DNA of 64,000 bases from Halolamina sp. CBA1230 (GTDB lineage: Archaea > Halobacteriota > Halobacteria > Halobacteriales > Haloferacaceae). Shown in pieces: positions 1 through 64,000 of the stretch. The notes under the pieces were generated by a model, which saw nothing but the letters and a program-made list of their open reading frames with translations, was not told the DNA's origin and did not search any database. The stretch is from NCBI RefSeq assembly GCF_002025255.2, contig NZ_CP054587.1, positions 1,736,001-1,800,000 on the forward strand. Reading direction: 5' to 3'. The position numbers and the translations under genes are program-made. Within the stretch, counting starts at the first letter, position 1, and the number at the start of each line of letters is the position of its first letter.

Positions 1-1635
1 GGCCGCCGTCGCATCGCCGACGTACTCTTCGGCCGTCTCGATCGCGCGCTCCTCGAACGGCGGCGTCAGCACGCGGTGGGCACAGAGACGACCAGAGGCC
101 GCGTTGTTCCCGGCGCCCGGCCACGTCGACGCCCCGCAGACGTAGAGGTCCTCGACGGGCGTGCCGTACCGCGACCAGCCGGGAAACGGCCGCCACAGGA
201 AGTTCTGGCGGAGGTGGTGACTCCCGGCGACGCTGTCGCCGCCGACGAGGTTGGGGTTCGTCGCTTCGAGGTCCGCCGGCGAGTGCACGTCACGATCCCG
301 GATTGAGTCCCGGATTCCGGGGGCATACGTCTCGAGTTTGTCGAGCACGCGCTCGGCCATCGGCTCGGCCGCCACCTCCCAGTCGGTCGCCTCGATCTCG
401 TCGGCTGCATCGCCCTCGATCTCCGAGGGGAGCGCTCGCACCTGGACCCAGAGGATATGCCCGTTGTCGGGCGTTCGGGTTTCGTCGACGGCGGTTGTCT
501 GACCGACGACGAGCAGCGGCGATTCGGGGAGCTGGCCGTTCTGGGCAGCGGTGTACGTCGCCGCCAAGTCGTCGACGCTCGGGGCGATGTGGACGTACGC
601 GAACTCCGACAGCTCCGCACCGGCCTCCCAATTCGGCAGGTCATCGAGTGCGAGATGGATCATCATCGTCCCCGGTCCGTACTCGTAGCGGTCGACTTTT
701 TCGCGGAACGACCCAGGGAGGGCGGTGTCGTCTACGAGCCGGTCGTACAGCACCGTCGGCGTCAGATTCGCGACGACCGCTTCGCGAGCGCGGACCGTCG
801 TGCCGTCGGCAAGCGTGACACCGGTCGCCCGGCCGTTCTGGGTGTCGACGGCGGTGACCTCGGCGTTCGTGCGGATCTCGCCGCCGCGGGCCTCGATAAG
901 TGTCGTCAGCGCCTCGGGGATCGCCGACGCGCCGCCGGTCGCGACGGAGATGCCCTCCGAGAGTGCAGTGAACGATTCGAGGAACGGGAACATCGCGCCG
1001 CCGGAGACGTCCGGGCCGAAGTCGAGGTGGAGTCCCCAACAGGCCATCAGCGCTTTCGCCTCCGGCGTCTCGAAGTAGGCGTCGCCGAGCTCGCGCGTCG
1101 AGCTCAGGGGGATCTGTGCGAGATCGACGAGTCCGCTGGGGCCTTCCCGCCGAGCGGCGTCGAAGAGCGTCCGGCCGGCAGCGACGGAGGGGAGTGGCTG
1201 TCCCAGCAACGGTGCGAGATTCTCGGCGAACCGGCCGAACTCCTCGTGGAGCGTCTCCCAGCCCTCGGCGTCGGCTGGGGAGTGCGCTTCGAACTCCTCA
1301 CGGGTTCGGTCGGCGTCCTGATAGACCCGCAGAGCGTCACCGCCCGGGTAGACGTTCGCGAACGGTTTGTCGGTCTGTGAGAACGCGAGCCCCGCCTCAC
1401 GGAGTTCGTCGCCGAACTCCTCGAAGACCTGCGAGCCGAGGAAGAGGTTCTGGTTCGTCGAGTGGGTGTCGTGGGTATAGCTCTCGCGAGTGAGTTCGTC
1501 GCTGCGAACCGAGCCGCCGGGCTTGTCGTTGCGTTCGAGCACGCAGACGTCCCAGCCCTCGTCGGCGAGGTACAGCGCTGCTGTGAGGCCGTTGTGTCCC
1601 GCCCCGACGACGATGGCGTCGTACGTTTCGGCCAT
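1..1635 (-). CDS. FAD-dependent oxidoreductase, phytoene desaturase-like (3' end outside window)
   Basis: The reading frame is open from an ATG at 1635 to the window edge, giving 545 codons without a stop. The N-terminus carries the dinucleotide-binding motif AIVVGAGHNGLTAALYLA (residues about 7-24), followed by a conserved stretch with GGSVRS. Near the visible C-terminus is a FAD-contact motif, GASTWPGAGNN. This layout is that of the phytoene dehydrogenase/amine oxidase superfamily (COG1233). The substrate cannot be told from sequence: a carotenoid or another polyprenoid is possible, but most haloarchaeal paralogues are uncharacterised. It is the only apparently ordinary metabolic gene at this edge; the island starts just upstream of its start codon. 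Confidence 0.8.
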   Translation of the reverse strand, partial: MAETYDAIVVGAGHNGLTAALYLADEGWDVCVLERNDKPGGSVRSDELTRESYTHDTHSTNQNLFLGSQVFEEFGDELREAGLAFSQTDKPFANVYPGGDALRVYQDADRTREEFEAHSPADAEGWETLHEEFGRFAENLAPLLGQPLPSVAAGRTLFDAARREGPSGLVDLAQIPLSSTRELGDAYFETPEAKALMACWGLHLDFGPDVSGGAMFPFLESFTALSEGISVATGGASAIPEALTTLIEARGGEIRTNAEVTAVDTQNGRATGVTLADGTTVRAREAVVANLTPTVLYDRLVDDTALPGSFREKVDRYEYGPGTMMIHLALDDLPNWEAGAELSEFAYVHIAPSVDDLAATYTAAQNGQLPESPLLVVGQTTAVDETRTPDNGHILWVQVRALPSEIEGDAADEIEATDWEVAAEPMAERVLDKLETYAPGIRDSIRDRDVHSPADLEATNPNLVGGDSVAGSHHLRQNFLWRPFPGWSRYGTPVEDLYVCGASTWPGAGNNAASGRLCAHRVLTPPFEERAIETAEEYVGDATAA

Positions 1636-1799
1636 GCCCCAAGAGTTGTTTGGACGGAGACAGAAAGCTTTCGGCGGATGCAGGTCGTCGCTGGCCCTGT
1701 CGGCAGTCGCACGGCTCGCTCAGGAGGGGCTGTCGCTCCACAATTTGTCTCACGTCTTGGGACGATCGTCGACAAGAGAACTCATTCGGACTTCCACAT

Positions 1800-2172
1800 C
1801 TGCGCCACTGGTGAGCGCCGCAAGTGGCCACGGCAGACCGTGACTCCGCCCCCAGAGCGGGTCGCCGTCGCTTCTGCCCGGAGAGTTCGTTCGCCTTCGC
1901 GTCGGTGCCGCGACCGATTTCCGTCGCCAAGCCGCGATCGTGGCGGTTCGTGGTGAGTGGAGCACCCGTTCGTTCGCACTCCTCGTCGTCGTACGCCCGC
2001 CACTCAGGCCCGTGATCGAGACGCTGTTCGTCGATGACCAGCCCACATCCTCGCAGACAGTTTCGATCGCGTTCGTGGTGACCCGGCCGTCGCACTCGGG
2101 ACACTGGTTCGCGCTCGACTCCGTTCGGACGTCTTCGTCGAAGCCGCTCTCGTAGATGTCTCTAGTTGCCAT
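1800..2172 (-). pseudogene. TFB (transcription initiation factor IIB) remnant, frameshifted and truncated
   Basis: From the ATG at 2172 the frame reads MATRDIYESGFDEDV and a first zinc pair CPEC, matching the start of the intact TFB at 16329. Near 2054 one base is missing (GAGGAT-GTGGG where GAGGATTGTGGG is expected). The second zinc pair and the segment GLVIDEQRLDHGPEW therefore continue in another frame. Similarity goes on to about the KRRR motif and fades near 1800. Both cyclin repeats are absent, so no working TFB can be made. The sequence before the start (GCGCGCCCCGCACCC) is shared with the intact gene, which suggests a duplicated TFB unit that has decayed. Confidence 0.85.
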
Positions 2173-2291
2173 CGTTCTCACCGTGTCTCGGGAACCCGCC
2201 AGTATGGCGCGCCCCGCACCCATTGAGGGGTAAATAAACACCTCGCGGAACGGCGGCGATATAGTGTCCTGCTTTGGCGAACTCAGACGTG

Positions 2292-2864
2292 CTAGTCGAT
2301 AGCTTCAGACTGGAGCCTCTCGACCATTACTGAGACGATCAACGTCTGAAACACAGCGGAAAGCGGGAACCCGATGAACACCACGACGCCTCGAAATACT
2401 ACCGTCACGAGTGGGGATGATTCGATGCCAGCTACGGAGAACAGGACAGCGAAGGGGAACGACGCCATATAGAGTACCCACACCGGAAGAAACAGCAGGA
2501 AACTGAGGGGGAGAACGATTGGTTTCCAGACCGCTTCGTAGAGTGAGAGCGTATCGAGCGCTACGAACCCAACAAACCCGACGAACACCCCCACGAGTAT
2601 GCCGCCAGCAAGGAGTGGAGGAGACCCAAGCCAGCGGACGATCCGGTGAGTTTCACCTCGCTCATCGACTCTAAAGCGCGATCCAAAACCACCCGCGACC
2701 AGCATTACTGTGAGGAGGACACCGAGTAACGTGATCATGCCTACTGCTGTCGGCTCGAAGCACAACGGCTGGCAGTACTGGCCGCCCTGGAAGAACAGAA
2801 ACGTGAGCGGATACGCGAGCAGTAAGAACGGGAGGACACATTGTCGGAGCCAGCTGCGATCCAT
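2292..2864 (-). CDS. Integral membrane protein of unknown function
   Basis: This 190-residue protein is taken from the ATG at 2864 (MDRSWLRQ). An upstream ATG at 2921 would add a polar stretch with no clear role. Five or six hydrophobic segments fill most of the chain, for example CVLPFLLLAYPLTFLFF near residue 10 and GGILVGVFVGFVGFVAL in the middle. A CQPLC pair lies in the first loop. No family is recognised. Base composition is less GC-rich than the core genes, consistent with the accessory region. Confidence 0.6.
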   Translation of the reverse strand: MDRSWLRQCVLPFLLLAYPLTFLFFQGGQYCQPLCFEPTAVGMITLLGVLLTVMLVAGGFGSRFRVDERGETHRIVRWLGSPPLLAGGILVGVFVGFVGFVALDTLSLYEAVWKPIVLPLSFLLFLPVWVLYMASFPFAVLFSVAGIESSPLVTVVFRGVVVFIGFPLSAVFQTLIVSVMVERLQSEAID

Positions 2865-2991
2865 ACCATATGTCGTCACCTCTGTATCATAAGCGTGGCT
2901 TACAAACGAACACGGTGACATTTACTGTACGAACGATTCTATACCGCTCATAGAGGTCTGACTAAACCCCGTGAATTATCGATTCGAGTCG

Positions 2992-3208
2992 CTACCTTGG
3001 CGCGCATTGATGTTGCTTAATTCGCTCTGGGAGCCCGACTTTCCCACAAACAGGACAATTTCTGCAAGGGCGTCGGCGGCAGGTCATTCCAGGCGTCCAG
3101 AGTAGCCGCTAACTGTGCCTCAACGATTGGCGAGTCGGTCGTTCGTCGAGCTTCGCGGAAATGGGTCCGAAACCGTTCACGGGCTGTGAGGCTACGATCC
3201 TCGGGCAT
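2992..3208 (-). pseudogene. Small zinc-finger protein interrupted by a frameshift
   Basis: From the ATG at 3208 the frame reads MPEDRSLTARERFRTHFREA and stays open to a stop at 3017, ending in an unlikely tail (KLSCLWESRAPRAN). Shifting by one base near 3058 reveals NCPVCGKVGLPERIKQHQC, a clean CPxC...HxxC zinc motif that runs to a stop at 2992. The natural product would be about 70 residues, with a helical N-terminus and a C-terminal zinc finger. Either the gene is broken or there is a one-base sequencing error. Its function is unknown. Confidence 0.65.
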
Positions 3209-3483
3209 TTTGCTCGGGGGCACGTTCTGGTGTGCCCTCCACCCCTCTGGGAGCCCGATAGACTCGCCCCTATCGCGAACCCCTTTCAGCGGTTTCCCGG
3301 ATAAATGTTGGACCGGTTAGTAAGGTCGTGGCTGCGCGCGCAGCGAAGTCCTCGTGAGCATCGCGAACGAGGGCACGTGAGACGAGCAACAGCGAGTCTC
3401 ACGGAGCGAGCACGGAGCGGAGGGTGGGGTGGTGGGGCTTGGGTCGGCCCGGCGCACAGCAAAAAGAAGGCTGCGCCGACTGG

Positions 3484-4383
3484 CTATGCGTCCCACCAGC
3501 GGCCGCGCTCCGGGAAGTGGATGCTACTCCATCCGGTCACGGCCACCGAGATCCGGCCCTTGTACCAGTTCGTGGCCGCTTCGTGGATACGGACCTTCTC
3601 GCCTTCCTCGATCCACGGGGCGTCCGATGCTTTCCAAACTGTCAGTTTCGTTTGCCCGCTCTCGTCCGCGATCAGCCCGACTTGCTGGATGGCCGGCGAA
3701 TCACTATCCCAGAGGGTCTCCACACGGCCTTCGATCGTGACCGTGCCGCGATCAACCTCATCGAGGGCGTCGATGGGCACCGAACCTGTGGGCGCCGTCT
3801 GCAACGCCTCGAACACCCGCACGACCGCACTCGTCATGTCCGTGCCGTCGACGACCGCGTCGGCCAGGCGTCGACTGATCGCCGCCCGCGACCAGCCATC
3901 CACCCGCGTCGCGAGTCGGTCTGCCTCCGTGTTCACTGTCGCCAGTTCATCCTGGGAGAGCTCCGCTCGGGGATCATCCCGTTCCGGGTCGGCCATCGGG
4001 TCCACGCTCGCGGCCCGCTGCTGGAACTCCCGCCGGCGCTGCTTGCTCCCTTCAGCGGCGACCTCTCGCGTGCGCTGCTCCCGACCCTCCTGCGTGCCCA
4101 GCTCGGCCTGGGTACTGATGCGCTCCAGTTCGGCTTCCCGCGCCCGAATGCGCTCCTCCTGTTCGAGGGTGACACCGTGAATCCGTTCTTGGCTCGTGTC
4201 CGCGATCCCATCCGGGTGGTTCGCATCGACCTTGGCCTGCGTCTCCTGCTCGACCGCCGCCTCGAACTCCGGCGTCTCGTCGACGACCGGGAAGCCGTCT
4301 TCATCGACCGCCTGACCGCCCGCTTTCTCGAATGCCTGTTCATCGACCGAAACGACCTTTCCGCTAGCGTTGTTACTAGACAT
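3484..4383 (-). CDS. RPA-like OB-fold single-stranded DNA-binding protein
   Basis: The product has 299 residues from the ATG at 4383. Residues about 60-130 are a charged helical region. Residues 212-285 form an OB fold of the haloarchaeal RPA type, with SPAIQQVGLIADESG, KLTVWK, PWIEEGE and ATNWYKGRISVAVTGWS. The chain ends in the aromatic tail HFPERGRWWDA. RPA proteins coat single-stranded DNA in replication and repair; mobile-element versions like this usually stand alone, as here. The leader is unusual: three perfect hairpins lie directly before the start codon and a 19-bp hairpin lies further up, so translation or RNA stability may be controlled. Confidence 0.85.
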   Translation of the reverse strand: MSSNNASGKVVSVDEQAFEKAGGQAVDEDGFPVVDETPEFEAAVEQETQAKVDANHPDGIADTSQERIHGVTLEQEERIRAREAELERISTQAELGTQEGREQRTREVAAEGSKQRRREFQQRAASVDPMADPERDDPRAELSQDELATVNTEADRLATRVDGWSRAAISRRLADAVVDGTDMTSAVVRVFEALQTAPTGSVPIDALDEVDRGTVTIEGRVETLWDSDSPAIQQVGLIADESGQTKLTVWKASDAPWIEEGEKVRIHEAATNWYKGRISVAVTGWSSIHFPERGRWWDA

Positions 4384-4384
4384 T

Positions 4385-4444
4385 GGAATCGACCTGATTC
4401 CGAAGGCGCTGACGCGCCGACTCCGCGATGCTCCTACATCGCGG
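4385..4444 (-). promoter_or_regulatory. Three consecutive perfect hairpins in the leader of the RPA-like gene
   Basis: Reading towards the gene on the minus strand there are three stems: CCGCGATG/CATCGCGG with loop TAGGAG (4444-4423), GGCGC/GCGCC with loop GTCA (4418-4405), and GGAATC/GATTCC with loop AGGTC (4401-4385). The last one ends a single base before the ATG. A Shine-Dalgarno-like AGGAG sits in the first loop. The arrangement looks like a structured 5' leader. Confidence 0.6.
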
Positions 4445-4476
4445 TTTTCCGACGACAACGACCGACAGAACCATCT

Positions 4477-4532
4477 GCGCGCTCTCGCTCGCGCCTTCGC
4501 GAGCGCCCTACCGGGCGCGAGCGAGAGCGCGC
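4477..4532. repeat. Long perfect inverted repeat (19-bp stem)
   Basis: The arms at 4477-4495 and 4514-4532 are perfectly complementary (core GCTCTCGCTCGCG), with an 18-base loop. The repeat lies about 95 bases upstream of the RPA-like start codon, outside the three small hairpins. It could be a terminator-like or leader structure on either strand. Confidence 0.6.
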
Positions 4533-4667
4533 CTGCATGAGGTGGCCCCAACCAGCACCGCGCGCCGACCCGCCCGGAGCGAGCGGCCAGCGCATTCCCC
4601 GTTCGCCGCGACGCAACTACGTCCGTCGCGGTCGGCTGTGCCGAGGTCCGTAGGACCCGAACGGGTG

Positions 4668-4958
4668 AAGCGCTGGCGTCGAGGGCACATGCATTTTAGC
4701 CCGGAACGGGCGCGGGCGGTGCGGAGAGCGCCCGCACGCCCGGAATGGTCGGTCGCGAGCGACGCGGAGGGCGGCAGCGGCGAGCGGTGCGAGCCGTATC
4801 GCATCACACTAGCCAATCGGTAGAGCTCACTTGCCCAGCAATAGCCCCCAAGGCGGGACTGAAAGGGGCCGGGGGCTCGACGTACCCCGGCGACGCAAGC
4901 ACCGCAGGAACGAGGCGCGCAGCGAGTCGCGGTCGTCGAGCCCCCGGGGGCTTTCGAG
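4668..4958 (+). repeat. Structured intergenic element, copy A
   Basis: This copy has two parts. The upstream box (4675-4785) matches the second copy at 10750-10835 almost base for base, for example GCGCCCGCACGCCCGGAATG. The core (4857-4958) begins CTGAAAGGGG and ends GGGGGCTTTCG. It contains the conserved CGCAAGCACCGCAGG and is closed by a long stem, GGGGGCTCGACG with CGTCGAGCCCCC. No protein is encoded. The rest of the gene-free stretch 4533-5030 shows nothing else that I recognise. Confidence 0.6.
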
Positions 4959-5030
4959 GAGGTCCCAATTGACGCTAACAGCTTTTTGTCTCTTCAGAAG
5001 GGGTTTACCCCAGCGCTAGCCACTAGGGAT

Positions 5031-6323
5031 ATGGCCCCGCTGACGCGTCGACAGCTCCTCCAACAGACGGCGGCCGGCGGAGGTGTTCTGGCCCTCGCCG
5101 GCTGTACTGCACCGAATCTTCCCGGGCACTCTGATGGCGAGTCGGTTCCGAAACCGTTCACGAACGACGCGTACACCGCGAGTTACACGACCGCTGGCCG
5201 CTGGCTGCAGGACGGTCACGATGGTGGCCGAACCGGAAACGCAGCCTCCATAGTCCCGCACGGCGACGTCGACGTGGCCTGGCTACGCCGTCCGGGGACT
5301 GACCCCCATAGCGCAACGGCGCCGATTGCCGGCCCGGACCAGGTCTACATCGCCTATGTTGAGTCACCGGATGATGCCGAGCACTCGGAAACCCACCTTG
5401 CAGGGTTCGACGCCGAATCCGGCGAGCAGCAACTCGACGTGGATCTCGGAATCGGCCGTGCCGTCGGCCTTGCGCTCGTCGACGAGACGCTCTTGGCCGT
5501 CACGCGCGGGGCGGACTACGAGCAGGCGACGCTGACAGGCCTTGCCCGCGACGACGGATCGACCCAGTGGACGGACACGATTCCGGACGTAACTGGCTCA
5601 CCAGCAGTTGTGGATGAGACCTGCTACTTGGCGACGCGCGACGAAGATAACGCAGTGTACGCCTACACGCTGGATGGCACCCAACAATGGCGAACCTCAA
5701 TCGAGGGGGAGTGCTACACGGCGCCCTGCGCCGACAGCGGTGGGGTCTACGTCGGATTAACTGACGGCCGTATTGCCGCACTCGATGCGACGACTGGGGA
5801 TCGACGATGGAGCAAACAGATCGCCACTCGAGACGACTGTTGTCCGGACATTCAGGGCACACCGACGGTCGCCGACGGCCGCCTGTACGTCCCGGGTATC
5901 ACCGAGGAACTCGTCGCCGCCGATACCGCCGATGGAACCGTGCTGTGGCGGACGGCGGTCGTGGACGAAGACTACGGCAACGCGATCCCGTCACCAGCCG
6001 TCACCGCCGAGACTGCGTACGTGAATACGTATCACGGAGGATTGGTTGCAATCGATATCTCGGACGGGACTGTTCGCTGGCGGTCGGCTGAAAGTGGGTA
6101 CAATCAATCCCCTGCTGTTGGTGACGGTGGCGTAGTCGTTCCACAGAATGACGCTGTCGTCGCCTTCGAGACGGGTGACCGCCAAGCGTGGACCATCGAG
6201 ATCACCGTCCCCGATATCGGAATGGCGGGCTACATCATGGACACAGACGTCGCACTAGCGCACGGTATGTGTTACGTCGGGGTTGCCGATGGGCGGATCT
6301 ACGCAATCGGGAGCAGCGAGTAG
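5031..6323 (+). CDS. Tat-exported lipoprotein with PQQ-type beta-propeller repeats
   Basis: The start is set at the ATG at 5031 because it gives a twin-arginine signal, MAPLTRRQLLQQTAAGGG, ending in the lipobox LAGC (Cys about 24). The mature chain of the 430-residue precursor is built of beta-propeller blades, each with a tryptophan docking motif such as DGSTQWTD, TTGDRRWSK, DGTVLWRTA and DGTVRWRS. This is the PQQ-binding-like repeat family (PF13360). In haloarchaea such proteins are anchored outside the membrane; most lack a known ligand and may only bind other proteins. It stands alone, with no dehydrogenase domain and no obvious partner gene. Confidence 0.85.
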   Translation: MAPLTRRQLLQQTAAGGGVLALAGCTAPNLPGHSDGESVPKPFTNDAYTASYTTAGRWLQDGHDGGRTGNAASIVPHGDVDVAWLRRPGTDPHSATAPIAGPDQVYIAYVESPDDAEHSETHLAGFDAESGEQQLDVDLGIGRAVGLALVDETLLAVTRGADYEQATLTGLARDDGSTQWTDTIPDVTGSPAVVDETCYLATRDEDNAVYAYTLDGTQQWRTSIEGECYTAPCADSGGVYVGLTDGRIAALDATTGDRRWSKQIATRDDCCPDIQGTPTVADGRLYVPGITEELVAADTADGTVLWRTAVVDEDYGNAIPSPAVTAETAYVNTYHGGLVAIDISDGTVRWRSAESGYNQSPAVGDGGVVVPQNDAVVAFETGDRQAWTIEITVPDIGMAGYIMDTDVALAHGMCYVGVADGRIYAIGSSE

Positions 6324-6330
6324 AGTACAC

Positions 6331-6492
6331 GAGTGCCTGGCAAGAAAAACGTCCACACCCCGTAATCGCCGGGCAACCGCGTATCTGTTCGAAAAGCGAG
6401 CGACCAGCGGATCGACATCCACTCCGCGGACACGGAGCGTCCGCTCGCTGGTGTCACGGCGACACCACGGCGGCACCTTGCGGGTCTGTGCG
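6331..6492 (-). ncRNA. Possible guide-RNA (omega RNA) region downstream of tnpB
   Basis: TnpB proteins are usually encoded with a guide RNA made from the 3' end of the gene and the element terminus. The 160 bases after this tnpB stop hold several short stems, including GGTGTC/GACACC (6450-6466) and CTCCG/CGGAG (6422-6437), and no ORF. The RNA and its end are inferred from the family and not visible directly. Confidence 0.3.
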
Positions 6493-7734
6493 CTATTCGT
6501 TGGGGCCCACCGTGGCCCCCTTGACGGGGAACCACTGGTGGTCGTCCCACTGGAACCGCACGGGCCGTGCCGTCGGCCTGACCTCGGTATTCGTCGCCTG
6601 TTCGAGCAGCGTCCGCGACGCGACGAGGTCGGCGTGCCCCTCGAAGCCACACGGACACCGCAGCGTCTCGCGATGCCGGCGGGTCCGTTCGCGCTCACCA
6701 CACTCCGGACACGTCTGGGAGGTCCACGCCTCGGAGGTTGATGCCACCTCGATGCCGTACTCCTCGCAGACGTTCGCGAGCTGGTCGAGACACTGCCGGT
6801 GCGCCCAGAAGGTGCGGGCTTTGAGGTTCGCCTCGACCGACCAGTACTCGCCGAGGACGCCGGTGAGGTCACCGTGATAGATGGTTTCGACGCCGTCGTC
6901 GTGGAGTCGCTCAACGAGGTCACGAAGGAGCGCGTTCACGGCGTGGTCGCGCCGGCGGGACCGCTTCCGATAGAGCCGCTTGATCCGCGTGCTGGTCTGC
7001 TGTCCAGCCGGCAGCTTCGCTTTGGCGTCGGCGATGCGCTCGGTCGTCTCACGGAACTGCCGAAACGGCTCCTGGCCGCCGTACCAGTACTGGTCGCCAG
7101 CCGTCGTCGTACACGCGACGAGGACGTTCGCGCCGATATCGAGCGCGGCGACGTCCGTCCCCGTCGGCGTCACCTGTTCCGCCTCGGGGACCGTCACCGG
7201 CTGGTGGGCCCGGTACGTCTCGTCGACGTCGTCGTAGGTGAGGTGAAGGCGACCCTGCTCGCCCTGCCAGTGCGGTTCACCGCGGATGGTAACCCGGAGC
7301 CGTTCGAACCGACTGAAACCGTACTCGTCTTTGAGCTGGCTGCCGATGGGGACCTCCAGCCGGGAGCGCTCGCCCCAGCAGATCGTGTAGGCGTCGTTGC
7401 GGATGTAGGTCCGCAGGTCGCGCCCGTCGGCTTGGTTCCCCCAATAGCCCGGCGGACTGACCTCTTGGTCGGCCTCCTCCACTGTCTCGAAGAACGACCG
7501 CCAGGCGGCGTCGTTGACGCGGGTGACCTGCTGGGTCGTCGCCGACCCCAACACGTCGACGTACTCGTCGTAGTAGCCGTCACAGTCCCAGACGCTCTCG
7601 CCGGCGAAGAACTGCTGCCGGCGCGCATACGTCAGCTGGTTCCAGAGGCTCGCTGATGCATCAAGGAGGCGCCGAAGGACATTGTCGGCTCGCTCCGATT
7701 GCGGGACGACCTCGAAGGTGTTGGTTCGTCTCAC
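6493..7734 (-). CDS. tnpB: TnpB-family protein of IS1341 type with altered RuvC-II motif
   Basis: This is a 413-residue protein starting at a GTG (7734) that overlaps the stop of the small upstream ORF. RuvC-I is present (ALDIGAN, D199). In RuvC-II the expected I-x-x-E-D-L reads IYHGDLTG, so the catalytic glutamate is replaced by Gly288. RuvC-III keeps D369 ([11 protein letters not shown]). A zinc ribbon uses C342, C345, C360 and C362. TnpB is the RNA-guided nuclease of IS200/IS605 elements. No TnpA is present here. The loss of the glutamate suggests weak or absent cleavage; I recall other haloarchaeal homologues with the same GDL reading, so it may be a family trait. It is divergent from the ABC operon at 8182. 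Confidence 0.85.
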
Positions 7735-7907
7735 CGCTCTGACTCACCCCACATCCGCGGCACGTAGCCGAGGTGTTCGACGTCGTCCGCATAGTCTCGA
7801 AGGAGCCCGATCAGGACGATTTCCGGAACACCGTTCTCGGCCTGTTCGACTAACCATTCCTCCAGTTCGACTTCGGCCTCCTCGATTTCGTTCAGTTCGA
7901 CCGACAT
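7731..7907 (-). CDS. 58-residue acidic protein overlapping tnpB
   Basis: The frame runs from the ATG at 7907 ([18 protein letters not shown]) to a TGA that overlaps the GTG start of tnpB by two bases. The protein is acidic and probably helical: an N-terminal glutamate-rich helix, then [18 protein letters not shown], and an end with YVPRMW. The tight overlap implies translational coupling, so it is probably a partner of the TnpB. No domain is recognised. It is too long and too regular in composition to be a chance frame, but its expression is inferred. Confidence 0.6.
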
Positions 7908-8147
7908 CGATCATCGCGCCTCTATCAGACGGTGCACCTGTCGCTGGCGGTGGTAACACATCTCGAATCACCTGTGTTGTGCAGGCACGACCGAACGCGC
8001 CTGCACCCTTCGCAGGCGCTCAAAAACACCACCGCACTACGCAGTCAGAATGAGGTATCGAAGACCCGTTGTAGCACCTGGTTTGAAGCGGTAAGTACTG
8101 GTCCCTGCCAAACAGCGATTTCTCCCACGGGAGTTACAAGTGAATGG

Positions 8148-8160
8148 GCTTTATCAAGCT
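8148..8160 (+). promoter_or_regulatory. Candidate TATA/BRE promoter of the ABC operon
   Basis: GGGCTTTATCAAG lies 22-34 bases before the ATG at 8182. That spacing fits a haloarchaeal TATA box for a transcript starting at or just before the start codon (leaderless). Upstream, 7998-8020 forms a perfect GCGCCTGC/GCAGGCGC hairpin of unknown role. Confidence 0.45.
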
Positions 8161-8181
8161 CTGCTAGTGATACACTGGGGT

Positions 8182-9081
8182 ATGAGGTGGTCTCCGCTTG
8201 CTCGGAAAGAATTCTACGACCACATCCAGTCGAAGGGTGTCTGGTTGCTAGGTGTCCTTCTAGTCGTCGCAAGTTTTCTGTCGCTCGGTGGCCCTCCGTA
8301 CCTCGTCACGGCCTTAAATGAGAATACGACACTGGTGGCGTTTCAAGCGCCCGTCAGCATCTTTGCCACATTTGGTGCGATCCTCCTTAGCCATAGATCG
8401 ATCAGTAGCGAACGCGCGTCAGGAAGTATCAAAGTCGTCAGTGGCATGCCGGTCCGCCGCCATCATATCCTCCTCGGGAAAATCATCGGCCAAACCGCAG
8501 TCCTCTGTGTTCCCCTCCTCCTCACCTTCCTCGTCGTCGGCGCACTCGGCGCGCTGGAATACGGGCTGTTCTCTCTGGCCAAATTCGGCCTGCTGGTGGT
8601 TGTCTCTTGCCTCTATCTGCTTCTGAACGTCTGTGTCGGCGTTTCGATTTCTGCGGCCGTAAATACCTCCGTTCAAGCAGCTACGGCGGCGTTTAGCTAT
8701 TACCTCATCTTCATCCTAGGCTGGGTGGATTTCATCATCTACCAGGTCTACACGCCACTCACGGGCGTCCAAGTCAATCCATTAAATCCGCCAGCATCGG
8801 AGAGTCTCTTTCTCCTCCACCGACTGGCTCCAGCCGGCGCGTATAACGTCCTCTTCAACTGGATTCTGGAAACGGGGAACTCAGCATCGTGGGTGCTTGG
8901 CGTCATTGCGGATCTCCAACCACAAACCCGGTCGAACGCCTTGGTTGTCGAACTCGCGTTCGAGGGAGTGGACGTCCCCGTGGTCCTCCACGAAGCGGGC
9001 GCACTCGTCATCTTCGCCGGATGGATACTCCTCCCGTTCGCGGTCGGCTACTACCGCTTCCGAGAGGCTGACCTCACATAA
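8182..9081 (+). CDS. ABC-2 type transporter permease
   Basis: The product has 299 residues from the ATG at 8182 (MRWSPLARKEFYDHIQSKGVW). That opening and about six membrane segments are typical of haloarchaeal ABC-2 permeases, including the NosY-like ones. Between the first and second segments is a cytoplasmic stretch, LSHRSISSERASGSIKVVSG, characteristic of the family. The gene is followed after 18 bases by its ATPase (9100) and forms a two-gene exporter. The cargo is unknown. An upstream in-frame ATG at 8140 exists, but the promoter position argues for 8182. Confidence 0.85.
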   Translation: MRWSPLARKEFYDHIQSKGVWLLGVLLVVASFLSLGGPPYLVTALNENTTLVAFQAPVSIFATFGAILLSHRSISSERASGSIKVVSGMPVRRHHILLGKIIGQTAVLCVPLLLTFLVVGALGALEYGLFSLAKFGLLVVVSCLYLLLNVCVGVSISAAVNTSVQAATAAFSYYLIFILGWVDFIIYQVYTPLTGVQVNPLNPPASESLFLLHRLAPAGAYNVLFNWILETGNSASWVLGVIADLQPQTRSNALVVELAFEGVDVPVVLHEAGALVIFAGWILLPFAVGYYRFREADLT

Positions 9082-9099
9082 CACGGAGCGTGTGTACTC

Positions 9100-10032
9100 A
9101 TGCCTGCAATTACCACCACCGATCTCACGAAACGGTACGACGCAGAAACCGCCGTCCACGGGTTGAACCTGAAGATTCAGGACGGCGAAGTGTACGGGTT
9201 TCTCGGACCGAATGGAGCCGGAAAATCGACGACCATCAGTCTGCTCATGGATTACGTGCGCCCAACAGAAGGATCGGCACGCATCCTCGGACTCGATCCG
9301 CGAGAGGACGTCGTCGAAATCCACCAACGCGTTGGCATCCTCCCAGACCGGTTCAGTGTCTACGACCGCTTGACGGGCCGCCGGCATCTCAACTATGTCA
9401 TCGACTCGAAGAACGCATCAGATTCTCCCGAGGACCTGCTCACTCGGGTTGGACTGGGCGATGCCATTGATCGGCAAGCCGGGGCGTACTCGAACGGGAT
9501 GCAACAGCGCCTCGGGCTTGCGATGGCACTCGTTGGCGAACCCGACCTTTTGATTCTTGATGAGCCATTCACCGGGCTTGATCCCCATGGGGCACGGACG
9601 ATCCGGGATCTCGTCTACGAGGAGAACGACCGCGGTGCGACCGTGTTCTTTTCGAGTCACGTGCTCGGCCAAGTTGAACTCGTCTGCGACCGAATCGGCA
9701 TTCTCAACCAGGGAGAGCTGATCGCCGAAGGGCGGATCGATGATCTCCGCGAGCAAGTGGACGTTGAATCGTCTATCGTCTTCACGCTCGACCAGGTTCC
9801 GGATGGGCTTGCCGACACGCTCCGTGAACAGGATGGAGTGGTGAGTGTCTCGGCGGAAGACGACGAGCTCGTCGTGGTCACACGAAGTCAAAATGCCCGA
9901 TGGCCAGTCATCCAGACGATTGAACAGACATCTGCTCCCGTTGATTCGTTCACAATGCGGGAACCGTCAATCGAAGACGTGTTTGCCGCTCATACGACGG
10001 GCAGGACTGAAACAGCGGACGAACCGTATTGA
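9100..10032 (+). CDS. ABC transporter ATP-binding protein
   Basis: This 310-residue protein has a complete nucleotide-binding domain: Walker A GPNGAGKST (residues 36-44), a signature region reading SNGMQQRL (about 131-138; the usual SGG is varied) and Walker B LLILDEP (about 150-156) followed by FTGLDP, then an H-loop in FFSSHVL. Residues 215-300 form the C-terminal extension found in ABC-2 exporters of the CcmA/NosF type. It pairs with the permease at 8182. No substrate-binding protein is nearby, in line with an exporter or a membrane-modifying system. Confidence 0.9.
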   Translation: MPAITTTDLTKRYDAETAVHGLNLKIQDGEVYGFLGPNGAGKSTTISLLMDYVRPTEGSARILGLDPREDVVEIHQRVGILPDRFSVYDRLTGRRHLNYVIDSKNASDSPEDLLTRVGLGDAIDRQAGAYSNGMQQRLGLAMALVGEPDLLILDEPFTGLDPHGARTIRDLVYEENDRGATVFFSSHVLGQVELVCDRIGILNQGELIAEGRIDDLREQVDVESSIVFTLDQVPDGLADTLREQDGVVSVSAEDDELVVVTRSQNARWPVIQTIEQTSAPVDSFTMREPSIEDVFAAHTTGRTETADEPY

Positions 10033-10141
10033 ACGGCGTGTACTTCGTACCTTGATCCAGCAGTAATCCACCTTGGTACTGTTTTCAATAAGTATAGGTG
10101 AAACACCAATCGCTAACGATAGGCAACGTGTGTGGCATGGT

Positions 10142-10552
10142 TTACTCACATCCGTAGGAGGTGTGTTCGTGATGGAGGGTGCTTGCACCCAGGTAGAATT
10201 GGAGGCGGAGACATTCTTTAGATTCTGAAATGAGGCTTTGCGTATCAACATTGGCAGAGTCCCCGTCAACGTCAACTTGGATTGTGTACTGTCCTGGGCT
10301 AGAGAGCGGTGATTCGAAATCAGCGTAGGCCTTACCCTCACCCGCTGCCCCAAGTTCACGTATCTCCTCGAAAAGAACCTCGTCCTCCTCCAGTATCCGT
10401 ACTGTGAATACGTACCCCGTCTCTCGCCGGTGGTTTTCGAGACGAATGTGCTCGATGACTGCCTTTGGTTCAGTGTCATCTGTGAGGCAGCCGGCCAATC
10501 CACCTATTGCTGCGATACCACCGCTCCGAAGAAACGTCCGACGAGAGGGCAT
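10142..10552 (-). CDS. Tat-exported lipoprotein, unknown function
   Basis: The 136-residue precursor starts at 10552 (MPSRRTFLRSGG; a second ATG directly precedes it). It has a twin-arginine motif and lipobox LAGC, so the mature chain begins near Cys 22. The rest is a single small beta-rich domain that looks immunoglobulin-like, with strands around YVFTVRI and YTIQVDVDGDS. Two cysteines (in KECLR and at the very end, YGCE) may form a disulfide. It is convergent with the ABC ATPase. The function is unknown. Confidence 0.7.
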   Translation of the reverse strand: MPSRRTFLRSGGIAAIGGLAGCLTDDTEPKAVIEHIRLENHRRETGYVFTVRILEEDEVLFEEIRELGAAGEGKAYADFESPLSSPGQYTIQVDVDGDSANVDTQSLISESKECLRLQFYLGASTLHHEHTSYGCE

Positions 10553-10752
10553 CATCGTTCTGTTGATTCTATATATTCATCTGCTTCGGAAAAATAGTAG
10601 CGATAGGTTCGCACATCTACTTACCAGATGATTCGGTAATTTCCACGACGAAAATAACCATTTCGTGCGCAATTCTTTGGCAGCTTGACCAGAACTCTCC
10701 CAGTCGGAGGTGAGCAGCCACGCCGCGCAACCTCTCGCGCTTTCCCGCTGGC

Positions 10753-11196
10753 GCCGAGGGCACATGCACTTGAGCCCGGACCGGGCGCGGGCGGTGCGGA
10801 GAGCGCCCGCACGCCCGGAATGGTCGGTCGCGAGCGAAGCGAGGCGCGACCGCAGGGAGCGCCTCGACGGCGAGCGGGGAGCGAAGCGACCCGCGAGCAA
10901 GCGGAGGGCGGCAGCGGCGAGCGGGGCGGGCCGTCACGGACACACCTGTTCAACCGGCTACGTCGCTCGGTGAGCCATCTACCGTCCTGGCGGACTCAGA
11001 AAGGGCGAGGCCGCCTCGGCCACCGGGAGACGACGTCTCCCGAGCTCGCGGCGCGAAGCGCCGCGAACGTCCCCTGCCCCCGCAAGCACCGCAGGTACGA
11101 GGCGCACAGCGGCGTTCTCGTGGGCGTAGCGAACGAGAGCCAGCGAGACGCAGTCTCGCGCGGTCGCGGGATGCCGAGCGGCCGAGGGCTTTCGGG
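10753..11196 (+). repeat. Structured intergenic element, copy B (left direct repeat)
   Basis: This is a full-length copy. The upstream box (10753-10960) is followed by the core 10993-11196, which opens CTCAGAAAGGG and closes GAGGGCTTTCGG. About 110 bases (10962-11072) are identical to 12230-12340 in copy C. Internal stems include GGGAGACG/CGTCTCCC and GGCGC/GCGCC, and the core carries CGCAAGCACCGCAGG. It has no ORF of credible composition. Together with copy C it brackets the UPF0175/PIN module. Confidence 0.75.
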
Positions 11197-11279
11197 ATTG
11201 GTTCACCCATCCTGACCAGCGTACGTTCTCGTATGTGCTGGCCTGGGAACCACTCCTGTGCTATCATGAAGACGGCTGG

Positions 11280-11810
11280 TTATTCTTCGACGTCGTCAGG
11301 AAGAGCCGCAGTCACGCTGTCGACCGGTGCGTAGTAGTTCCGCTCCTCGATCCAGGTCGTGAGCCACTCATCCGCCGTCTCGACGGTCAGTTCCTCGAGA
11401 ACGACGCCGCGAACCAGCAGGCCGATTGACCCGGTGAGTGCAACGTCGTAGTCGGCCGCGAGCGTGCGGGCGTTCCCGTCATCCGTCACGAGCGTCCCAC
11501 CAGCCGTGTGTGCAGCCACGAGCGATTCGGCTTCGCCGGGATCGAGACGGGTCTGAACCGCCGGATAGTCCTGCTGGAGTTGCTCCGGTGCGGTCTCAGC
11601 GATCTCGATCCCTCCTGAGTCAAGCACGTCGAGTGCGTGCTCTAGATACGCGTAGCCGACCTCACGGCCCTGCTCCAGTTCGGTTCGGACAGCGGGAACA
11701 GTCTGGAGGGCATCGAGCGTCGTCGTCAGCCAGGTAACGGAGTCTGTGTTCGCGTAGTTGCTGAGCACTGTCGCATCGAGCACAACAGGCCGCGAGAACG
11801 ACTCGCTCAT
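11280..11810 (-). CDS. PIN-domain protein, likely toxin of a UPF0175 module
   Basis: The protein has 176 residues. Its acidic residues are placed as in PIN nucleases: VVLDATVLSNYAN (D12), LDPGEAESLVAAH in the middle and LVTDDGNARTLA further on. It resembles the DUF3368-type PIN proteins. The start overlaps the end of the upstream antitoxin-like gene by four bases (ATGA), a classical toxin-antitoxin layout. PIN toxins cut RNA. No activity is proved here. The pair is the only coding content between the repeat copies B and C. Confidence 0.75.
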   Translation of the reverse strand: MSESFSRPVVLDATVLSNYANTDSVTWLTTTLDALQTVPAVRTELEQGREVGYAYLEHALDVLDSGGIEIAETAPEQLQQDYPAVQTRLDPGEAESLVAAHTAGGTLVTDDGNARTLAADYDVALTGSIGLLVRGVVLEELTVETADEWLTTWIEERNYYAPVDSVTAALPDDVEE

Positions 11811-12037
11811 TCAAGATCGAGCGCCACGTCGACCTCATCTTCGAGTTCGTCCATGGATTGCGGGCCGAGCTGCAGCTCAACACCGGCTTCTTGGAGGATT
11901 TCCTCCATTTCCCAGCGAGTGACACCGGTGCGCTCGGCGGCCTTGCCGAGCGAGATCTCGCCGAGGACGTAGAGCCCGATCGTGGTCGCGAGCTCCTGTT
12001 TGTCCTCGACGGCGTTACGGCGGCGATCAGTAGCCAT
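11807..12037 (-). CDS. UPF0175 family small protein, likely antitoxin
   Basis: This is a 76-residue acidic protein. The middle, LGEISLGKAAERTGVTRWEMEEILQEAGVEL, is the helix-turn-helix-like signature of the UPF0175 family, which commonly precedes DUF3368/PIN genes and acts as the presumed DNA-binding antitoxin. It is translationally coupled to the PIN gene through an ATGA overlap. The segment upstream of its ATG runs straight into repeat copy C at about 12090, leaving only some 50 bases for a promoter. Confidence 0.75.
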   Translation of the reverse strand: MATDRRRNAVEDKQELATTIGLYVLGEISLGKAAERTGVTRWEMEEILQEAGVELQLGPQSMDELEDEVDVALDLE

Positions 12038-12089
12038 GGAGTCTACCTGAGCAAAGGGGCGGTGCGCTCATTAATGTGTCTCCAAAGGG

Positions 12090-12464
12090 GTCGGTCGCGA
12101 GCGAAGCGAGGCGCGACCGCAGGGAGCGCCTCGACGGCGAGCGGGAAGCGAAGCGACCCGCGAGCAAGCGGAGGGCGGCACGCGGCGAGCGGGGCGGGCC
12201 GGTACGTACGCACCTGTCTAGCCGTCCACGTCGCTCGGTGAGCCATCTACCGTCCTGGCGGACTCAGAAAGGGCGAGGCCGCCTCGGCCACCGGGAGACG
12301 ACGTCTCCCGAGCTCGCGGCGCGAAGCGCCGCGAACGTCCCCCGACCCCGCAAGCACCGCAGGCACGAGGCGCGCAGCGGCGTTCTCGTGAGCGCAGCGA
12401 ACGAGGGCCAGCGAGACCGAGTCTCGCGTGGTCGCGGGATGCCGAGCGGCCGAGGGCTTTCGGA
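12090..12464 (+). repeat. Structured intergenic element, copy C (right direct repeat)
   Basis: This copy starts within the upstream box (the equivalent of 10823 in copy B) and continues through the whole core (12259-12464). It is the same orientation as copy B and identical to it for about 110 bases. Differences elsewhere are point changes and small indels. With copy B it makes a pair of direct repeats about 1.27 kb apart. Confidence 0.75.
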
Positions 12465-12510
12465 TGTCGTCGCCGGCGCTGGGTGGTCGGCGTCGCTACT
12501 CGGAGGCCGG

Positions 12511-13080
12511 TTACTCGTCGAGACGGTGGAGCAATTGTGTGACGTACGGACTGTGCTCCCAGCTCCGATGCGGGCTAATCGTCGTGATCAGCGTTCGAGC
12601 CGCTTCGTGGCTCAGATGCCCGTTCCGGGCGTAGTCGACGATGAGCCGCGGCGTCGGGACGATCCGTGGCCCTTGCAGTACGGCGTGAATCAGTGGGAAG
12701 TTCGTTCCGCCGAACTCGTCAGTGAGAAACCCGTCGACATCAAGCGCGTTCGCGAGGACGATCCCGTCGGTTTCGCCGTCGTCGAGCCCGAACGTTGGCC
12801 GGGTGTCCGGCGTCTCGTCGCGTTCGTAGGGGTCGTCAACCGTGTAGTAGTCGCGGGCCGCAAGGACGTTACTCGCGGCGGCCCCGTGGATATCCTGATA
12901 CTGCGTGATGTCACGGAGTTCTGTAACGACTTCCGACGGCACGACCACGTCACACGAGGTGAGCAGATACTGGAACGGGTCCGGAGTGTCAGTGTCGACA
13001 GCTGCATCGGCTCGGGGCACCGCGAGACTGACGAGCGCGCTGGTGTCGGCGACGGCCGTTCGCAACTGCCGGCCGCTCAT
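12511..13080 (-). CDS. PIN-like domain protein, likely toxin of an RHH module
   Basis: The protein has 189 residues. Acidic positions match a PIN fold: AVADTSALVSLAV (D12), PSEVVTELRDI, GLDDGETDGIVLAN and GFLTDEFGGTNF. It is clearly paralogous to the protein at 13903-14415 (shared TSALVSL, VVPxxVxxEL, DGExxxxxLAN and the DEF segment). The ATG overlaps the stop of the RHH gene by four bases. It is larger than standard VapC toxins, with an insert around residues 75-95. It probably cuts RNA when freed from its partner (inference from the family). Confidence 0.75.
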   Translation of the reverse strand: MSGRQLRTAVADTSALVSLAVPRADAAVDTDTPDPFQYLLTSCDVVVPSEVVTELRDITQYQDIHGAAASNVLAARDYYTVDDPYERDETPDTRPTFGLDDGETDGIVLANALDVDGFLTDEFGGTNFPLIHAVLQGPRIVPTPRLIVDYARNGHLSHEAARTLITTISPHRSWEHSPYVTQLLHRLDE

Positions 13081-13445
13081 CCCTCGTCGTCGGCTGCGGT
13101 ATCGACCGCCGTCGCGTCACCATCGTAGACGTCGACGTCGTCGGGGGCCGCAAGATCGAGCGGCTCGTCCTCGAGATCCGCTTTGAGAAGCCGGAGTCGC
13201 TGGGCGGTCTCGGCGCCCACCAGTTGCTTCACCGTCTCGAACTCGAGTTGGTTGTCGTAGTACTTCGTCGCGACGAGTTCTTGGAACGTCTCGCTGTCGG
13301 CGGTGTCTTCGATGTACTCACGCATCGCCTCGATGAGCAGATCCGTCCGATCCGTGTCGTAGAGCTCCGCGATCGCATCCAGCCGGTCGACGAGATACTC
13401 CGGCGACTGGAAATGGACCCGCCGCGGGTCATCGCTTGCGCTCAT
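13077..13445 (-). CDS. Ribbon-helix-helix protein, likely antitoxin
   Basis: The product has 122 residues from the ATG at 13445; an upstream in-frame ATG would run through the operator and is unlikely. RRVHFQSPEYLVDRLDAIAE and the following TDLLIEAMREYIED form a ribbon-helix-helix. The rest is an acidic tail, rich in D at the end, that probably holds the toxin. It is paralogous to the gene at 14416-14718. A 21-bp perfect palindrome sits three bases upstream of the start and is a likely operator for autoregulation. Confidence 0.75.
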   Translation of the reverse strand: MSASDDPRRVHFQSPEYLVDRLDAIAELYDTDRTDLLIEAMREYIEDTADSETFQELVATKYYDNQLEFETVKQLVGAETAQRLRLLKADLEDEPLDLAAPDDVDVYDGDATAVDTAADDEG

Positions 13446-13447
13446 TG

Positions 13448-13468
13448 TATGTGCAAATTTTGCACATA
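13448..13468. promoter_or_regulatory. 21-bp perfect palindrome, candidate RHH operator
   Basis: TATGTGCAAA and its exact complement flank one central T. The site abuts the start codon of the RHH gene. Further TGCACA half-sites lie near 13488 and 13501, as expected for cooperative binding of a dimeric repressor. On the minus strand a TATA-like GTTATACG overlaps the region around 13475. Confidence 0.65.
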
Positions 13469-13541
13469 GGCGTATAACGGTTTCGGCGTATGCACAGAGC
13501 TTGCACATTAAAACCCGTAGAACAGGAAGGGTTTACGTCAC

Positions 13542-13871
13542 TCAGTCGTCGTCCTGTGCGTTCAGTTCGTCGAGGAACTGGCCAGCGGTCGTCCCTATAC
13601 GAACACCGTCGACGTTGCGTACCTCGAGGTCCTGGGTGGCGGTCCGGAAGGGCATGGCGTCGACAAGGACGCGGTGAATGACGGTCCGGATAGGGGCGGT
13701 ACCGTACCTGTCGACGACAGTCGCCATCAGTACGTCGAGGTGCCCGTCGTGGTGATCCGTCCGGGGATGCTGTGCACGTTCGAGGACGAGTTCGACCACG
13801 TCATCAACTGATGCGTGTTCAGGATTCTTCGTTCGTTCACGAACGTCGTAGAGAGCGTCGTTATCGGCCAT
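13542..13871 (-). CDS. Hypothetical acidic protein between two RHH/PIN modules
   Basis: This is a 109-residue protein with no recognised domain. The N-terminal part is helical (SVDDVVELVLERAQHPR), followed by a second helical segment (APIRTVIHRVLVDAM) and a short strand-rich end. It lies between the two paralogous RHH/PIN pairs on the same strand. It has its own spacing on both sides (70 bases downstream of the operator region and 31 bases from the next gene), so it may be separately transcribed. An imperfect AAACCC/GGGTTT hairpin follows at about 13510-13533. Confidence 0.5.
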   Translation of the reverse strand: MADNDALYDVRERTKNPEHASVDDVVELVLERAQHPRTDHHDGHLDVLMATVVDRYGTAPIRTVIHRVLVDAMPFRTATQDLEVRNVDGVRIGTTAGQFLDELNAQDDD

Positions 13872-13902
13872 TCCTGTTCACTTCAAAGAATTCTCCACGG
13901 TG

Positions 13903-14415
13903 TCAGGGCTCCGTGAGCAATGAGCGAGCTCGCTGCACGTAACCGTTCGCGTCCCAGCTACGGACGTCACTGATCGCATCGAGGAGCAACCGCGCTTCAG
14001 CAGCTGATAGGTGCTCAGCTCGAACGAGAACCGAGAGCAGCGTTGGTGTCGTGACGAGTCGGGTATCAGCGAGTGAGGCGTGGATCAAGCCAAGTTGGGT
14101 GAATTCGTCACAGAGGAAGAGCGCAGCATTGAGATCGTTCGCGAGCGTGACCGCCGCGTTCTCACCGTCATCGAGCGGAAACTCGGCATCGAGGTCGACC
14201 GACTGTGTCGTGAATGACTCCGCTTGGTCGAGGACGGCGGACGCGGCGTGCCCGTGGACATCCTCGTAGGAGGCGATCTCCTGGAGTTCATCGATGACCG
14301 CTGTTGGGACGACGACCTCGTACCGGGAGAGACAAAGTGCGAGTGGATCGGGATCGTCGTCAGTAACGCTCCCCAGACTCACGAGGGCGGAGGCGTCTGC
14401 GATAAGCTGCGGCAT
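13903..14415 (-). CDS. PIN-like domain protein, second RHH module
   Basis: This 170-residue paralogue of the 12511-13080 product has the acidic set LIADASALVSLGS (D7), PTAVIDELQEI, LDDGENAAVTLAND and LFLCDEFTQLG. The order and spacing fit a PIN nuclease. Its start immediately follows the stop of the RHH gene (14416), so the two are coupled. Sequence divergence between the two PIN copies is large outside the motifs, suggesting old duplication or separate arrival, with pairs kept insulated from one another. Confidence 0.75.
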   Translation of the reverse strand: MPQLIADASALVSLGSVTDDDPDPLALCLSRYEVVVPTAVIDELQEIASYEDVHGHAASAVLDQAESFTTQSVDLDAEFPLDDGENAAVTLANDLNAALFLCDEFTQLGLIHASLADTRLVTTPTLLSVLVRAEHLSAAEARLLLDAISDVRSWDANGYVQRARSLLTEP

Positions 14416-14718
14416 CTATGCGTCGGCGACCTCGTCGATGAAGTCCTCGTCCAACTGCTGTTTCAACACGCGGAGGTTTGCCGCTTCCTCGGCGCCGACG
14501 AGCGCTTTGAGTTGCTCGAAGGAGATCTCGTCGTCGTAGTAGGCGGCGGCGATTTCCTGGGTTAGCGCATCGTCGTGCGTGGCCTCCTGTAGATACTCCC
14601 GGAGCGCGGTCACAAGGATGTTCGTCCGGTCTTCGCCGAGTACCTCTGCTAGGGCGTCGGTCCGGTCAATAAGCCGGTGTGGCGCCCGGAACTGGACGCG
14701 TTTCTTATCGCTACTCAT
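14416..14718 (-). CDS. Ribbon-helix-helix protein, second module, likely antitoxin
   Basis: This is a 100-residue protein. KRVQFRAPHRLIDRTDALAE and TNILVTALREYLQE form the ribbon-helix-helix, and the C-terminal part has the YYDDEISFEQLKALVGAEEA segment shared with the first module (YYDNQLEFETVKQLVGAETA). Instead of the palindrome of the first module, two direct repeats lie just upstream, which would separate the regulation of the two pairs. Confidence 0.75.
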   Translation of the reverse strand: MSSDKKRVQFRAPHRLIDRTDALAEVLGEDRTNILVTALREYLQEATHDDALTQEIAAAYYDDEISFEQLKALVGAEEAANLRVLKQQLDEDFIDEVADA

Positions 14719-14719
14719 T

Positions 14720-14775
14720 ATGTGTGCGTTGTGAGCTATCCCACTTAGCCCTTCTCATGTGTACAACGTGAGCTA
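14720..14775. promoter_or_regulatory. Two 19-bp direct repeats upstream of the second RHH gene
   Basis: ATGTGTGCGTTGTGAGCTA (14720-14738) and ATGTGTACAACGTGAGCTA (14757-14775) differ at four central positions and are 37 bases apart in start position. They directly precede the RHH start codon, so they are likely operator sites. Confidence 0.5.
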
Positions 14776-14789
14776 CGCTCAGCCGGGCA

Positions 14790-15116
14790 TCAGTCGGACA
14801 CGAGATGCGCTTCGAGGTCGCGCGTCCAGTACGTCGCGAGCCCACCTGGACTACAGCGGGCACACAGCTGTATCGGGCCTTCCAGGTGCCCGAGTTCGAC
14901 CCGGAACCGGGTGAGCGCCGCGAGCGTGTCGACGACCAGTCCACAGCCGTCACAGGCGACGTGATCGCGCTCGTCGGGATCCGGTTCCGTCTGAATCGCG
15001 CAGTCGACACAGATCGGGTGGGTGACCCGTTCGTCCTGTCTCCAAGTGTGCGCCTCGCCAGTCTCGGTACCGGGCGGGGCGTCGCAGAACGCGCAGCCAA
15101 CGAGGGTCTGCTGCAT
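14790..15116 (-). CDS. Small protein with several zinc-binding CxxC pairs
   Basis: The product has 108 residues from the ATG at 15116 (MQQTLVGCAFCDAPPG); a longer frame exists, but its extra N-terminus is arginine-rich and looks non-coding. Pairs CAFC, CVDC, CDGC and CARC can hold two zinc ions. Such cysteine-rich small proteins are frequent in haloarchaeal plasmids and often uncharacterised. It lies between the second RHH/PIN module and the TFB gene on the same strand. The function is unknown. Confidence 0.65.
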   Translation of the reverse strand: MQQTLVGCAFCDAPPGTETGEAHTWRQDERVTHPICVDCAIQTEPDPDERDHVACDGCGLVVDTLAALTRFRVELGHLEGPIQLCARCSPGGLATYWTRDLEAHLVSD

Positions 15117-15405
15117 CACTCGCCCTCCCCGTCGGCGTCGCGGCCGGCCGACCAGACGTTGATAACGAATCTGTTTCATGGCCGTGAAACGGCGGTTCGT
15201 GGGGGCAAAAAACCCGTCTCGATTTAATAATCCCCGTCAACAAGGGGGTGGTACCGTGTCCGCGCTTCCGTCGAGAGGTGGCCAGCAATGCAGTCGTAGA
15301 CTCAATGGCTCGCTGACCAGGTTCTGGGCCGTCCCTTCGTCGACGTCCGCCATGTCGCCGCCGTCGACGTCGCGGTCCTGGGCGAGTTGCACTTGTTCGA
15401 ACTAT

Positions 15406-16329
15406 CTATTCTACGATGGAGAGCAGCCGATCGCGATGGTTTCGGACGGTCTCCATCGTCACGTCGGCCGCCGCTGCCGCATCGGCTTGGGTCAACGGTG
15501 CGTCGTGGGCACAGGCCGCCATGTACAGGCAGGCAGCCGCGAAGCCCGCGGGATGCACACCGGTCGTGACGCCGGCGTCGACGGCCTGCTCAGCCAGCCG
15601 TATCGCGTCGTGCTGCACGGCGTCGGTACACCCGAGGTCCGACGCCAGCCGTGGCACGAACTGCGGCGGCGCCATCGGCGACGTGGGCAACCCGAGTGCC
15701 TCGTTGAGTACCTTGTAGGCGTTCTCGACGCGTGACTGCGCGACTTGGGCGACCGGCGCCACGTCGGCGATGAGCCGCGAGTGCCCGTTACAGCGACAGA
15801 CCGCGAACACGCTCGCCGCCGCCATCGCCTCGATCGAGCGCCCTGGTAGCAGTCCGTCGGTCTGCGCCGTCCGGAACAGCTGACACGCCTGATCACGCAC
15901 GGAATCAGGGAGACCAAGCGCGCTCGCGATCCGCCGGATCTCCGTGAGGCCGTGGCCGAGGTTTCGGTCCTGTGTCGACTGCCACCGGCCGCGGGCGTGC
16001 TCGCGGCGCAATCGGGCGAGGCGGCGGCGTTTCTCGGGAGCGAGGTCGCGCCCGGCTGCGTCCTGGTCCGAGCCGATCCGTGTCGAGAGGCCGCGATCGT
16101 GCCGGGCAGCGGTCAGCGGCGCGCCAGTCCGCCGTTGCTCGTCCTCCTCGTCGACGTGCCACTCCGGGCCGTGATCGATCGCTTGGTCGTTGATGATCAA
16201 CCCGCAGTCCTCGCAGACGGTCTCGGCCGTGTTCGTCCGCACCTCCCCACCGCATTCGGGACACGGCTTGGTTACACCACGCTGGACGTCCTCGTCGAAC
16301 CCGCGATCGTAGATGTTGCTCGTGGGCAT
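15406..16329 (-). CDS. tfb: Transcription initiation factor IIB (TFB)
   Basis: The protein has 307 residues from the ATG at 16329. The zinc ribbon uses C23, C26, C39 and C42. The B-finger/linker region TGAPLTAARHDRGLSTRIG follows. Two cyclin-fold repeats start near residues 120 and 215 (for example RSIEAMAAASVFAVCR and ACLYMAACAHDAPLTQ), and the end is a helix-turn-helix. TFB recruits RNA polymerase to TATA-bound TBP. Haloarchaea carry many TFBs, and accessory ones like this may tune a subset of promoters. The gene is intact, unlike the relative at 1800-2172. Confidence 0.9.
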   Translation of the reverse strand: MPTSNIYDRGFDEDVQRGVTKPCPECGGEVRTNTAETVCEDCGLIINDQAIDHGPEWHVDEEDEQRRTGAPLTAARHDRGLSTRIGSDQDAAGRDLAPEKRRRLARLRREHARGRWQSTQDRNLGHGLTEIRRIASALGLPDSVRDQACQLFRTAQTDGLLPGRSIEAMAAASVFAVCRCNGHSRLIADVAPVAQVAQSRVENAYKVLNEALGLPTSPMAPPQFVPRLASDLGCTDAVQHDAIRLAEQAVDAGVTTGVHPAGFAAACLYMAACAHDAPLTQADAAAAADVTMETVRNHRDRLLSIVE

Positions 16330-16525
16330 TGGGCTCACCTGTACGAGGTCGCGCCACGTCGGCGCGCCCCGCACCCCTCTCGGGGCCGAAAAACCGCCGC
16401 GTGCCGATCGCCTCACTGGTCGGGTAGAGTAGCTGCGAACTGAGTGCGGGAAAGAATATACGGCGGGTCGGCCGTAATTAGCCGCCGAATCGGACGCCGA
16501 GCTGCGCGTCCGGCAACACGAACGT

Positions 16526-19500
16526 ATGGTCCCGGATGACTTCACCACCGAACGGTCGTACCTCCACATCCAGCCGAGCGATGCCCCGCTTCGCGCCGAA
16601 CAGGTGCCACAGGCGATCGCCCACCTGCACCGATCGACGGGCGGGGACGGCGACGCCCCGCCGACGTACGAGTGGCTGTTCGCAGCCACCGGCACGGCCG
16701 ACAGTACGGGCGAGCGCCACATCGACTGGTACGTCGGGTGTGACGGCTCACTCGGCCCGCTCAAACGGACGCTTCGCCAGATCCTCCCGGACTCGGTCGA
16801 TCTCGTCGAGACCGACACGACGTATCGCGCTGCCCTCGATGCGCCGTCGACGCCCGATCCCGATGCTGACACCGAGGCCCCGGAACGGGACGTCGCCGCC
16901 GTCCAGTGGGAAGGGGTCGGCGACCGCCCGGCCGACTGGCAGTGTCCGCTCCCCTCGCTTCCGGCGTTCGCCGTCGACGACGCGCCACAGACAGACGAGG
17001 CGACGCCGGCCGGCAACTGGCCGCTCGCAAGTCTCCTCGACGCGCTGGCGACCAGCGATGCGCCTGCGCTCGTCCAACTCCTCGTGACGCCGCGACCGGA
17101 CTGGCACGCGACCAAGCAGGATCGCAGCATCGATCTCGAACTCAACAGCGACCTGCGGCGCAACGCCCTGCTGCAGTCACTCATCGGGTCGTCGGGCGCT
17201 GCCGACACGGACACGGCGACCAACGCGGCCGACGACGCCACAACGGACACGTCGATCGCCCCAGCGAACCGGCGGCGGATCGAGGCGCTCGAAACCGTCG
17301 ACGCCCGCCGATCGTTCACCGTCAACGCCCGGGCGGTCGCCCTCGGGACTGATGCCGATAGTGCCACCAGCACGATCCAGTCGGTGGCGACAGGGTTCGA
17401 GGCCATCCGTGGTGACCACTATCGGCTCGCCCCGACCCAGTACGCGTACGGGGCCGACGCGGCCCACGACCAGTTCACAGCCCTCTGCGAGCGCAGGACG
17501 CACCAGTCGCCGACACGCTACGCCCACGTCATCCCGGGCACGACGAACGCGAGCCCGGCCATCGTCGCCGATCCGGGCGCCGTCGCGGCGTTCTGCATCA
17601 CGAACGGGCCGGCGCTGAGCCCCGCGGCGAGCCGGGCGCTCGAGCCGACGCCGACCGACCGCACAGGGATCGAACTCCCGCCGCGAACGGTCCTTGACCG
17701 CTATCTCGACCAGCCGGGGATGACGGTCGGCCACCCGAAAACGGCCGACCGGGAACCGCTCGACGCGACCCTGTCGCTGCCGCCGTCGATCCAGCCACTG
17801 CATACCGCACTGTTCGGGGCGACCGGCGCCGGCAAGACCGCGGTCGGCCAGACGATGCACCTCACGAACCACGGGGCGACCGACGGCGCGACGATCTACA
17901 TCGACGCGAAAGGTGACGACGCCCCCGCCGAGTACGCTCGCGCCCAGTTCGCCCGGGAGGGCGACCTCGACGATCTCTACTACTTCGACTGTACCGAGTA
18001 CCTGCCCGCGCTGCCGTTTCTCACGATCGAGCCGCTACTCGACGCGGGGCTGGACCGGGAGTGGGCCGTCAATACGGTCGCCGAACACTACATCGACCTG
18101 CTGGCGGCGGCGATGGGCCCCGAGCAGTTCTACAGCGCGGAGGCGGCCGTCGAGGTGATCCAGCAGCTCGTCCGCGCGCTGTTCGACCCGGTCCACGGCG
18201 CCGACAGCATCAGCCAACAGGAGCTGCTGGCGGCCGCCGCGCAGTTCCACGAGACCGGGAACCCGCCGCCCGTGTCCGACGGCGCGCTCCACCAGAAGCT
18301 CGCGAGTACGGCCGCGAACGCCCCCACGACGTTCGACAGCATCATGAGCGCCGTCACCCGGCGGATCGGTGTCGCCACGAACGACACCCGCCTCGCCCCG
18401 CTGTTCGAGGCCCAGCACGACACGGCGACGTTCGATCTCCGCGCCGCCCTCGACGAGGACTGCGTCATCGTGGTCGACCTGCGGGGCTACGGCGACCGCT
18501 CGCGGACGTTGCTGGCGATCGCGATCCTCTCCCAGCTCTGGCGCGCCCTCCAGCGCCGGCAGGCCCTCGGGACGGCGACCGATCACCCGCTCGTCAACTG
18601 CTACATCGAGGAGGCGGCAGAGCTGGCGACGACGGGCATCCTCGACACGCTGCTCTCACAGGGCCGGGCGTTCGACCTCGCGCTCACGCTCGCGATGCAG
18701 TTCCCCGAACAGCTCCGGGATACCCACCAGCGAGTGTACGCCGAACTCCTCAACGACGTCGGCACCATCATCACGGGCCCCGTCGGCGTCGACCGCCGGC
18801 TGGCCGAGCGCCTGGCGACGAGTGATGCCGACGCGGATGCGGTCGCGGACCGCCTTCGCGACCTCCAGCGCGGGGAGTGGCTCGTCCGCCCTGCCGCCCC
18901 GTTCGCCGACCGCCAGCCCCGGCCCTTCACGGTGACGTCACCGTCGCTGCCTGCTGGTCACCCAGAGAGTGACAGCCCGCTCACCGGCGCTCGTGAGGCG
19001 GCGTTCAGGGAGGCGTTCGACGACGCCAAAAGCCGGACCCGGGAGGCGGTGGGCGTCCCTGTAGGCCGCACGGCCAGCGGGAGTGCGGATCCTGCGGCCC
19101 TCGACGGGCCGATCGAGGGGTCGGTCGCCGGGCTCGCAGCGGCGACGGCCACGATCCCGCATACGGAGCGGTTCCCCGACTGTCTCTCGTACATCGACGA
19201 GCCACCGTATCCGCTCGTCTGTGACACGTGCGAGACCCGCTACGCGGCCACGCCGGAGGGAATGCGCCGGGCGATCGCGTGTCACCACTCGCTCGACGCC
19301 GTCGATCGAGCGGCCATTCCCATCTGCTCGCTCGATCTCCAGCTCACGAGCGGGGAGCGTGCCGCCAGCCCGTACAGTGACGCGCAGTTGCGCCTGCTCG
19401 CGGCCGTCTACATGGCCCACCAGCAGCGGTTCGACGCCCAGCTGGAGTACGACATCGTCTGGGACTCCATGACCAATCTGGAGGCATATGTCGGGATCGA

Positions 19501-20116
19501 CACGGACGGGGTGCAGGAGCTGCTGGATGACGGGCTCCTGCGCGTGGATTGTCGCCGCCCGCACAAGCTGTACACGGTGACGCCCGACGGCCGGGACGCG
19601 ATCGGCGTCGGCCACCGGGAGGGGATCGCCTACGGCGACGGGACGGGCGATCTCTCGGAGTCGAGTCTCCATGTCGCGATGGTCGCCGTCGGCGCCCGCC
19701 TGCTCGCGGAGGAGTTCGTCGAACCCGACGACCAGCCGGGGACGCGTGTCGAACGCTACTACGGCGTCGACGACGGGCGGCTGGACGCCGCCGTCTTGGA
19801 CGCCGATGATGCCGTCGTGGCGGCGCTCGAGGCCGAACGCATCAACAACGATCGGGGGGAAGCGATTCCGAAGGATTTCGACAAGATGGCGGCCTGTGAC
19901 CCGGAGGCTGCATGGTGGTTGGTGAAGACTCGCGGTGACGGGCACGAGGTGCTCCGGGCGCTCAACGACCCGCCGGATGGGGAGTCGCGGGTGCCGCGAA
20001 CGTACAGTGAGAACATGGCGCCCCGGGAGTACCGGCTCGACACGCCCGGCTTGACGGAGGTGCTCCCCTTCGAGTACGCGCGCGACACGCTGCTCGATGC
20101 CGACGGGCCCGGGTAA
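16526..20116 (+). CDS. Large conjugation-type ATPase with zinc finger, winged helix and nuclease-like tail
   Basis: This is a 1196-residue protein. Residues 1-420 are an N-terminal region without a clear motif. The ATPase is of the VirB4/TraD/HerA class: Walker A GATGAGKT at 431-438, YIDAKGDD soon after, Walker B VIVVDLRG with D651, and NCYIEEAAE at about 691-699, followed by LSQGRAFDLALTLAMQFPEQL. A zinc site follows (C899, C902, C919, H920/H921), then a winged-helix segment (about 945-1035) and a domain with D1087 and E1102-x-E1104 that resembles the nuclease fold of Replic_Relax proteins. It probably moves DNA, as a coupling or conjugation ATPase. No relaxase or pilus genes accompany it here. 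Confidence 0.75.
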   Translation: MVPDDFTTERSYLHIQPSDAPLRAEQVPQAIAHLHRSTGGDGDAPPTYEWLFAATGTADSTGERHIDWYVGCDGSLGPLKRTLRQILPDSVDLVETDTTYRAALDAPSTPDPDADTEAPERDVAAVQWEGVGDRPADWQCPLPSLPAFAVDDAPQTDEATPAGNWPLASLLDALATSDAPALVQLLVTPRPDWHATKQDRSIDLELNSDLRRNALLQSLIGSSGAADTDTATNAADDATTDTSIAPANRRRIEALETVDARRSFTVNARAVALGTDADSATSTIQSVATGFEAIRGDHYRLAPTQYAYGADAAHDQFTALCERRTHQSPTRYAHVIPGTTNASPAIVADPGAVAAFCITNGPALSPAASRALEPTPTDRTGIELPPRTVLDRYLDQPGMTVGHPKTADREPLDATLSLPPSIQPLHTALFGATGAGKTAVGQTMHLTNHGATDGATIYIDAKGDDAPAEYARAQFAREGDLDDLYYFDCTEYLPALPFLTIEPLLDAGLDREWAVNTVAEHYIDLLAAAMGPEQFYSAEAAVEVIQQLVRALFDPVHGADSISQQELLAAAAQFHETGNPPPVSDGALHQKLASTAANAPTTFDSIMSAVTRRIGVATNDTRLAPLFEAQHDTATFDLRAALDEDCVIVVDLRGYGDRSRTLLAIAILSQLWRALQRRQALGTATDHPLVNCYIEEAAELATTGILDTLLSQGRAFDLALTLAMQFPEQLRDTHQRVYAELLNDVGTIITGPVGVDRRLAERLATSDADADAVADRLRDLQRGEWLVRPAAPFADRQPRPFTVTSPSLPAGHPESDSPLTGAREAAFREAFDDAKSRTREAVGVPVGRTASGSADPAALDGPIEGSVAGLAAATATIPHTERFPDCLSYIDEPPYPLVCDTCETRYAATPEGMRRAIACHHSLDAVDRAAIPICSLDLQLTSGERAASPYSDAQLRLLAAVYMAHQQRFDAQLEYDIVWDSMTNLEAYVGIDTDGVQELLDDGLLRVDCRRPHKLYTVTPDGRDAIGVGHREGIAYGDGTGDLSESSLHVAMVAVGARLLAEEFVEPDDQPGTRVERYYGVDDGRLDAAVLDADDAVVAALEAERINNDRGEAIPKDFDKMAACDPEAAWWLVKTRGDGHEVLRALNDPPDGESRVPRTYSENMAPREYRLDTPGLTEVLPFEYARDTLLDADGPG

Positions 20117-21081
20117 CGCAGTCGGGACCGGTCCGTCGCGGACCCGATCGCCACGACGCACTGCCGAACTACAGAGCACGGGCCGTCCGCAAGCACACAT
20201 CGCCACGGCGGGCAAGGGACCTGGGCGGCTGTCGCCAGTCCACCCCCTGACGTGCGTGGTGGGGCGAGGGATGTGGGCGCAACTGTCGCCGCCGGGCACT
20301 CGCGACGGCGGCCGACGACGGGGCACTCGCTGAGACGGGGCTGATCGCGATCGGCGACCACCATCGCGACGTGGTCGCATGGGGTCGATGCAGCCGGGGG
20401 CGCCCCTGAGGGGCCGCTGTGTCGCCGAGCACGGCTGCGTGCGAGCGGCCTCGCTGGCAGTGCGACGACGGCCGCGTCCCTGGGGCCGGGCGTCGACGCC
20501 TCGGGACCGGCAGCCCCTGGGTGTGCAGCCCGCAGCCGGAGCAAGCTGCCGGGGGGACGGTGAGCTAGGTGGGGCCAGCGAGCAACGCACCACCGGGCGG
20601 CGCATGGGCATGCGGCGCCTGTCGCCCGCCGCCTCATCGACGACGATTCGCCAGCCGGCGTGGGTGTGTAGTTGCTGCGTGCTCCGAGTGTGGGTGTCTC
20701 GACCGGTCCCGCGAGCGTCGCTTCCGTCTGTGGGACTGCCGGAGGGAGCGAGTCAGTCGGTGACTAGGTCCCTGTCGCGTGGTGCGTCGGCACACGAGGG
20801 GGAGCTGTGAGCAGCGAGGCACGCCTCGGCACCCGGCAGGCGCATACGGTGTGTCCGCACTCGCGGACAGCTGTGGGCGCGGATCACTCCGGCCGCCGCC
20901 GACGCGTGGTGCGCCGCACAAGTGGGCAGCCAGCAGGGCTGTATCCACCGAACTGGGCACTCGTCAGTCGTACCCACCGCTCGCTGCCTGGCTACATTCG
21001 GCTTGCTGCGTGTGTTTCCGGACCGGAGACGATCTGTGGTAGGTGACTGCTCGGTAGAGAGCAGCATCGCGAAAGACGAGC
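20117..21081 (+). other. 965-base gene-free segment after the large ATPase gene
   Basis: Open frames here are short, arginine-rich and disagree with haloarchaeal codon use, so I see no protein gene. GC content is high, and several short inverted repeats can be found (for example around 20255-20300), but I found no strong tandem array. Its position beside a DNA-transfer ATPase makes a transfer origin or a long RNA possible; neither is shown by the sequence. Confidence 0.4.
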
Positions 21082-21246
21082 AGTATCGACGTTGATGCGG
21101 CGTCCATTGAGAACCTGCTGGAGGTGGACGGCCACGATACGATAGCGGACTACTCGAAACTCCATGAGGCCGCTGACTGGGAGTCCCAGATCGACTTCGC
21201 GGAAGACGTCGCCCGCGTCAACGAACCGTACAAGGAACGCCACCGT
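21082..21246 (+). pseudogene. 3' fragment of an NDP-sugar epimerase/dehydratase gene, copy 1
   Basis: A single frame reads SIDVDAASIENLLEVDGHDT, continuing with ADYSKLHEAADW and IDFAEDVARVNEPY. This is the last 55 residues of extended SDR epimerases (UDP-glucose 4-epimerase/dTDP-glucose dehydratase type), in which DTMADYSKLHEATGWEP is typical. The first 80 per cent of the gene is missing. It is the most degenerate of the two copies that flank the MNT module and is followed by a broken zinc-finger gene. Confidence 0.75.
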
Positions 21247-21267
21247 TGCAGAGAGCTGACTACCCTC

Positions 21268-21401
21268 ATGAGCCGCTACCCACGTTCCATCCGGACCTCA
21301 CGCGCAAAGAGTGTCCAGTGCAACGCCCCCGCAACCGAAACAGTCGACGAGTCTACGTCTCTGTCGAGTGCGGCGACGCCGTCATCGACGCCCGGGCTGA
21401 C
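21268..21401 (+). pseudogene. Broken copy of the 44-residue zinc-finger gene
   Basis: The ATG at 21268 starts MSRYPRSIRTSRAK, matching the intact gene at 22563. The first zinc pair is disturbed (KSVQC instead of KCIPC), and after TETVDE the frame shifts; the remaining part, VYVSVECGDAVIDARAD, is found one frame over. It ends at the boundary of the truncated gene on the other strand (21407). Confidence 0.75.
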
Positions 21402-21406
21402 ACGTT

Positions 21407-21619
21407 TCAGAATCGTCCTTCAGCGTTAGATCCGTTGCCGTCTCGGTATCCGGAGTTGTACTCGCGACGCGAGTCAGCCCCAGCGAGGAGTCGACAGGCC
21501 GTCCGCAGTTGCAGCAATGCGCCATCCGCCACGTCGAGCCCGGGTTCGATTTCGGTCGGTCGGCGATCGAACGCCGCTTGCACCTCGTCGATGAGGTGCT
21601 CAATCTGGTTGCTACTCAT
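21407..21619 (-). CDS. Truncated partner of the MNT gene (HEPN-like, inferred)
   Basis: The 70-residue frame begins MSSNQIEHLIDEVQAAFDRR, overlapping the end of the MNT gene by eight bases, and contains ADGALLQLRTACRLLAGA. The last 20 residues (GYRDGNGSNAEGRF) do not look like a folded end, and the frame stops exactly where repeat copy 1 begins. MNT genes are normally paired with HEPN RNases, so this is probably the first half of such a protein, cut by the duplication. The RxxxxH motif of HEPN is not present in what remains. Confidence 0.5.
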   Translation of the reverse strand: MSSNQIEHLIDEVQAAFDRRPTEIEPGLDVADGALLQLRTACRLLAGADSRREYNSGYRDGNGSNAEGRF

Positions 21620-22307
21620 CGGTGATCACCGCCTTCCGGAGCGACTGGAGTGTCTCCGTACCGTACACCGTCACCCCTTCTTCGAAGATCTCGTCGAGCT
21701 TCGACCCAGCCCTGCGTGCGCTCTCGACGGATTCGACGTACGGTTCGAACTCGAAGCGCTCACCGTCGAAGCGCTGGGACTGGAGATCGGCAACGACGTC
21801 AGTGACGACACGCCGAGCCGTCGTTCGATCACCCTCGACGACGACGAACAGGTCGATATCGCTCCGGCGATCAGCCTCGCCACGAGCGACGCTTCCGAAG
21901 ACGACGATCCCGGCGACCGGACCGACATCGTCGGCGTCAGCGTCGGCGATCGCCGTCCGTACGCGTTTCACGAACGCGCGGATCGGGTCGTGAAACGCCG
22001 ATTGATCGATAGCGAGCACGGGGTCGTCTTTGTTGAGTCGGTCCGGGTTGATGGCGACGTAGTTCCGTTGGGGCGTCTCTCGAACGCGAATCGCGCCAAT
22101 CGAGTCGAGGAGGTCGACTGCCCGCCATACGGTCGACCGGCTGGCGCCAGTCGCGTCAACGAGCTCCGGGATGGTGAACTCCGCTTCATGGGCGTCAGCC
22201 AACAATCGGAGGATATCGTCCGCTGCCTCGATACGAAAGACGGGAGAGTCCGCCTCCGGATACGCATCGATACAGATCGTTATCTCTTGTCCCGCCATCT
22301 CGGACAC
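21612..22307 (-). CDS. Winged-helix/minimal nucleotidyltransferase (MNT) fusion, likely antitoxin
   Basis: The protein has 231 residues, starting at a GTG (22307). Residues 28-80 are a winged helix (IPELVDATGASRSTVWRAVD). Residues 130-215 are a nucleotidyltransferase domain with GSVARGEADRRSDIDLFV (G138-S139, D150, D152), all catalytic residues present. In MNT/HEPN systems the MNT enzyme modifies and silences the HEPN toxin. The added DNA-binding domain could also give autoregulation. The partner at 21407 is truncated, so the module may have lost its toxin. A clean TATA box precedes it. Confidence 0.8.
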   Translation of the reverse strand: MSEMAGQEITICIDAYPEADSPVFRIEAADDILRLLADAHEAEFTIPELVDATGASRSTVWRAVDLLDSIGAIRVRETPQRNYVAINPDRLNKDDPVLAIDQSAFHDPIRAFVKRVRTAIADADADDVGPVAGIVVFGSVARGEADRRSDIDLFVVVEGDRTTARRVVTDVVADLQSQRFDGERFEFEPYVESVESARRAGSKLDEIFEEGVTVYGTETLQSLRKAVITDE

Positions 22308-22325
22308 TATCTGATTTTGCGCAAC

Positions 22326-22340
22326 GAGTTATAAATACCT
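22326..22340 (-). promoter_or_regulatory. TATA promoter of the MNT gene
   Basis: On the minus strand GGTATTTATAAC lies about 22-30 bases before the GTG at 22307. This is the best archaeal TATA box in the island and implies a leaderless or nearly leaderless message. Confidence 0.65.
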
Positions 22341-22351
22341 GACGACGATGT

Positions 22352-22556
22352 GCCGATCACCCACGAGGTGGACGACGACGACATCGACGTCGACCCGACG
22401 TACATCGAGAACCCCCTCGAAGTGGACGTCCACGACACGATGGCCGACTACTCGAAGCTCCACGACGCCACGGGCTGGGAACCCGAAATCGACTTCGAGG
22501 AAGGTGTCAAGCGTGTCTGCGAGCCGTACACGGACTCGACAGTCGCGGAGGACTGA
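22352..22556 (+). pseudogene. 3' fragment of an NDP-sugar epimerase/dehydratase gene, copy 2
   Basis: The frame VPITHEVDDDDIDVDPTYIE continues as ENPLEVDVHDTMADYSKLHD, then ATGWEPEIDFEEGVKRVCEP, and stops after about 68 codons. This is the undamaged C-terminus of an extended SDR epimerase without its Rossmann part, so it cannot be active. It lies seven bases before the small zinc-finger gene. The same two-gene block, in the same orientation, lies at 21082-21401. Confidence 0.75.
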
Positions 22557-22562
22557 CTCCCG

Positions 22563-22697
22563 ATGAGTCGCTACCCACGATCCGTCCAATCTTCGCGCGT
22601 GAAGTGCATCCCGTGCAACGCCCCCGCTGCAGAAACCATCGACGGCGCGTACGTCTGTGTCGAGTGCGGCGACGCCGTCGTCGAGGCCCGGGACTAG
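22563..22697 (+). CDS. 44-residue zinc-finger protein
   Basis: The ORF from the ATG at 22563 to TAG 22695-22697 reads MSRYPRSVQSSRVKCIPCNA and later YVCVECGDAVVEARD. Two pairs (CIPC and CVEC) make a zinc ribbon. The gene is intact here and broken in the copy at 21268. Its role is unknown; it accompanies the epimerase tail in both blocks, which suggests that the original chromosome locus had the order epimerase, zinc-finger gene. Confidence 0.65.
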   Translation: MSRYPRSVQSSRVKCIPCNAPAAETIDGAYVCVECGDAVVEARD

Positions 22698-22722
22698 AGT
22701 TGTTGGACGGTGATCTCTTCCG

Positions 22723-22750
22723 CCCACCCCACCGTGTCGAGTGTTCCTCA
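22723..22750 (-). repeat. Repeat ACTCGACACGGTGGGGTG, left copy (minus orientation)
   Basis: On the minus strand this reads AACACTCGACACGGTGGGGT. Two plus-strand copies lie right of the tnpB gene (24266-24291 and 24342-24369). The left copy and the right pair thus flank tnpB in opposite orientation. Confidence 0.5.
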
Positions 22751-22779
22751 AGAGATATTCAACTTCTGTCGAGGCGGAG

Positions 22780-24173
22780 TCCCCTTCCTCAAGGAGCAAC
22801 GCAGTGAGCGGAGCGAACGAGTAGCGCAGTAGAGAGGGGAGGAGCGACAACCCTTTCTATTAACTGACTTCAGTACTACATTGAATATAGTGTCGGACGA
22901 CGACTATCACCGCCGAACCGCCATCACACGGCTGGCCGTATCCCCCACCGACGAGTTACTCCTCCGAGATACCATCGAGGAGTGGAAACAGGGATGCCAA
23001 ATTGCCGTGGACAAAGCATGGGAACGGTGTCACTCCAAGTCCGACGTGCAGCAACTCGCGTACGACGACGTACGAGAGAACACGAGTCTCGGCAGCCAGC
23101 ACGCCATCCTCGCGTGCCACCAAGCAGCCGAGAACATCAAATCCTGTATCTCCCGTCGTCAAGACGGGAAGAAAGCCAGCAAACCAACGTACACGAGTCC
23201 GACCGTTACCTACGACAGTCGGACGATGACCGTCTTCCCCGAGAAAGAACAAGTATCGCTCACCACGTACGGCAACCACGCTCGCGTTCGAGCCGACCTC
23301 GTACTGCCTGACGACGAGGAGGGCTACCAGCACCAGTACCTCGACAGCGAGGAGTGGGAACCCACGGAATCCACGCTCCACTATCGAGACGGAGACTGGT
23401 ATTTGCACCTCGGCTTCCGCAAGCCCAAGACTACCGACGAAGCGACCGAGAACGGAACGGTTCTCGGCGTTGACCTCGGCGTCAACGAAATCGCCGTCAC
23501 CAGCACAGCCCGCTTTTTCTCGGCTGGTGAACTCAACCACAAGCGACGAGAGTTCGAGCGCGTGCGTGGCGACCTCCAAGAGCGTGGCACGCGGAACGCA
23601 CACCGCACACTCGAAACCGTGAGCGGACGAGAAGACGAGTACGTGAAACACGTTCTACACAGCGTGGCCAACGGCATCGTCGAAGAAGCTCTCCACTACG
23701 ACTGTGACGGTATCGTGTTCGAGGAGTTGGGCGGCATTCGTGAGCGACTGCCCGAAGCTGCGTGGCACTCCGAATGGGCGTTCGATCGCTTGTACGAGTA
23801 CGTCGAGTACAAGGCCGAAGCCAGAGGGTTGTTCGTGGAGACGACGAATCCGAAGAACACGAGTAAGCGGTGTGCAGAGTGTGGATATATCCACGACAAT
23901 AATCGCCCGTCACGCGATATGTTCGAGTGCCAGCAGTGCGGGAATCAGAATCACGCCGACTACAACGCTGCCAAGAACGTGGCAGATGTGTATCTCCGAC
24001 GCGAGCAACAGTCCTCGCGTGGGAGGGGCGTCAGTCAATACGCCCTGAAGTCCGGGACAGTGACGCCAACTCGGGGATACACCCCGTACGCAGACGCGTC
24101 AGAGGCCGAGTCCACGGACAAGCCCCACCGTCAACGAAGCGAGCGCGTTAGCGCGAGCGAGTAAGGTGGGGTA
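22780..24173 (+). mobile_element. IS1341-type element (tnpB only)
   Basis: The element contains a complete tnpB and no tnpA. The right end is a hairpin, CCCCACC (24123-24129) with GGTGGGG (24165-24171), just after the stop codon. On the left, TCCCCT near 22780 and AGGGGA near 22835 can pair in a similar structure. The exact ends are uncertain, and without tnpA the element cannot transpose by itself. Confidence 0.6.
22890..24164 (+). CDS. tnpB: TnpB, RNA-guided endonuclease of an IS1341-type element
   Basis: The product has 424 residues from the GTG at 22890 (MSDDDYHRRTAITRLAVSP); a TTG nine bases upstream is in frame but less likely. All catalytic residues are present: D195 in VLGVDLGVNE, E278 in GIVFEELGGI and D357 in NHADYNAAKN. 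The zinc ribbon uses C328, C331, C347 and C350. It therefore should be an active RNA-guided nuclease, with the guide made from the 3' end and the right terminus. The C-terminal tail after about residue 385 is basic and runs into the end hairpin. Confidence 0.9.
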   Translation: MSDDDYHRRTAITRLAVSPTDELLLRDTIEEWKQGCQIAVDKAWERCHSKSDVQQLAYDDVRENTSLGSQHAILACHQAAENIKSCISRRQDGKKASKPTYTSPTVTYDSRTMTVFPEKEQVSLTTYGNHARVRADLVLPDDEEGYQHQYLDSEEWEPTESTLHYRDGDWYLHLGFRKPKTTDEATENGTVLGVDLGVNEIAVTSTARFFSAGELNHKRREFERVRGDLQERGTRNAHRTLETVSGREDEYVKHVLHSVANGIVEEALHYDCDGIVFEELGGIRERLPEAAWHSEWAFDRLYEYVEYKAEARGLFVETTNPKNTSKRCAECGYIHDNNRPSRDMFECQQCGNQNHADYNAAKNVADVYLRREQQSSRGRGVSQYALKSGTVTPTRGYTPYADASEAESTDKPHRQRSERVSASE

Positions 24174-24265
24174 GTTGACCAAAGACCAGCAAATCCGAGG
24201 CCGCAACTGGGAAGAAGCGATAATCCTCGACAGAGAGTCACCACTTGACATCGACTTTGTCGACG

Positions 24266-24369
24266 GAGCACTCGACACGGTGGGGTGTGAGAGGCCGAGA
24301 AGCCGACGTCGAGGTGGCAAGATGACCACTCTGCTAGCCCGACGAACACTCGACATGGTGGGGTGGGGA
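24266..24369 (+). repeat. Two direct copies of ACTCGACAYGGTGGGGTG
   Basis: The copies are at 24266-24291 and 24342-24369, 76 bases apart. They lie between the tnpB right end and the gene at 24475, in a gene-free stretch of 310 bases (24165-24474) where I see nothing else. A third copy in reverse orientation lies at 22723. They could be operator sites or iteron-like elements. Confidence 0.5.
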
Positions 24370-24474
24370 AGTCGACACCCCAACTTTCGTTCATCGACGA
24401 TCAACAGGCGCGCTGACCACTAACTACTGTCGTGGGGGACGTTTTTGCCGTCGACGGCCGAAGCGACGTCACCG

Positions 24475-25011
24475 ATGGGGCTATACGACGACCTGCTCGT
24501 GGAAGACGGCGTCGAACTCCCGAAGTTCCCCGGCACCCGGAGTCCGACCGAGATCGAGTGGCAGACAAAACAGATCGGCCGCCCGGCGATGCAGCAGTAC
24601 AAACTCACGTCGACAGGTCGGTTACTGCGTCGCGAACGAGAGTACCGCGAGAAAACTACCGAGGAGAAACAGGAGGAGGCCACCGAGCAGGGGTTCGACT
24701 CCTGGGAAGCGTACGTCTCGTTCTGCGAGGATGCGGACGCCCACGACCTCCTCGAGCGAGGGATCGGCGTCGCCGCCCCAGACGAGCAGACCGTCGACGA
24801 AGCGTTCTGGCTCGACCACAATATGCACGGCTCGTTCGAGTTTCACGGGACATCCGACGAGGTCGAAGACGGGCTTTACTGGTCGTACGAGGCGCGGTTC
24901 ACGCGTGGTGACCTCGACGCCATCCTCTTCCTCGGTGGACGGAATGGCGCTGGCCCGGACGACTACAAACCGGATGAACCAGCGACAGACAGCGACTACT
25001 CAGCCGAGTAG
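24475..25011 (+). CDS. Conserved hypothetical protein of the MGxYD type
   Basis: The product has 178 residues from the ATG at 24475. The order of motifs, MGLYDDLL at the start, then EWQTKQIG, YKLTSTGRLLRRE, HGSFEFHG, YWSYEARFTRGDLDAI, is that of a widespread family of uncharacterised bacterial and phage proteins (MGMFDxxxC...FQTK...GRL...HG). The function of that family is unknown to me. The segment between residues 60 and 110 is acidic and helical. The 3' end overlaps the convergent gene by 16 bases. Confidence 0.6.
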   Translation: MGLYDDLLVEDGVELPKFPGTRSPTEIEWQTKQIGRPAMQQYKLTSTGRLLRREREYREKTTEEKQEEATEQGFDSWEAYVSFCEDADAHDLLERGIGVAAPDEQTVDEAFWLDHNMHGSFEFHGTSDEVEDGLYWSYEARFTRGDLDAILFLGGRNGAGPDDYKPDEPATDSDYSAE

Positions 25012-25277
25012 ATTATGATATAGTCGGATGTGATACGCAGTGGGTATCCCCATACTTTTGTTCGCACTTCCAGCTGTGGATTCTCCCACGTTAAGTTCGA
25101 AACTGCAGAGAAGTCAATGAACTTCCTCATCGGGCCATCTTGGTCCGCCAAGTTCTGATCAGCTTGCTTAAACGCCGATAGTAAATCATCCTCAAATAAT
25201 GCATCGTCGTGTCTTTCAAAAGTGACGAGTTTCTGTTCCTCCGAGAGGGCGAGAGAGTCCGATGGTTTATCCGGCAT
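24996..25277 (-). CDS. Hypothetical protein
   Basis: The protein has 93 residues from the ATG at 25277 (MPDKPSDSLALSEEQKLVTF); an ATG at 25313 would add 12 hydrophobic residues. It has a helical N-terminal half and strands near the end (QLEVRTKVWGYPLRI). No domain is recognised. Lower GC than its neighbours suggests recent transfer. It is convergent with the MGxYD-type gene. Confidence 0.5.
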   Translation of the reverse strand: MPDKPSDSLALSEEQKLVTFERHDDALFEDDLLSAFKQADQNLADQDGPMRKFIDFSAVSNLTWENPQLEVRTKVWGYPLRITSDYIIIYSAE

Positions 25278-25373
25278 TACGGAGACACCTATAATGTATC
25301 CATTGACAGTCAATAAATAATGAGTGTTACGAAATAACGGGTGAACGATGATGCCTAGGTCGTTGCACTGTAT

Positions 25374-25560
25374 CTACTGCTCTCGGAGTTCGCTGAGCAC
25401 CCCGCACTCCAGAACGGGTACCTCACTATTGCCGAGTAATGCAGCCTCTTCCATCATGCTGATCGACGATCCGACGAGGACGAACGTCGCGGCTGAACCG
25501 TCGAGTTCGTGATCGAACATCGCTTGCAGCACCGAATACTTTGGAGAATCGTACTTCAGA
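25374..25560 (-). pseudogene. Fragment of an archaeal AAA ATPase gene
   Basis: On the minus strand one frame reads SPKYSVLQAMFDHELDG and then FVLVGSSISMMEEAALLGNS before diverging and stopping at 25374. GSSISMMEE...LLGNSPLYGR is the sensor region of the archaeal ATPase family (PF01637). The P-loop part and the C-terminal domain are absent. It is a scar left by rearrangement. Confidence 0.75.
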
Positions 25561-25612
25561 GTTTGATACTTTAGAGTATTTTCTGAGACTCGGCTTCTCG
25601 TACTCGGGTCCA

Positions 25613-25740
25613 GTAGGAAGACGAGTTCGGAACCGACGCCGACCCGACGGACATCGAGAATCCCCTCAAAGCATTACGTTCACGATACGATGGCCGACTC
25701 CTCAAAGCTCCACAAAGTGATGGGCTGCGAACCGCAAAGA
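25613..25740 (+). pseudogene. 3' fragment of an NDP-sugar epimerase gene, copy 3
   Basis: EFGTDADPTDIENPLK is followed, after a frameshift near 25665, by VHDTMADSSKLHKVMGCEPQ. It is the same gene end as copies 1 and 2, but damaged and without the zinc-finger gene behind it. Beyond it, 25741-25896 has no feature that I can name. Confidence 0.7.
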
Positions 25741-25896
25741 ATCGGTTCCTGTCTATCGATTCGCGGTTCGAATATTCGGATGTGGGTTTCGATTGCAGAA
25801 GGGTGTCAGAACAAAGAACACATTCCCCAATGAATTATTGAAGTAGTAACCATTTAGATGGCTGGAGTTAATATGGAGGAGACAAATTCCTAACCA

Positions 25897-26046
25897 GTGC
25901 GTCTCCTCGACCGCCTCAGCGAGGTCGTCGACGACGAGCCCACAACGGTGTGGGAATGTCGACGCTGCGGCGAAACGCTCGCAGCGGACACGGAGGCATG
26001 TCCCAACTGCGGCGCCAGCGAGATCACCTGTTACCGATTCAGCTAG
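25897..26046 (+). CDS. 49-residue zinc-ribbon protein
   Basis: The frame runs from a GTG at 25897 to TAG at 26046: (M)RLLDRLSEVVDDEPTTVWE, then CRRCGETL and CPNCGASEITCYRFS. The two CxxC pairs form a zinc ribbon of the kind common in haloarchaeal small proteins. The upstream sequence GGAGGAGAC near 25876 could serve as a ribosome site. The function is unknown. Confidence 0.6.
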   Translation: MRLLDRLSEVVDDEPTTVWECRRCGETLAADTEACPNCGASEITCYRFS

Positions 26047-26063
26047 GCAATCGATGGCATCCT

Positions 26064-26083
26064 CCTCGCCGTGAACGGCGAGG
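26064..26083. repeat. Orphan hairpin resembling an IS200/IS605-type end
   Basis: CCTCGCCG and CGGCGAGG form a perfect 8-bp stem with a TGAA loop. Haloarchaeal IS1341-type elements end in such hairpins, but no tnpB adjoins this one, so it is probably a leftover end. Confidence 0.45.
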
Positions 26084-26225
26084 CCTCCCGTACCGCATTT
26101 GGGATAGCGTTGCGCACGCCGGGCAAGCTTATCGAGGAGTCCGAACGCGTTCGAGTCCGCTGAGGCACGTTCACACGCGAATTCTTCGAAAACACTATTG
26201 GTTTTGGAAACAACATGTCTCGAAT

Positions 26226-26450
26226 ATGGGTCCCCGTGAAGAACTCAAAGTGAAGGTCCAGCGTCGCACGGACAGCATCGTCGACGCTGCGGCCGACGGC
26301 ACGGCAGCCGTCTGTCTCCGTGACCCGGACTACACCGTCGAGGAGTACGAGTCACTCGATATCGTCGAGCAGATCGAGCAAGCGTGCCCCGAAGACATCG
26401 AGATGCGTGTGTACGTCACCGTGCGCCCGGGCGGCGTCGGCGTCGCCTGA
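26226..26450 (+). CDS. Small acidic hypothetical protein
   Basis: The product has 74 residues from the ATG at 26226 (MGPREELKVKVQRRTDSIVD). It has a helical front followed by strands (MRVYVTVRPGGVGVA). The composition and acidic centre (DPDYTVEEYESLDIVEQIEQ) fit a real haloarchaeal gene. No family is recognised. An A-rich stretch upstream (near 26195) may hold its promoter. Confidence 0.55.
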   Translation: MGPREELKVKVQRRTDSIVDAAADGTAAVCLRDPDYTVEEYESLDIVEQIEQACPEDIEMRVYVTVRPGGVGVA

Positions 26451-26515
26451 ATCAGCGACAGATGGGACCGATTATGCCAACGAGAGGGGAGAGAAAGCCG
26501 CTGCCACGGTGAACC

Positions 26516-27860
26516 GCCTCGGGGTCAAGCCCCGAGGCTTCCCGATTCAACGACGCGACTTGCAGGAACCGACGGAGACTGCCCTCCGTCGGTTTCCACA
26601 GCGGTCGCAGTCTCCACGGGCGTCACTTCGGCCTGTCCCAGACCTAACTCCTGAAGACCGCGAGCAAGAACATTCAGCGACGCATTTGCGTCCCTATCCG
26701 CCTCGAACCCACAACTCGGGCAACTGTGTTCCCGCACCCACAACGGCTTCTCCGTCTCAACACCACACTCGGCGCACTCTTTCGTCGTGCCACGCGGGTT
26801 CACTTGGACGACGTGCGTGCCGTACAGGTCGCCTTTGTATTCCAGCATCTCGATGAATCCGCGCCACGCAGCATCCTGCTTGTTCCGCGCATTCCCGCGC
26901 TGTTGAAGCATACCAGAGACGTTCAAATCCTCCACGAACACGGCGTCATACTCTTTGACGAGCCACGTCGTGAGTTTGTGCTGGAAATCCTCAACCTTCC
27001 GCTTGATCCTTCGCTTGACCGTGGCAACCTCACGCCGTTGTTCCTCCCAGTTGTTGCTCCCGTGTTCTTTCCGGGAGAGATTGCGCTGTTCCCGACGCAG
27101 GCGGTCGTACTCGTCAGAGAGGTCGAGCCAGTCCACGCTGTCGCCATCGCTCGTGTAGATGTAGTTCTGGATACCGAGATCGATGCCAACGCAATCCTCG
27201 GCATCCAAGTCATCTACGTCGGATTTCTCGGGGAGCATGGCGTCTTCGACTTCGAGGCCGAACGTGACGTACCACTCACCAGTCATCTCCTTCTTCAGAG
27301 TGACCTCTTTGATGGTGGCGTTGCTGGGGATTTCTCGGTGGTAGCGGATGGGGATGTCACCGATTTTGGAGAGCCAGAGGGTCGCATGTCGGCCACTCGT
27401 GTTTTTGAGTTCGAAGCCGGACTGCGAGTACGTCATGCTCTGGTACTCTCGCGGTGCCTTCCACTTGATCCACCCAACCTTGTGTCCGTTCTGCTTCTTC
27501 TCTTTGAGGGTGGAGAGGTTGTCGTAGAACCGTTCGACGGTTTTCTGCAACGCCTTCGAGTGGACTTCTTTGAAGACGGGCCACTCCGTTTTCCACTCGG
27601 TGAGGCGTTTCTGGTGTTGGTACGCCGAGCCGATGTTGTCCTCGTCGGTGTTGAGGGCGTTGTATTCGTGGCGGGTGTGGTTGTAGGCTTGGCGGTGGAT
27701 GTCGATGTGGCGTTCCACTTCCGCAGCCACACCTGTTCGGTCAGGGTAGGCGCGGAAGCGGTAGTCGTACCACATCGCTGTACCTCGATTATCGGTGTGT
27801 TTCGACTTAGTGGTTTGGTTGACGAGTTGTCGGCTTCATCCACGGGGTCAAGCCCCGTGG
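26516..27860 (-). mobile_element. IS1341-type element (tnpB only) bounded by matching hairpins
   Basis: The right-end hairpin is at 26516-26538 (GCCTCGGGG/CCCCGAGGC) and the left-end hairpin at 27840-27860 (CCACGGGG/CCCCGTGG). Both have the loop TCAAG on the plus strand. The tnpB stop codon lies inside the right hairpin, as is usual for these elements. No tnpA is present, so movement would need a transposase in trans. Confidence 0.75.
26525..27775 (-). CDS. tnpB: TnpB, RNA-guided endonuclease of an IS1341-type element
   Basis: The protein has 416 residues. The start reads MWYDYRFRAYPDRTGVAAEV, a typical TnpB N-terminus. Catalytic residues are all present: D199 (VGIDLGIQN), E282 (AVFVEDLNVSG) and D362 (FEADRDANASLN). 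The zinc ribbon uses C334, C337, C352 and C355. It belongs to a different TnpB subfamily from the one at 22890, so the two were acquired separately. The guide RNA is expected to end at the right hairpin. Confidence 0.9.
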   Translation of the reverse strand: MWYDYRFRAYPDRTGVAAEVERHIDIHRQAYNHTRHEYNALNTDEDNIGSAYQHQKRLTEWKTEWPVFKEVHSKALQKTVERFYDNLSTLKEKKQNGHKVGWIKWKAPREYQSMTYSQSGFELKNTSGRHATLWLSKIGDIPIRYHREIPSNATIKEVTLKKEMTGEWYVTFGLEVEDAMLPEKSDVDDLDAEDCVGIDLGIQNYIYTSDGDSVDWLDLSDEYDRLRREQRNLSRKEHGSNNWEEQRREVATVKRRIKRKVEDFQHKLTTWLVKEYDAVFVEDLNVSGMLQQRGNARNKQDAAWRGFIEMLEYKGDLYGTHVVQVNPRGTTKECAECGVETEKPLWVREHSCPSCGFEADRDANASLNVLARGLQELGLGQAEVTPVETATAVETDGGQSPSVPASRVVESGSLGA

Positions 27861-28030
27861 CATTCGCCTCGACAGCCTGTAAAAGTGAATGGACATCCAC
27901 TCTGCAGCGGCTTTCAGGGGGAGCGGATTCGCTGACCGCTTATCCGTGTCAGCGTGGAAACCGCTGACAAGAGACACATATGAACCAGTACATTTTATAG
28001 TTTCGATGAGTGGGTCCGTTATTTTACTCA

Positions 28031-29479
28031 TCACCGCCGTGTCCGATTCCCCCGCGTGTCGATCTCCTCGACCCACGGCGGCGCTTCCGGCCGCTCGACA
28101 TCCGACTCGACGCGGTATCGGACCGTCATCCCGCTTCCCGGCCCCGTCAGCGCGTCCCACCACGTCTCGGCGTCCACGACCGTCGCCTCGACGTCGGCGT
28201 GCAGCACGCGACCGTCGTCGGGGGCGACGAGCACCTCCCCGTTCGTCGTGCGGACCCACGTCGCCCGTCGATCACCGAGCAGGCCGTACGCGCGTGTCAC
28301 CCAGCCCGGCTCGGCGGCGTAGCGGACCACCTCCCGACCGTCGAAGCGGGTCGTGCCGCGCCGCTCGTACGGCACCTGTGCGAGCATCGACAGCGGGACG
28401 TCGGTGCCGAAGACAGTGCCGGCATTCACGCCGTCCCGGTCGGCGGTGTACACCGTCCGCGTGGCGTCGACCGCGCGGACGAACTCCTCGCTGTCCCGGT
28501 AGGCGTCCCGGAAGCTCCGGTAGTCGGCGGCGTTCATCCAGGTCTGGCGGGTGAAGCTCCCGTTGCGCTCGTAGCGGACGATCGTGGTCCGGCCGTCCGG
28601 GCCGCCGTAGCTCCACCGGATGAGCGTCACGGACGGGTCGCCGGGCACGAACGTCCGGGTGCCCGTGATCGAGTACGTCTCCCCGTCGACGGTCGTGTGC
28701 AGGCGGGCGACGACGCGGTAGGAGTCGTCGACCGGGAACGTCGTGTCCGCCGCCTCGAACGGGAGTTCGCTGGGGGTCTGGGGCGCTGGCTCGTGGACGA
28801 ACAGCCCCCACCATCCGCCCGCCGACACGACGAGGACGAGGACCACGGCAGCAACCACGCGCCAGTCCCGGGCCATCGCCGTGATACCCTCGCGATCACG
28901 TGGAACCGTTTCGCCGAGCGAGCGGACCAGCGATCGGACCGACGCGGGGATCACCGGCGGCGGCTCGTCCTCGGCGTCGTCATTCGTCTCCGGATCGGCT
29001 CCCTCGGCCGACGCCTCCTCGTCAGTCCCCGATTCGTCGACGGCGGCTGGCTCCCCAGTCGACATCTCCTCGGCGGACGCCAGTTCGTCGTCGGCACTCG
29101 TCCCGGCGTTCCCGGACTGCGAGTCCTCGATCAGATCGGACCAGTCGTCGTCGATCGGTCGGCCGAAGTGATCCTCGAAGAGGGCTGCCGCACGATCGCG
29201 GTCGAGACCGTAGAGGAGCATCTCGTGGAGCGCACCGGCCCCGATAGCGTCGGCGTCGGATCCCACCGACGCTGCAACCACGAGACGGCCGTCGTCGGGC
29301 GGCGCCGTCCCGCGGTCCTCGACCGGGAGCAGCACCTCGTCGCCGACGATCAGGCGGTCGCCGTCCCGCTGGACCTCGTTTCCCTGGGCCCGCCAGAGAT
29401 CCGCGACGAAGGCGGTGAACGTCGACCGCGAGCAGTCGGCAAGTAGCGCACGGAACGCCCGTTCGGGGATCGCCGCCAT
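28031..29479 (-). CDS. Haloarchaeal protein with one membrane segment and an N-terminal Mrr-like region
   Basis: The protein has 482 residues. Residues 1-75 resemble the compact domain seen in haloarchaeal restriction-like proteins (FTAFVADLWRAQGNEVQRDG...). Residues 115-180 are an acidic, low-complexity linker. One membrane helix spans about 206-228 (VVAAVVLVLVVSAGGWWGLF). The remaining 250 residues are an exported beta-rich domain. The first apparent gene of the core block, it is separated from the island by 170 bases. The function is unknown. Confidence 0.6.
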   Translation of the reverse strand: MAAIPERAFRALLADCSRSTFTAFVADLWRAQGNEVQRDGDRLIVGDEVLLPVEDRGTAPPDDGRLVVAASVGSDADAIGAGALHEMLLYGLDRDRAAALFEDHFGRPIDDDWSDLIEDSQSGNAGTSADDELASAEEMSTGEPAAVDESGTDEEASAEGADPETNDDAEDEPPPVIPASVRSLVRSLGETVPRDREGITAMARDWRVVAAVVLVLVVSAGGWWGLFVHEPAPQTPSELPFEAADTTFPVDDSYRVVARLHTTVDGETYSITGTRTFVPGDPSVTLIRWSYGGPDGRTTIVRYERNGSFTRQTWMNAADYRSFRDAYRDSEEFVRAVDATRTVYTADRDGVNAGTVFGTDVPLSMLAQVPYERRGTTRFDGREVVRYAAEPGWVTRAYGLLGDRRATWVRTTNGEVLVAPDDGRVLHADVEATVVDAETWWDALTGPGSGMTVRYRVESDVERPEAPPWVEEIDTRGNRTRR

Positions 29480-29710
29480 GGGCCGCTCTCAGGCTCCCTC
29501 CCGAGCGCTGGCGGGCGGATCCGACGCGCACGGGCGGCACACACACCGGCGCGAGTCGACAGCACCGTCGGCGACCCACCGTGCCGGCGCTGTGCCTCGT
29601 CCGTTTGCCGGGGTGACACCCCCAACGTGGGCGCGATGTCGACCGTCCATAGCGACGATGTTGCGTACAGCCAACAAAAACGCTACCGCCGCCCGCAGGG
29701 TGGCCGGTAC

Positions 29711-30805
29711 TCAGAACACGGAGGGGGTCCCCTCGACGACGCGTACCGAGACGCGTTCGCCGCGTTCGACGCCGCCCTCACGCCCCTGAACGACGACCTG
29801 GACGTCGTCGAGATCGCCGTCGGGATCGACGAGGTAGTTGGTCTGGTCCCCCTGGAAGTACCGCTCGACGACCTTGCCGTCGATGTCGCCGACGCCGTCT
29901 GTGAAGTCGAAATCCTCCGGCCGGACCGAGACGGTCACGTCGCCGGACTTCCCGGCAGCGGGGACCGTGAACCCATCGCTGCCGCCGACCTGGACGACGG
30001 TTTCGCCGTCCCGCTCGACCGTCTCCCCGTCGAACAGGTTGGTGTCCCCGATGAAGTCCGCGACGAACTCGGTCGCGGGCTTTCGGTAGATCTCCTCGGG
30101 CGCGCCGATCTGCTCGATGTGGCCGTCCTTCATCACCGCGATGCGGTCGCTCAGCGTCATCGCGACCTCCTGGTTGTGCGTCACGTAGAAGAACGATCCC
30201 TGGGTCTTCTCGTGGATCGTCCGGAGTTCGACCTGCATCTGTTTGCGGAGCTTCCGGTCGAGGCTGGCCAGCGGCTCGTCCAGCAGCAGCATCGACGGCT
30301 CGTTGACCAGCGCCCGTGCCAGCGCGACACGCTGCTGCTGGCCACCGGACAGCTCCGTCGGGTTGCGCTCCTCGAACCCCCCGAGGTCGACCAGTTCGAG
30401 GTACTCCGAGATGCGCTCGTCCTTCGTCGACCCCTCGACGCCGGCCTTGTTCAGCCCGTAGCCGACGTTCTCGGCGACGGTCATATGCGGGAACAGCGCC
30501 AGGTGCTGGAACACGAGGTTGGTGTCGCGGGCGTTCGGGGGAACGCCGGAGACGTCCGTATCGTCGATGTAGACGGTCCCCTCGGTCGGCGTCTCGAACC
30601 CGCTGATCATCCGCAGCGTCGTGGTCTTCCCACAGCCGGACGGTCCGACGAGCGAGAAGAACTCGCCCCGGCGGATATCGAAGTCGAGACCGTCGACGGC
30701 CGTGAGGTCGCCGTACTCCTTTCGAACCCCGTCGAGTTCGACAAGCGCCTCGCCAGGGGATCCGTCCGGTTCGGTCACCGCCTCCTGGTCTGCGGCCATG
30801 CCCAT
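29711..30805 (-). CDS. potA: ABC importer ATPase, spermidine/putrescine type
   Basis: The product has 364 residues from an ATG at 30805 (a second ATG lies two codons on). Walker A is GPSGCGKTT (about 54-62), the signature LSGGQQQRVALARAL and Walker B LLLDEPLASLD. The C-terminal TOBE domain (about 290-360) binds regulator or substrate. Similarity is to PotA/FbpC-type importers. It is divergent from potD, and the 180-base gap between them holds the control region. With potD, potB and potC it forms one importer, most likely for polyamines or related cations. Confidence 0.85.
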   Translation of the reverse strand: MGMAADQEAVTEPDGSPGEALVELDGVRKEYGDLTAVDGLDFDIRRGEFFSLVGPSGCGKTTTLRMISGFETPTEGTVYIDDTDVSGVPPNARDTNLVFQHLALFPHMTVAENVGYGLNKAGVEGSTKDERISEYLELVDLGGFEERNPTELSGGQQQRVALARALVNEPSMLLLDEPLASLDRKLRKQMQVELRTIHEKTQGSFFYVTHNQEVAMTLSDRIAVMKDGHIEQIGAPEEIYRKPATEFVADFIGDTNLFDGETVERDGETVVQVGGSDGFTVPAAGKSGDVTVSVRPEDFDFTDGVGDIDGKVVERYFQGDQTNYLVDPDGDLDDVQVVVQGREGGVERGERVSVRVVEGTPSVF

Positions 30806-30951
30806 GCTTAGCAGGACCCGTGGTTAAGAACCTAGCGCTGTGTCAGCACGACACACTCCTGCTCGGCTGGAAGGGTGGTAGGGCCGCGCTTCCGGGTGAA
30901 TCACAGCCGAGGGCGGATAGTTGATCGTGCGACAGTATACCAAATAGACAG

Positions 30952-30964
30952 TAGTTTTATTCGG
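30952..30964 (+). promoter_or_regulatory. Candidate TATA promoter of potD
   Basis: AGTTTTATTCG lies 25-35 bases before the ATG at 30988, the normal spacing for a leaderless haloarchaeal message. The sequence ATACCAAATAGACAG just upstream might belong to the divergent potA promoter. Confidence 0.5.
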
Positions 30965-30987
30965 GACGATTCGTAAGGCGCCAAACG

Positions 30988-32124
30988 ATGGCACACGACA
31001 AGAGTGACCATACCAACCGAACTGGCACCGACGGTCGGACGGTCGACCGTCGGACCTACCTGGCGGCGGCGGGTGCCGCCGGGCTCACCGCGACCGCTGG
31101 CTGTATCGGTCCGCTCGGCGGGAGCGGCGGCGGCGGCCCGCTGAACATCATCGTCTGGAACGACTACACCGAGGTGCAGGACCAACTCGAGGAGGAAGTT
31201 GGCCGGACCATCAACATGACCGCCATGACGAGTTCCACGAAGATGTTCAGCAAGTGGAACGCCGGCGGGGCCGATCAGTTCGACATGGCGCTCCCGAACA
31301 ACAACCTGGTGAACAAGTTCTACCAGGCGGACCTCCTCCAGAGCATCAGCACCGACGCGATCGGCAACTGGGGGGACATGTACGAGAAGTTCCGGAACCT
31401 GTCGAACCAGCAGTTCCAGTACGACGGGTCGATGTACGGCGTCCCGATCCGGTTCGGCTGGTACGGCATCTCCTACGACAAGGAGCAGGTGCCCGAATCC
31501 GGCCGGCAGACGACCGAGACACTGTGGAACGACGAGTACGAGGGGAAGATCGCGGTCTACGACAACCACTTCAAGGCGCTCGGGATGGCGGCACTGCACC
31601 TCGGGTTCCATGACGCTTTCGAGGGCGAAACGGTGTCGCTGTCTGACTCCCAACTCGAGGAGTGCAAGCAGGCACTCATCGATCAGAAGCCGTTGCTGTT
31701 CGGCTACCTCGCCGGCAACCCCTCGTGGGTGAAGGCGTACAAGCAGGAGAACGTGTACGCGGGCTGGAGCGGCCGCAACGAGATCGTCCAACTCCAGCAG
31801 GACGGCGTCTCCCGTGCGGGGACGACCGTCGCCGAGGAGGGCGGCCTCGCGTGGTACGAGGCGGCCATCATCTCCCAACAGTCCGAGAACAAGGAAGCCG
31901 TGCAGGACCTCATCAACGCCATGCTCGACCCCGAGATCGGGGCCCAGCTGGCGGAGGCCGGGGGGGCACCGACTACCGTCCCCGGCATCGAGGAGCATCT
32001 CACCGAGGAGCAGCAGAACATGTTCATGGTCGACCCCTCGCGGATGGAGAGCCTGATCCCGTTCAAGCCAATGGAGGACGAGCAGGCCTGGATCTCCGCG
32101 TGGGAGGAAGTCAAGGACGCCTGA
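30988..32124 (+). CDS. potD: Extracellular solute-binding lipoprotein, spermidine/putrescine type
   Basis: The product has 378 residues. A twin-arginine signal (DRRTYLAAAGAAGLTATAGC) ends at the lipobox cysteine near residue 39. The mature part opens with LNIIVWNDYTEVQDQ, the usual start of PotD-like binding proteins, and contains YGVPIRFGWYGISYDKEQV and TLWNDEYEGKIAVYDN, which line the ligand cleft. It delivers substrate to PotBC. The substrate is inferred from the family; other small cations or amino compounds are possible. Confidence 0.85.
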   Translation: MAHDKSDHTNRTGTDGRTVDRRTYLAAAGAAGLTATAGCIGPLGGSGGGGPLNIIVWNDYTEVQDQLEEEVGRTINMTAMTSSTKMFSKWNAGGADQFDMALPNNNLVNKFYQADLLQSISTDAIGNWGDMYEKFRNLSNQQFQYDGSMYGVPIRFGWYGISYDKEQVPESGRQTTETLWNDEYEGKIAVYDNHFKALGMAALHLGFHDAFEGETVSLSDSQLEECKQALIDQKPLLFGYLAGNPSWVKAYKQENVYAGWSGRNEIVQLQQDGVSRAGTTVAEEGGLAWYEAAIISQQSENKEAVQDLINAMLDPEIGAQLAEAGGAPTTVPGIEEHLTEEQQNMFMVDPSRMESLIPFKPMEDEQAWISAWEEVKDA

Positions 32125-32137
32125 GTCAGATCGACTC

Positions 32138-33049
32138 ATGAGCGTTCTCTCTATCGTCGATCGGGAGACGCGGGAGCGGCTCATGTCGCGGCTCCGCTCG
32201 GAGAAGCGGAAGCTCGCAGTCACGACTGGGCCGAGCCTCCTGTGGCTCGCGCTGTTCCTGCTGGCCCCGGTCGCGCTGATGACGGCGCTGAGCTTCGCCC
32301 GCGTGAACCCGACGACGTTTCAGGTGATCTGGGAGCCGAACCTCGAGTCGTACCGCGCGCTGTTCCAGGGGGGGACGTTCACGTCGATCGTCCTGCTCTC
32401 CTTCAAGATCGCGGTCGTCACCACGATCATCACCATGGCGCTGGCGTTCCCCGTCGCCTACGCGCTGGTGACGCGGCTCGAACGGAGCTTCGGGGTGGTG
32501 ATCTTCCTCGTGCTGCTGCCGTTCTTCACCATGTACATCGTCCGTGCGTACTCGTGGCTGCTGCTGTTCGGCGACGGGGGGATCCTCAACACCGTGTTCC
32601 GACGACTGGGGCTCCTCGGGACGACCAACCTGTTCCCCTACGGCGAGGCCGCGGTCGTCGTGGGGCTCGTGCACGCGTACTTCCCGTACATGCTGCTGTC
32701 GCTGTACGCGAGCCTCGACGGGGTCGACTTCGCGCTGGTCGAGGCGGCGCGTGATCTCGGCGCCAGCCGCGTCGAGACGTTCGTCGACGTCATCTTCCCG
32801 CTCGTGCTGCCGGGGATGATCGCCGGGTCGCTGTTCGTGTTCGTCCCCAGCCTCGGGGCGTTCATCACGCCGCGGTTCCTCGGCCAGGGGAAGATCCTGA
32901 TGCTCGGGATGTACATCGAACAGCGCGTCGGCGCGCTGTACCAGGTCGACTACGCGAGCGCCGCGAGCATGATCATCGTGCTCACGATCCTGATCCTGTT
33001 CGGGCTGAGCTTCAGGTACATCGACATCGAGGATCTGGGGGGGGTCTGA
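32138..33049 (+). CDS. potB: ABC importer permease, PotB type
   Basis: The protein has 303 residues and six predicted membrane segments. The cytoplasmic EAA loop reads EAARDLGASRVETFVDVIFP (about 205-224). It has the N-terminal charged extension usual for PotB. It lies 13 bases after potD and one base before potC, so the three form an operon. Confidence 0.85.
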   Translation: MSVLSIVDRETRERLMSRLRSEKRKLAVTTGPSLLWLALFLLAPVALMTALSFARVNPTTFQVIWEPNLESYRALFQGGTFTSIVLLSFKIAVVTTIITMALAFPVAYALVTRLERSFGVVIFLVLLPFFTMYIVRAYSWLLLFGDGGILNTVFRRLGLLGTTNLFPYGEAAVVVGLVHAYFPYMLLSLYASLDGVDFALVEAARDLGASRVETFVDVIFPLVLPGMIAGSLFVFVPSLGAFITPRFLGQGKILMLGMYIEQRVGALYQVDYASAASMIIVLTILILFGLSFRYIDIEDLGGV

Positions 33050-33050
33050 G

Positions 33051-33857
33051 ATGCGCGAACGGACCATCTCCCGACTCCTGTACGCCGTCACCGTGCTGAC
33101 GCTGGTGTTCCTCTGGCTGCCGCTGACGGTGATGATCTTCCTCTCGGTCGCGGAGAACGCGTCGACGGTGTTCCCGTTCCGCGGGTTCACGCTGAGCCAC
33201 ATGGTGGCGGCGTTGAACGACGGTCTCATCGTCAGATCCGTGCTCAACAGCGCGTTCGTCGCCACCGTCGCCGCGAGCATCGCGACGGTCATCGGCGTGC
33301 TGGCGAGTTTCGCGCTGGCCCGCTACGAGTTCCCCTTGAAGGACGCCTACCGGACGCTGCTGATCACGCCGATGATCATCCCCGGTATCGTCCTAGGGCT
33401 CGGGCTGCTGGTGTTCTTCAACACCGTTCTGGGGATGCAGCTCTCGCTGGTCACCATCATCCTCACCCACAGCCTCTACGGGCTCCCGTTCGTCGTGCTC
33501 ATCGTCTCCTCGCGGCTGTACGCGTTCGACGCGAGCGTCGAGGAGGCTGCCCGCGACCTCGGGGCCGACCAGTGGGAGACGTTCTGGGACGTCACGTTCC
33601 CGATCATCCGCCCGGCAGTGATGGCGGGCGCCGTGTTCGCGTGGATCCGGTCGTTCGAGGACTTCATCCGCGCGTACATGGTTCAGGGCACCGAGAACGT
33701 GCTGACGGTGACGATGTACGGGCTGATCAAGTACAACTCGACGGCGAAGATGAACGCCATCTCGACGCTCATCATCGTCCTCATCGCGGTCCTGCTGGCG
33801 ATCGGGATGAACCTCGGCAACGTCACCGAGCACGTCATCGATACGGAGGGCGAGTGA
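33051..33857 (+). CDS. potC: ABC importer permease, PotC type
   Basis: The protein has 268 residues and six membrane segments. The EAA loop is EEAARDLGADQWETFWDVTF (about 162-181). It pairs with PotB to form the membrane channel. It is followed by the aminotransferase gene after four bases, which points to a shared transcript and a shared substrate. Confidence 0.85.
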   Translation: MRERTISRLLYAVTVLTLVFLWLPLTVMIFLSVAENASTVFPFRGFTLSHMVAALNDGLIVRSVLNSAFVATVAASIATVIGVLASFALARYEFPLKDAYRTLLITPMIIPGIVLGLGLLVFFNTVLGMQLSLVTIILTHSLYGLPFVVLIVSSRLYAFDASVEEAARDLGADQWETFWDVTFPIIRPAVMAGAVFAWIRSFEDFIRAYMVQGTENVLTVTMYGLIKYNSTAKMNAISTLIIVLIAVLLAIGMNLGNVTEHVIDTEGE

Positions 33858-33861
33858 ACGG

Positions 33862-35214
33862 ATGAGTGACGAACCCCCCGGGCCGGCGCCCTCCAGCACC
33901 GGGGATCCCTCGGCGAACAGCCGACCCGACGCCAGCGAGGTCGTCGAGCACGCCCACGCCGTCGTCCCTGGCGGCGCCCAGACGGGGCTGCGCGCGCAGG
34001 CGTTCGACCTCGGCGACGTCGCCTTCGAGGCCGCCGAGGGCGCGACCATCCGGACGGTCGACGACGAGGCGTACACCGACTACCACCTCGGGTTCGGGCC
34101 GGTCGTACTCGGCCACAACGACGACCGGGTCGACCGTGCGGTCCGCGAGGAGCTCGATCGGGGGGTGCTGTACGGCGCCGGCACCACGCCGCTGGAGGTC
34201 GACGTCGCCGAGCGGCTGGTCGACCGCCTGCCCAGCGTCGAGCGCGTCAACTTCTGTAACAGCGGCACCGAGGCGACCTACCACGCGATCCGGCTCGCCC
34301 GCGCCCACACGGGGAACCGGAAGGTGCTGAAGTTTGAGGGGTGTTACCACGGCTGGCACGACTACGTCGACGTCTCGGTGTACCCGCCCGCCGACCGCCT
34401 CGGCGAGCGCTACCCGGAGTCCGACGGGATGCTCCCCGAAGCCGTCGAGGCGACGCTGGTCGAACGGTTCAACGACGCCGACGCGGCCGCGGCGACGATC
34501 CGCGAACACGCCGACGAGCTGGCGGCGGTGATCCTCGAACCGATCCCGCACTCGGTGGGCTGTCTCCACCCGCGGGAGTCGTTCCTCCGGACGCTCCGGG
34601 AGGCGACGGACGCTCACGATATCCCCCTCGTCTTCGACGAGGTGATCACCGCGTTCCGCCACGCGCCGGACGGGGTGCAGTCCGAACTCGACGTGACGCC
34701 GGATCTCACCTGCGTCGCGAAGGCGCTGGGCAACGGCTACCCGGTCGCGGCGGTCGGGGGGCGTGCCGACATCATGGCCAGGGCCGGCGGCGACCACGAG
34801 TCGGGGGTCGTCGTCAGCGGCACCTACTCGGGCCACCCATCGGGGCTGGCGGCCGCCAGGGCGACGCTCGACACCCTCGACGGGGGCGACGTTCACGATC
34901 ACCTCACCGATCTGGGTGAGCGCTACCGGGAGGGGCTCGAAGATCTGCTCGACGACCACGGGATCGAGGGGCGCGTCCTCGGCCACCGGAGCATCTTCGC
35001 CCCGCAGTTCGGCGTCACCGGCGAGCCACGCTCCTACGACGACGTCGTCGGCCTCGACGGCGAGCGGTTCCGCGCCTTCGCCCAGGGGATGTTCGAGCGC
35101 GGCCACTTCTTCACGCCGAACCCCTACAAGCGCCACCACCTGTCCGCCGCCCACGACGAGGCGACCCTCGAGCAGTATCTCGACGACGCCGACGACGTGC
35201 TGGCGGGGCTGTAG
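33862..35214 (+). CDS. Class III PLP-dependent aminotransferase
   Basis: The protein has 450 residues and looks like glutamate-1-semialdehyde aminomutase and omega-aminotransferases: NFCNSGTEATYHAIRLARAH (cofactor phosphate site), LVFDEVITAFR (D259, binds the pyridine nitrogen) and VAKALGNGYPV (K287, Schiff base). It is the last gene of the potDBC operon, so the imported compound may be an amine that it transaminates. It is too divergent to be called HemL; this is a second-type enzyme with unknown substrate. Confidence 0.8.
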   Translation: MSDEPPGPAPSSTGDPSANSRPDASEVVEHAHAVVPGGAQTGLRAQAFDLGDVAFEAAEGATIRTVDDEAYTDYHLGFGPVVLGHNDDRVDRAVREELDRGVLYGAGTTPLEVDVAERLVDRLPSVERVNFCNSGTEATYHAIRLARAHTGNRKVLKFEGCYHGWHDYVDVSVYPPADRLGERYPESDGMLPEAVEATLVERFNDADAAAATIREHADELAAVILEPIPHSVGCLHPRESFLRTLREATDAHDIPLVFDEVITAFRHAPDGVQSELDVTPDLTCVAKALGNGYPVAAVGGRADIMARAGGDHESGVVVSGTYSGHPSGLAAARATLDTLDGGDVHDHLTDLGERYREGLEDLLDDHGIEGRVLGHRSIFAPQFGVTGEPRSYDDVVGLDGERFRAFAQGMFERGHFFTPNPYKRHHLSAAHDEATLEQYLDDADDVLAGL

Positions 35215-35298
35215 TCGCCCCGCCACCACGCAACAGAACTGTGACGGAACGCGCTCGGAGGGTGAAATTTTTAACCCGGAGCCGAGCACAACCTCCCC

Positions 35299-36072
35299 AT
35301 GGTCGAAGCGCTGGCGGTCGCGAGCGGCAAGGGCGGGGTGGGGAAGACCACCAGCACGCTCGCCCTGGGCATGGCGCTCGCCGACGATCACGACGTGACC
35401 GTCGTCGACGCCGACACCGGGATGGCGAACCTCTGTTTCCACACCGGGCTCGCGGACGCCGACACCACGCTCCAGGACCTCCTGCTCGACGACGCCGACG
35501 CGGCCGTCGACGAGGCGGTGTACGAGCGGTTCGGGCTCTCGCTCGTCCCGTGTGGCACCTCGCTCTCGGCGTTCCGCGAGGCCGACCCGACGCGGCTCCG
35601 TGAGGTGGTCGCCGAACTCGCCGCCGACACCGACGTGCTCTTACTCGACTCCGCGGCGACGCTTGGCTCCCAGTCGGCGGTGCTCCCGCTGGTGCTCGCG
35701 GACCGCACGGTGGTCGTGCTCCAGCCCACCATCCCCTCGCTCTCGGACGGGCTGAAAGTCCAGGAGTACGCCCGCTCCTACGGCACCGAGACCGCGGGCG
35801 TGCTGTTCAACCGCGTGCAGGACGACGAGGCGATCGACCGCGTCGCCGACCAGGCCGAGCAGTACTTCGGCGGGCCGACGCTCTCGACGATCCCCGAGAG
35901 CGACGCCGCGCGGGCGGCCCGGCGGGCGGGCGAGCCCCTGCTCGCGTACGCACCTGACTCCGCGGCCGCGGCGGCGTACCGTCGCGCCGCCGACCGACTC
36001 GACCTGCAGGACGGCGACGAGGGCGCGGTCGCCGAACGGTTCCGCTCGGCGGTGATCCCCGAGCCGCCATGA
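35299..36072 (+). CDS. MinD/ParA-family ATPase
   Basis: The protein has 257 residues. The deviant Walker A ASGKGGVGKTTST is at residues 8-20, followed by VVDADTGMANL (switch) and TDVLLLDSAA (Walker B). The C-terminus lacks a clear amphipathic membrane helix of bacterial MinD type. Haloarchaea have several MinD-like proteins with roles in positioning surface structures or plasmid partition. It overlaps the next gene by four bases (ATGA), so the two are coupled. Confidence 0.85.
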   Translation: MVEALAVASGKGGVGKTTSTLALGMALADDHDVTVVDADTGMANLCFHTGLADADTTLQDLLLDDADAAVDEAVYERFGLSLVPCGTSLSAFREADPTRLREVVAELAADTDVLLLDSAATLGSQSAVLPLVLADRTVVVLQPTIPSLSDGLKVQEYARSYGTETAGVLFNRVQDDEAIDRVADQAEQYFGGPTLSTIPESDAARAARRAGEPLLAYAPDSAAAAAYRRAADRLDLQDGDEGAVAERFRSAVIPEPP

Positions 36073-36623
36073 GCGACCCCTCGGTCGGCGGCGAACTGGC
36101 GATCCCCGAGGGGCGGCTCGTCCGCTCACGGGTCGGCGTCGCGGGCGCGCTCGACGCCGCCCTCGCCCGGAAGCTGACGGGGTACGCCCGGATCGAGCCC
36201 GACTCGCTGCTCGCCGACGGCGAGCCCGGAGTGCTCACGTTCGCGGACGGCGTGCCGCGTGCCGCGTACTGCGGGCGGGGTGAGGGGGACCGGCGTGGGA
36301 CCGGCGCGCTCGCGGCGCTGGCCGGCCCGGGCCCCTGTTCGGTCGAACTGTACGAACTCCCCGGGGACGCGCTCGAGGAAGTCCACGACACGCCCGAGTT
36401 CACGGTCCCGCCGGGTGCGCCCGCCGAGGAGTTGGCCGACGAGTCGGCGCTGGCCGAGCGCACCCGCGAGCGCGCGCCGGACGACGCGGGCAGCGACGGG
36501 GGGAGCGCGCTGGAGTCGTTCCTGCAGGACGAGGAGCGCATCGCCGCGATCCAGGAGGAGGCGCGCGCGGAGGCGGAGCGGCGGGCCGAGGAGTGGGGGC
36601 TCGACGGGGAGTTGGCCGAGTAG
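36069..36623 (+). CDS. Partner of the MinD-like ATPase, DUF4388-like
   Basis: The protein has 184 residues. Residues 40-100 (PGVLTFADGVPRAAYCGRGE ... GTGALAALAGPGP) recall the DUF4388 fold, in which a GxLxFxxG strand is followed by an alanine-rich helix. The C-terminal third is acidic and probably a coiled coil (AAIQEEARAEAERRAEEW). Translational coupling to the MinD-like gene suggests that it is its cargo or regulator. This is inferred; I do not know a named family. Confidence 0.55.
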   Translation: MSDPSVGGELAIPEGRLVRSRVGVAGALDAALARKLTGYARIEPDSLLADGEPGVLTFADGVPRAAYCGRGEGDRRGTGALAALAGPGPCSVELYELPGDALEEVHDTPEFTVPPGAPAEELADESALAERTRERAPDDAGSDGGSALESFLQDEERIAAIQEEARAEAERRAEEWGLDGELAE

Positions 36624-36679
36624 CGCCGCCGGTTGAGGGGGCATAAGACCGAAGTCCCTGCCCGCCGCCAGGGGGAGGC

Positions 36680-37879
36680 ATGCAGTGGCCTCGCGAGATG
36701 GAGCGGCAGCGCCTCGCCTGGTGGCTGGTCGGTCTCGCCCTCCTGATCGTCGTCGGCCGGTTCGCGCTCAACTTCGTGGGGACGTTCGTGTTCGGCCTGT
36801 TCGTCTACTACGGCGCGCGACCCATCGCCGAACGGATCGAGGACGTCGTCGGCCACCGCGGCGCCGCGGCGACGCTGACGGTGCTGGCGATCGTCGTTCC
36901 GGGGCTGACGCTCCTGGGGTACGTCGGCCTGGTGGGGTTCCGAGAGCTGACAGTCGCACTCGACCCGGAGCTGCTCGCCGCGATAAGCGAGCGGCCGTCC
37001 ATGCCCGACGCCGTACGACAGCTGATCAGCGATCCGCGGGGGTATCTCACCAGGCTCGACAACCTCGGCGCGATCCGCGATCAGTTGACCACGGGGCTCC
37101 GCCAGCTGGGTGTCCTCGCCAACGGGCTGGTCCACCTCACGCTCGCGCTCTCGATGAGCTTCTTCCTCCTGCGGGACGGGAACCGGATCGACGCGTGGTT
37201 CCGCGAGGAGGTCGGCGGCGAGGGGAGCGTCCCCCACGCCTACGTCTCGGCGGTCGACGCCGACCTGCAGACGGTGTACTTCGGCAACGTGATCACCGTC
37301 TCGCTCGTGACGGTGCTGTCGGTCGTCGTCTACAACGGGTACAACGCGATCGTCCCGTCGGCGGTGACGCTCCCGTTCCCGACGCTGCTGGCGCTGCTGA
37401 CTGGCGTCGCGACGTTCGTCCCGCTGGTCGTCGGCAAGATCGTCTACGTCCCGGCGACGGCGTACCTCGGCTGGCTGGCGTACCAGGACAGCACCGGGCT
37501 GTTCTGGGCGCCGCTGTCGTTCCTGGTCGTGGCGTTCGTCTTCCTCGATCTGCTGCCGCAGGCAGTGCTGCGGCCGATCATCTCCGGCCGCTCGCTCCAC
37601 ACGGGGCTGGTGCTGTTCGCGTACGTGCTCGGCGCGGCGTATTTCGGCTGGTACGGGCTGTTCCTCGGGCCGCTGCTCGTGGTGCTCGCGGTGCAGTTCC
37701 TCAACGTCGTCGTGCCGGAGCTGATCCACGGCGACCCGCTCTCGCCGGAACCCTCCGCCGCGCTCGGACTGGGTCACGATCCGGAGGACGGCGTCGACGG
37801 CGAGATCGACGAGCAGGACGCTCCCGAGGAGACGACGGGCGAGGACGGCGAGAACGGGAGCGACGACGGGAGCGAGTGA
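36680..37879 (+). CDS. AI-2E family membrane protein
   Basis: The protein has 399 residues, with seven or eight hydrophobic segments in the usual arrangement (two pairs at the start, a large loop near residues 105-150, then a cluster up to about 350) and the family motif around PSAVTLPFPTLLALL. An acidic tail of some 40 residues ends the chain. The family (PF01594) contains permeases and Na+/H+ antiporter-like proteins; the substrate here is unknown. Confidence 0.85.
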   Translation: MQWPREMERQRLAWWLVGLALLIVVGRFALNFVGTFVFGLFVYYGARPIAERIEDVVGHRGAAATLTVLAIVVPGLTLLGYVGLVGFRELTVALDPELLAAISERPSMPDAVRQLISDPRGYLTRLDNLGAIRDQLTTGLRQLGVLANGLVHLTLALSMSFFLLRDGNRIDAWFREEVGGEGSVPHAYVSAVDADLQTVYFGNVITVSLVTVLSVVVYNGYNAIVPSAVTLPFPTLLALLTGVATFVPLVVGKIVYVPATAYLGWLAYQDSTGLFWAPLSFLVVAFVFLDLLPQAVLRPIISGRSLHTGLVLFAYVLGAAYFGWYGLFLGPLLVVLAVQFLNVVVPELIHGDPLSPEPSAALGLGHDPEDGVDGEIDEQDAPEETTGEDGENGSDDGSE

Positions 37880-37888
37880 GACGCCACG

Positions 37889-38038
37889 TTAGCGGTCGAC
37901 GCCACGGCGGAAGAGGATCGGGAGAAACGGGACGAACAGCAACACGAGCAGCGTATCGTACTGCCAGTAGACGAACAGGCTGACGGCCACGCTGGCGAGC
38001 AGTCCGACAGCGGCGGTCAGCACGCGCGAGTCGACCAC
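37889..38038 (-). CDS. 49-residue membrane protein
   Basis: The frame runs from a GTG at 38038 to TAA at 37889: (M)VDSRVLTAAVGLLASVAVS then YWQYDTLLVLLFVPFLPILF and RRGVDR. Two membrane helices of good length are joined by a short loop, with positive charge at both ends. Too short for most gene callers, it is convergent with the AI-2E gene. The function is unknown. Confidence 0.6.
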   Translation of the reverse strand: MVDSRVLTAAVGLLASVAVSLFVYWQYDTLLVLLFVPFLPILFRRGVDR

Positions 38039-38096
38039 ACGCCAGAAACGGGAGCAAGCCGGAAAAACCTGAACGGGGTGGAGGGAGCGGGGACGG

Positions 38097-38208
38097 CAGT
38101 GGATCGGCGGTTCAGATCCGGCTCGGTCAGTGGATCGACGGTTCAGATCCGGCTCGGTCAGTGGATCGACGGTTCAGATCCGGCTCGGTCAGTGGATCGG
38201 CGGTTCAG
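38097..38208. repeat. 31-bp tandem repeat, three full units and a partial fourth
   Basis: Units are at 38097-38127, 38128-38158 and 38159-38189, each starting CAGTGGATCG and ending CCGGCTCGGT, with a fourth partial unit from 38190. The first differs from the others by one base. The last partial unit forms the stop codon region of the gene at 38205. Confidence 0.85.
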
Positions 38209-38462
38209 GCCCGAGTGGGCTCGTGCCCGTGGCCGACGAGGAACGCGACGGCGTTCAGCACCAGCAGCGCACAGAACACGAGCGGCAGATTCCATATCGC
38301 GCCCGTGGCCACGAGCGGGAGGTAGGCCAGCGGGAGCGCGACTGCGGACCAGAACGCCGCGGTGCGAACGGGGACGAGCAGTGACGCCGCGGCCGACACC
38401 GCGGACTGGGGGAGTTTGTCGCCGGCGACGGGCACCGACGTGGAGGGTTCGGAGGTGGACAT
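38205..38462 (-). CDS. Small integral membrane protein
   Basis: The product has 85 residues from an ATG at 38462. Two hydrophobic segments (TAAFWSAVALPLAYLPLVAT and NLPLVFCALLVLNAVAFLVG) follow a polar N-terminus. It ends with HGHEPTRA, whose codons belong partly to the last 31-bp repeat unit. The family is unknown. Confidence 0.65.
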   Translation of the reverse strand: MSTSEPSTSVPVAGDKLPQSAVSAAASLLVPVRTAAFWSAVALPLAYLPLVATGAIWNLPLVFCALLVLNAVAFLVGHGHEPTRA

Positions 38463-38474
38463 GGTGACTCTACT

Positions 38475-38504
38475 CGGTCCATGGACCGGGGACCACGTAT
38501 AAGG
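38475..38504 (-). promoter_or_regulatory. Promoter with 14-bp palindrome before the 85-residue gene
   Basis: The TATA-like CCTTATACG on the minus strand (38497-38505) is followed by a perfect palindrome, CGGTCCATGGACCG (38475-38488), between it and the start codon at 38462. This is a good candidate for an operator. The rest of the gene-free stretch 38505-38777 shows only AT-rich pieces near 38570-38610. Confidence 0.5.
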
Positions 38505-38777
38505 GTGAGTTCGTACCCGACGGTTCGGCCCGTTTCACGCGGGATACGCAGTGCCGAACGACGTTTTACGAACGCTTTAGATCGGTCAAAACGGTTTATC
38601 GGATCGATAGAGACGGTTTCGTGGAGAAGGTGGTCGAGCCGGTCGTGAGCCGCTCGACGCCCGATGAGGGGCGGAATCGGTGGGGTCTCGCGGCCGCGGC
38701 GCTGCTGGCCCGGCGGGAGCAGGCAGCCCCGGCGGTCCACCCGGACGCTTTTGCGCTCCGGCCCCCACCCGGAAGGC

Positions 38778-39965
38778 ATGCCGACCGAACTCCCCGACGC
38801 CGAGTACCGCTCCCGTCTCCGCGAGCTGCGGGGGAAGCTCGCGAACACCGACGCCGACGCCGCCGTCTGGTTCTCGGCGACGAGCATCCAGTACGTCGCC
38901 GGGTTCGAGCACGTCCAGACCGAGCGCCCGGTCTGTCTGGCGGTCACCGACGAGCGAATCGAGATCGTCGTCCCGCGACTGGAGGTCGAGCGCGTTCAGG
39001 GGGTCGACCGCATCGACGCCGTCCACCAGTACTTCGACTACCCGCAGGGTCGGCCGATCGAGGCGGTCGCGGAGATGCTCGAGGGGCTGGGGGCCGAGCG
39101 AGTCGCGGCCGACAGCGACGGCGCGCCGGGCGTGATGGGGTACGATGGCCCCGCACTCTCGGCGTTCGTCGACGTGGAGACCCAGTCGTGGGTGTCGCGG
39201 ATGCGCTGGGAGAAAACCGACGCCGAGATCGATCTGATCCGGGAGTCCGCGAAGTGGGGGAACCTCGCCCACCGCTACCTCGCGGACTACACCGAACCCG
39301 GCGCCCACCCCGCGACCGTCTCCCAGCGGGCGTCGATGGAGGCCTCGCGGGCGATGCTCGACACGCTGGGCGACGGGTTCGTCGAGAACGTCCGCGGCGA
39401 CGGCCCGGCCCACGCGGGGTACATCTCCGCCCACGAGACCGCGCTCCCGCACGGCCACACGCCGAACCAGCGACTCGAGCGCGGTGACGTGTTGATCACC
39501 GGCGCCAGCGCGAACGTCGACGGGTACGGCTCGGAGCTCGAACGGACGATGTTCGTCGGCGACGTGAGTAGCGAGCAGGAGCAGTACTTCGACCTGATGC
39601 TCGAGGCCCAGGACATCGCCATCGACGCGCTCGGCCCGGGCGTGCCGCTGTCGTACGTCGACGACCAGGTCTGGGAGTTCTACGAGGAGCAGGGGATCGC
39701 CGACCTCGCCCAGCACCACGTCGGACACAACATCGGCCTCGGCGGCCACGAGCCGCCGTACATCGACCGGGGCTGGGGCGAGTACGACCACGTCGACGAC
39801 GCCGACCGCGAGATGCAGCCGGGGCAGGTGTACACGATCGAGCCGGGGATCTACACCGACGACGAGGGGTACCGGCACTCGGATACGATCGCGATCACCG
39901 AGGACGGGATCGAGTGGCTGACGTACTACCCGCGGGATCTGGAGTCGAACGTGATTTCTGGGTAG
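38778..39965 (+). CDS. M24 peptidase-fold protein (Xaa-Pro peptidase/creatinase-like) with changed metal ligands
   Basis: The product has 395 residues from the ATG at 38778 (MPTELPDAEYRSRLRELRG). The N-terminal creatinase-like domain ends near 140; the pita-bread domain follows. The family's five metal ligands (D, D, H, E, E) are only partly kept. Where IDAGA is expected the sequence has ITGASA (about 240-245); where YxxDxTRT is expected it has YGSELERT (E253). HHVGHNIGLGGHEPP (His) and YTIEPGIY (Glu) are normal, but the last is YRHSDTIAITEDG. The reaction may therefore not be a metal-dependent peptidase, as in creatinase. Confidence 0.75.
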   Translation: MPTELPDAEYRSRLRELRGKLANTDADAAVWFSATSIQYVAGFEHVQTERPVCLAVTDERIEIVVPRLEVERVQGVDRIDAVHQYFDYPQGRPIEAVAEMLEGLGAERVAADSDGAPGVMGYDGPALSAFVDVETQSWVSRMRWEKTDAEIDLIRESAKWGNLAHRYLADYTEPGAHPATVSQRASMEASRAMLDTLGDGFVENVRGDGPAHAGYISAHETALPHGHTPNQRLERGDVLITGASANVDGYGSELERTMFVGDVSSEQEQYFDLMLEAQDIAIDALGPGVPLSYVDDQVWEFYEEQGIADLAQHHVGHNIGLGGHEPPYIDRGWGEYDHVDDADREMQPGQVYTIEPGIYTDDEGYRHSDTIAITEDGIEWLTYYPRDLESNVISG

Positions 39966-40082
39966 TCGGGAGTGTGGGTTTTGGTTGGGGGCGTGGGCGC
40001 GGAGTTCGGTGTTTTGGCGTGAACGTGACCGCGGAGTTCGGGGCTTTTCGACCGCGAACAGCAACAGCATCTCGAAGCATGT

Positions 40083-40327
40083 CCACTTGTGACCGCACCG
40101 CCCTGCACAGGCCTCGAACCTCCCCAGCCGACTCCTTCCCTCGTTTCACTCGGTCAGTCGTCCCTCGCGCACTCGTTCGCGCCGACGCGCTCACGTCGCG
40201 CGCCACCGCGGCCGCGGGGCGGTAGCGGTGGACGCCTCGGGCTCGCGACGGTCGCGAGCCCGGGAGGAGGGGTGGGGAGTCCATGCTGTGCCGGGCCTCG
40301 TGGCCGGCACCCTGCGGTCACAAGTGG
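40083..40327. repeat. Long inverted-repeat element in a convergent gap
   Basis: Arms CCACTTGTGACCGCA (40083-40097) and TGCGGTCACAAGTGG (40313-40327) are exact complements and enclose a GC-rich segment with further pairing. The whole gap 39966-40458 has no gene. The element may be a MITE-like repeat or a double terminator for the two convergent genes. Confidence 0.6.
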
Positions 40328-40458
40328 CCAACGATTGAGACGCTGTTGCGGCCGCGGTTGCTGTCTCAGTAGCCAACGATCGAACTGCTGTCGCAGTTGC
40401 GGACTCCGTAAACGAGATCCAACTCCCTCAAACCCGGAGGAAAGCTACCACCGAAAAA

Positions 40459-42414
40459 TCAGTCGTCCGCCGCAGCCACCGCACCCGCCTCCTCGCTCCC
40501 GGCCTGCATCTCCCACAGTTTCGCGTAATCGCCTTCTTTCCGCAGCAGCTCCTCGTGGGTCCCGCTTTCGGCGACCTGCCCCTCCTCCATCACCACGATC
40601 CGGTCGGCGTCCTGGATCGTCGACAGCCGATGGGCGATCACGAACGCCGTCCGGTCCTCGGTCAGCCGATCGAGGCTCTGCTGGATCTGCTCCTCGGTCT
40701 CGGTGTCGACGTCGGAGGTCGCCTCGTCCAGAATGACGATCTCCGGGTCGTTCAGCAGCGCGCGGGCGATGGCGAGGCGCTGGCGCTGCCCGCCCGAGAG
40801 CTTCACGCCGCGCTCCCCGATCTGGGTGTCGTAGCCGTCCGGGAGGTCGGTGATGAACTCGTGGGCCTCGGCGGCCTTCGCGGCGTCGACGACGCGCTCG
40901 TTCACGTCCTCGCCGTCGTCGGAGAGCACCGAGAGGTCGCCGTAGGCGATGTTCTCCTCGGCGGTGCCGGAGAACATGTACGGGTTCTGCTCGACGATCC
41001 CCACGTGTTCACGGAGGGCGGGGAGATCCCACTCGCGGACGTCGACGCCGTCGACGCGCACGGAACCTGAATCCACATCGTAGAACCGCGGGAGCAGCTT
41101 CAGCAGCGTCGACTTCCCCGCGCCCGTGGTGCCGGCGAGCCCGACCGTCTGCCCGGCCTCGACGTCGAGGTCGATGCCGTCGAGAACGGTCTCGTCGCTG
41201 TCGTACCCGAACGTCACGTCGTCGAACTCGACGTGGCCCGCCACGTCATCGGACTGCGTCCGATTGGCAGACGAGCGTGGCTCGTCGACCTCCTCGGGAA
41301 CGTAGGCGTCCTCCGGCGTCGTCACCGCCGGCTCGCGACCCAGGATGCCGAACACGCGCTCGGAGGAGGATTTCGCGAGCTGGTACTTGTTCGCCGTCTT
41401 CCCGACGCGGCGCATCGGCGAGTAGAGCCGGCGGAGCAGCATGAAAAACAGCGAGAGCGTCCCGATAGTGAGCGCGGGGCTGTTCCCCGCGCCGTACTGG
41501 ATCACGTCCGTGCCGGCGACCCACAGCAGCGCGACGAACACGACGCCGGTGACCACCCGCAGCGAGGAGAAGAACGCCCGCCGGATCTTGATCGCGCCCA
41601 CCTTCTCGTCGTGGTACGTCTCGCTCTGGTCGGCGACGCGGTCGAGTTCGAACTCGTAGCGGTTGAACGTCTTGATCACCCGCGCGCCGCCGAGGTTGTT
41701 CTCCAGCCGGGAGTTCAGCCGCGAGACGGTCTCGCGGATCCCCCGATATTTCGGCTCGATCCAGGTGAGGAAGCGCCCGGAGGCAAGGCCGATGATCGGC
41801 ACCGGCGCGAGCGCGATCAGCGCCAGCTTCGGCGAGTAGTAGTACATCACCGCCGCGATGCCGCCGACGGTCGCGATCACGCGGATCGCCTGCCGGATCT
41901 CGGTGTTGAGGAACTGCTCCAGCCGATTGATGTCCTGGTTCAGCACGGACATCATCGCGCCGGTCTGGTGGTTCGCGAAGAAACCAAGCGAGAGCCGCTG
42001 GATGTGGTCGTACGTGTCGTTCCGGAGGTCGCGCTGGACCTTCTGGGCGGTGGACATGAACAGGTACCGCGACACGAACCGCGTGATAGAGCGGATCACG
42101 TACGCGAGGATCGCGATCACCACCAGCTGTTCGAGGAACGCGGTTTTCGCCGCCGCACTGGTTATCTCCCCCGCCGGCAACAGCCCGGCCTGGGTGAGCA
42201 GGCCGTTCGCGCCCGCGTTGCCGCTGATGACGCGGTCGATGGCCGCGGCGACGACGATCGGCGGCACCAGCCGCGAGAACCGGGTGACGAACGCGGCCAC
42301 CAGCCCCACCGACAGGCGGGGCCAGTAGGGGACGCAGTAGCGCAGGAGCCCCTTCATCGAGTGGCCGTCGACCGACTGACGGATCTCGGAGAAGCTCCCG
42401 TGTTCGTCCGACAT
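40459..42414 (-). CDS. ABC exporter, fused permease and ATPase
   Basis: The product has 651 residues from the ATG at 42414 (MSDEHGSFSEIRQSV); a GTG five codons earlier is possible. The first 330 residues hold six membrane helices of the type I exporter fold. The ATPase has Walker A GTTGAGKSTLLKLL, signature LSGGQRQRLAIARAL and Walker B IVILDEATSDVD. It resembles MsbA/MdlB-type half transporters that act as homodimers for lipids or drugs. Adjacent to the dehydrogenase operon but spaced by over 100 bases, it is probably separate. Confidence 0.85.
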   Translation of the reverse strand: MSDEHGSFSEIRQSVDGHSMKGLLRYCVPYWPRLSVGLVAAFVTRFSRLVPPIVVAAAIDRVISGNAGANGLLTQAGLLPAGEITSAAAKTAFLEQLVVIAILAYVIRSITRFVSRYLFMSTAQKVQRDLRNDTYDHIQRLSLGFFANHQTGAMMSVLNQDINRLEQFLNTEIRQAIRVIATVGGIAAVMYYYSPKLALIALAPVPIIGLASGRFLTWIEPKYRGIRETVSRLNSRLENNLGGARVIKTFNRYEFELDRVADQSETYHDEKVGAIKIRRAFFSSLRVVTGVVFVALLWVAGTDVIQYGAGNSPALTIGTLSLFFMLLRRLYSPMRRVGKTANKYQLAKSSSERVFGILGREPAVTTPEDAYVPEEVDEPRSSANRTQSDDVAGHVEFDDVTFGYDSDETVLDGIDLDVEAGQTVGLAGTTGAGKSTLLKLLPRFYDVDSGSVRVDGVDVREWDLPALREHVGIVEQNPYMFSGTAEENIAYGDLSVLSDDGEDVNERVVDAAKAAEAHEFITDLPDGYDTQIGERGVKLSGGQRQRLAIARALLNDPEIVILDEATSDVDTETEEQIQQSLDRLTEDRTAFVIAHRLSTIQDADRIVVMEEGQVAESGTHEELLRKEGDYAKLWEMQAGSEEAGAVAAADD

Positions 42415-42531
42415 ATCGGTTCGAAACACACCCCAGTCGGAAAGACCTGCGGCTGGCGGAGAGCGGAACCGGTTCGACGGCCCGGCTTGGCTGGGTCGAA
42501 AACGGCGGACGTGAACGGTGTCGGCTCGGGG

Positions 42532-43956
42532 CTACCGGTTCAGCGTGTGGATCGCCTGATCGTCGGCGTTCTCGGCGGCCTCCATCACGGCCTCCGCAAG
42601 CGTCGGGTGGGTGTGGACCGTCGACGCCACGTCCTCCAAGGTCGCGCCCATCTCGATGGCGAGCGCGCACTCGGCGATCAGTTCGCTCGCTTCCGGGCCG
42701 ACGATCTGCGCGCCGAGGACGAACCCCGCTTTCTCCTCGGCGACGATGCGGACGAACCCGTCGCTCTCGCCGGTCGTGAGCGCGCGCCCGGAGGCGCGGA
42801 ACGGGAACTCACCCACCTTCGGGGTGAATCCAGCTTCCTCGGCTTCGTCCTCGGTCATCCCCACGGTCGCGATCTCGGGGTCCGTGAACACCGCTGCGGG
42901 GATCGCCTGCTGGTCGAGCGCGGCCGGCTCGCCGGCGATGACCTCCGCGGCGACGATCCCCTCCTTGCTGGCCTTGTGGGCGAGCATCGGCTCGCCGGCC
43001 ACGTCGCCGACGGCGAAGACGTTGTCGACGTTGGTGCGGGCCTGGTCGTCGGTGTGGATGAACCCGTTGTCGTCCACCTCGACGCCCGCGGCCTCGGGGT
43101 CGAGGCTGTCCGAGACGGGCTGGCGGCCGACCGCGACGAGCACCTTCTCGGCGTCGTAGGTGTGCTCCTCGCCGTCCTCGTCCTCGGTGGTGACGACCAC
43201 ACCGTTGCCGGTCTCCTCCCAGTCGCTCGCGGCCTCGCCGAAGTTGAACTCGATGCCGAGGTCGTCGGCGCGCTCCTTCACCGGGCGGGCCACGTCGTCC
43301 TCGTACCCCGGGAGGATCCCGTCGAGCATCTCCACGACGGTCACGTCGACGCCCATCTTGGCGAACACCGTCGAGAGCTCCATCCCGATGTAGCCAGCGC
43401 CGACGACGAGCAGCTCCTGTGGGGGGTCCTCGACGTCGAGGGCGTCCCGCGAGGACCAGATCGGCTCGTGTTCGAACTCGAAGCCGGGCACCTGGATCGG
43501 CCGGGAGCCCGTCGCGACGATGGCGTGCTCGAACTCGATCGACTCCGAGCCCTGCCCCTCGCCGCCGTGGGCGATGCGGGCGGTGGAGTCGTCGACGAAC
43601 GTCGCTTCGCCCTCGATCAGGTTCACGCCGTTGGCTTTACAGAGCTTCTCGACGCCGCCGGTGAGCTGATCGACGACGCCCTCCTTCCACTCCTGCATCT
43701 CGTCGGTGTGGATCACGGGGTCGGCGTGGACCCCCATCTCCGTCGCGTTGCGGGCGTCGTGGGCCACGTCCGTGGCGCTGATCAGCGCCTTCGAGGGGAT
43801 GCAGCCGTAGTTGAGGCAGGTCCCCCCGTACGCGTCCCGGTCCACGAGCGTCGTGTCCAGCCCGTTCTGTGCGGCGCGGATGGCGGCCACGTAGCCGCCC
43901 GGCCCCGCGCCGATCACCAGTACCTCCGTTCCCGTCGTGACGTCTCCTACGACCAT
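42532..43956 (-). CDS. lpdA: Dihydrolipoyl dehydrogenase (E3)
   Basis: The protein has 474 residues. FAD site VIGAGPGGYVAAIRAAQ, redox disulfide GGTCLNYGCIPSKAL (two cysteines), NAD site VVGAGYIGMELSTVF and a C-terminal dimer segment with HTHPTLAEAVMEAA (catalytic His-Pro-Thr). It reoxidises the lipoyl group of the E2 protein. It starts two bases after the E2 stop and ends the operon E1a-E1b-E2-E3. Confidence 0.93.
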   Translation of the reverse strand: MVVGDVTTGTEVLVIGAGPGGYVAAIRAAQNGLDTTLVDRDAYGGTCLNYGCIPSKALISATDVAHDARNATEMGVHADPVIHTDEMQEWKEGVVDQLTGGVEKLCKANGVNLIEGEATFVDDSTARIAHGGEGQGSESIEFEHAIVATGSRPIQVPGFEFEHEPIWSSRDALDVEDPPQELLVVGAGYIGMELSTVFAKMGVDVTVVEMLDGILPGYEDDVARPVKERADDLGIEFNFGEAASDWEETGNGVVVTTEDEDGEEHTYDAEKVLVAVGRQPVSDSLDPEAAGVEVDDNGFIHTDDQARTNVDNVFAVGDVAGEPMLAHKASKEGIVAAEVIAGEPAALDQQAIPAAVFTDPEIATVGMTEDEAEEAGFTPKVGEFPFRASGRALTTGESDGFVRIVAEEKAGFVLGAQIVGPEASELIAECALAIEMGATLEDVASTVHTHPTLAEAVMEAAENADDQAIHTLNR

Positions 43957-43958
43957 TG

Positions 43959-45476
43959 TTAGAGCAGCAGTTTCGTCGGCTCGGCCAGGTGTTCTTTCAC
44001 CGTGTTCGTGAACTTCGCGGCCTCGGCGCCGTCGATCACGCGGTGGTCGATGGCGAGGGAAAGCGGCAGCGTGTGGGCTGCGACGACCTCACCCTCCTCG
44101 ACGACCGGGCGCTGTTCGACCGCGCCGAGCCCGAGGATCGCGGTCTCGGGGTAGTTGATGATCGGCGTGGCGTACTCGCCGCCGAAGGCGCCGAAGTTCG
44201 TGATCGTGAACGTCCCGCCCTGCATCTCCTCGCGGGAGATCGAGCGGTCGCGGGCTTTCGCCGCGAGCTCCTGCACCTCGTCGGCGAGTTCGAGCAGCCC
44301 CTTCTCGTCGACGTGCTTCACGACCGGCACCATCAGCCCCGCGTCCGTGGCGACCGCGATGCCGATGTTGTAGTAGTTCTTCAGCCGGATGACCCCCTCC
44401 TCCTCGTCGAGCTCGGAGTTGAGGATCGGGTACTCCTTCAGCCCGGCCACGACCGCCTTCAGCACGAACGCCATGTACGTCAGGCGCGTGCCCTTCTCCT
44501 CGGCGGTCCCCTTCAGTTCCTCGCGGGTCTCGACCAGCTGGTCGATCTCCGCGGTGTCGTGGTGGGTGACGTGCGGGGCGGTGTACTTCGAGGTCGCCAT
44601 CTGCTCGCCGATCGTCCGGCGAACGCCGCGGTAGGGCACCGTCTCCTCGCGTTCGGGTTCGGCAGTCGTGGAGGCGGCGCCGGCTTCCGCGCCCGCGGCG
44701 GCTTCGGCGGCACCCTCGGACTCCTTGCGCTCGGCGAACGCGCGGACGTCCTCCTCCTCGACGAACGCCTCGCCGTCGCGGGTCTTCTCGGTCGGCACCG
44801 CATCGAGATCGACGCCGAGCTCGTCCGCCAGGTTCCGCGTCGCGGGCGTCGCGAGCGTGGTCTCCCGCATCGCCTCCGGACTGTCGCTGGCGCTGACGGT
44901 TTCGCTCGCGCCGGCGCCGGGCGGCGTCTCCGCCTCCTCCTCGCCGGGGGTGACCGGCGTCTCGTCGGCGGTCTCGTCGTGTTCCTCGGTCGACTCGTGG
45001 TAAGCGCGGACGTCCTGCTCGCTGATGCGGCCGCCGGGGCCGCTCCCCTCCACGTCGGCGATGTCGACGCCGAGTTCGCGGGCCAGCCGCCGGGCCGCCG
45101 GCGGCGCGAACACGCGGCCCTCCGGCGTCTCCGCCGCAGCAGCTTCCTCGGTGTCGGTCTTGGCCTCGTCGGTCGACTCGCCGGGCTCGGCCTCGGTGTC
45201 GGGCGCTTCTGCTTCCTCGTCGCCTTCCTCGACTTCGCCGACCTCGAAGGAGATGATCACGTCGCCGACGGGGACGATCTCGCCTTCCTCGGCGAACAGT
45301 TCCTTCACGGTGCCGTCGTAGCGGGAGGGCACCTCGACGAGCGCCTTGTCCGTCTCGACCTCGGCGACGATGTCGCCCTCGCTGACGGTGTCGCCGGGCG
45401 ACACCTGCCAGGAGACCAGTTCGCCCTCGGCGACGCCCTCGCCGACGTCGGGTAGCTTGAACTCTTTGACCGTCAT
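43959..45476 (-). CDS. pdhC: Dihydrolipoamide acyltransferase (E2) with two E3-binding-like domains
   Basis: The protein has 505 residues. The lipoyl domain is residues 1-78 (lipoyl lysine K44 in VETDKALVEV). Acidic linkers separate two peripheral-subunit-binding-like segments: 122-160 (APPAARRLARELGVDIADVE) and 207-248 (TLATPATRNLADELGVDLDA). The catalytic core follows from about 265, with LSLAIDHRVIDGAEAAKF (His and Asp) near the end. Most E2 proteins have a single such domain. The acyl substrate may be pyruvate or a branched-chain oxoacid; the sequence alone does not decide. Confidence 0.88.
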   Translation of the reverse strand: MTVKEFKLPDVGEGVAEGELVSWQVSPGDTVSEGDIVAEVETDKALVEVPSRYDGTVKELFAEEGEIVPVGDVIISFEVGEVEEGDEEAEAPDTEAEPGESTDEAKTDTEEAAAAETPEGRVFAPPAARRLARELGVDIADVEGSGPGGRISEQDVRAYHESTEEHDETADETPVTPGEEEAETPPGAGASETVSASDSPEAMRETTLATPATRNLADELGVDLDAVPTEKTRDGEAFVEEEDVRAFAERKESEGAAEAAAGAEAGAASTTAEPEREETVPYRGVRRTIGEQMATSKYTAPHVTHHDTAEIDQLVETREELKGTAEEKGTRLTYMAFVLKAVVAGLKEYPILNSELDEEEGVIRLKNYYNIGIAVATDAGLMVPVVKHVDEKGLLELADEVQELAAKARDRSISREEMQGGTFTITNFGAFGGEYATPIINYPETAILGLGAVEQRPVVEEGEVVAAHTLPLSLAIDHRVIDGAEAAKFTNTVKEHLAEPTKLLL

Positions 45477-45479
45477 GGC

Positions 45480-46466
45480 TCAGAACTCCACCGCCTCACG
45501 GATACCGTCTTCCACTCTCGCGGCGTTTGGCAGGTAGTAGTCCTCCATCGCGTACAGCGGGACGGGCACGTCGAACCCGGTGACGCGCTGGACCGGCGCC
45601 TCCTGGTAGAGCAGCGCCTCCTCCTGCAGCAGCGCGGTGATCTCGCCGGCGAGGCCGCCCGACTTGGGCGCCTCGTGGACGACGACCGCGCGACCGGTCT
45701 TCTCGAACGACTCGACGATCGACTCGCGGTCCATCGGCGAGACGGTGCGCAGGTCGACGACCTCGGCGTCGATGCCCTCCTCGGCGAGGCTCTCCGCCGC
45801 CTCGAGCGTCGGCCGGGTCATCGCGCCGTAGGTGAACACCGACACGTCAGAGCCCTCGCGGCGCACCGCTGCTTCCCCGAGCGGGACCTCGTAGTCGCCC
45901 TCGGGCACGTCCTCGCGGAACGCGCGGTAGATGAGTTTGGGTTCGAGGAACACGACGGGGTCGGGGTCGCGGATCGCCGAGATGAGCAGGCCCTTGGTGT
46001 CGTAGGGGGTCGAGGGGACGACCACCTTCAGGCCGGCCTCGTGGGCGTAGAACGCCTCCTTCGACTCGGAGTGGTGTTCGGGCGCGCGGATGCCGCCGCC
46101 GTAGGGGGCCCGCAGCACCATCGGCAGCGAGAAGCGCGACCGGCTCCGGGTGCGGTAGCGGGACATGTGGGAGACGATCTGGTCGAAGCCGGGGTACATG
46201 AACCCGGAGAACTGGATCTCCGGCACCGGCTTCATCCCGCCGGTCGCGAGGCCGACGGCGCTGCCGATGATCCCGGACTCCGCCAGCGGCGTGTCGACGA
46301 CGCGGCTCTCACCGAACTCCGACTGCAGGCCCTGAGTGGCCCGGAACACGCCGCCGTTCTTGCCGATGTCCTGGCCGAGCGCGACCACGTCGTCGTCGAG
46401 TTCCATCTCGGTCGCGAGCCCGTCCCGGACCGCCTGTACCAGCGTGAGGTTCTGTGTCTCGCTCAT
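45480..46466 (-). CDS. pdhB: 2-oxoacid dehydrogenase E1 component, beta subunit
   Basis: The protein has 328 residues. Typical segments are NLTLVQAVRDGLATEMELDD at the start, VVDTPLAESGIIGSAVG, MPVLRAPYGGGIRAPEHHSE and the C-terminal transketolase domain with VHEAPKSGGLAGEI. It forms an alpha2beta2 tetramer with E1 alpha. The start overlaps the E1 alpha stop by four bases (ATGA). The E2 gene follows after three bases. Confidence 0.9.
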   Translation of the reverse strand: MSETQNLTLVQAVRDGLATEMELDDDVVALGQDIGKNGGVFRATQGLQSEFGESRVVDTPLAESGIIGSAVGLATGGMKPVPEIQFSGFMYPGFDQIVSHMSRYRTRSRSRFSLPMVLRAPYGGGIRAPEHHSESKEAFYAHEAGLKVVVPSTPYDTKGLLISAIRDPDPVVFLEPKLIYRAFREDVPEGDYEVPLGEAAVRREGSDVSVFTYGAMTRPTLEAAESLAEEGIDAEVVDLRTVSPMDRESIVESFEKTGRAVVVHEAPKSGGLAGEITALLQEEALLYQEAPVQRVTGFDVPVPLYAMEDYYLPNAARVEDGIREAVEF

Positions 46467-47608
46467 TCTTCCTCCAGGAACGCGTCCTTGCCGTGTCGGT
46501 TCACGGTCTCCACGAACTCGTCACGCTGTTCGCGTAGCGCCGGCGGGAGGTCGGCGTAGGCGTGCTCGAACATCTCCTCGGGCTCGGGGCGGGGCTCTGC
46601 CTCCGCCTCGTCGATCGCGTCGGAGACCCGCTGCTCGATGGTCTCCTCGATCTCGTCGACGGTCTCGTCGTCGAGCAGCCCCTCGCTCCGGAGGAACGCC
46701 TCCAGCCGCGGGATCGGGTCCTTCGCCTTCCAGCGTTCGACCTCGTCCTCGTCGCGGTACACCGTGGGATCGTCCGCGGTGGTGTGGGCGCCGAAGCGGT
46801 ACTGGACCGCCTCGATCATCGTCGGCCGGAGCTGGTCCTCGCCGGGGTTGCGGGCTTTCTCGAGCGCGTCCTGCGTGACCTTGTAGACGGCCAGCGGGTC
46901 CATCCCGTCGACCTGAACACCCTCGAACCCGTACGCGTCGGCCTTCTGGGCCAGCGTCTCGGAGGCGGTCTGCTTCTCGCGGGGCACCGAGATCGCCCAC
47001 TGGTTGTTGTTACAGAAGAACACCATCGGCACGTCGTACACGCCGGCGAAGTTCAGCCCTTCGTGGAAATCGCCCTCGCTGGTGGCGCCGTCGCCGAAGT
47101 AGCAGATCCCGGCCGTGTCGGTGTCACCTGCTGCGGCGTCGGCGGCCGCGTCGTCGTCGATGCTCTGCAGCTTCCAGGACCACGCCAGCCCCGCCGCGTG
47201 GGGGATCTGGCTCGCGATGGGGACTGCGACGGGGAGGATGTTCGCGTCCTCGGGCACCTCGTTGCCCGCCTCGTACCCCATCCAGTACAGCAGCGTCTGC
47301 TTCAGCGGCAGGCCCCGCACGACCGCGGCGCCGTGTTCGCGGTACGACGGCACCATCCAGTCGTCCTCGGCCAGCGCGTGGGCCGAGCCGATCTGGGCGC
47401 CCTCCTGGCCCGAGAGCGGCGGGTAGGTGCCCATCCGCCCCTGGCGCTGGAGGCTGACCGCCCGCTCGTCGAAGTGCCGGGCGAGCTTCATGTCCCGGTA
47501 GATGTCCAACAGCGTCTCGTCGTCGATATCCGGGCGCTCGCCGACGAGGTTGCCGTCCTCGTCGAGCACCTGGACCCGGTTCTCGGGATCGCGCTGTATC
47601 GTACTCAC
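46463..47608 (-). CDS. pdhA: 2-oxoacid dehydrogenase E1 component, alpha subunit
   Basis: The product has 381 residues from a GTG at 47608. A true ribosome site, AGGAGGG, lies about eight bases upstream and decides the start. The thiamine diphosphate motif is GDGATSEGDFHEGLNFAG followed by FFCNNNQWAIS. It is the first gene of the operon. About 70 bases upstream on the minus strand, a TATA-like CTTTTACGAAA includes the small inverted repeat GTAAA/TTTAC. Confidence 0.9.
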   Translation of the reverse strand: MSTIQRDPENRVQVLDEDGNLVGERPDIDDETLLDIYRDMKLARHFDERAVSLQRQGRMGTYPPLSGQEGAQIGSAHALAEDDWMVPSYREHGAAVVRGLPLKQTLLYWMGYEAGNEVPEDANILPVAVPIASQIPHAAGLAWSWKLQSIDDDAAADAAAGDTDTAGICYFGDGATSEGDFHEGLNFAGVYDVPMVFFCNNNQWAISVPREKQTASETLAQKADAYGFEGVQVDGMDPLAVYKVTQDALEKARNPGEDQLRPTMIEAVQYRFGAHTTADDPTVYRDEDEVERWKAKDPIPRLEAFLRSEGLLDDETVDEIEETIEQRVSDAIDEAEAEPRPEPEEMFEHAYADLPPALREQRDEFVETVNRHGKDAFLEEE

Positions 47609-47879
47609 GGCTTGACCCTCCTCTCCATGGGGCGAATTTTCCGCCGCCGCGGTTATAGTGCTTTCGTAAAAGGTTTACTATGGGCAGAAATCCCCCTCAC
47701 TGAGTTGTGTTCTTTCGAGAAGGACGGGTATATTCTGACGTTTTCTCATTTCGGCGCCGGAATATGGGGGTTTTCCGCCACGAGTCGCCGGTGTCACTGC
47801 AGAAACTGGACGAACGTTCGGGAAGAATCGTGACAGACGTCGCCCCCGAGCACGGGTCGGTACGAGGCGACGGGTGAGG

Positions 47880-48051
47880 GCGCGCCAGCTCGCGAGCCGT
47901 GTTGGGTGTCGCACAGTCACGGCATCACGCTCCGTGAGTCGCGCGACGGAGCGCGCGACAGGTCGCGAGCCGTGACTGGCTAGTCACACAGTCACGGCAT
48001 GGGCTCGGACGGACGACACGGAGGTCGTCCGCGCTCGCGCGCCGTGACTGG
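47880..48051. repeat. Three related hairpin/direct-repeat units beside lipA
   Basis: Units built on CGCGAGCCGTG ... CAGTCACGGCA occur at about 47890-47924 and 47964-47999, with a partial third at 48035-48056 that reaches the lipA stop codon. The middle one folds into GCCGTGACTG/CAGTCACGGC (47969-47998). A separate hairpin, GGACGAC/GTCGTCC, is at 48011-48030. They probably serve as a multiplied terminator. The remainder of the gap (47700-47880) has no gene. Confidence 0.65.
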
Positions 48052-49002
48052 CTAGTCGCTCGCGGCTGCCCGCGCTTCCTCCCGCGCCCGCTCGGGGCTC
48101 TTCCCGTCGCGAACGAGCGCGTCGACGAACAGCTCGCCCGCCTTGTACGACGACCGAACCATCGGGCCCGAAGCGCAGTAGAGAAAGCCGAGCTCCTCCT
48201 CGGCGACCTGTCGCCACGTCTCGAACGCGTCGGGATGGACGTACTCGAACACGTCGAGGTGGGAGCGGGAGGGCTGGAGGTACTGGCCGAACGTCACCAC
48301 GTCGACGCCGACGTTGCGCAGATCCGAGAGCGTGCGGTAGATCTCGTGGTCGTACTCGCCGAGGCCGAGCATCAGGCTCGTTTTCGTGTAGATGTCGGAT
48401 TCGCGGTCGACCTGTTCCAGCACGTCGAGTGTCTGCTCGTAGTTCGCGCGGCGGTCCCGGACCGGCCACTGGAGGCGTTCGACGGTCTCGACGTTGTGGG
48501 CGATCACGTCCGGTTCGGCGTCGATGATCTGCCGGACGGCGTCCTCGTCGCCGCCGAAGTCCGGGATCAGCACCTCGACGAGCGTCCCGGGGTTGCGCTG
48601 CTTGCACTCCCGGATCGTCTCCGCGAAGTGGGCCGCGCCGCCGTCGTCGAGGTCGTCGCGGTCGACGGAGGTGAGGACGACGTAGTCGAGGCCGATCTCG
48701 CCGACGGCTTCGGCGACGTTCCGTGGCTCGTCGGGGTCCAGCGGCTCCATCCCGCCGGTCGCCACGTCACAGAAGTTACAGCCCCGCGAACAGCGCTCGC
48801 CCATCAGCATGAACGTCGCGGTGCCGGGGCCCGTGCCCGGCCCGTCCCGCCCAGACCAGCACTCGCCCATGTTGGGGCAGTTCGCCTCCTCACAGACGGT
48901 GTGGAGATCCCGGTCCCGGAGCGTCTGCTTGATGTCGGTGAACCGTTGTCCGGTCGGCGGCTGGCTCTTGAGCCAGTCGGGTTTCCGCCTGCGGCTGCTC
49001 AT
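48052..49002 (-). CDS. lipA: Lipoyl synthase
   Basis: The protein has 316 residues. Two iron-sulfur cluster motifs are present: CEEANCPNMGECW (auxiliary cluster) and CSRGCNFCDVATG (radical SAM cluster). A C-terminal RSSYKAGE supplies the conserved serine ligand. The enzyme inserts two sulfur atoms into octanoyl groups on the E2 lipoyl domain. Its position next to the dehydrogenase operon, on the same strand, fits that role. Confidence 0.93.
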   Translation of the reverse strand: MSSRRRKPDWLKSQPPTGQRFTDIKQTLRDRDLHTVCEEANCPNMGECWSGRDGPGTGPGTATFMLMGERCSRGCNFCDVATGGMEPLDPDEPRNVAEAVGEIGLDYVVLTSVDRDDLDDGGAAHFAETIRECKQRNPGTLVEVLIPDFGGDEDAVRQIIDAEPDVIAHNVETVERLQWPVRDRRANYEQTLDVLEQVDRESDIYTKTSLMLGLGEYDHEIYRTLSDLRNVGVDVVTFGQYLQPSRSHLDVFEYVHPDAFETWRQVAEEELGFLYCASGPMVRSSYKAGELFVDALVRDGKSPERAREEARAAASD

Positions 49003-49117
49003 ACGGCAGAATGAGGCGGCACTCGTGAAAAGCGTGCGGTTCGTTCGACGGCCGCGGGCATTTGTTTCTGCACCGATGGGTATTTGTTCCCCCTACATAA
49101 TGTGAGTACGATACTGG

Positions 49118-50551
49118 ATGTTCGACCTCGACCCGGGTGACATCACCGAGGGGCGGCTCTCGCGGGCGCTGCTCGTGCTCGCGGCGCCGCTGGTGGCCCA
49201 GAACCTCGTCCAGGTGGCGAACTCGGCGGCGGACGTGTTCTGGCTCGGCCGCCTGGGCGACGGCGCGGTCGGCGCGGTCGGCCTGAACCAGCCGGTCATG
49301 GCGCTGGTGATGGTGCCGCTGATGGCGGCGATGGTCGGGACCCAGGTGTTAGTCTCCCAGCGGATCGGCAGCGAGAACGCCGCCGGCGCGCGGAAGGCGG
49401 TGTTCCACGGGATCTGTCTGGCGCTCGTCTCCGGCGTCGCCATCGCGCTGGTCGTCGCGCCCAACGCGGGGGCGCTGGTCCGCCTGCTCGGCGCCGGCCC
49501 CGACGTGGCGCCACAGGCTGCGGCGTACCTCTCGGCGTACATGCTGCTGTTCCCGTTCACCTCCGTCAGCGACACCGTGGAGATGGGCTTCGTCGGCGCG
49601 GGCGACTCCAAGACCGCGATGTACCTCAACTTCCTCGCGATCGGCGGGAACCTCGTGCTCGACCCGCTGCTGATCTTCGGCGTCGGTCCGTTCCCCCGTC
49701 TCGAAGTCGCTGGCGCCGCGCTGGCGACGGTGCTGGGGTACACGATGTCGATGGTGCTCGGACTCTACTGGCTGACTGGCGACCACGGCTCGATCTCGCT
49801 GTCGCTCGCGGACGCCGGGTTCGACCTCGACGAGCTCCGGGAGATGGTCGACATCGGCCTCCCCTCCGCAGGCCAGCGGCTGGCTTCGCAGTCGGTCCGG
49901 CTGGTCGTCGTCGCCATCGTCACGGTCGTCGGCGGCGCCGCGGGGCTGGCGGCGTACACCGTCGGCGCCCGGATCGCGACGATCGCGTTCGTCCCCGCGA
50001 CCGGGCTCCAGCAGGCCGGCCAGAGCGTCGTCGGCCAGAACCTCGGCGCCGACCGCCCCGACCGCGCCCGGCGGGCGACGTGGATCGGCGTCGGTATTGC
50101 GGTCGGCGCGCTCACGCTGATCGGCGTCGTCCAGCTGCTGATCCCCGAGCTGCTCACGCGAGTGTTCGTGCCGGACATCTCCGCGCAGGGGCAGGCGTAC
50201 GCGGTTCGCTACCTCGAGATCCTCGCGTACGGCTACTGGGCGATCGGCGCGACGTACATGCTGCTCGGGGGGCTCAACGGCGCGCGCCGGACCAAGACCA
50301 GCCTGATCGTCGACCTCGTGAAGTACTGGGGGATCAGGCTCCCCATCGCGGTGCTCGCGCTCCCGGTCGGCCTCGGCGTCGGCGCGTTCGGCCTCTCGGT
50401 TGCGCCCGGCCTCGGGTGGGGGATGGACGCCATCTTCTGGGCGGTCACGGGGTCGAACGTCGCCGCCGCGCTGGGGCTGGCGGCGTACTTCCGGTACGCG
50501 ACGGGCGAGGGGATGATGGATCGCGCGGCGGACGTGGCGGCGGCGGATTAG
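49118..50551 (+). CDS. MATE family efflux transporter
   Basis: The protein has 477 residues and twelve membrane segments. It has the paired MATE pattern, with ALLVLAAPLVAQNLVQVANS at the start of the first half and DIGLPSAGQRLASQSVRLVV opening the second. MATE transporters export cationic compounds using Na+ or H+. It is divergent from lipA with 115 bases between. The substrate is unknown. Confidence 0.9.
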   Translation: MFDLDPGDITEGRLSRALLVLAAPLVAQNLVQVANSAADVFWLGRLGDGAVGAVGLNQPVMALVMVPLMAAMVGTQVLVSQRIGSENAAGARKAVFHGICLALVSGVAIALVVAPNAGALVRLLGAGPDVAPQAAAYLSAYMLLFPFTSVSDTVEMGFVGAGDSKTAMYLNFLAIGGNLVLDPLLIFGVGPFPRLEVAGAALATVLGYTMSMVLGLYWLTGDHGSISLSLADAGFDLDELREMVDIGLPSAGQRLASQSVRLVVVAIVTVVGGAAGLAAYTVGARIATIAFVPATGLQQAGQSVVGQNLGADRPDRARRATWIGVGIAVGALTLIGVVQLLIPELLTRVFVPDISAQGQAYAVRYLEILAYGYWAIGATYMLLGGLNGARRTKTSLIVDLVKYWGIRLPIAVLALPVGLGVGAFGLSVAPGLGWGMDAIFWAVTGSNVAAALGLAAYFRYATGEGMMDRAADVAAAD

Positions 50552-50617
50552 CCATCGGCGCCCGCTGGCGAGGCCGCTGCCGACATCGCCCGCGTCCCGA
50601 AGGAAACCTCTTTCTCC

Positions 50618-53008
50618 GTGGCCGCTCGCTCTCCGGTCGTGTCTCAGCGCTCCGACGCCACGGCCCGCGTCGCCGACGCCGTCCCCGAGTTCGCCGAGGC
50701 GTTCGCGTTCGAGGAGTTCAACGCGATGCAGCGGGAGGCGCTGCCCGCGCTGCTCGAAACCGACGAGAACGTCGTCGCCAGCGCGCCCACCGCCTCCGGG
50801 AAGACCGCGCTCGCGGAACTGGCGATCTGTAAGACGCTGCGGGAGGGCGGCACCGCCCTCTTTATCGCGCCGATGCGGGCGCTGACCAACGAGAAGGAGG
50901 CCGAGTGGGACCGGTTCGAGGAGCTGGGCTACTCGGTGTACGTCGTCACGGGCGAGCGCGATCTCGACCCGCGCCGCGCGGAACGCGCGGACATCCTCGT
51001 GATGACGCCGGAGAAAACCGACTCCGCCACCCGGAAACACGACTCCGCGCGCTACGGGTTCATCACCGACGTGGACTGCTGTGTGATCGACGAGGTCCAC
51101 CTGCTCGACTCCGAGAAGCGCGGCTCGGTGCTCGAAGTGACCGTCTCGCGGCTCCGCCGGCTCTGTGCCCCCCGGATCGTCGCGCTCTCGGCGACGATGC
51201 CCAACGTCGAGGACGTGGCGGAGTGGCTCGACGCGCCTCCCGAGAACACGTTCGCGTTCGGCGACGAGTACCGCCCCGTCGATCTCGAGACCGGCGTGAA
51301 GACGTACAGCCACGGCGAGAACTCCTTCGCGGACAAGTACCGCCGGCTCTACCGTGCGCTCGACCTCGTGAAGCCGCACATCGGCGAGGATGGGCAGTCG
51401 CTCGTGTTCGTCTCCTCGCGGCAGGACACCGTCCGCGCCGCCGAGAAAGCCCGCGACGAGACGACGGAGTGGGATATCGACATGGGCTCCCGCGGGGAGT
51501 ACGACTTCCACACCGCCGCCAAGGAGCTCGAGAACGAGACGCTGCGACACTCCGTCGTCGACGGCGTCGCGTTCCACCACGCCGGGCTCTCGCGGAACGA
51601 CAAGGACCTCGTCGAGCAGTGGTTCAAGGAGGGGAAGATCCAGCTCCTCTTTTCGACCTCGACGCTCGCGTGGGGCGTGAACCTCCCCGCCCGCTGTGTG
51701 GTGATCCGCGACACGAAGTACCACGACCCGCTGGAGGGTGAGGTCGACATCTCGCCGCTGGACGTGCTCCAGATGCTCGGCCGCGCCGGCCGCCCGGGGT
51801 ACGACGACGTGGGGTACGGCTGGGTGATCAGCGATTCCGAGGAGGCCGACAAGTACCGTCGCCTGCTGCGGGAGGGGAAGGAGATCGAGTCGATGCTCGC
51901 GGGCGACATCGAGACCCACCTCAACGCCGAGGTGGCGATGGGGACGATCCAGGGGCTCGACGACGTGATGTCGTGGGTCGAGACGACGTTCTACTACGTG
52001 CGCGCCCAGTCCAAGCCCGACGAGTACGAGTTCGAGAACCTTCGCGAGCGCGTGCGCGGGACGGTCGAGAGCCTCGTCGACTCGGGCTTCGTCGAGACCG
52101 ACGAGGACCTCGGTGTCGAAGCCACCACGCTTGGCCGCCTCGCCTCGAACTACTACCTCCGCCTCGATACGGCCGAGCGCTTCCGCGAGACCTGCGAGCG
52201 CGACCAGCTCTCCGGCGACGACGTGCTCGAAGCCGTCGCCGCCGCCGACGAGTTCGACTCCGTCTCCGCTCGCCAGTCCGAGACCGACGCGATCGACCGC
52301 GCGCTCGACGGCGTGGGCGTCGAGACGGAGTTGGAGAACGGGAACCGCAAGGTGCTCGCGATCCTCCACGCCGCGACGGAGGGGCGCACGCCCAGCGAAC
52401 TCCGCTCGGACGCGTGGATCATCCGTCAGAACGCGCTGCGTCTCATCGCCGCCCTCCGCGAATTTGCCGCCGCCTTCGCCGGCCCCCGCGCCGCGAACCT
52501 CGTGCGCCGGATGGAGGCCCGCGTCGAACACGGCGTTCCACGGGAAGCGGTGGGGCTCACCGCCGTCGAGGGCGTCGGCGCCGGCCGCGCGGAAACGCTC
52601 GCCGGCGCGGGCTTTACCTCGCCCGCACAGCTGGTCGACGTCGGCGCGGACACGCTGGCGAACGCGGGCCTCTCGGCGAGCGTCGCCGAGCGCGTCGTCG
52701 ACGCCGCCGAGGATCTCCCGCTGCTCTCGGTCGACTGGGGGGCGTTCCCCGACTCGATCGAGCAGGGGGGGAACGAGATGTGCGAGCTGACGGTCCGGAA
52801 CACCGGCGGCGGCGCCCGCGTGGGGATCCGCGTGACCGTCAACGGCACCGAGATGACCGAGACCGAGACGTATCTCGGCGACGCGGAGACGGTCCCGGCG
52901 CCGGTGTTCGGCGCCGACGCGGAGGAGTTGCGGTTCGTGGTCGAGGTGACGTTCCCGGGACTCCCGCTGGCGCCGGTGCGGGAGGATCGGACGGTTCGAG
53001 TCAACTGA
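50618..53008 (+). CDS. Ski2/Hel308-type helicase with a C-terminal beta-sandwich domain
   Basis: The product has 796 residues from the GTG at 50618; a GTG at 50639 (MSQRSDATARV) is an equally good start. Helicase motifs: APTASGKTALAELA (I), VIDEVHLLDS (II), ALSATMPN (III) and QMLGRAGRPGYD (VI). A winged-helix/ratchet part follows. A helix-hairpin-helix region is at about 640-695 (VEGVGAGRAETLAGAGFTSP). The last 90 residues (MCELTVRNTGGGARVGIRVT) look like a CARDB-type sandwich not found in canonical Hel308. It probably acts in repair or recombination. Confidence 0.85.
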   Translation: MAARSPVVSQRSDATARVADAVPEFAEAFAFEEFNAMQREALPALLETDENVVASAPTASGKTALAELAICKTLREGGTALFIAPMRALTNEKEAEWDRFEELGYSVYVVTGERDLDPRRAERADILVMTPEKTDSATRKHDSARYGFITDVDCCVIDEVHLLDSEKRGSVLEVTVSRLRRLCAPRIVALSATMPNVEDVAEWLDAPPENTFAFGDEYRPVDLETGVKTYSHGENSFADKYRRLYRALDLVKPHIGEDGQSLVFVSSRQDTVRAAEKARDETTEWDIDMGSRGEYDFHTAAKELENETLRHSVVDGVAFHHAGLSRNDKDLVEQWFKEGKIQLLFSTSTLAWGVNLPARCVVIRDTKYHDPLEGEVDISPLDVLQMLGRAGRPGYDDVGYGWVISDSEEADKYRRLLREGKEIESMLAGDIETHLNAEVAMGTIQGLDDVMSWVETTFYYVRAQSKPDEYEFENLRERVRGTVESLVDSGFVETDEDLGVEATTLGRLASNYYLRLDTAERFRETCERDQLSGDDVLEAVAAADEFDSVSARQSETDAIDRALDGVGVETELENGNRKVLAILHAATEGRTPSELRSDAWIIRQNALRLIAALREFAAAFAGPRAANLVRRMEARVEHGVPREAVGLTAVEGVGAGRAETLAGAGFTSPAQLVDVGADTLANAGLSASVAERVVDAAEDLPLLSVDWGAFPDSIEQGGNEMCELTVRNTGGGARVGIRVTVNGTEMTETETYLGDAETVPAPVFGADAEELRFVVEVTFPGLPLAPVREDRTVRVN

Positions 53009-53017
53009 GCCGCGCGG

Positions 53018-53548
53018 TCACCGCTCCAGCGCCATCCGGATGCGCTCCTGATCCGAGTCCCGGAGCGGCGCGTCGTCGGCGAACACCTCCTCGACTGGGC
53101 GGAACGCGGCCTCGAACCCCTCGTCTTCGGGCGTGAGGTCGCCGGCGGCGTCCGAGCGCGCCAGCGCGTACGTGATGAAGTACAACGACGACTGCGGGAA
53201 CTCGGCGTGGTAGATGGTGAGGAACTCCAGATCCGCGGGGTCGGCCCGCAGGCTGGTCTCCTCCTCGAGTTCCCGGAGTGCGGACACCCGTGGCTCTTCG
53301 TCGTACTTCGTGTACCCGCCCGGGAGGCTCAGTACGCCCTCCTGTTGGGGGATGGGTTCGTCGAGCAGCAGCACGGTGTCGTCGTCGTGGACGACGGTGT
53401 GCACCGCCGGGACAGGGTGGCGGGAGAGCACGAGGTCACACTCCGGACACCACGGGTGTTCGCGGCCCTCCCACTGGGTGGTGCCGACTTCGGCGCCACA
53501 GCGGTGGCAGTGGTCCGGTTCGACGGCGACCGACTCGATGTCGGGCAT
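53018..53548 (-). CDS. NUDIX hydrolase with N-terminal zinc ribbon
   Basis: The protein has 176 residues. CHRCG and CPECD form a zinc ribbon at residues 14-37, as in NudC-type and related enzymes. The Nudix box is GGYTKYDEEPRVSALRELEE followed by ET, with all acidic metal-binding residues but Ser in place of the last glycine. The substrate may be a nucleoside diphosphate linked to another group (NAD, ADP-ribose or similar). It is convergent with the helicase. Confidence 0.85.
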   Translation of the reverse strand: MPDIESVAVEPDHCHRCGAEVGTTQWEGREHPWCPECDLVLSRHPVPAVHTVVHDDDTVLLLDEPIPQQEGVLSLPGGYTKYDEEPRVSALRELEEETSLRADPADLEFLTIYHAEFPQSSLYFITYALARSDAAGDLTPEDEGFEAAFRPVEEVFADDAPLRDSDQERIRMALER

Positions 53549-53817
53549 GGGCGTGTGGTGTGTTGGCGTGGGTAGAAAGCGTTGCTACGTCAGGAATAAT
53601 CGGGGAAATTTGCCGTCCGGACGTCGACACCGGCGGAGAAGTCCATCACGCGGACCCACCCCCGGCTACACGCACCGCTGTACGGCGGCGACCCGCGTTC
53701 GCAGAGCTACTCAGTCGACCTGAATAGACTACCGTCTCAGAAGTGTTAGAACGTCGGAATTGGGTGGCTGGGGAGTCCCAGCCCACCAATCGCGCCCGGT
53801 CAACGACCGGCCGCTGG

Positions 53818-53846
53818 GTAGGTGGGCCAACACGGATTTGAACCGT
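53818..53846. repeat. Left attachment site (29-bp copy of the tRNA-Ile 3' end)
   Basis: The 29 bases are identical to 55755-55783. The match extends, with one mismatch, through GACCTCC. The sequence to the left (53762-53817) is a diverged relative of the tRNA trailer at 55700-55754. A GGGCGG/CCGCCC hairpin follows at about 53863-53879. The rest of 53549-53968 is gene-free. Confidence 0.85.
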
Positions 53847-53968
53847 TGACCTCCGGGCCTTCGGGCGGTTTTACCGCCCTCGCCCCGGCCCGCAACGCAA
53901 ATCCGGTTGCCCCAAGCACGCTCCCCAGTCGGAGCCGGCTCAACGAGCGCCCCGAGGTTCGGAGAAGC

Positions 53969-54988
53969 ATGAACGACGTACTCGAACCTATCCAGCCGGC
54001 CGAAGCGAAGGAATTGTACCTTGAACAGCGGAAGCAGGAAGTCTCCGAATCCACCATCCAAGCGCATCACTACAGGCTCAAACACTTCGTTGAGTGGACC
54101 GACACAGTCGCGGAGATAGACAACATGAACGACGTGACGGGCCGCGACCTCCAGCGATTCAAAATGTGGCGGCGCGACGACGGCGACCTCAACAATGTCA
54201 CGATGGTTACGCAGCTATCGACGCTCCGGGTGTTCATCAAGTGGTGTGAGACCATCGACGCCGTTGCACCCGGTACGTACGAGAAGATTCTGATGCCGTC
54301 GCTGGATAGAAACGAGGACCGACGAACGGTACTCCTCCATAAGGGCGCGGCGGAACAGCTCATCAATCACCTCCGGAAGTTCGAGTTCTCCACTCGAACG
54401 CACGCTCTCGTGGAGCTACTGTGGCATACAGGAATGCGAATCGGAGCCGCCCACGGCCTCGACGTAGGAGATTACGACCCTGAGGAGCAGTATGTCGAGC
54501 TTCGTCACCGTCCTGAGACAGACACCCGGCTGAAGAACAAGGAGGCAGGTGAGCGATACGTCTCTTTGAGTCCCGAGGTATGTGACGCGCTGGATGCGTA
54601 TCTCAAGTACAGCCGCGATAAGGTCGCCGATGACCACGACCGCAAGCCGCTGTTCACCTCTCGTTCTGGACGACCGGCGAAGTCCTCACTCCGAGACAGC
54701 ATCTACCGGATAACCCGTCCTTGCCAGTACACAGGTGAGTGTCCACACGACCGCGAGATTGACTCTTGTGAGGCAATGGACCGAAACAAGGCGAGTACCT
54801 GCCCATCGAGTGTCAGTCCTCACGCGATTCGCCGAGGCTCGATTACCCACCACTTGTCCGGGGATGTGCCGGAGAAGATTGTCAGCGACCGGATGAACGT
54901 GAGTCTCGACGTTCTGGAGAAGCACTACGACCGGCGGGGTGAGCAAGAGAAGGCTGAACAGCGACGTGATTACTTGGACAATCTATAA
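53969..54988 (+). CDS. Tyrosine recombinase (integrase)
   Basis: The product has 339 residues from the ATG at 53969 (MNDVLEPIQPAEAKELYLEQ); the frame is open back into the attachment site, but that part is not needed for the fold. An N-terminal SAM-like DNA-binding domain is at 10-105. Catalytic residues are R157 (HTGMRIG), H285 and R288 (PHAIRRG) and Y320 (LEKHYD). An insertion with four cysteines (C252, C258, C267, C278) may bind zinc. It would integrate and excise the element at tRNA-Ile. Confidence 0.88.
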   Translation: MNDVLEPIQPAEAKELYLEQRKQEVSESTIQAHHYRLKHFVEWTDTVAEIDNMNDVTGRDLQRFKMWRRDDGDLNNVTMVTQLSTLRVFIKWCETIDAVAPGTYEKILMPSLDRNEDRRTVLLHKGAAEQLINHLRKFEFSTRTHALVELLWHTGMRIGAAHGLDVGDYDPEEQYVELRHRPETDTRLKNKEAGERYVSLSPEVCDALDAYLKYSRDKVADDHDRKPLFTSRSGRPAKSSLRDSIYRITRPCQYTGECPHDREIDSCEAMDRNKASTCPSSVSPHAIRRGSITHHLSGDVPEKIVSDRMNVSLDVLEKHYDRRGEQEKAEQRRDYLDNL

Positions 54989-55019
54989 TATCTACAACAA
55001 TCAATCACGTTTCTATAAT

Positions 55020-55511
55020 TCAACAATCTGAACTGTATGGAGGAGTAATAATTTCCTTTACTTTCCCTAATGCTTCTGGGAGTTGTATTCGTTGTGCAAG
55101 GACCATCCCCGCAAATGAAATACCGAGAATAACACCGGGGGAGATAGAAATGTGCCCTCCCCCACGTAACGCGAACAAAACCGTTGCGATAGATACTGCG
55201 ATACCGGACAACCCGAGAATTTCGTCAAGCAAATCTTCGTTTTCGCTAACCTCGTGAGCAAGGGACATTGCGGTAGTACCACTTTGCCAGTTCTGTTGTT
55301 GATTCATCTGGGCAAGGTCTCGATAGGCTTTCTCAATTTCCACATACCTCGCATACCAATATTCTGGGCTTTCCCATGCCCAATCAGGGATATTCTCGTT
55401 TTCAAGAGGTTGTGGGCCGCCCGGCATATGACCGACACGACTACTCATCCAACTTGGCCGTCCTGTGTGCTCTTCTTCATTTTCGGTGGCGTCTTGGTCC
55501 TCGTCAGTCAT
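55020..55511 (-). CDS. Membrane protein of the integrative element
   Basis: The protein has 163 residues. The N-terminal half is polar with many tryptophans and tyrosines (PDWAWESPEYWYARYVEIEK); two membrane segments follow (GIAVSIATVLFALRGGG and SPGVILGISFAGMVLAQRI). It has low GC content. It is convergent with the integrase. No family is recognised; a role in element maintenance or host interaction is only a guess. Confidence 0.6.
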   Translation of the reverse strand: MTDEDQDATENEEEHTGRPSWMSSRVGHMPGGPQPLENENIPDWAWESPEYWYARYVEIEKAYRDLAQMNQQQNWQSGTTAMSLAHEVSENEDLLDEILGLSGIAVSIATVLFALRGGGHISISPGVILGISFAGMVLAQRIQLPEALGKVKEIITPPYSSDC

Positions 55512-55759
55512 ATAATCGAAATATAAGGACTACTACAAAATTGTCTGGATGTATCTGGGTTTCTCGTCGTATCTCATACACCTCGTTGATAGCTGATTCC
55601 AGCAATCCTAATCGGAGGGCACCGATAAGGGGCGGGAGGAGTGCAGTCGAAGCTAACCGAAAATGGATGTTTCTCTCAAGTGAAGTAGAGACGAAGTTAG
55701 GTGGCTGGGGAGGAATCAGCCCCTAACACGTCACGGCCAAAGACCGTGGACGTTGTAGG

Positions 55760-55833
55760 TGGGCCAACACGGATTTGAACCGTGGACCTCCCGGTTATCA
55801 GCCGAGCGCTCAACCTAACTGAGCTATTGGCCC
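55760..55833 (-). tRNA. tRNA-Ile (anticodon GAT)
   Basis: The minus strand reads GGGCCAA...TTGGCCC with discriminator A. The D-loop is GCTCAGTTAGGTTGAGC, the anticodon loop CTGATAA and the T-arm CACGGTTCAAATCCGTG. The 74-nt gene does not encode CCA. It serves as the attachment site of the integrative element. Confidence 0.95.
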
Positions 55834-55918
55834 AGGTGAGCGCATTCCCCAGTTGGCCGGCGTATCTGTTAAGGCTTTCTCTTCGCCGACCGCGGCGCCC
55901 GCGGCCGATTCCGCCGCC

Positions 55919-56506
55919 TCACTCGCCGTCGTCTTTGGTGCGGTAGGAGTCCGCGTCGACATCGTACACGTCGTCGTCCTCCGACTGATCGTTCACCGTC
56001 CCGTCGAACGGGCCGGCGTTCCCGCCGTCGAACGGGCCGCCGTCACCGTCGCGCTGGAACGGACTGCCCGCGCCGTCGCCGTCGTTCGGGAACCCGCTGG
56101 TCCAGACGCCGCCGGTGACGAACCCGCCCGTCTCCTCGTCGAGTTTCGGCACGACCACGTACTTCTTCAGCAGGACCCGGATCGGGTAGCGCGTCGGGGG
56201 GATGGTGAGCAGAAAGCCCAGCGCGTCCGTGACGACGCCGGGCGTGAGCAGGAACGCGCCGGCGGCGATCAGCAGGGCGCCGTCCAGCAGTTCGTCCGTC
56301 GGCGGCTCCCCGCGTGCGGCCTTCTCCTGGATCCGTGCGAGCGTGTGCCGTCCCTCCGCGCGGACGAGGAGCATCCCGATCAGCCCGGTGAGCACCACCA
56401 GCAACACGGTCGGAACGAGCCCGATCTCGTTGCCGATGAGCACCAGTAGGAAGGCGTCGGCCAGCGGGATCAGCAGCAGCGCCGCGATGGCGTACCGGGT
56501 TCGCAT
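55919..56506 (-). CDS. FxsA family membrane protein
   Basis: The product has 195 residues from the ATG at 56506 (MRTRYAIAALLLIPLADAFL). The FxsA domain is residues 1-125, with LIGNEIGLVPTVLLVVLTGL, the loop VRAEGRHTLARIQEKAARGE and LLIAAGAFLLTPGVVTDALG. The C-terminal 60 residues are glycine-, aspartate- and phenylalanine-rich. FxsA was found through its effect on phage exclusion in E. coli; the role in archaea is unknown. Confidence 0.88.
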   Translation of the reverse strand: MRTRYAIAALLLIPLADAFLLVLIGNEIGLVPTVLLVVLTGLIGMLLVRAEGRHTLARIQEKAARGEPPTDELLDGALLIAAGAFLLTPGVVTDALGFLLTIPPTRYPIRVLLKKYVVVPKLDEETGGFVTGGVWTSGFPNDGDGAGSPFQRDGDGGPFDGGNAGPFDGTVNDQSEDDDVYDVDADSYRTKDDGE

Positions 56507-56608
56507 CACCCACAGTTCCCGCGGCGTCCGGATAGCCCTTTCGCGTAGTTCCGGCCGGCAACTGCGGGAAACCGCCACCCGTAAACCCCCGCCGGACCGA
56601 GTGCGAGC

Positions 56609-57007
56609 ATGGCCGACGCCGTCGACGACGACCTCTACCAGCGGGCCAAGCGACTGCTCGAACCCGGCGAGATCGACCTCGTCGGCTGCATCGTTCACAC
56701 GACCCTCGGCGGCGAGGAGGATCTGGAGATGCACGAGCTCACCGTCGCGATCAACGACGTGATCGCCGAGCACGCCGGCAAGGGTGAGAGCTACATCTAC
56801 GCCGGCAACGACACCGAGGAGTTCGCCTCGAACCAGTTCCAGGGGAACACCGTCGCCGACGACGAGTTCGTCTGGGAGTGCCAGCAGCTCCTCCGCGAGG
56901 GGACGTTCGACCTGGTGTTCTACTACGAGGCCGGCGTCGACCAGGAGGCGCTAGCCGACGACCTCGACTCGCTCGACCACATCGACCGGGTCACGCTCGT
57001 CCCCTAA
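56609..57007 (+). CDS. DUF5778 family protein
   Basis: The protein has 132 residues, soluble and acidic. MADAVDDDLYQRAKRLLEPG, IVHTTLGGEEDLEMHELTV and YIYAGNDTEEFASNQFQGN match what I know of the haloarchaeal DUF5778 family, recalled and not searched. It is conserved in sequence but not in known function. It is divergent from the FxsA gene. Confidence 0.6.
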   Translation: MADAVDDDLYQRAKRLLEPGEIDLVGCIVHTTLGGEEDLEMHELTVAINDVIAEHAGKGESYIYAGNDTEEFASNQFQGNTVADDEFVWECQQLLREGTFDLVFYYEAGVDQEALADDLDSLDHIDRVTLVP

Positions 57008-57086
57008 GCCGAACGCGTTCGGCTCACCCCCACGCCGTATCCGGAACCTTTTACCGAGTACCGAGGTAAATCCCGCTGAGAGACCC

Positions 57087-58373
57087 GTGACCGGAGTGAT
57101 CACTGGCGTGAGCGTCTCCCACACGCTCGCGACCGTCGAGGAGGTGGAGTCGGCGGCGCCCGACGACGAGAGCGCCGCGGCCCAGCGACTCGCCGCCCGG
57201 CCGGGCGTTTCCGAGAGCGTCGTGCTCGCCACCTGCAACCGCGCGGAGGCGTACGTCGTCACCGACAGCGCCTCGAAGGGCCAAGACGCGCTCTCGGATT
57301 TCGCGCCGGAAGTCCGTGAGGGTGCCGTCAGCCGTCTCAACCACGAGGACGCGATCCGCCACCTGATGCGGGTCGCGAGCGGGCTGGAGTCGCTGGTGCT
57401 GGGGGAGGACCAGATCATCGGCCAAGTGAAGGACGCGCTCGAACGCGCCCGCGAGGACGGCACGCTCGGGCCCGTACTCGAGGAGTCGCTGCTGAAGGCG
57501 ATCCACGTGGGCGAGCGCGCCCGCACCGAGACCGCGATCAACGAGGGGACCGTCTCGATGGGGTCGGCCGCGGTCGAGCTCGCCGGCCGTGAGGCCGACC
57601 TCGACGACGCGACCGCGCTGGTGCTCGGCGCCGGCGAGATGGGGACGCTCGCGGCCCGGGCGTTCGACGGCGCCGGCGTCGACGAACTCGTCGTCGCCAA
57701 CCGCACGCTGCCCAACGCCGAACACGTCGCCGAGGACGTGAGCGTCGACGCCGAGGCGGTCGGGCTCCACGAGGCGCCCGCCGCGGCCCAGGACGCCTCG
57801 GTCGTCGTCGCCGCCACCGGCGCCGACGAGCCGGTGTTGACGGCCGACGATCTCGAGGGTGCCGACGCGGTCTGTGTCGACATCGCTCGCCCGCGGGATA
57901 TCGACCCGGCGGCTGCCGAGATCGACGGCGTCGTCGTCCACGACATCGACGACTTGGAGGCGGTCACCGAGCAGGCCCACGAGAACCGCCGCGCGGCCGC
58001 CCGGCAGGTCGAGGCGATGATCGACGAGGAGCACGACCGCCTGCTCTCCTCGTTCAAGCGCGCCCGCGCCGACGAGGCGATCCGCGGCATGTACGAAGGC
58101 GCCGAGCGGATGAAGAGCCGCGAGCTCGACCGCGCGCTCACCAAGCTCGAGGCCCAGGGCGACCTGAACGAGGACCAGCGCGAGACCGTGGAGGCGCTGG
58201 CTGACTCGCTGGTCTCCCAACTGCTCGCGCCGCCGACCGAGAGCCTGCGGGAGGCCGCCGGGCAGGACGACTGGACCACCATCCAGACCGCGATGGAGCT
58301 GTTCGACCCGACTACCGACGTCGTCGACGTCGAGGGGGCTGCCGACGCGGCCGACGAGGCGACCGGCGAGTAA
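57087..58373 (+). CDS. hemA: Glutamyl-tRNA reductase
   Basis: The product has 428 residues from a GTG at 57087. The catalytic cysteine is C50 in VLATCNRAEAYVV. Family motifs GLESLVLGEDQIIGQVKDAL and VNEGTVSMGSAAVELA-like (here INEGTVSMGSAAVELAGR) follow, then the NADPH site LVLGAGEMGTLAARAF. It makes glutamate-1-semialdehyde, the first step of haem and cobalamin synthesis from glutamate. It starts a run of same-strand genes. Confidence 0.93.
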   Translation: MTGVITGVSVSHTLATVEEVESAAPDDESAAAQRLAARPGVSESVVLATCNRAEAYVVTDSASKGQDALSDFAPEVREGAVSRLNHEDAIRHLMRVASGLESLVLGEDQIIGQVKDALERAREDGTLGPVLEESLLKAIHVGERARTETAINEGTVSMGSAAVELAGREADLDDATALVLGAGEMGTLAARAFDGAGVDELVVANRTLPNAEHVAEDVSVDAEAVGLHEAPAAAQDASVVVAATGADEPVLTADDLEGADAVCVDIARPRDIDPAAAEIDGVVVHDIDDLEAVTEQAHENRRAAARQVEAMIDEEHDRLLSSFKRARADEAIRGMYEGAERMKSRELDRALTKLEAQGDLNEDQRETVEALADSLVSQLLAPPTESLREAAGQDDWTTIQTAMELFDPTTDVVDVEGAADAADEATGE

Positions 58374-58414
58374 CCGACAGAAGCTTTTCCTCCGCGGGCC
58401 CGTACCTCCGATAC

Positions 58415-58690
58415 ATGACGGAGACACTCGACGACGAGGAAGTAGAGCGCCGACTGCCCGAGGACTGGGAGCGCGACGGCGACGAGATCGTCCGCGTCTA
58501 CGAGTTCGACGACTACGGCAGCGCCGTCAGGTTCGTGAACGACGTGGCCGACATCGCCGACGAGGAGTTCCACCACCCCGAGGTCGTCCTGCGCTACGAC
58601 GAGGTCGAGGTGCGGTTCACCACCCACGACGCCGGCGGGATCACCGAGAAGGACCTCCGGCTCGCGGACTACTGCGACGGCGAGTACTGA
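58415..58690 (+). CDS. Pterin-4a-carbinolamine dehydratase
   Basis: The protein has 91 residues. The family signature (E/K)FHHPEV...V..R..THD..G(I/L)T appears as EEFHHPEVVLRYDEVEVRFT followed by THDAGGITEKD, so both active-site histidines are present. It dehydrates the hydroxypterin formed by aromatic amino acid hydroxylases and may work in molybdopterin-related chemistry; its exact archaeal role is unknown. It lies 41 bases after hemA. Confidence 0.9.
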   Translation: MTETLDDEEVERRLPEDWERDGDEIVRVYEFDDYGSAVRFVNDVADIADEEFHHPEVVLRYDEVEVRFTTHDAGGITEKDLRLADYCDGEY

Positions 58691-58718
58691 TGGCGTCGAT
58701 CACGCGCCGCTCGGAGGG

Positions 58719-59114
58719 ATGAAGGCCGCCTACGTGTTCGAGGCGGCGTTCCGCCTCCCCGCCGAGGGCGTCGCGCTCGACCCGAACCGCTTCGAGACCA
58801 CGCTCCGGCTGTTCGCGCCCGCGCCGGGGGTCGAACCCGGCCCGGAGCGGATCGACTGGCTGTTCTTCCGCGACCGGCTCTGGCACGGCGAGATCGGCGA
58901 CGAGGCGCCGCTGCGCGATGTGGTGAGCGATTGGCTCGACGTGGAAGTGGTCTCGCTGTCGTTCGCGGAACTGCGTGCCGACGAGGCGTACCTCGACGCG
59001 CTCCGGGCGGAGATCGAACGCGACCTCTCGCGGTTCAACGCCGAGACGGTCGACGAGGTGCTCCACCAGTACCTCGGCTCGTCGGTGCACGTCGTCGATG
59101 CCGAGGCGGTCTGA
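58719..59114 (+). CDS. LWR-salt type protein
   Basis: The protein has 131 residues. Segments DWLFFRDRLWHGEIGDEAPL, VVSLSFAELRADEAYLDAL and HQYLGSSVHV agree with my memory of the LWR-salt family, a set of small proteins found in most haloarchaea. The third residue of the LWR motif is H here. The function is unknown. It lies in the same direction as its neighbours. Confidence 0.65.
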   Translation: MKAAYVFEAAFRLPAEGVALDPNRFETTLRLFAPAPGVEPGPERIDWLFFRDRLWHGEIGDEAPLRDVVSDWLDVEVVSLSFAELRADEAYLDALRAEIERDLSRFNAETVDEVLHQYLGSSVHVVDAEAV

Positions 59115-59160
59115 GTCGGGGAGAAAAGCACTTACCCCCGCATCGGCTACGCACGTCCCC

Positions 59161-59805
59161 ATGTACGAGTTCTGGCTCCTCGACCTCGACGGCACGATCG
59201 TCGACGTGGAGCCGCGCTACCGCCACGAGACGTTCGAGGCGGTCGGCGACCGGCTGGGCCGAGAGTTCACCGACGACGAGGTGGAGACGCTCTGGCACGG
59301 CCTCGGCGGCCCTCGAAGCGAGAAGCTCCAGGCGATGGGGCTCGACCCCGGCACGTTCTGGCCCGCGCTCCACGAGGCCGAGGACCCCGAGGCCCGCGCG
59401 GAGGCGACGTACGTCCACGACGACGCCGCAGCGCTGCTCGACGAGCTCGACGACGCGGGCGTCCCGGTCGGCGTCGTCACCCACTGCGCCCCGTTCCTCG
59501 CGGACCAGGTCGTCGACGAGCTCGACCTGCGCTCGCGGTTCGACGCGTTCGTCACCTGCTCGGACGACCTCGGCTGGAAGCCCGACCCCGAACCGGTCCA
59601 CCACACGATGGACCGACTCGGCGTCGACGACGGCGCGGGCGTGCTGGCCGGCGACGGCCCGAGCGACGTCGGCGCCGCGTGGAACGCCGGCCTCGACGCG
59701 GTCCACGTCGAGCGTCACGGTCCCGAACGCCGGGGGCAGTGCGTGCTCGCGGACCACCGCGTCGAGCAGTTCACCGACCTCGACGAGAGCGTCCTCCAGA
59801 ACTAA
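59161..59805 (+). CDS. HAD-family hydrolase (phosphoglycolate phosphatase-like)
   Basis: The product has 214 residues from the ATG at 59161. The nucleophile motif is WLLDLDGTIVDVE (D8, D10), motif II VVTHCAPF, motif III lysine in DDLGWKPDP and motif IV LAGDGPSDVGAA. A helical cap lies at 20-80. The substrate is probably a small phosphate ester. Its stop overlaps that of the convergent SGNH gene by four bases. Confidence 0.85.
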   Translation: MYEFWLLDLDGTIVDVEPRYRHETFEAVGDRLGREFTDDEVETLWHGLGGPRSEKLQAMGLDPGTFWPALHEAEDPEARAEATYVHDDAAALLDELDDAGVPVGVVTHCAPFLADQVVDELDLRSRFDAFVTCSDDLGWKPDPEPVHHTMDRLGVDDGAGVLAGDGPSDVGAAWNAGLDAVHVERHGPERRGQCVLADHRVEQFTDLDESVLQN

Positions 59806-60413
59806 TCCAGCGCCGCCGCGGCGACCGGGTAGATCCGCTCCAGCCACAGGTCGTGCTGATCGGGTGCAGGGTGAAGGTCGTCGCCGGCGACGAGCGACTC
59901 GGTCTCCGCAACACGCTTCGACGGCGGCACCACGTCGACCAGTCGCGTTCCCGTCGTCGACGCGGCCTCGCGGATCGTCTCGTTGTACCGTTCCAGTCGC
60001 TGCGCGTGCGCCTCGGGGTCGTTCGCCTGGCCGACCGGCGTGAGCGTGTAGTCCGGGACGGTCAGCACGACCACCGAGTCGGGGTCCTCGGCGAACCCCA
60101 GCGCCCGATCGAGCAGCGCCCGAAACTTCGGTTCGAACGTCCCGGGTGACTCGCCCTGGAAGCAGTTGTTCGCGCCGATCAGGAGGGTCACGAGATCGAA
60201 CGGTCCCTCCGGATTTCGCCGATCAATGGCTTCGTCCAGATCGTCGGTCGTCCAGCCGTTCTCGGCGATCACGACCGGATCGGCGACGGTCTCGCCCTCC
60301 TCGCGGAGTCGCTCGGCAAGCTTCGTCACCCAGCGTTCGTCCTCGTCGACGCCGGTGCCGATCGTGTAGGAGTCGCCGAGTGCGAGGACCCGTGCCGGCG
60401 TGTCCGCGGTCAT
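59802..60413 (-). CDS. SGNH/GDSL-family hydrolase
   Basis: The protein has 203 residues. Block I is VLALGDSYTIGTG (S15), block III LIGANNCFQG and block V GDDLHPAPDQ (Asp and His of the triad). No signal peptide is seen, so it is cytoplasmic. Such enzymes are esterases or acyl hydrolases of varied specificity. Confidence 0.85.
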   Translation of the reverse strand: MTADTPARVLALGDSYTIGTGVDEDERWVTKLAERLREEGETVADPVVIAENGWTTDDLDEAIDRRNPEGPFDLVTLLIGANNCFQGESPGTFEPKFRALLDRALGFAEDPDSVVVLTVPDYTLTPVGQANDPEAHAQRLERYNETIREAASTTGTRLVDVVPPSKRVAETESLVAGDDLHPAPDQHDLWLERIYPVAAAALD

Positions 60414-60450
60414 ACCCGAGCCAGCGTCGGCGCCGTCGAAGCGCTTTCCC

Positions 60451-60705
60451 TCACGGCTCCGCCTCCCGCCCGGACCACTGGAGGACGAACCCGACCAGCA
60501 GCAGAACGGCGAAGACGAACTCGGTCCATCCGGGCAGCGGCGCGGCGGTCAGGTCGTCGAGGAAGAACGTCCCCACGAGGCCGCCGAGCACCAGCGCCGA
60601 GCCGAGGAGGTACCGTGGGCTCCACCCGGTCCGGGCCGCGTCGCGACCCATCGCCGCACAGATGACGACGAGCAGGCCGACGAGCAGCAGGTCGAGCGGC
60701 GTCAT
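60451..60705 (-). CDS. Small membrane protein
   Basis: The protein has 84 residues and three hydrophobic segments (LDLLLVGLLVVICAAMG, YLLGSALVLGGLVGTFFL and EFVFAVLLLVGFVLQW). It starts two bases after the stop of the moeA-like gene, so it is probably co-transcribed with it. The function is unknown. Confidence 0.65.
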   Translation of the reverse strand: MTPLDLLLVGLLVVICAAMGRDAARTGWSPRYLLGSALVLGGLVGTFFLDDLTAAPLPGWTEFVFAVLLLVGFVLQWSGREAEP

Positions 60706-60708
60706 CGA

Positions 60709-62601
60709 CTACTCCGTGGGCGCGAACCCGGGGAGCTCCGCGAGCACCTCGTCGACGCCGGCCAGCACGGCTTCGAGGTCCCGAACACCCTGCTTCTCGA
60801 CGCGCTCGGGGTTGGCCCGGACCCGGACGGTCTCCGTATCGACCGGGACGAATCCCAGCCCGAGTTTCTCGGCGGCCGCGCGCAGTCCCAGGCCGGCGTC
60901 GGCTTTCCCGGCGAGCACGCGCCGCGCGGGGCTCTCGTGGGCCTTGAGCGTGAACCCGTAGCCGTCGATGGCGGACTGGAGGTCCGCGGCGTCCGTATCG
61001 CGGGCGGCGGCCAGCCGCTCCAGTTCGGCGTCGGCGCTCGCCCTGAGACCGGTCGCCGTGTCGAGGTTGACGAAGCGCAGGTCGCCGTCGACTAACGTTG
61101 CGAACCCCTCGACGCCGTCGGGGTTGCCCTCGGGGACGATCAGCCCCCACTCGCGCTCCCACGCGCCGAGTTCGACCGATTCGACCTCGCGGCGGACCGG
61201 CCCCGCGACGACGGCCGCATCGGGCAGCCCGTCACGCAGGCGTCGCAGCCCCTCGCGGGAGCCGACGGGGAGGAACCGACTCGATCCGAGTCGGTCGAGC
61301 AAGCGGGAGAACGCGGGGTCGTCCTCGCCGAACGCGAGCACCGCGGGGGTGCGGACGTCCGGCGAGAACAGCGTCACCGTCACGTCCTCGCCCGCGGCGA
61401 GGTACTCGGTGTCGGCGTCGACCTCGACGATCCCGTCGGCCTCGACGAGGCTGGTGGTCGCGCCCGACCCCTTGTCGACGGGGTAGACCAGCGTCTCGCC
61501 GGCCTCGTTCTCGACCAGCCCGACCGGCATCAGGCGCATGCGGCCCTCGCTGTAGCGCTCCTCCGCGGCGAGCGTCCCGTCGACGGTCGCCGTTCTGGGC
61601 TCCGGCACGCCCGCAGCCCGGCGGATCGCCGGCGCGACGAACGTCCGGAAGATGGTGAGCGCCGAGACGGGGTAGCCCGGCAGGCCGACGTAGGCGCTCT
61701 CCGCGAGCCGGCCGATCAGCATCGGCTTGCCCGGCTTCACGGCGACGCCGTGGAGCAGGAGGTCGCCGCGCTCCTCGATCACGCGGTAGATCACGTCGAC
61801 CGCCGACGCGGAGGTGGAGCCGGAGGAGAGCACCAGATCGCACTCCTCGGCGGCGGTCGTGAGCGCGTCCTCCATCGCGTCCATGTCGTCGCCGGCGTGG
61901 GGGTAGAGCGCCGCCTCGCCGCCCGCCTCCTCGACGCCGGCGGCGATCGTGTAGCTGTTCACGTCGTAGATCTCCCCGGCGTCGCTGTCGAGATCCCCCC
62001 CGGGCCGGACCAGCTCGTCGCCGGTGGAGACGATGCCGACCGTCGGTTTCCCGCGGACCTCGACTTCGTCTTTCCCGAGCGCCGAGAGCAGGCCGATCTC
62101 GCGCGGCGTGAGTTCGGTGCCGGGGCCGAGCGCGCGCTGGCCGGCGGCGATGTCGGCGCCGGCGGGCATCACGTTGTCCCCGGGCGCGACCGAGGTGCGG
62201 ATCTCGATCGTCTCGGTGCCGAGCTCGTCGGTCCGCTCGACCATCACCACCGCGTCGGCGCCGTCGGGCATCACCGCGCCGGTCGAGATCTCGGCGCACT
62301 CGCCCTCGTCCACGAACACGTCGGGCTCGCTGCCGGCGTGGACCTCGCCCACCAGGTCGAGTGTCGCGGGGTCGACCTCGTCGGCGCCGAACGTGTCGCC
62401 CGCCCGGACCGCGTAGCCGTCCATCGACGCGCGGTCGAACCCCGGCACGTCGAGGTCGGCGTCCACGCGCTCGGCGAGCACCCGCCCGCGAGCGTCCGCG
62501 AGCGGGACGGTCTCCGGTTCGGGTTCGAGGTCCAGCGACGCGATGGCGTCGTGGGCCTTCGTGGGTTCGGCGAGGTCGCGGAACTCCTTGCGGTCGCTCA
62601 T
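60709..62601 (-). CDS. moeA: MoeA-type molybdopterin molybdotransferase fused to a PBP-like domain
   Basis: The protein has 630 residues. MoeA part (about 1-405): DVPGFDRASMDGYAVRAGD, GAVMPDGADAVVMVE, STGDELVRPGG and LSSGSTSASAVDVIY, GLPGYPVSALTIF. The last 210 residues (VLAFGEDDPAFSRLLDRLGS to the end) are a periplasmic-binding-like domain of the kind that binds molybdate or a cofactor precursor. The start overlaps the stop of the second moeA by four bases. The fused form is known in archaea. Confidence 0.88.
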   Translation of the reverse strand: MSDRKEFRDLAEPTKAHDAIASLDLEPEPETVPLADARGRVLAERVDADLDVPGFDRASMDGYAVRAGDTFGADEVDPATLDLVGEVHAGSEPDVFVDEGECAEISTGAVMPDGADAVVMVERTDELGTETIEIRTSVAPGDNVMPAGADIAAGQRALGPGTELTPREIGLLSALGKDEVEVRGKPTVGIVSTGDELVRPGGDLDSDAGEIYDVNSYTIAAGVEEAGGEAALYPHAGDDMDAMEDALTTAAEECDLVLSSGSTSASAVDVIYRVIEERGDLLLHGVAVKPGKPMLIGRLAESAYVGLPGYPVSALTIFRTFVAPAIRRAAGVPEPRTATVDGTLAAEERYSEGRMRLMPVGLVENEAGETLVYPVDKGSGATTSLVEADGIVEVDADTEYLAAGEDVTVTLFSPDVRTPAVLAFGEDDPAFSRLLDRLGSSRFLPVGSREGLRRLRDGLPDAAVVAGPVRREVESVELGAWEREWGLIVPEGNPDGVEGFATLVDGDLRFVNLDTATGLRASADAELERLAAARDTDAADLQSAIDGYGFTLKAHESPARRVLAGKADAGLGLRAAAEKLGLGFVPVDTETVRVRANPERVEKQGVRDLEAVLAGVDEVLAELPGFAPTE

Positions 62602-63836
62602 CGGTTCGCCTCCCAGTCCTGAACCGCAACGGTGTCACCCGCGTCGACCCCCTCCGCGGCCTCGTCGACGACGACCCAGCCGTCGGCGAGCGCGACGCTC
62701 GACAGCACACCAGAGCCCGACACGCGAGTCGGGATCGCGGCCGGCAGGGGTTCGTCCGGGCGCTCCTCCAGCCGAACCCTGGCGAACGTTCGAACGCCGG
62801 GCTCGCTGGCGATCTTCCGATCCAGCCGCGCCTCGGTCGTCGGGTGCGGCGGCAGCGGCGCGTCCATCGCGCGCTTGATCGCGGGCCGGAGGAACTGCAC
62901 GGCGTTGACGATCGTCGCGACGGGGTAGCCCGGCAGCATCAGCACGGGCGTCCCCTCACAGACCGCGAAGCCGAACGGGTGGCCGGGTTTGAGCGCGACG
63001 CCGTGGACGACGATCTCGCCCAGATCTTCGAGCACTTCGGGCAGCAGATCGCGTTCACCCACGGAGGAGCCCCCGGAGGTCACGACGAGTTCGCCGTCGA
63101 GCCCCGAGCGGATCGCCGCCTTCAGCTGCTCCTCGTCGTCGGGAACGGGGTCGAGTTCGGTGGCGTCCCCGCCCCAGCGTTCGACGAACCGCGCGACGGT
63201 GAGGCCGTTGGTCTCGATGGTCTCGCCGGGGCCGGGGTCCGCCTGCACGAGTTCGTCGCCGGTCGGGATCACCGTCACCTCCGGCTGTTCGAAGACGGGC
63301 ACCTCGGTGTAGCCGACGGACTTCAGCAGCCCCAGGTCGGAGGGTCGCAGGACGTGGCCAGGGTCGTAGAGCTGCTGGCCTTCCTCGACGTCCTCGCCGG
63401 CGGGGGCGACGTTCTCGTTCTCGGCGACGGCGTCGAAGATCTCGACCTCGTCGGCGACCGGGTCGGCCTGTTCGATCATCACCACGGCGTCCGCGCCCTC
63501 GGGGAGTGCGCTTCCCGTATGGACTCGGATCGCTTCGCCCGGGCCGACGTCCTCTTCGGTCGGTTCCGCGTCGACGGTACGCAGGATCTCCGGCGAACGG
63601 TCGGAGGCGCCGAACGTGTCGCTGGCCTGCACGGCGTAGCCGTCCATCGCCGCCTCCGGCGCCGCGGGGACGTTCGCGGGCGCGGTCATCGTCGCCGCGA
63701 GCGTGCGCCCGTCGGCCTCGGCGAGCGGGACCTCCGCCGCGCGGCCGTGGGGATCGACGGCGTCTCTGAGCGCTGCGAGGGCGTCGTCGACCCGCGTTCG
63801 TTGCTTGAAGCCGGACTGCTTCCGGTCGGTACTCAT
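62598..63836 (-). CDS. moeA: MoeA-type molybdopterin molybdotransferase (single domain)
   Basis: The product has 412 residues from the ATG at 63836 (MSTDRKQSGFKQRTRVDDAL). Motifs: APEAAMDGYAVQASDTFGA, GSALPEGADAVVMIEQAD, PTGDELVQADPG, TSGGSSVGERDLLPE and MLPGYPVATIVN. It lacks the PBP-like extension. The two overlapping paralogues probably divide the work of metal insertion, as in other archaea with paired MoeA proteins. Confidence 0.9.
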   Translation of the reverse strand: MSTDRKQSGFKQRTRVDDALAALRDAVDPHGRAAEVPLAEADGRTLAATMTAPANVPAAPEAAMDGYAVQASDTFGASDRSPEILRTVDAEPTEEDVGPGEAIRVHTGSALPEGADAVVMIEQADPVADEVEIFDAVAENENVAPAGEDVEEGQQLYDPGHVLRPSDLGLLKSVGYTEVPVFEQPEVTVIPTGDELVQADPGPGETIETNGLTVARFVERWGGDATELDPVPDDEEQLKAAIRSGLDGELVVTSGGSSVGERDLLPEVLEDLGEIVVHGVALKPGHPFGFAVCEGTPVLMLPGYPVATIVNAVQFLRPAIKRAMDAPLPPHPTTEARLDRKIASEPGVRTFARVRLEERPDEPLPAAIPTRVSGSGVLSSVALADGWVVVDEAAEGVDAGDTVAVQDWEANR

Positions 63837-63901
63837 TGTCGGAGGGTAACGGGCCCGTGGTGAAAAAGGGGGGCAACGACGGACCACGGCGAGCGACCAG
63901 A

Positions 63902-63979
63902 GCGGGACCTTCGGTCCCGCAGGCCGTACGGGCGACGCGTGGGTCGCCCGTGCGACAGCGCGAGGCGTCGGCCTCGCGC
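63902..63979. repeat. Three consecutive perfect hairpins
   Basis: GCGGGACC/GGTCCCGC with loop TTC (63902-63920), GGGCGAC/GTCGCCC (63930-63949) and GCGCGAGGC/GCCTCGCGC with loop GTCG (63958-63979). They lie upstream of the moeA start and may terminate a gene that begins outside the window. Confidence 0.65.
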
Positions 63980-64000
63980 ACGGAGCCACGCCGCGGTCGG

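What the first reader, a model, noticed from the sequence alone, without database searches (positions are those of the whole stretch)
6331..8182. TnpB without the RuvC-II glutamate, coupled to a 58-residue ORF, beside an ABC operon
The motif I-x-x-E-D-L is IYHGDLTG here, while the two other TnpBs in the window keep E278 and E282. The start codon overlaps the stop of a small acidic ORF. TnpB-like nuclease-dead repressors (TldR) are known to use guides to silence nearby genes, including ABC transporter genes, and here an ABC exporter promoter lies 275 bases from the small ORF. The sequence could thus encode an RNA-guided repressor with a protein partner.
Basis: partly seen in the sequence, partly recalled or inferred. 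Interest (0 to 1): 0.7.

Follow-up and report, generated by a model that had tools for sequence, protein, structure and literature searches.

The report
Fixed-guide TnpB aimed at plasmid leaders
A haloarchaeal TnpB that looks as if it lost a catalytic residue actually carries it at a second known position, travels with a conserved 58-residue protein, and holds a conserved 16-letter guide matching a conserved site on haloarchaeal plasmids, so it looks like an RNA-guided selfish cutter rather than a silencer of the neighbouring ABC genes.

Summary
The sequence observation is right, but its reading as a dead nuclease is not. The RuvC-II glutamate is absent (G288), yet E335, six residues before the zinc finger, is the published alternative glutamate (Ealt). 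In 46 distinct TnpBs the swap is perfect: 11 E..P, 35 G..E, none with both or neither. The 58-residue ORF is a real gene (median pairwise dN/dS 0.14) beside every 72-94% relative and one 60% clade; distant homologues occur without TnpB. The ABC operon is not a conserved neighbour and holds no guide match.

New result: TnpA-bearing relatives (about 60% identical) have TTAC at the left end and a variable guide after the RNA scaffold. In the focal clade the 16 nt at that position are conserved (94% over nine unrelated flanks) and match the leader of plasmid RPA-like/TFB genes. Five relatives sit in that leader exactly at the TAM/guide junction. A sister clade with the same small ORF has another conserved guide, matching a plasmid gene; the copy downstream of each element is altered in the guide-matching region (5/5; p=2.6e-4).

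Best model: a TnpA-less, fixed-guide TnpB nuclease that homes into or attacks rival plasmids while linked to uncuttable alleles. Cleavage, guide expression and the small protein's role are inferred.

The parts
6493..7734 (-). tnpB, 413 aa, alternative-glutamate type (D199, G288, E335, D369)
   Evidence: Pfam OrfB_IS605 and Cas12f1-like_TNB, NCBIfam guided_TnpB, residues
7731..7907 (-). conserved 58-aa acidic companion ORF, 4-nt overlap with tnpB
   Evidence: homologues upstream of all 72-94% relatives, 39/292 class genomes, dN/dS 0.14, three-helix AF2 model pLDDT 90
6412..6520 (-). omegaRNA scaffold/right end, ending in GAGTGGATGTCGA (6412-6424)
   Evidence: conserved in 22 elements with a covarying hairpin; homologous to GGAGGATGTCAA of TnpA-bearing relatives. 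Start inferred, no RNA data
6396..6411 (-). conserved 16-nt guide TCCGCTGGTCGCTCGC
   Evidence: 94% identity over nine unrelated flanks against 25% in TnpA-bearing relatives
7997..8019 (-). left-end palindrome GCGCCTGCGAAGGGTGCAGGCGC
   Evidence: conserved upstream of the small ORF in nearly all relatives printed; coordinates
8091..8094 (-). TTAC at the outer left boundary, the TAM-like tetramer of TnpA-bearing relatives
4579..4594 (-). guide-like site in the leader of the linked RPA-like gene (GGAA|TGCGCTGGCCGCTCGC, 2 mismatches)
4384..4830 (-). structured leader of the RPA-like gene (approximate extent)
   Evidence: homologous leaders in 72/148 family genomes
3484..4383 (-). RPA-like OB-fold gene, 299 aa
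   Evidence: weak OB-fold matches; homologue annotated 'replication factor A' on pHAR02

Best explanation
This is a TnpA-less IS200/IS605-type element encoding an alternative-glutamate TnpB and a conserved 58-aa helper of unknown role. Its guide is no longer taken from each new flank: a 16-nt guide is retained and matches a conserved site in the leader of RPA-like and TFB genes on haloarchaeal plasmids. The proposed action is RNA-guided cleavage of plasmids whose leader has a TAM (TTAC-like) plus the target. That would favour copying of the element into that site (homing) or loss of the rival plasmid, while the element's own replicon carries leader alleles that cannot be cut. Shown: intact Ealt triad by sequence, conserved guide, target match, insertions at the exact junction. 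Inferred: cleavage, guide boundary, TAM, homing or competition. Unknown: the job of the small protein, perhaps control of TnpB translation or activity.
For: Ealt swap perfect in 46/46 TnpBs, triad invariant, Ealt after the strand 329-334 in the AF2 model (low confidence there), Foldseek matches to TnpB, Cas12f and Fanzor2. Rearranged RuvC-II TnpBs can cut: one RII-r5 ortholog active (PMC10278001). Guide conservation against variable guides in TnpA-bearing relatives. In the 3.46-Mb genome the guide occurs within one mismatch only at itself and, 16/16, in a plasmid TFB leader. Five elements split that leader at the TAM/guide junction with 96-100% identical left arms. Sister clade: a second conserved guide matching a plasmid gene, with linked copies all of the YF allele, 5/5 against 2 YF:20 YY elsewhere, p=2.6e-4. 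No linked leader has TTAC, 0/18. The TTAC/TTTC difference is compensated on the other arm of the leader stem in 12/12 and 26/26 leaders.
Against: No cleavage or RNA data. The right flank beyond the 16 nt is not leader sequence even in the inserted copies, so simple homing does not explain the whole structure. Several linked leaders match 16/16 next to TTTC, so everything rests on TTTC not being a TAM, and the TAM is inferred from relatives about 60% identical. The excess of TAM-bearing leaders in genomes without the TnpB is significant per leader (p=0.003), but not per genome (p=0.06), and not for TTAC alone (p=0.15). Linked alleles are not phylogenetically independent.
Confidence: 0.58

Rival explanations
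1. It is an RNA-guided repressor (works like a TldR) of the RPA/TFB leader, binding without cutting, perhaps with the 58-aa protein as partner.
For: Conserved guide, loss of TnpA, linked target 0-2 mismatches on the same strand 320-2300 nt downstream in many loci, non-transposon companion gene; perfect-match targets persist in the same cell.
Against: Complete D-Ealt-D triad under purifying selection; in the sister clade the linked copy is altered in the guide-matching region; linked leaders lack the inferred TAM.
Confidence: 0.2
2. The 16 nt is a structural extension of the right end needed for transposition, and the leader resemblance reflects common ancestry or shared palindromes rather than targeting.
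For: The 16-mer can pair with upstream right-end sequence in the RNAalifold consensus, and it moves with the element.
Against: Predicted pairs of the 16-mer are mostly invariant, with compensatory changes at two long-range pairs only; relatives end at the same motif with no such extension; the sister clade has an unrelated conserved 16-mer matching its own plasmid target.
Confidence: 0.15
3. An ordinary TnpB whose guide is conserved only because the element recently spread with plasmid DNA, with no function for the guide or the small ORF.
For: Several loci share larger plasmid neighbourhoods.
Against: Small-ORF dS 0.23-1.14 against the window copy while the guide stays 94% identical across nine unrelated flanks.
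Confidence: 0.07

Closest known systems
Alternative-glutamate (Ealt, RuvC-II-rearranged) TnpBs and Fanzors
   Same: E six residues before the zinc finger replaces the canonical RuvC-II glutamate; D at RuvC-I and RuvC-III kept
   Different: RuvC-I is DIG, not the DPG of Fanzors and pro-Fanzors; second zinc knuckle is CxC; a 58-aa companion; a conserved guide
TldR (TnpB-like nuclease-dead repressors)
   Same: no TnpA, conserved guide, non-transposon companion gene, target outside the element
   Different: catalytic triad complete; linked target copies altered in the sister clade
IS200/IS605 TnpB plasmid gene drive (Mears et al., PMC11870625)
   Same: TnpB cutting element-free plasmids would favour plasmids carrying the element
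   Different: there the guide records each insertion site; here the guide is retained and matches one conserved plasmid site
Free-standing homing endonuclease genes linked to a resistant allele (e.g. phage T4 Seg enzymes; from general knowledge)
   Same: proposed logic: nuclease gene beside an uncuttable version of its target
   Different: RNA-guided TnpB instead of a protein-specified site

Membership tests
Ealt / RuvC-II-rearranged TnpB | Glu six residues upstream of the first zinc-finger Cys and no canonical Glu | tested here: met
   E335, C342, G288; pattern as in PMC10711439
Ealt / RuvC-II-rearranged TnpB | RNA-guided DNA cleavage | not testable with these tools
   needs biochemistry; one RII-r5 relative is active (PMC10278001)
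Fanzor / pro-Fanzor | DPG at RuvC-I together with Ealt | tested here: not met
   LDIGAN at 198-203; fingerprint from PMC10711439
TldR | RuvC nuclease inactivated | tested here: not met
   D199, E335, D369 in 20/20
TldR | association with non-transposon genes | tested here: met
   58-aa ORF beside every close relative
TldR | guide directs repression of a promoter | tested here: inconclusive
   guide matches a gene leader; repression not testable
IS200/IS605 element | TnpB with 3' omegaRNA region and TAM-like left flank | tested here: met
IS200/IS605 element | own TnpA | tested here: not met
   the position is taken by the small ORF; TnpA seen only in the 60% relatives
Site-specific homing element | conserved insertion site with empty alleles | tested here: inconclusive
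   five copies in the leader and empty leaders exist, but right flanks are rearranged and most copies lie elsewhere

The most novel reading that the evidence does not exclude
A class of archaeal TnpB elements has frozen its guide: it no longer re-learns each new flank but keeps a guide against a conserved plasmid control region or gene, is linked to uncuttable versions of that target, and uses a dedicated 58-aa protein, so that TnpB serves as an RNA-guided weapon or homing nuclease in plasmid-plasmid competition.
Probability: 0.45. Interest if true: 0.85.

Novelty: new variant of a known kind. Interest (0 to 1): 0.7.

Why it matters
TnpB guides are normally rewritten at each insertion. Two related clades with conserved guides, matched plasmid targets, linked altered targets and a shared small partner would be a natural intermediate between transposon TnpB and dedicated RNA-guided interference, reached without losing the nuclease. 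The alleles needed to test it (TTAC, TTTC, ATAT, GGAA leaders; YY and YF gene alleles) already exist. It also warns that a missing RuvC-II glutamate alone does not make a TldR.

Tried and rejected
Nuclease-dead TldR reading: rejected because Ealt is present and conserved. ABC promoter as target: no guide match in 8100-8182 and no conserved adjacency. A guide starting after the 16 nt (TTTTCGAACAG...): its only other window match, at 10357, has 3 mismatches, and homology to TnpA-bearing relatives places the boundary earlier. Small ORF as a chance frame: rejected by conservation and dN/dS, with the other two frames showing pN/pS of 1.9 and 3.4. Pfam, NCBIfam and PHROGs searches of the small ORF: nothing. 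Foldseek of its model: no match. Rfam: no match. (degenerate pattern) did not list the element's own copy, so counts rest. The papers that define TldR and the RuvC-II-rearranged clades were not held; those points rest on papers citing them.

Full report
Observation. The features described are present: tnpB at 6493-7734 (-), a 58-aa ORF at 7731-7907 (-) with a 4-nt overlap, G288 in the RuvC-II motif, and an ABC permease ATG at 8182. The protein is a TnpB by Pfam and NCBIfam.

The missing glutamate. Yoon et al. (PMC10711439) describe TnpBs and Fanzors in which the RuvC2 glutamate lies six residues before the zinc finger. Here E335 precedes C342 by exactly that spacing. I compared 46 distinct TnpBs from this genome and its relatives: 11 have Glu at the canonical place and Pro at the alternative place, 35 have Gly and Glu, and none has both or neither. 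D199, G288, E335 and D369 are invariant in 20 close relatives. In the AF2 model E335 directly follows the strand 329-334, although local confidence is low; Xu et al. (PMC11423790) place the Fanzor glutamate in the loop between the fifth strand and the TNB domain. Nety et al. (PMC10278001) report one active TnpB of a RuvC-II-rearranged clade. The claim that this protein is nuclease-dead is therefore not supported. Cleavage itself was not tested.

The small ORF. It lies upstream of every relative of 72-94% identity, at a gap of -4, about 90 or about 198 nt, and beside a 60% clade. It evolves under purifying selection (median pairwise dN/dS 0.14; 0.16 for tnpB), and other frames do not. It is found in 39 of 292 class genomes. 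About 31 places are next to tnpB; about 16 distant homologues are not, and lie in accessory regions beside genes that look like ArdC-type peptidases, PIN toxins and nucleotidyltransferase/HEPN pairs (names from sequence inspection). So the family exists outside the TnpB pairing. It models as three helices with no solved relative.

The ABC operon. The flank 8099-8700 has no comparable match beside the element in 148 family genomes. The guide has no match within three mismatches in 8100-8182.

Where the guide begins. In 13 TnpA-bearing relatives the left flank ends in TTAC and the right end is GGGAGGATGTCAA followed by unrelated sequence. The homologous motif in the focal clade is GAGTGGATGTCGA, and the next 16 nt are conserved: 94% mean identity across nine unrelated flanks, falling to 24-35% after position 20, against 25% throughout in the TnpA-bearing group. 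The boundary is inferred from homology. The scaffold hairpin has compensatory changes; pairs predicted for the 16-mer are mostly invariant.

What it matches. Across the genome the exact guide occurs within one mismatch only at itself and, 16/16, in the leader of a plasmid TFB gene (G000:C3:47612). The control pattern also gave one hit at one mismatch, so the strength lies in the exact match and its place. The genome has four such leaders, three before RPA-like genes and one before TFB, and 72 of 148 family genomes have one. In 89 leaders the matching segment is nearly invariant from position 4 on, apart from position 9, while the TAM side and positions 1-3 fall into discrete alleles: TTTC 26, GGAA 22, ATAT 15, TTAC 12, GCTT 12, ATAC 2. 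The left arm as a whole varies between alleles, so variation there is not proof of escape by itself; but TTAC and TTTC leaders share one arm type, and the difference is matched on the opposite arm of a stem in all 38 cases.

Insertions at the target. L033, L034, L035, L037 and L055 carry the leader's left arm (96-100% over 160 nt) up to the base before the guide-matching segment, then the element, whose right end continues with the guide. An empty leader is seen in this genome (L146). Beyond the 16 nt the right flank is not leader, which simple insertion does not explain.

Linked leaders. Of 18 leaders beside an element or its remnant, none has TTAC. Leaders with a WTAY flank are 3/28 in TnpB-positive and 26/61 in TnpB-negative genomes (p=0.003), but by genome 3/15 against 20/39 (p=0.06); for TTAC alone p=0.15.

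A sister clade. Five elements with the same small ORF (L056, L121/L143, L122/L144, L123, L125) have another conserved guide, TACGTTACGTTTGACGA, which reads as Y V T F D E with mostly synonymous variation and corresponds to a plasmid gene found in 119 of 292 genomes. The element's left side carries the start of that gene. The copy downstream of each of the five elements has Phe for Tyr in the guide-matching region, 5/5, against 2 YF, 20 YY and 3 YH elsewhere (Fisher p=2.6e-4 for YF against YY). These five are related, so the p-value overstates independence, and the other copies were a sample of the best matches.

Interpretation. Conserved guides, targets on plasmids, insertion at the target and linked altered targets together suggest a fixed-guide TnpB that homes into or attacks rival plasmids. 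Mears et al. (PMC11870625) show TnpB acting as a gene drive in plasmids when its guide records the insertion site. A repressor remains possible: several linked leaders match 16/16 beside TTTC, and if TTTC were an accepted TAM the protein could bind there. I could not find this arrangement in the papers searched, but several defining papers were not held.

Noticed in passing
L287 (pNRC200 of Halobacterium salinarum NRC-1), 3133-4475: The 58-aa ORF (VNG_RS14310) stands 20 nt before an unrelated canonical-Glu TnpB and upstream of an RPA-like gene, as if the original tnpB had been replaced.
   Followed up: partly
L002, L003, L004, upstream of tnpB: Own-genome Ealt TnpBs without the companion have a divergent 47-48 aa ORF starting 50-59 nt upstream that may be a ribbon-helix-helix protein.
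   Followed up: no
89 leaders, e.g. L175-L178: A long conserved leader with a large palindrome (GCGCGCTCTCGCTCGCGCCC...) precedes RPA-like and TFB genes on haloarchaeal plasmids; function unknown.
   Followed up: partly
L003, 3' end of tnpB: The guide position of this own-genome TnpB holds the start of another TnpB gene (ATGGAAGTGCGGCGAACC), suggesting insertion into or targeting of a rival TnpB.
   Followed up: no
window about 1-20000: RPA-like gene, TFB, PIN-type genes, a TrwB-like ATPase and leader repeats suggest an integrated plasmid in the main chromosome.
   Followed up: no
L073 (G102:C1:2220215): A decayed copy of the element with internal deletion lies beside the same beta-propeller gene as in the window.
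   Followed up: partly
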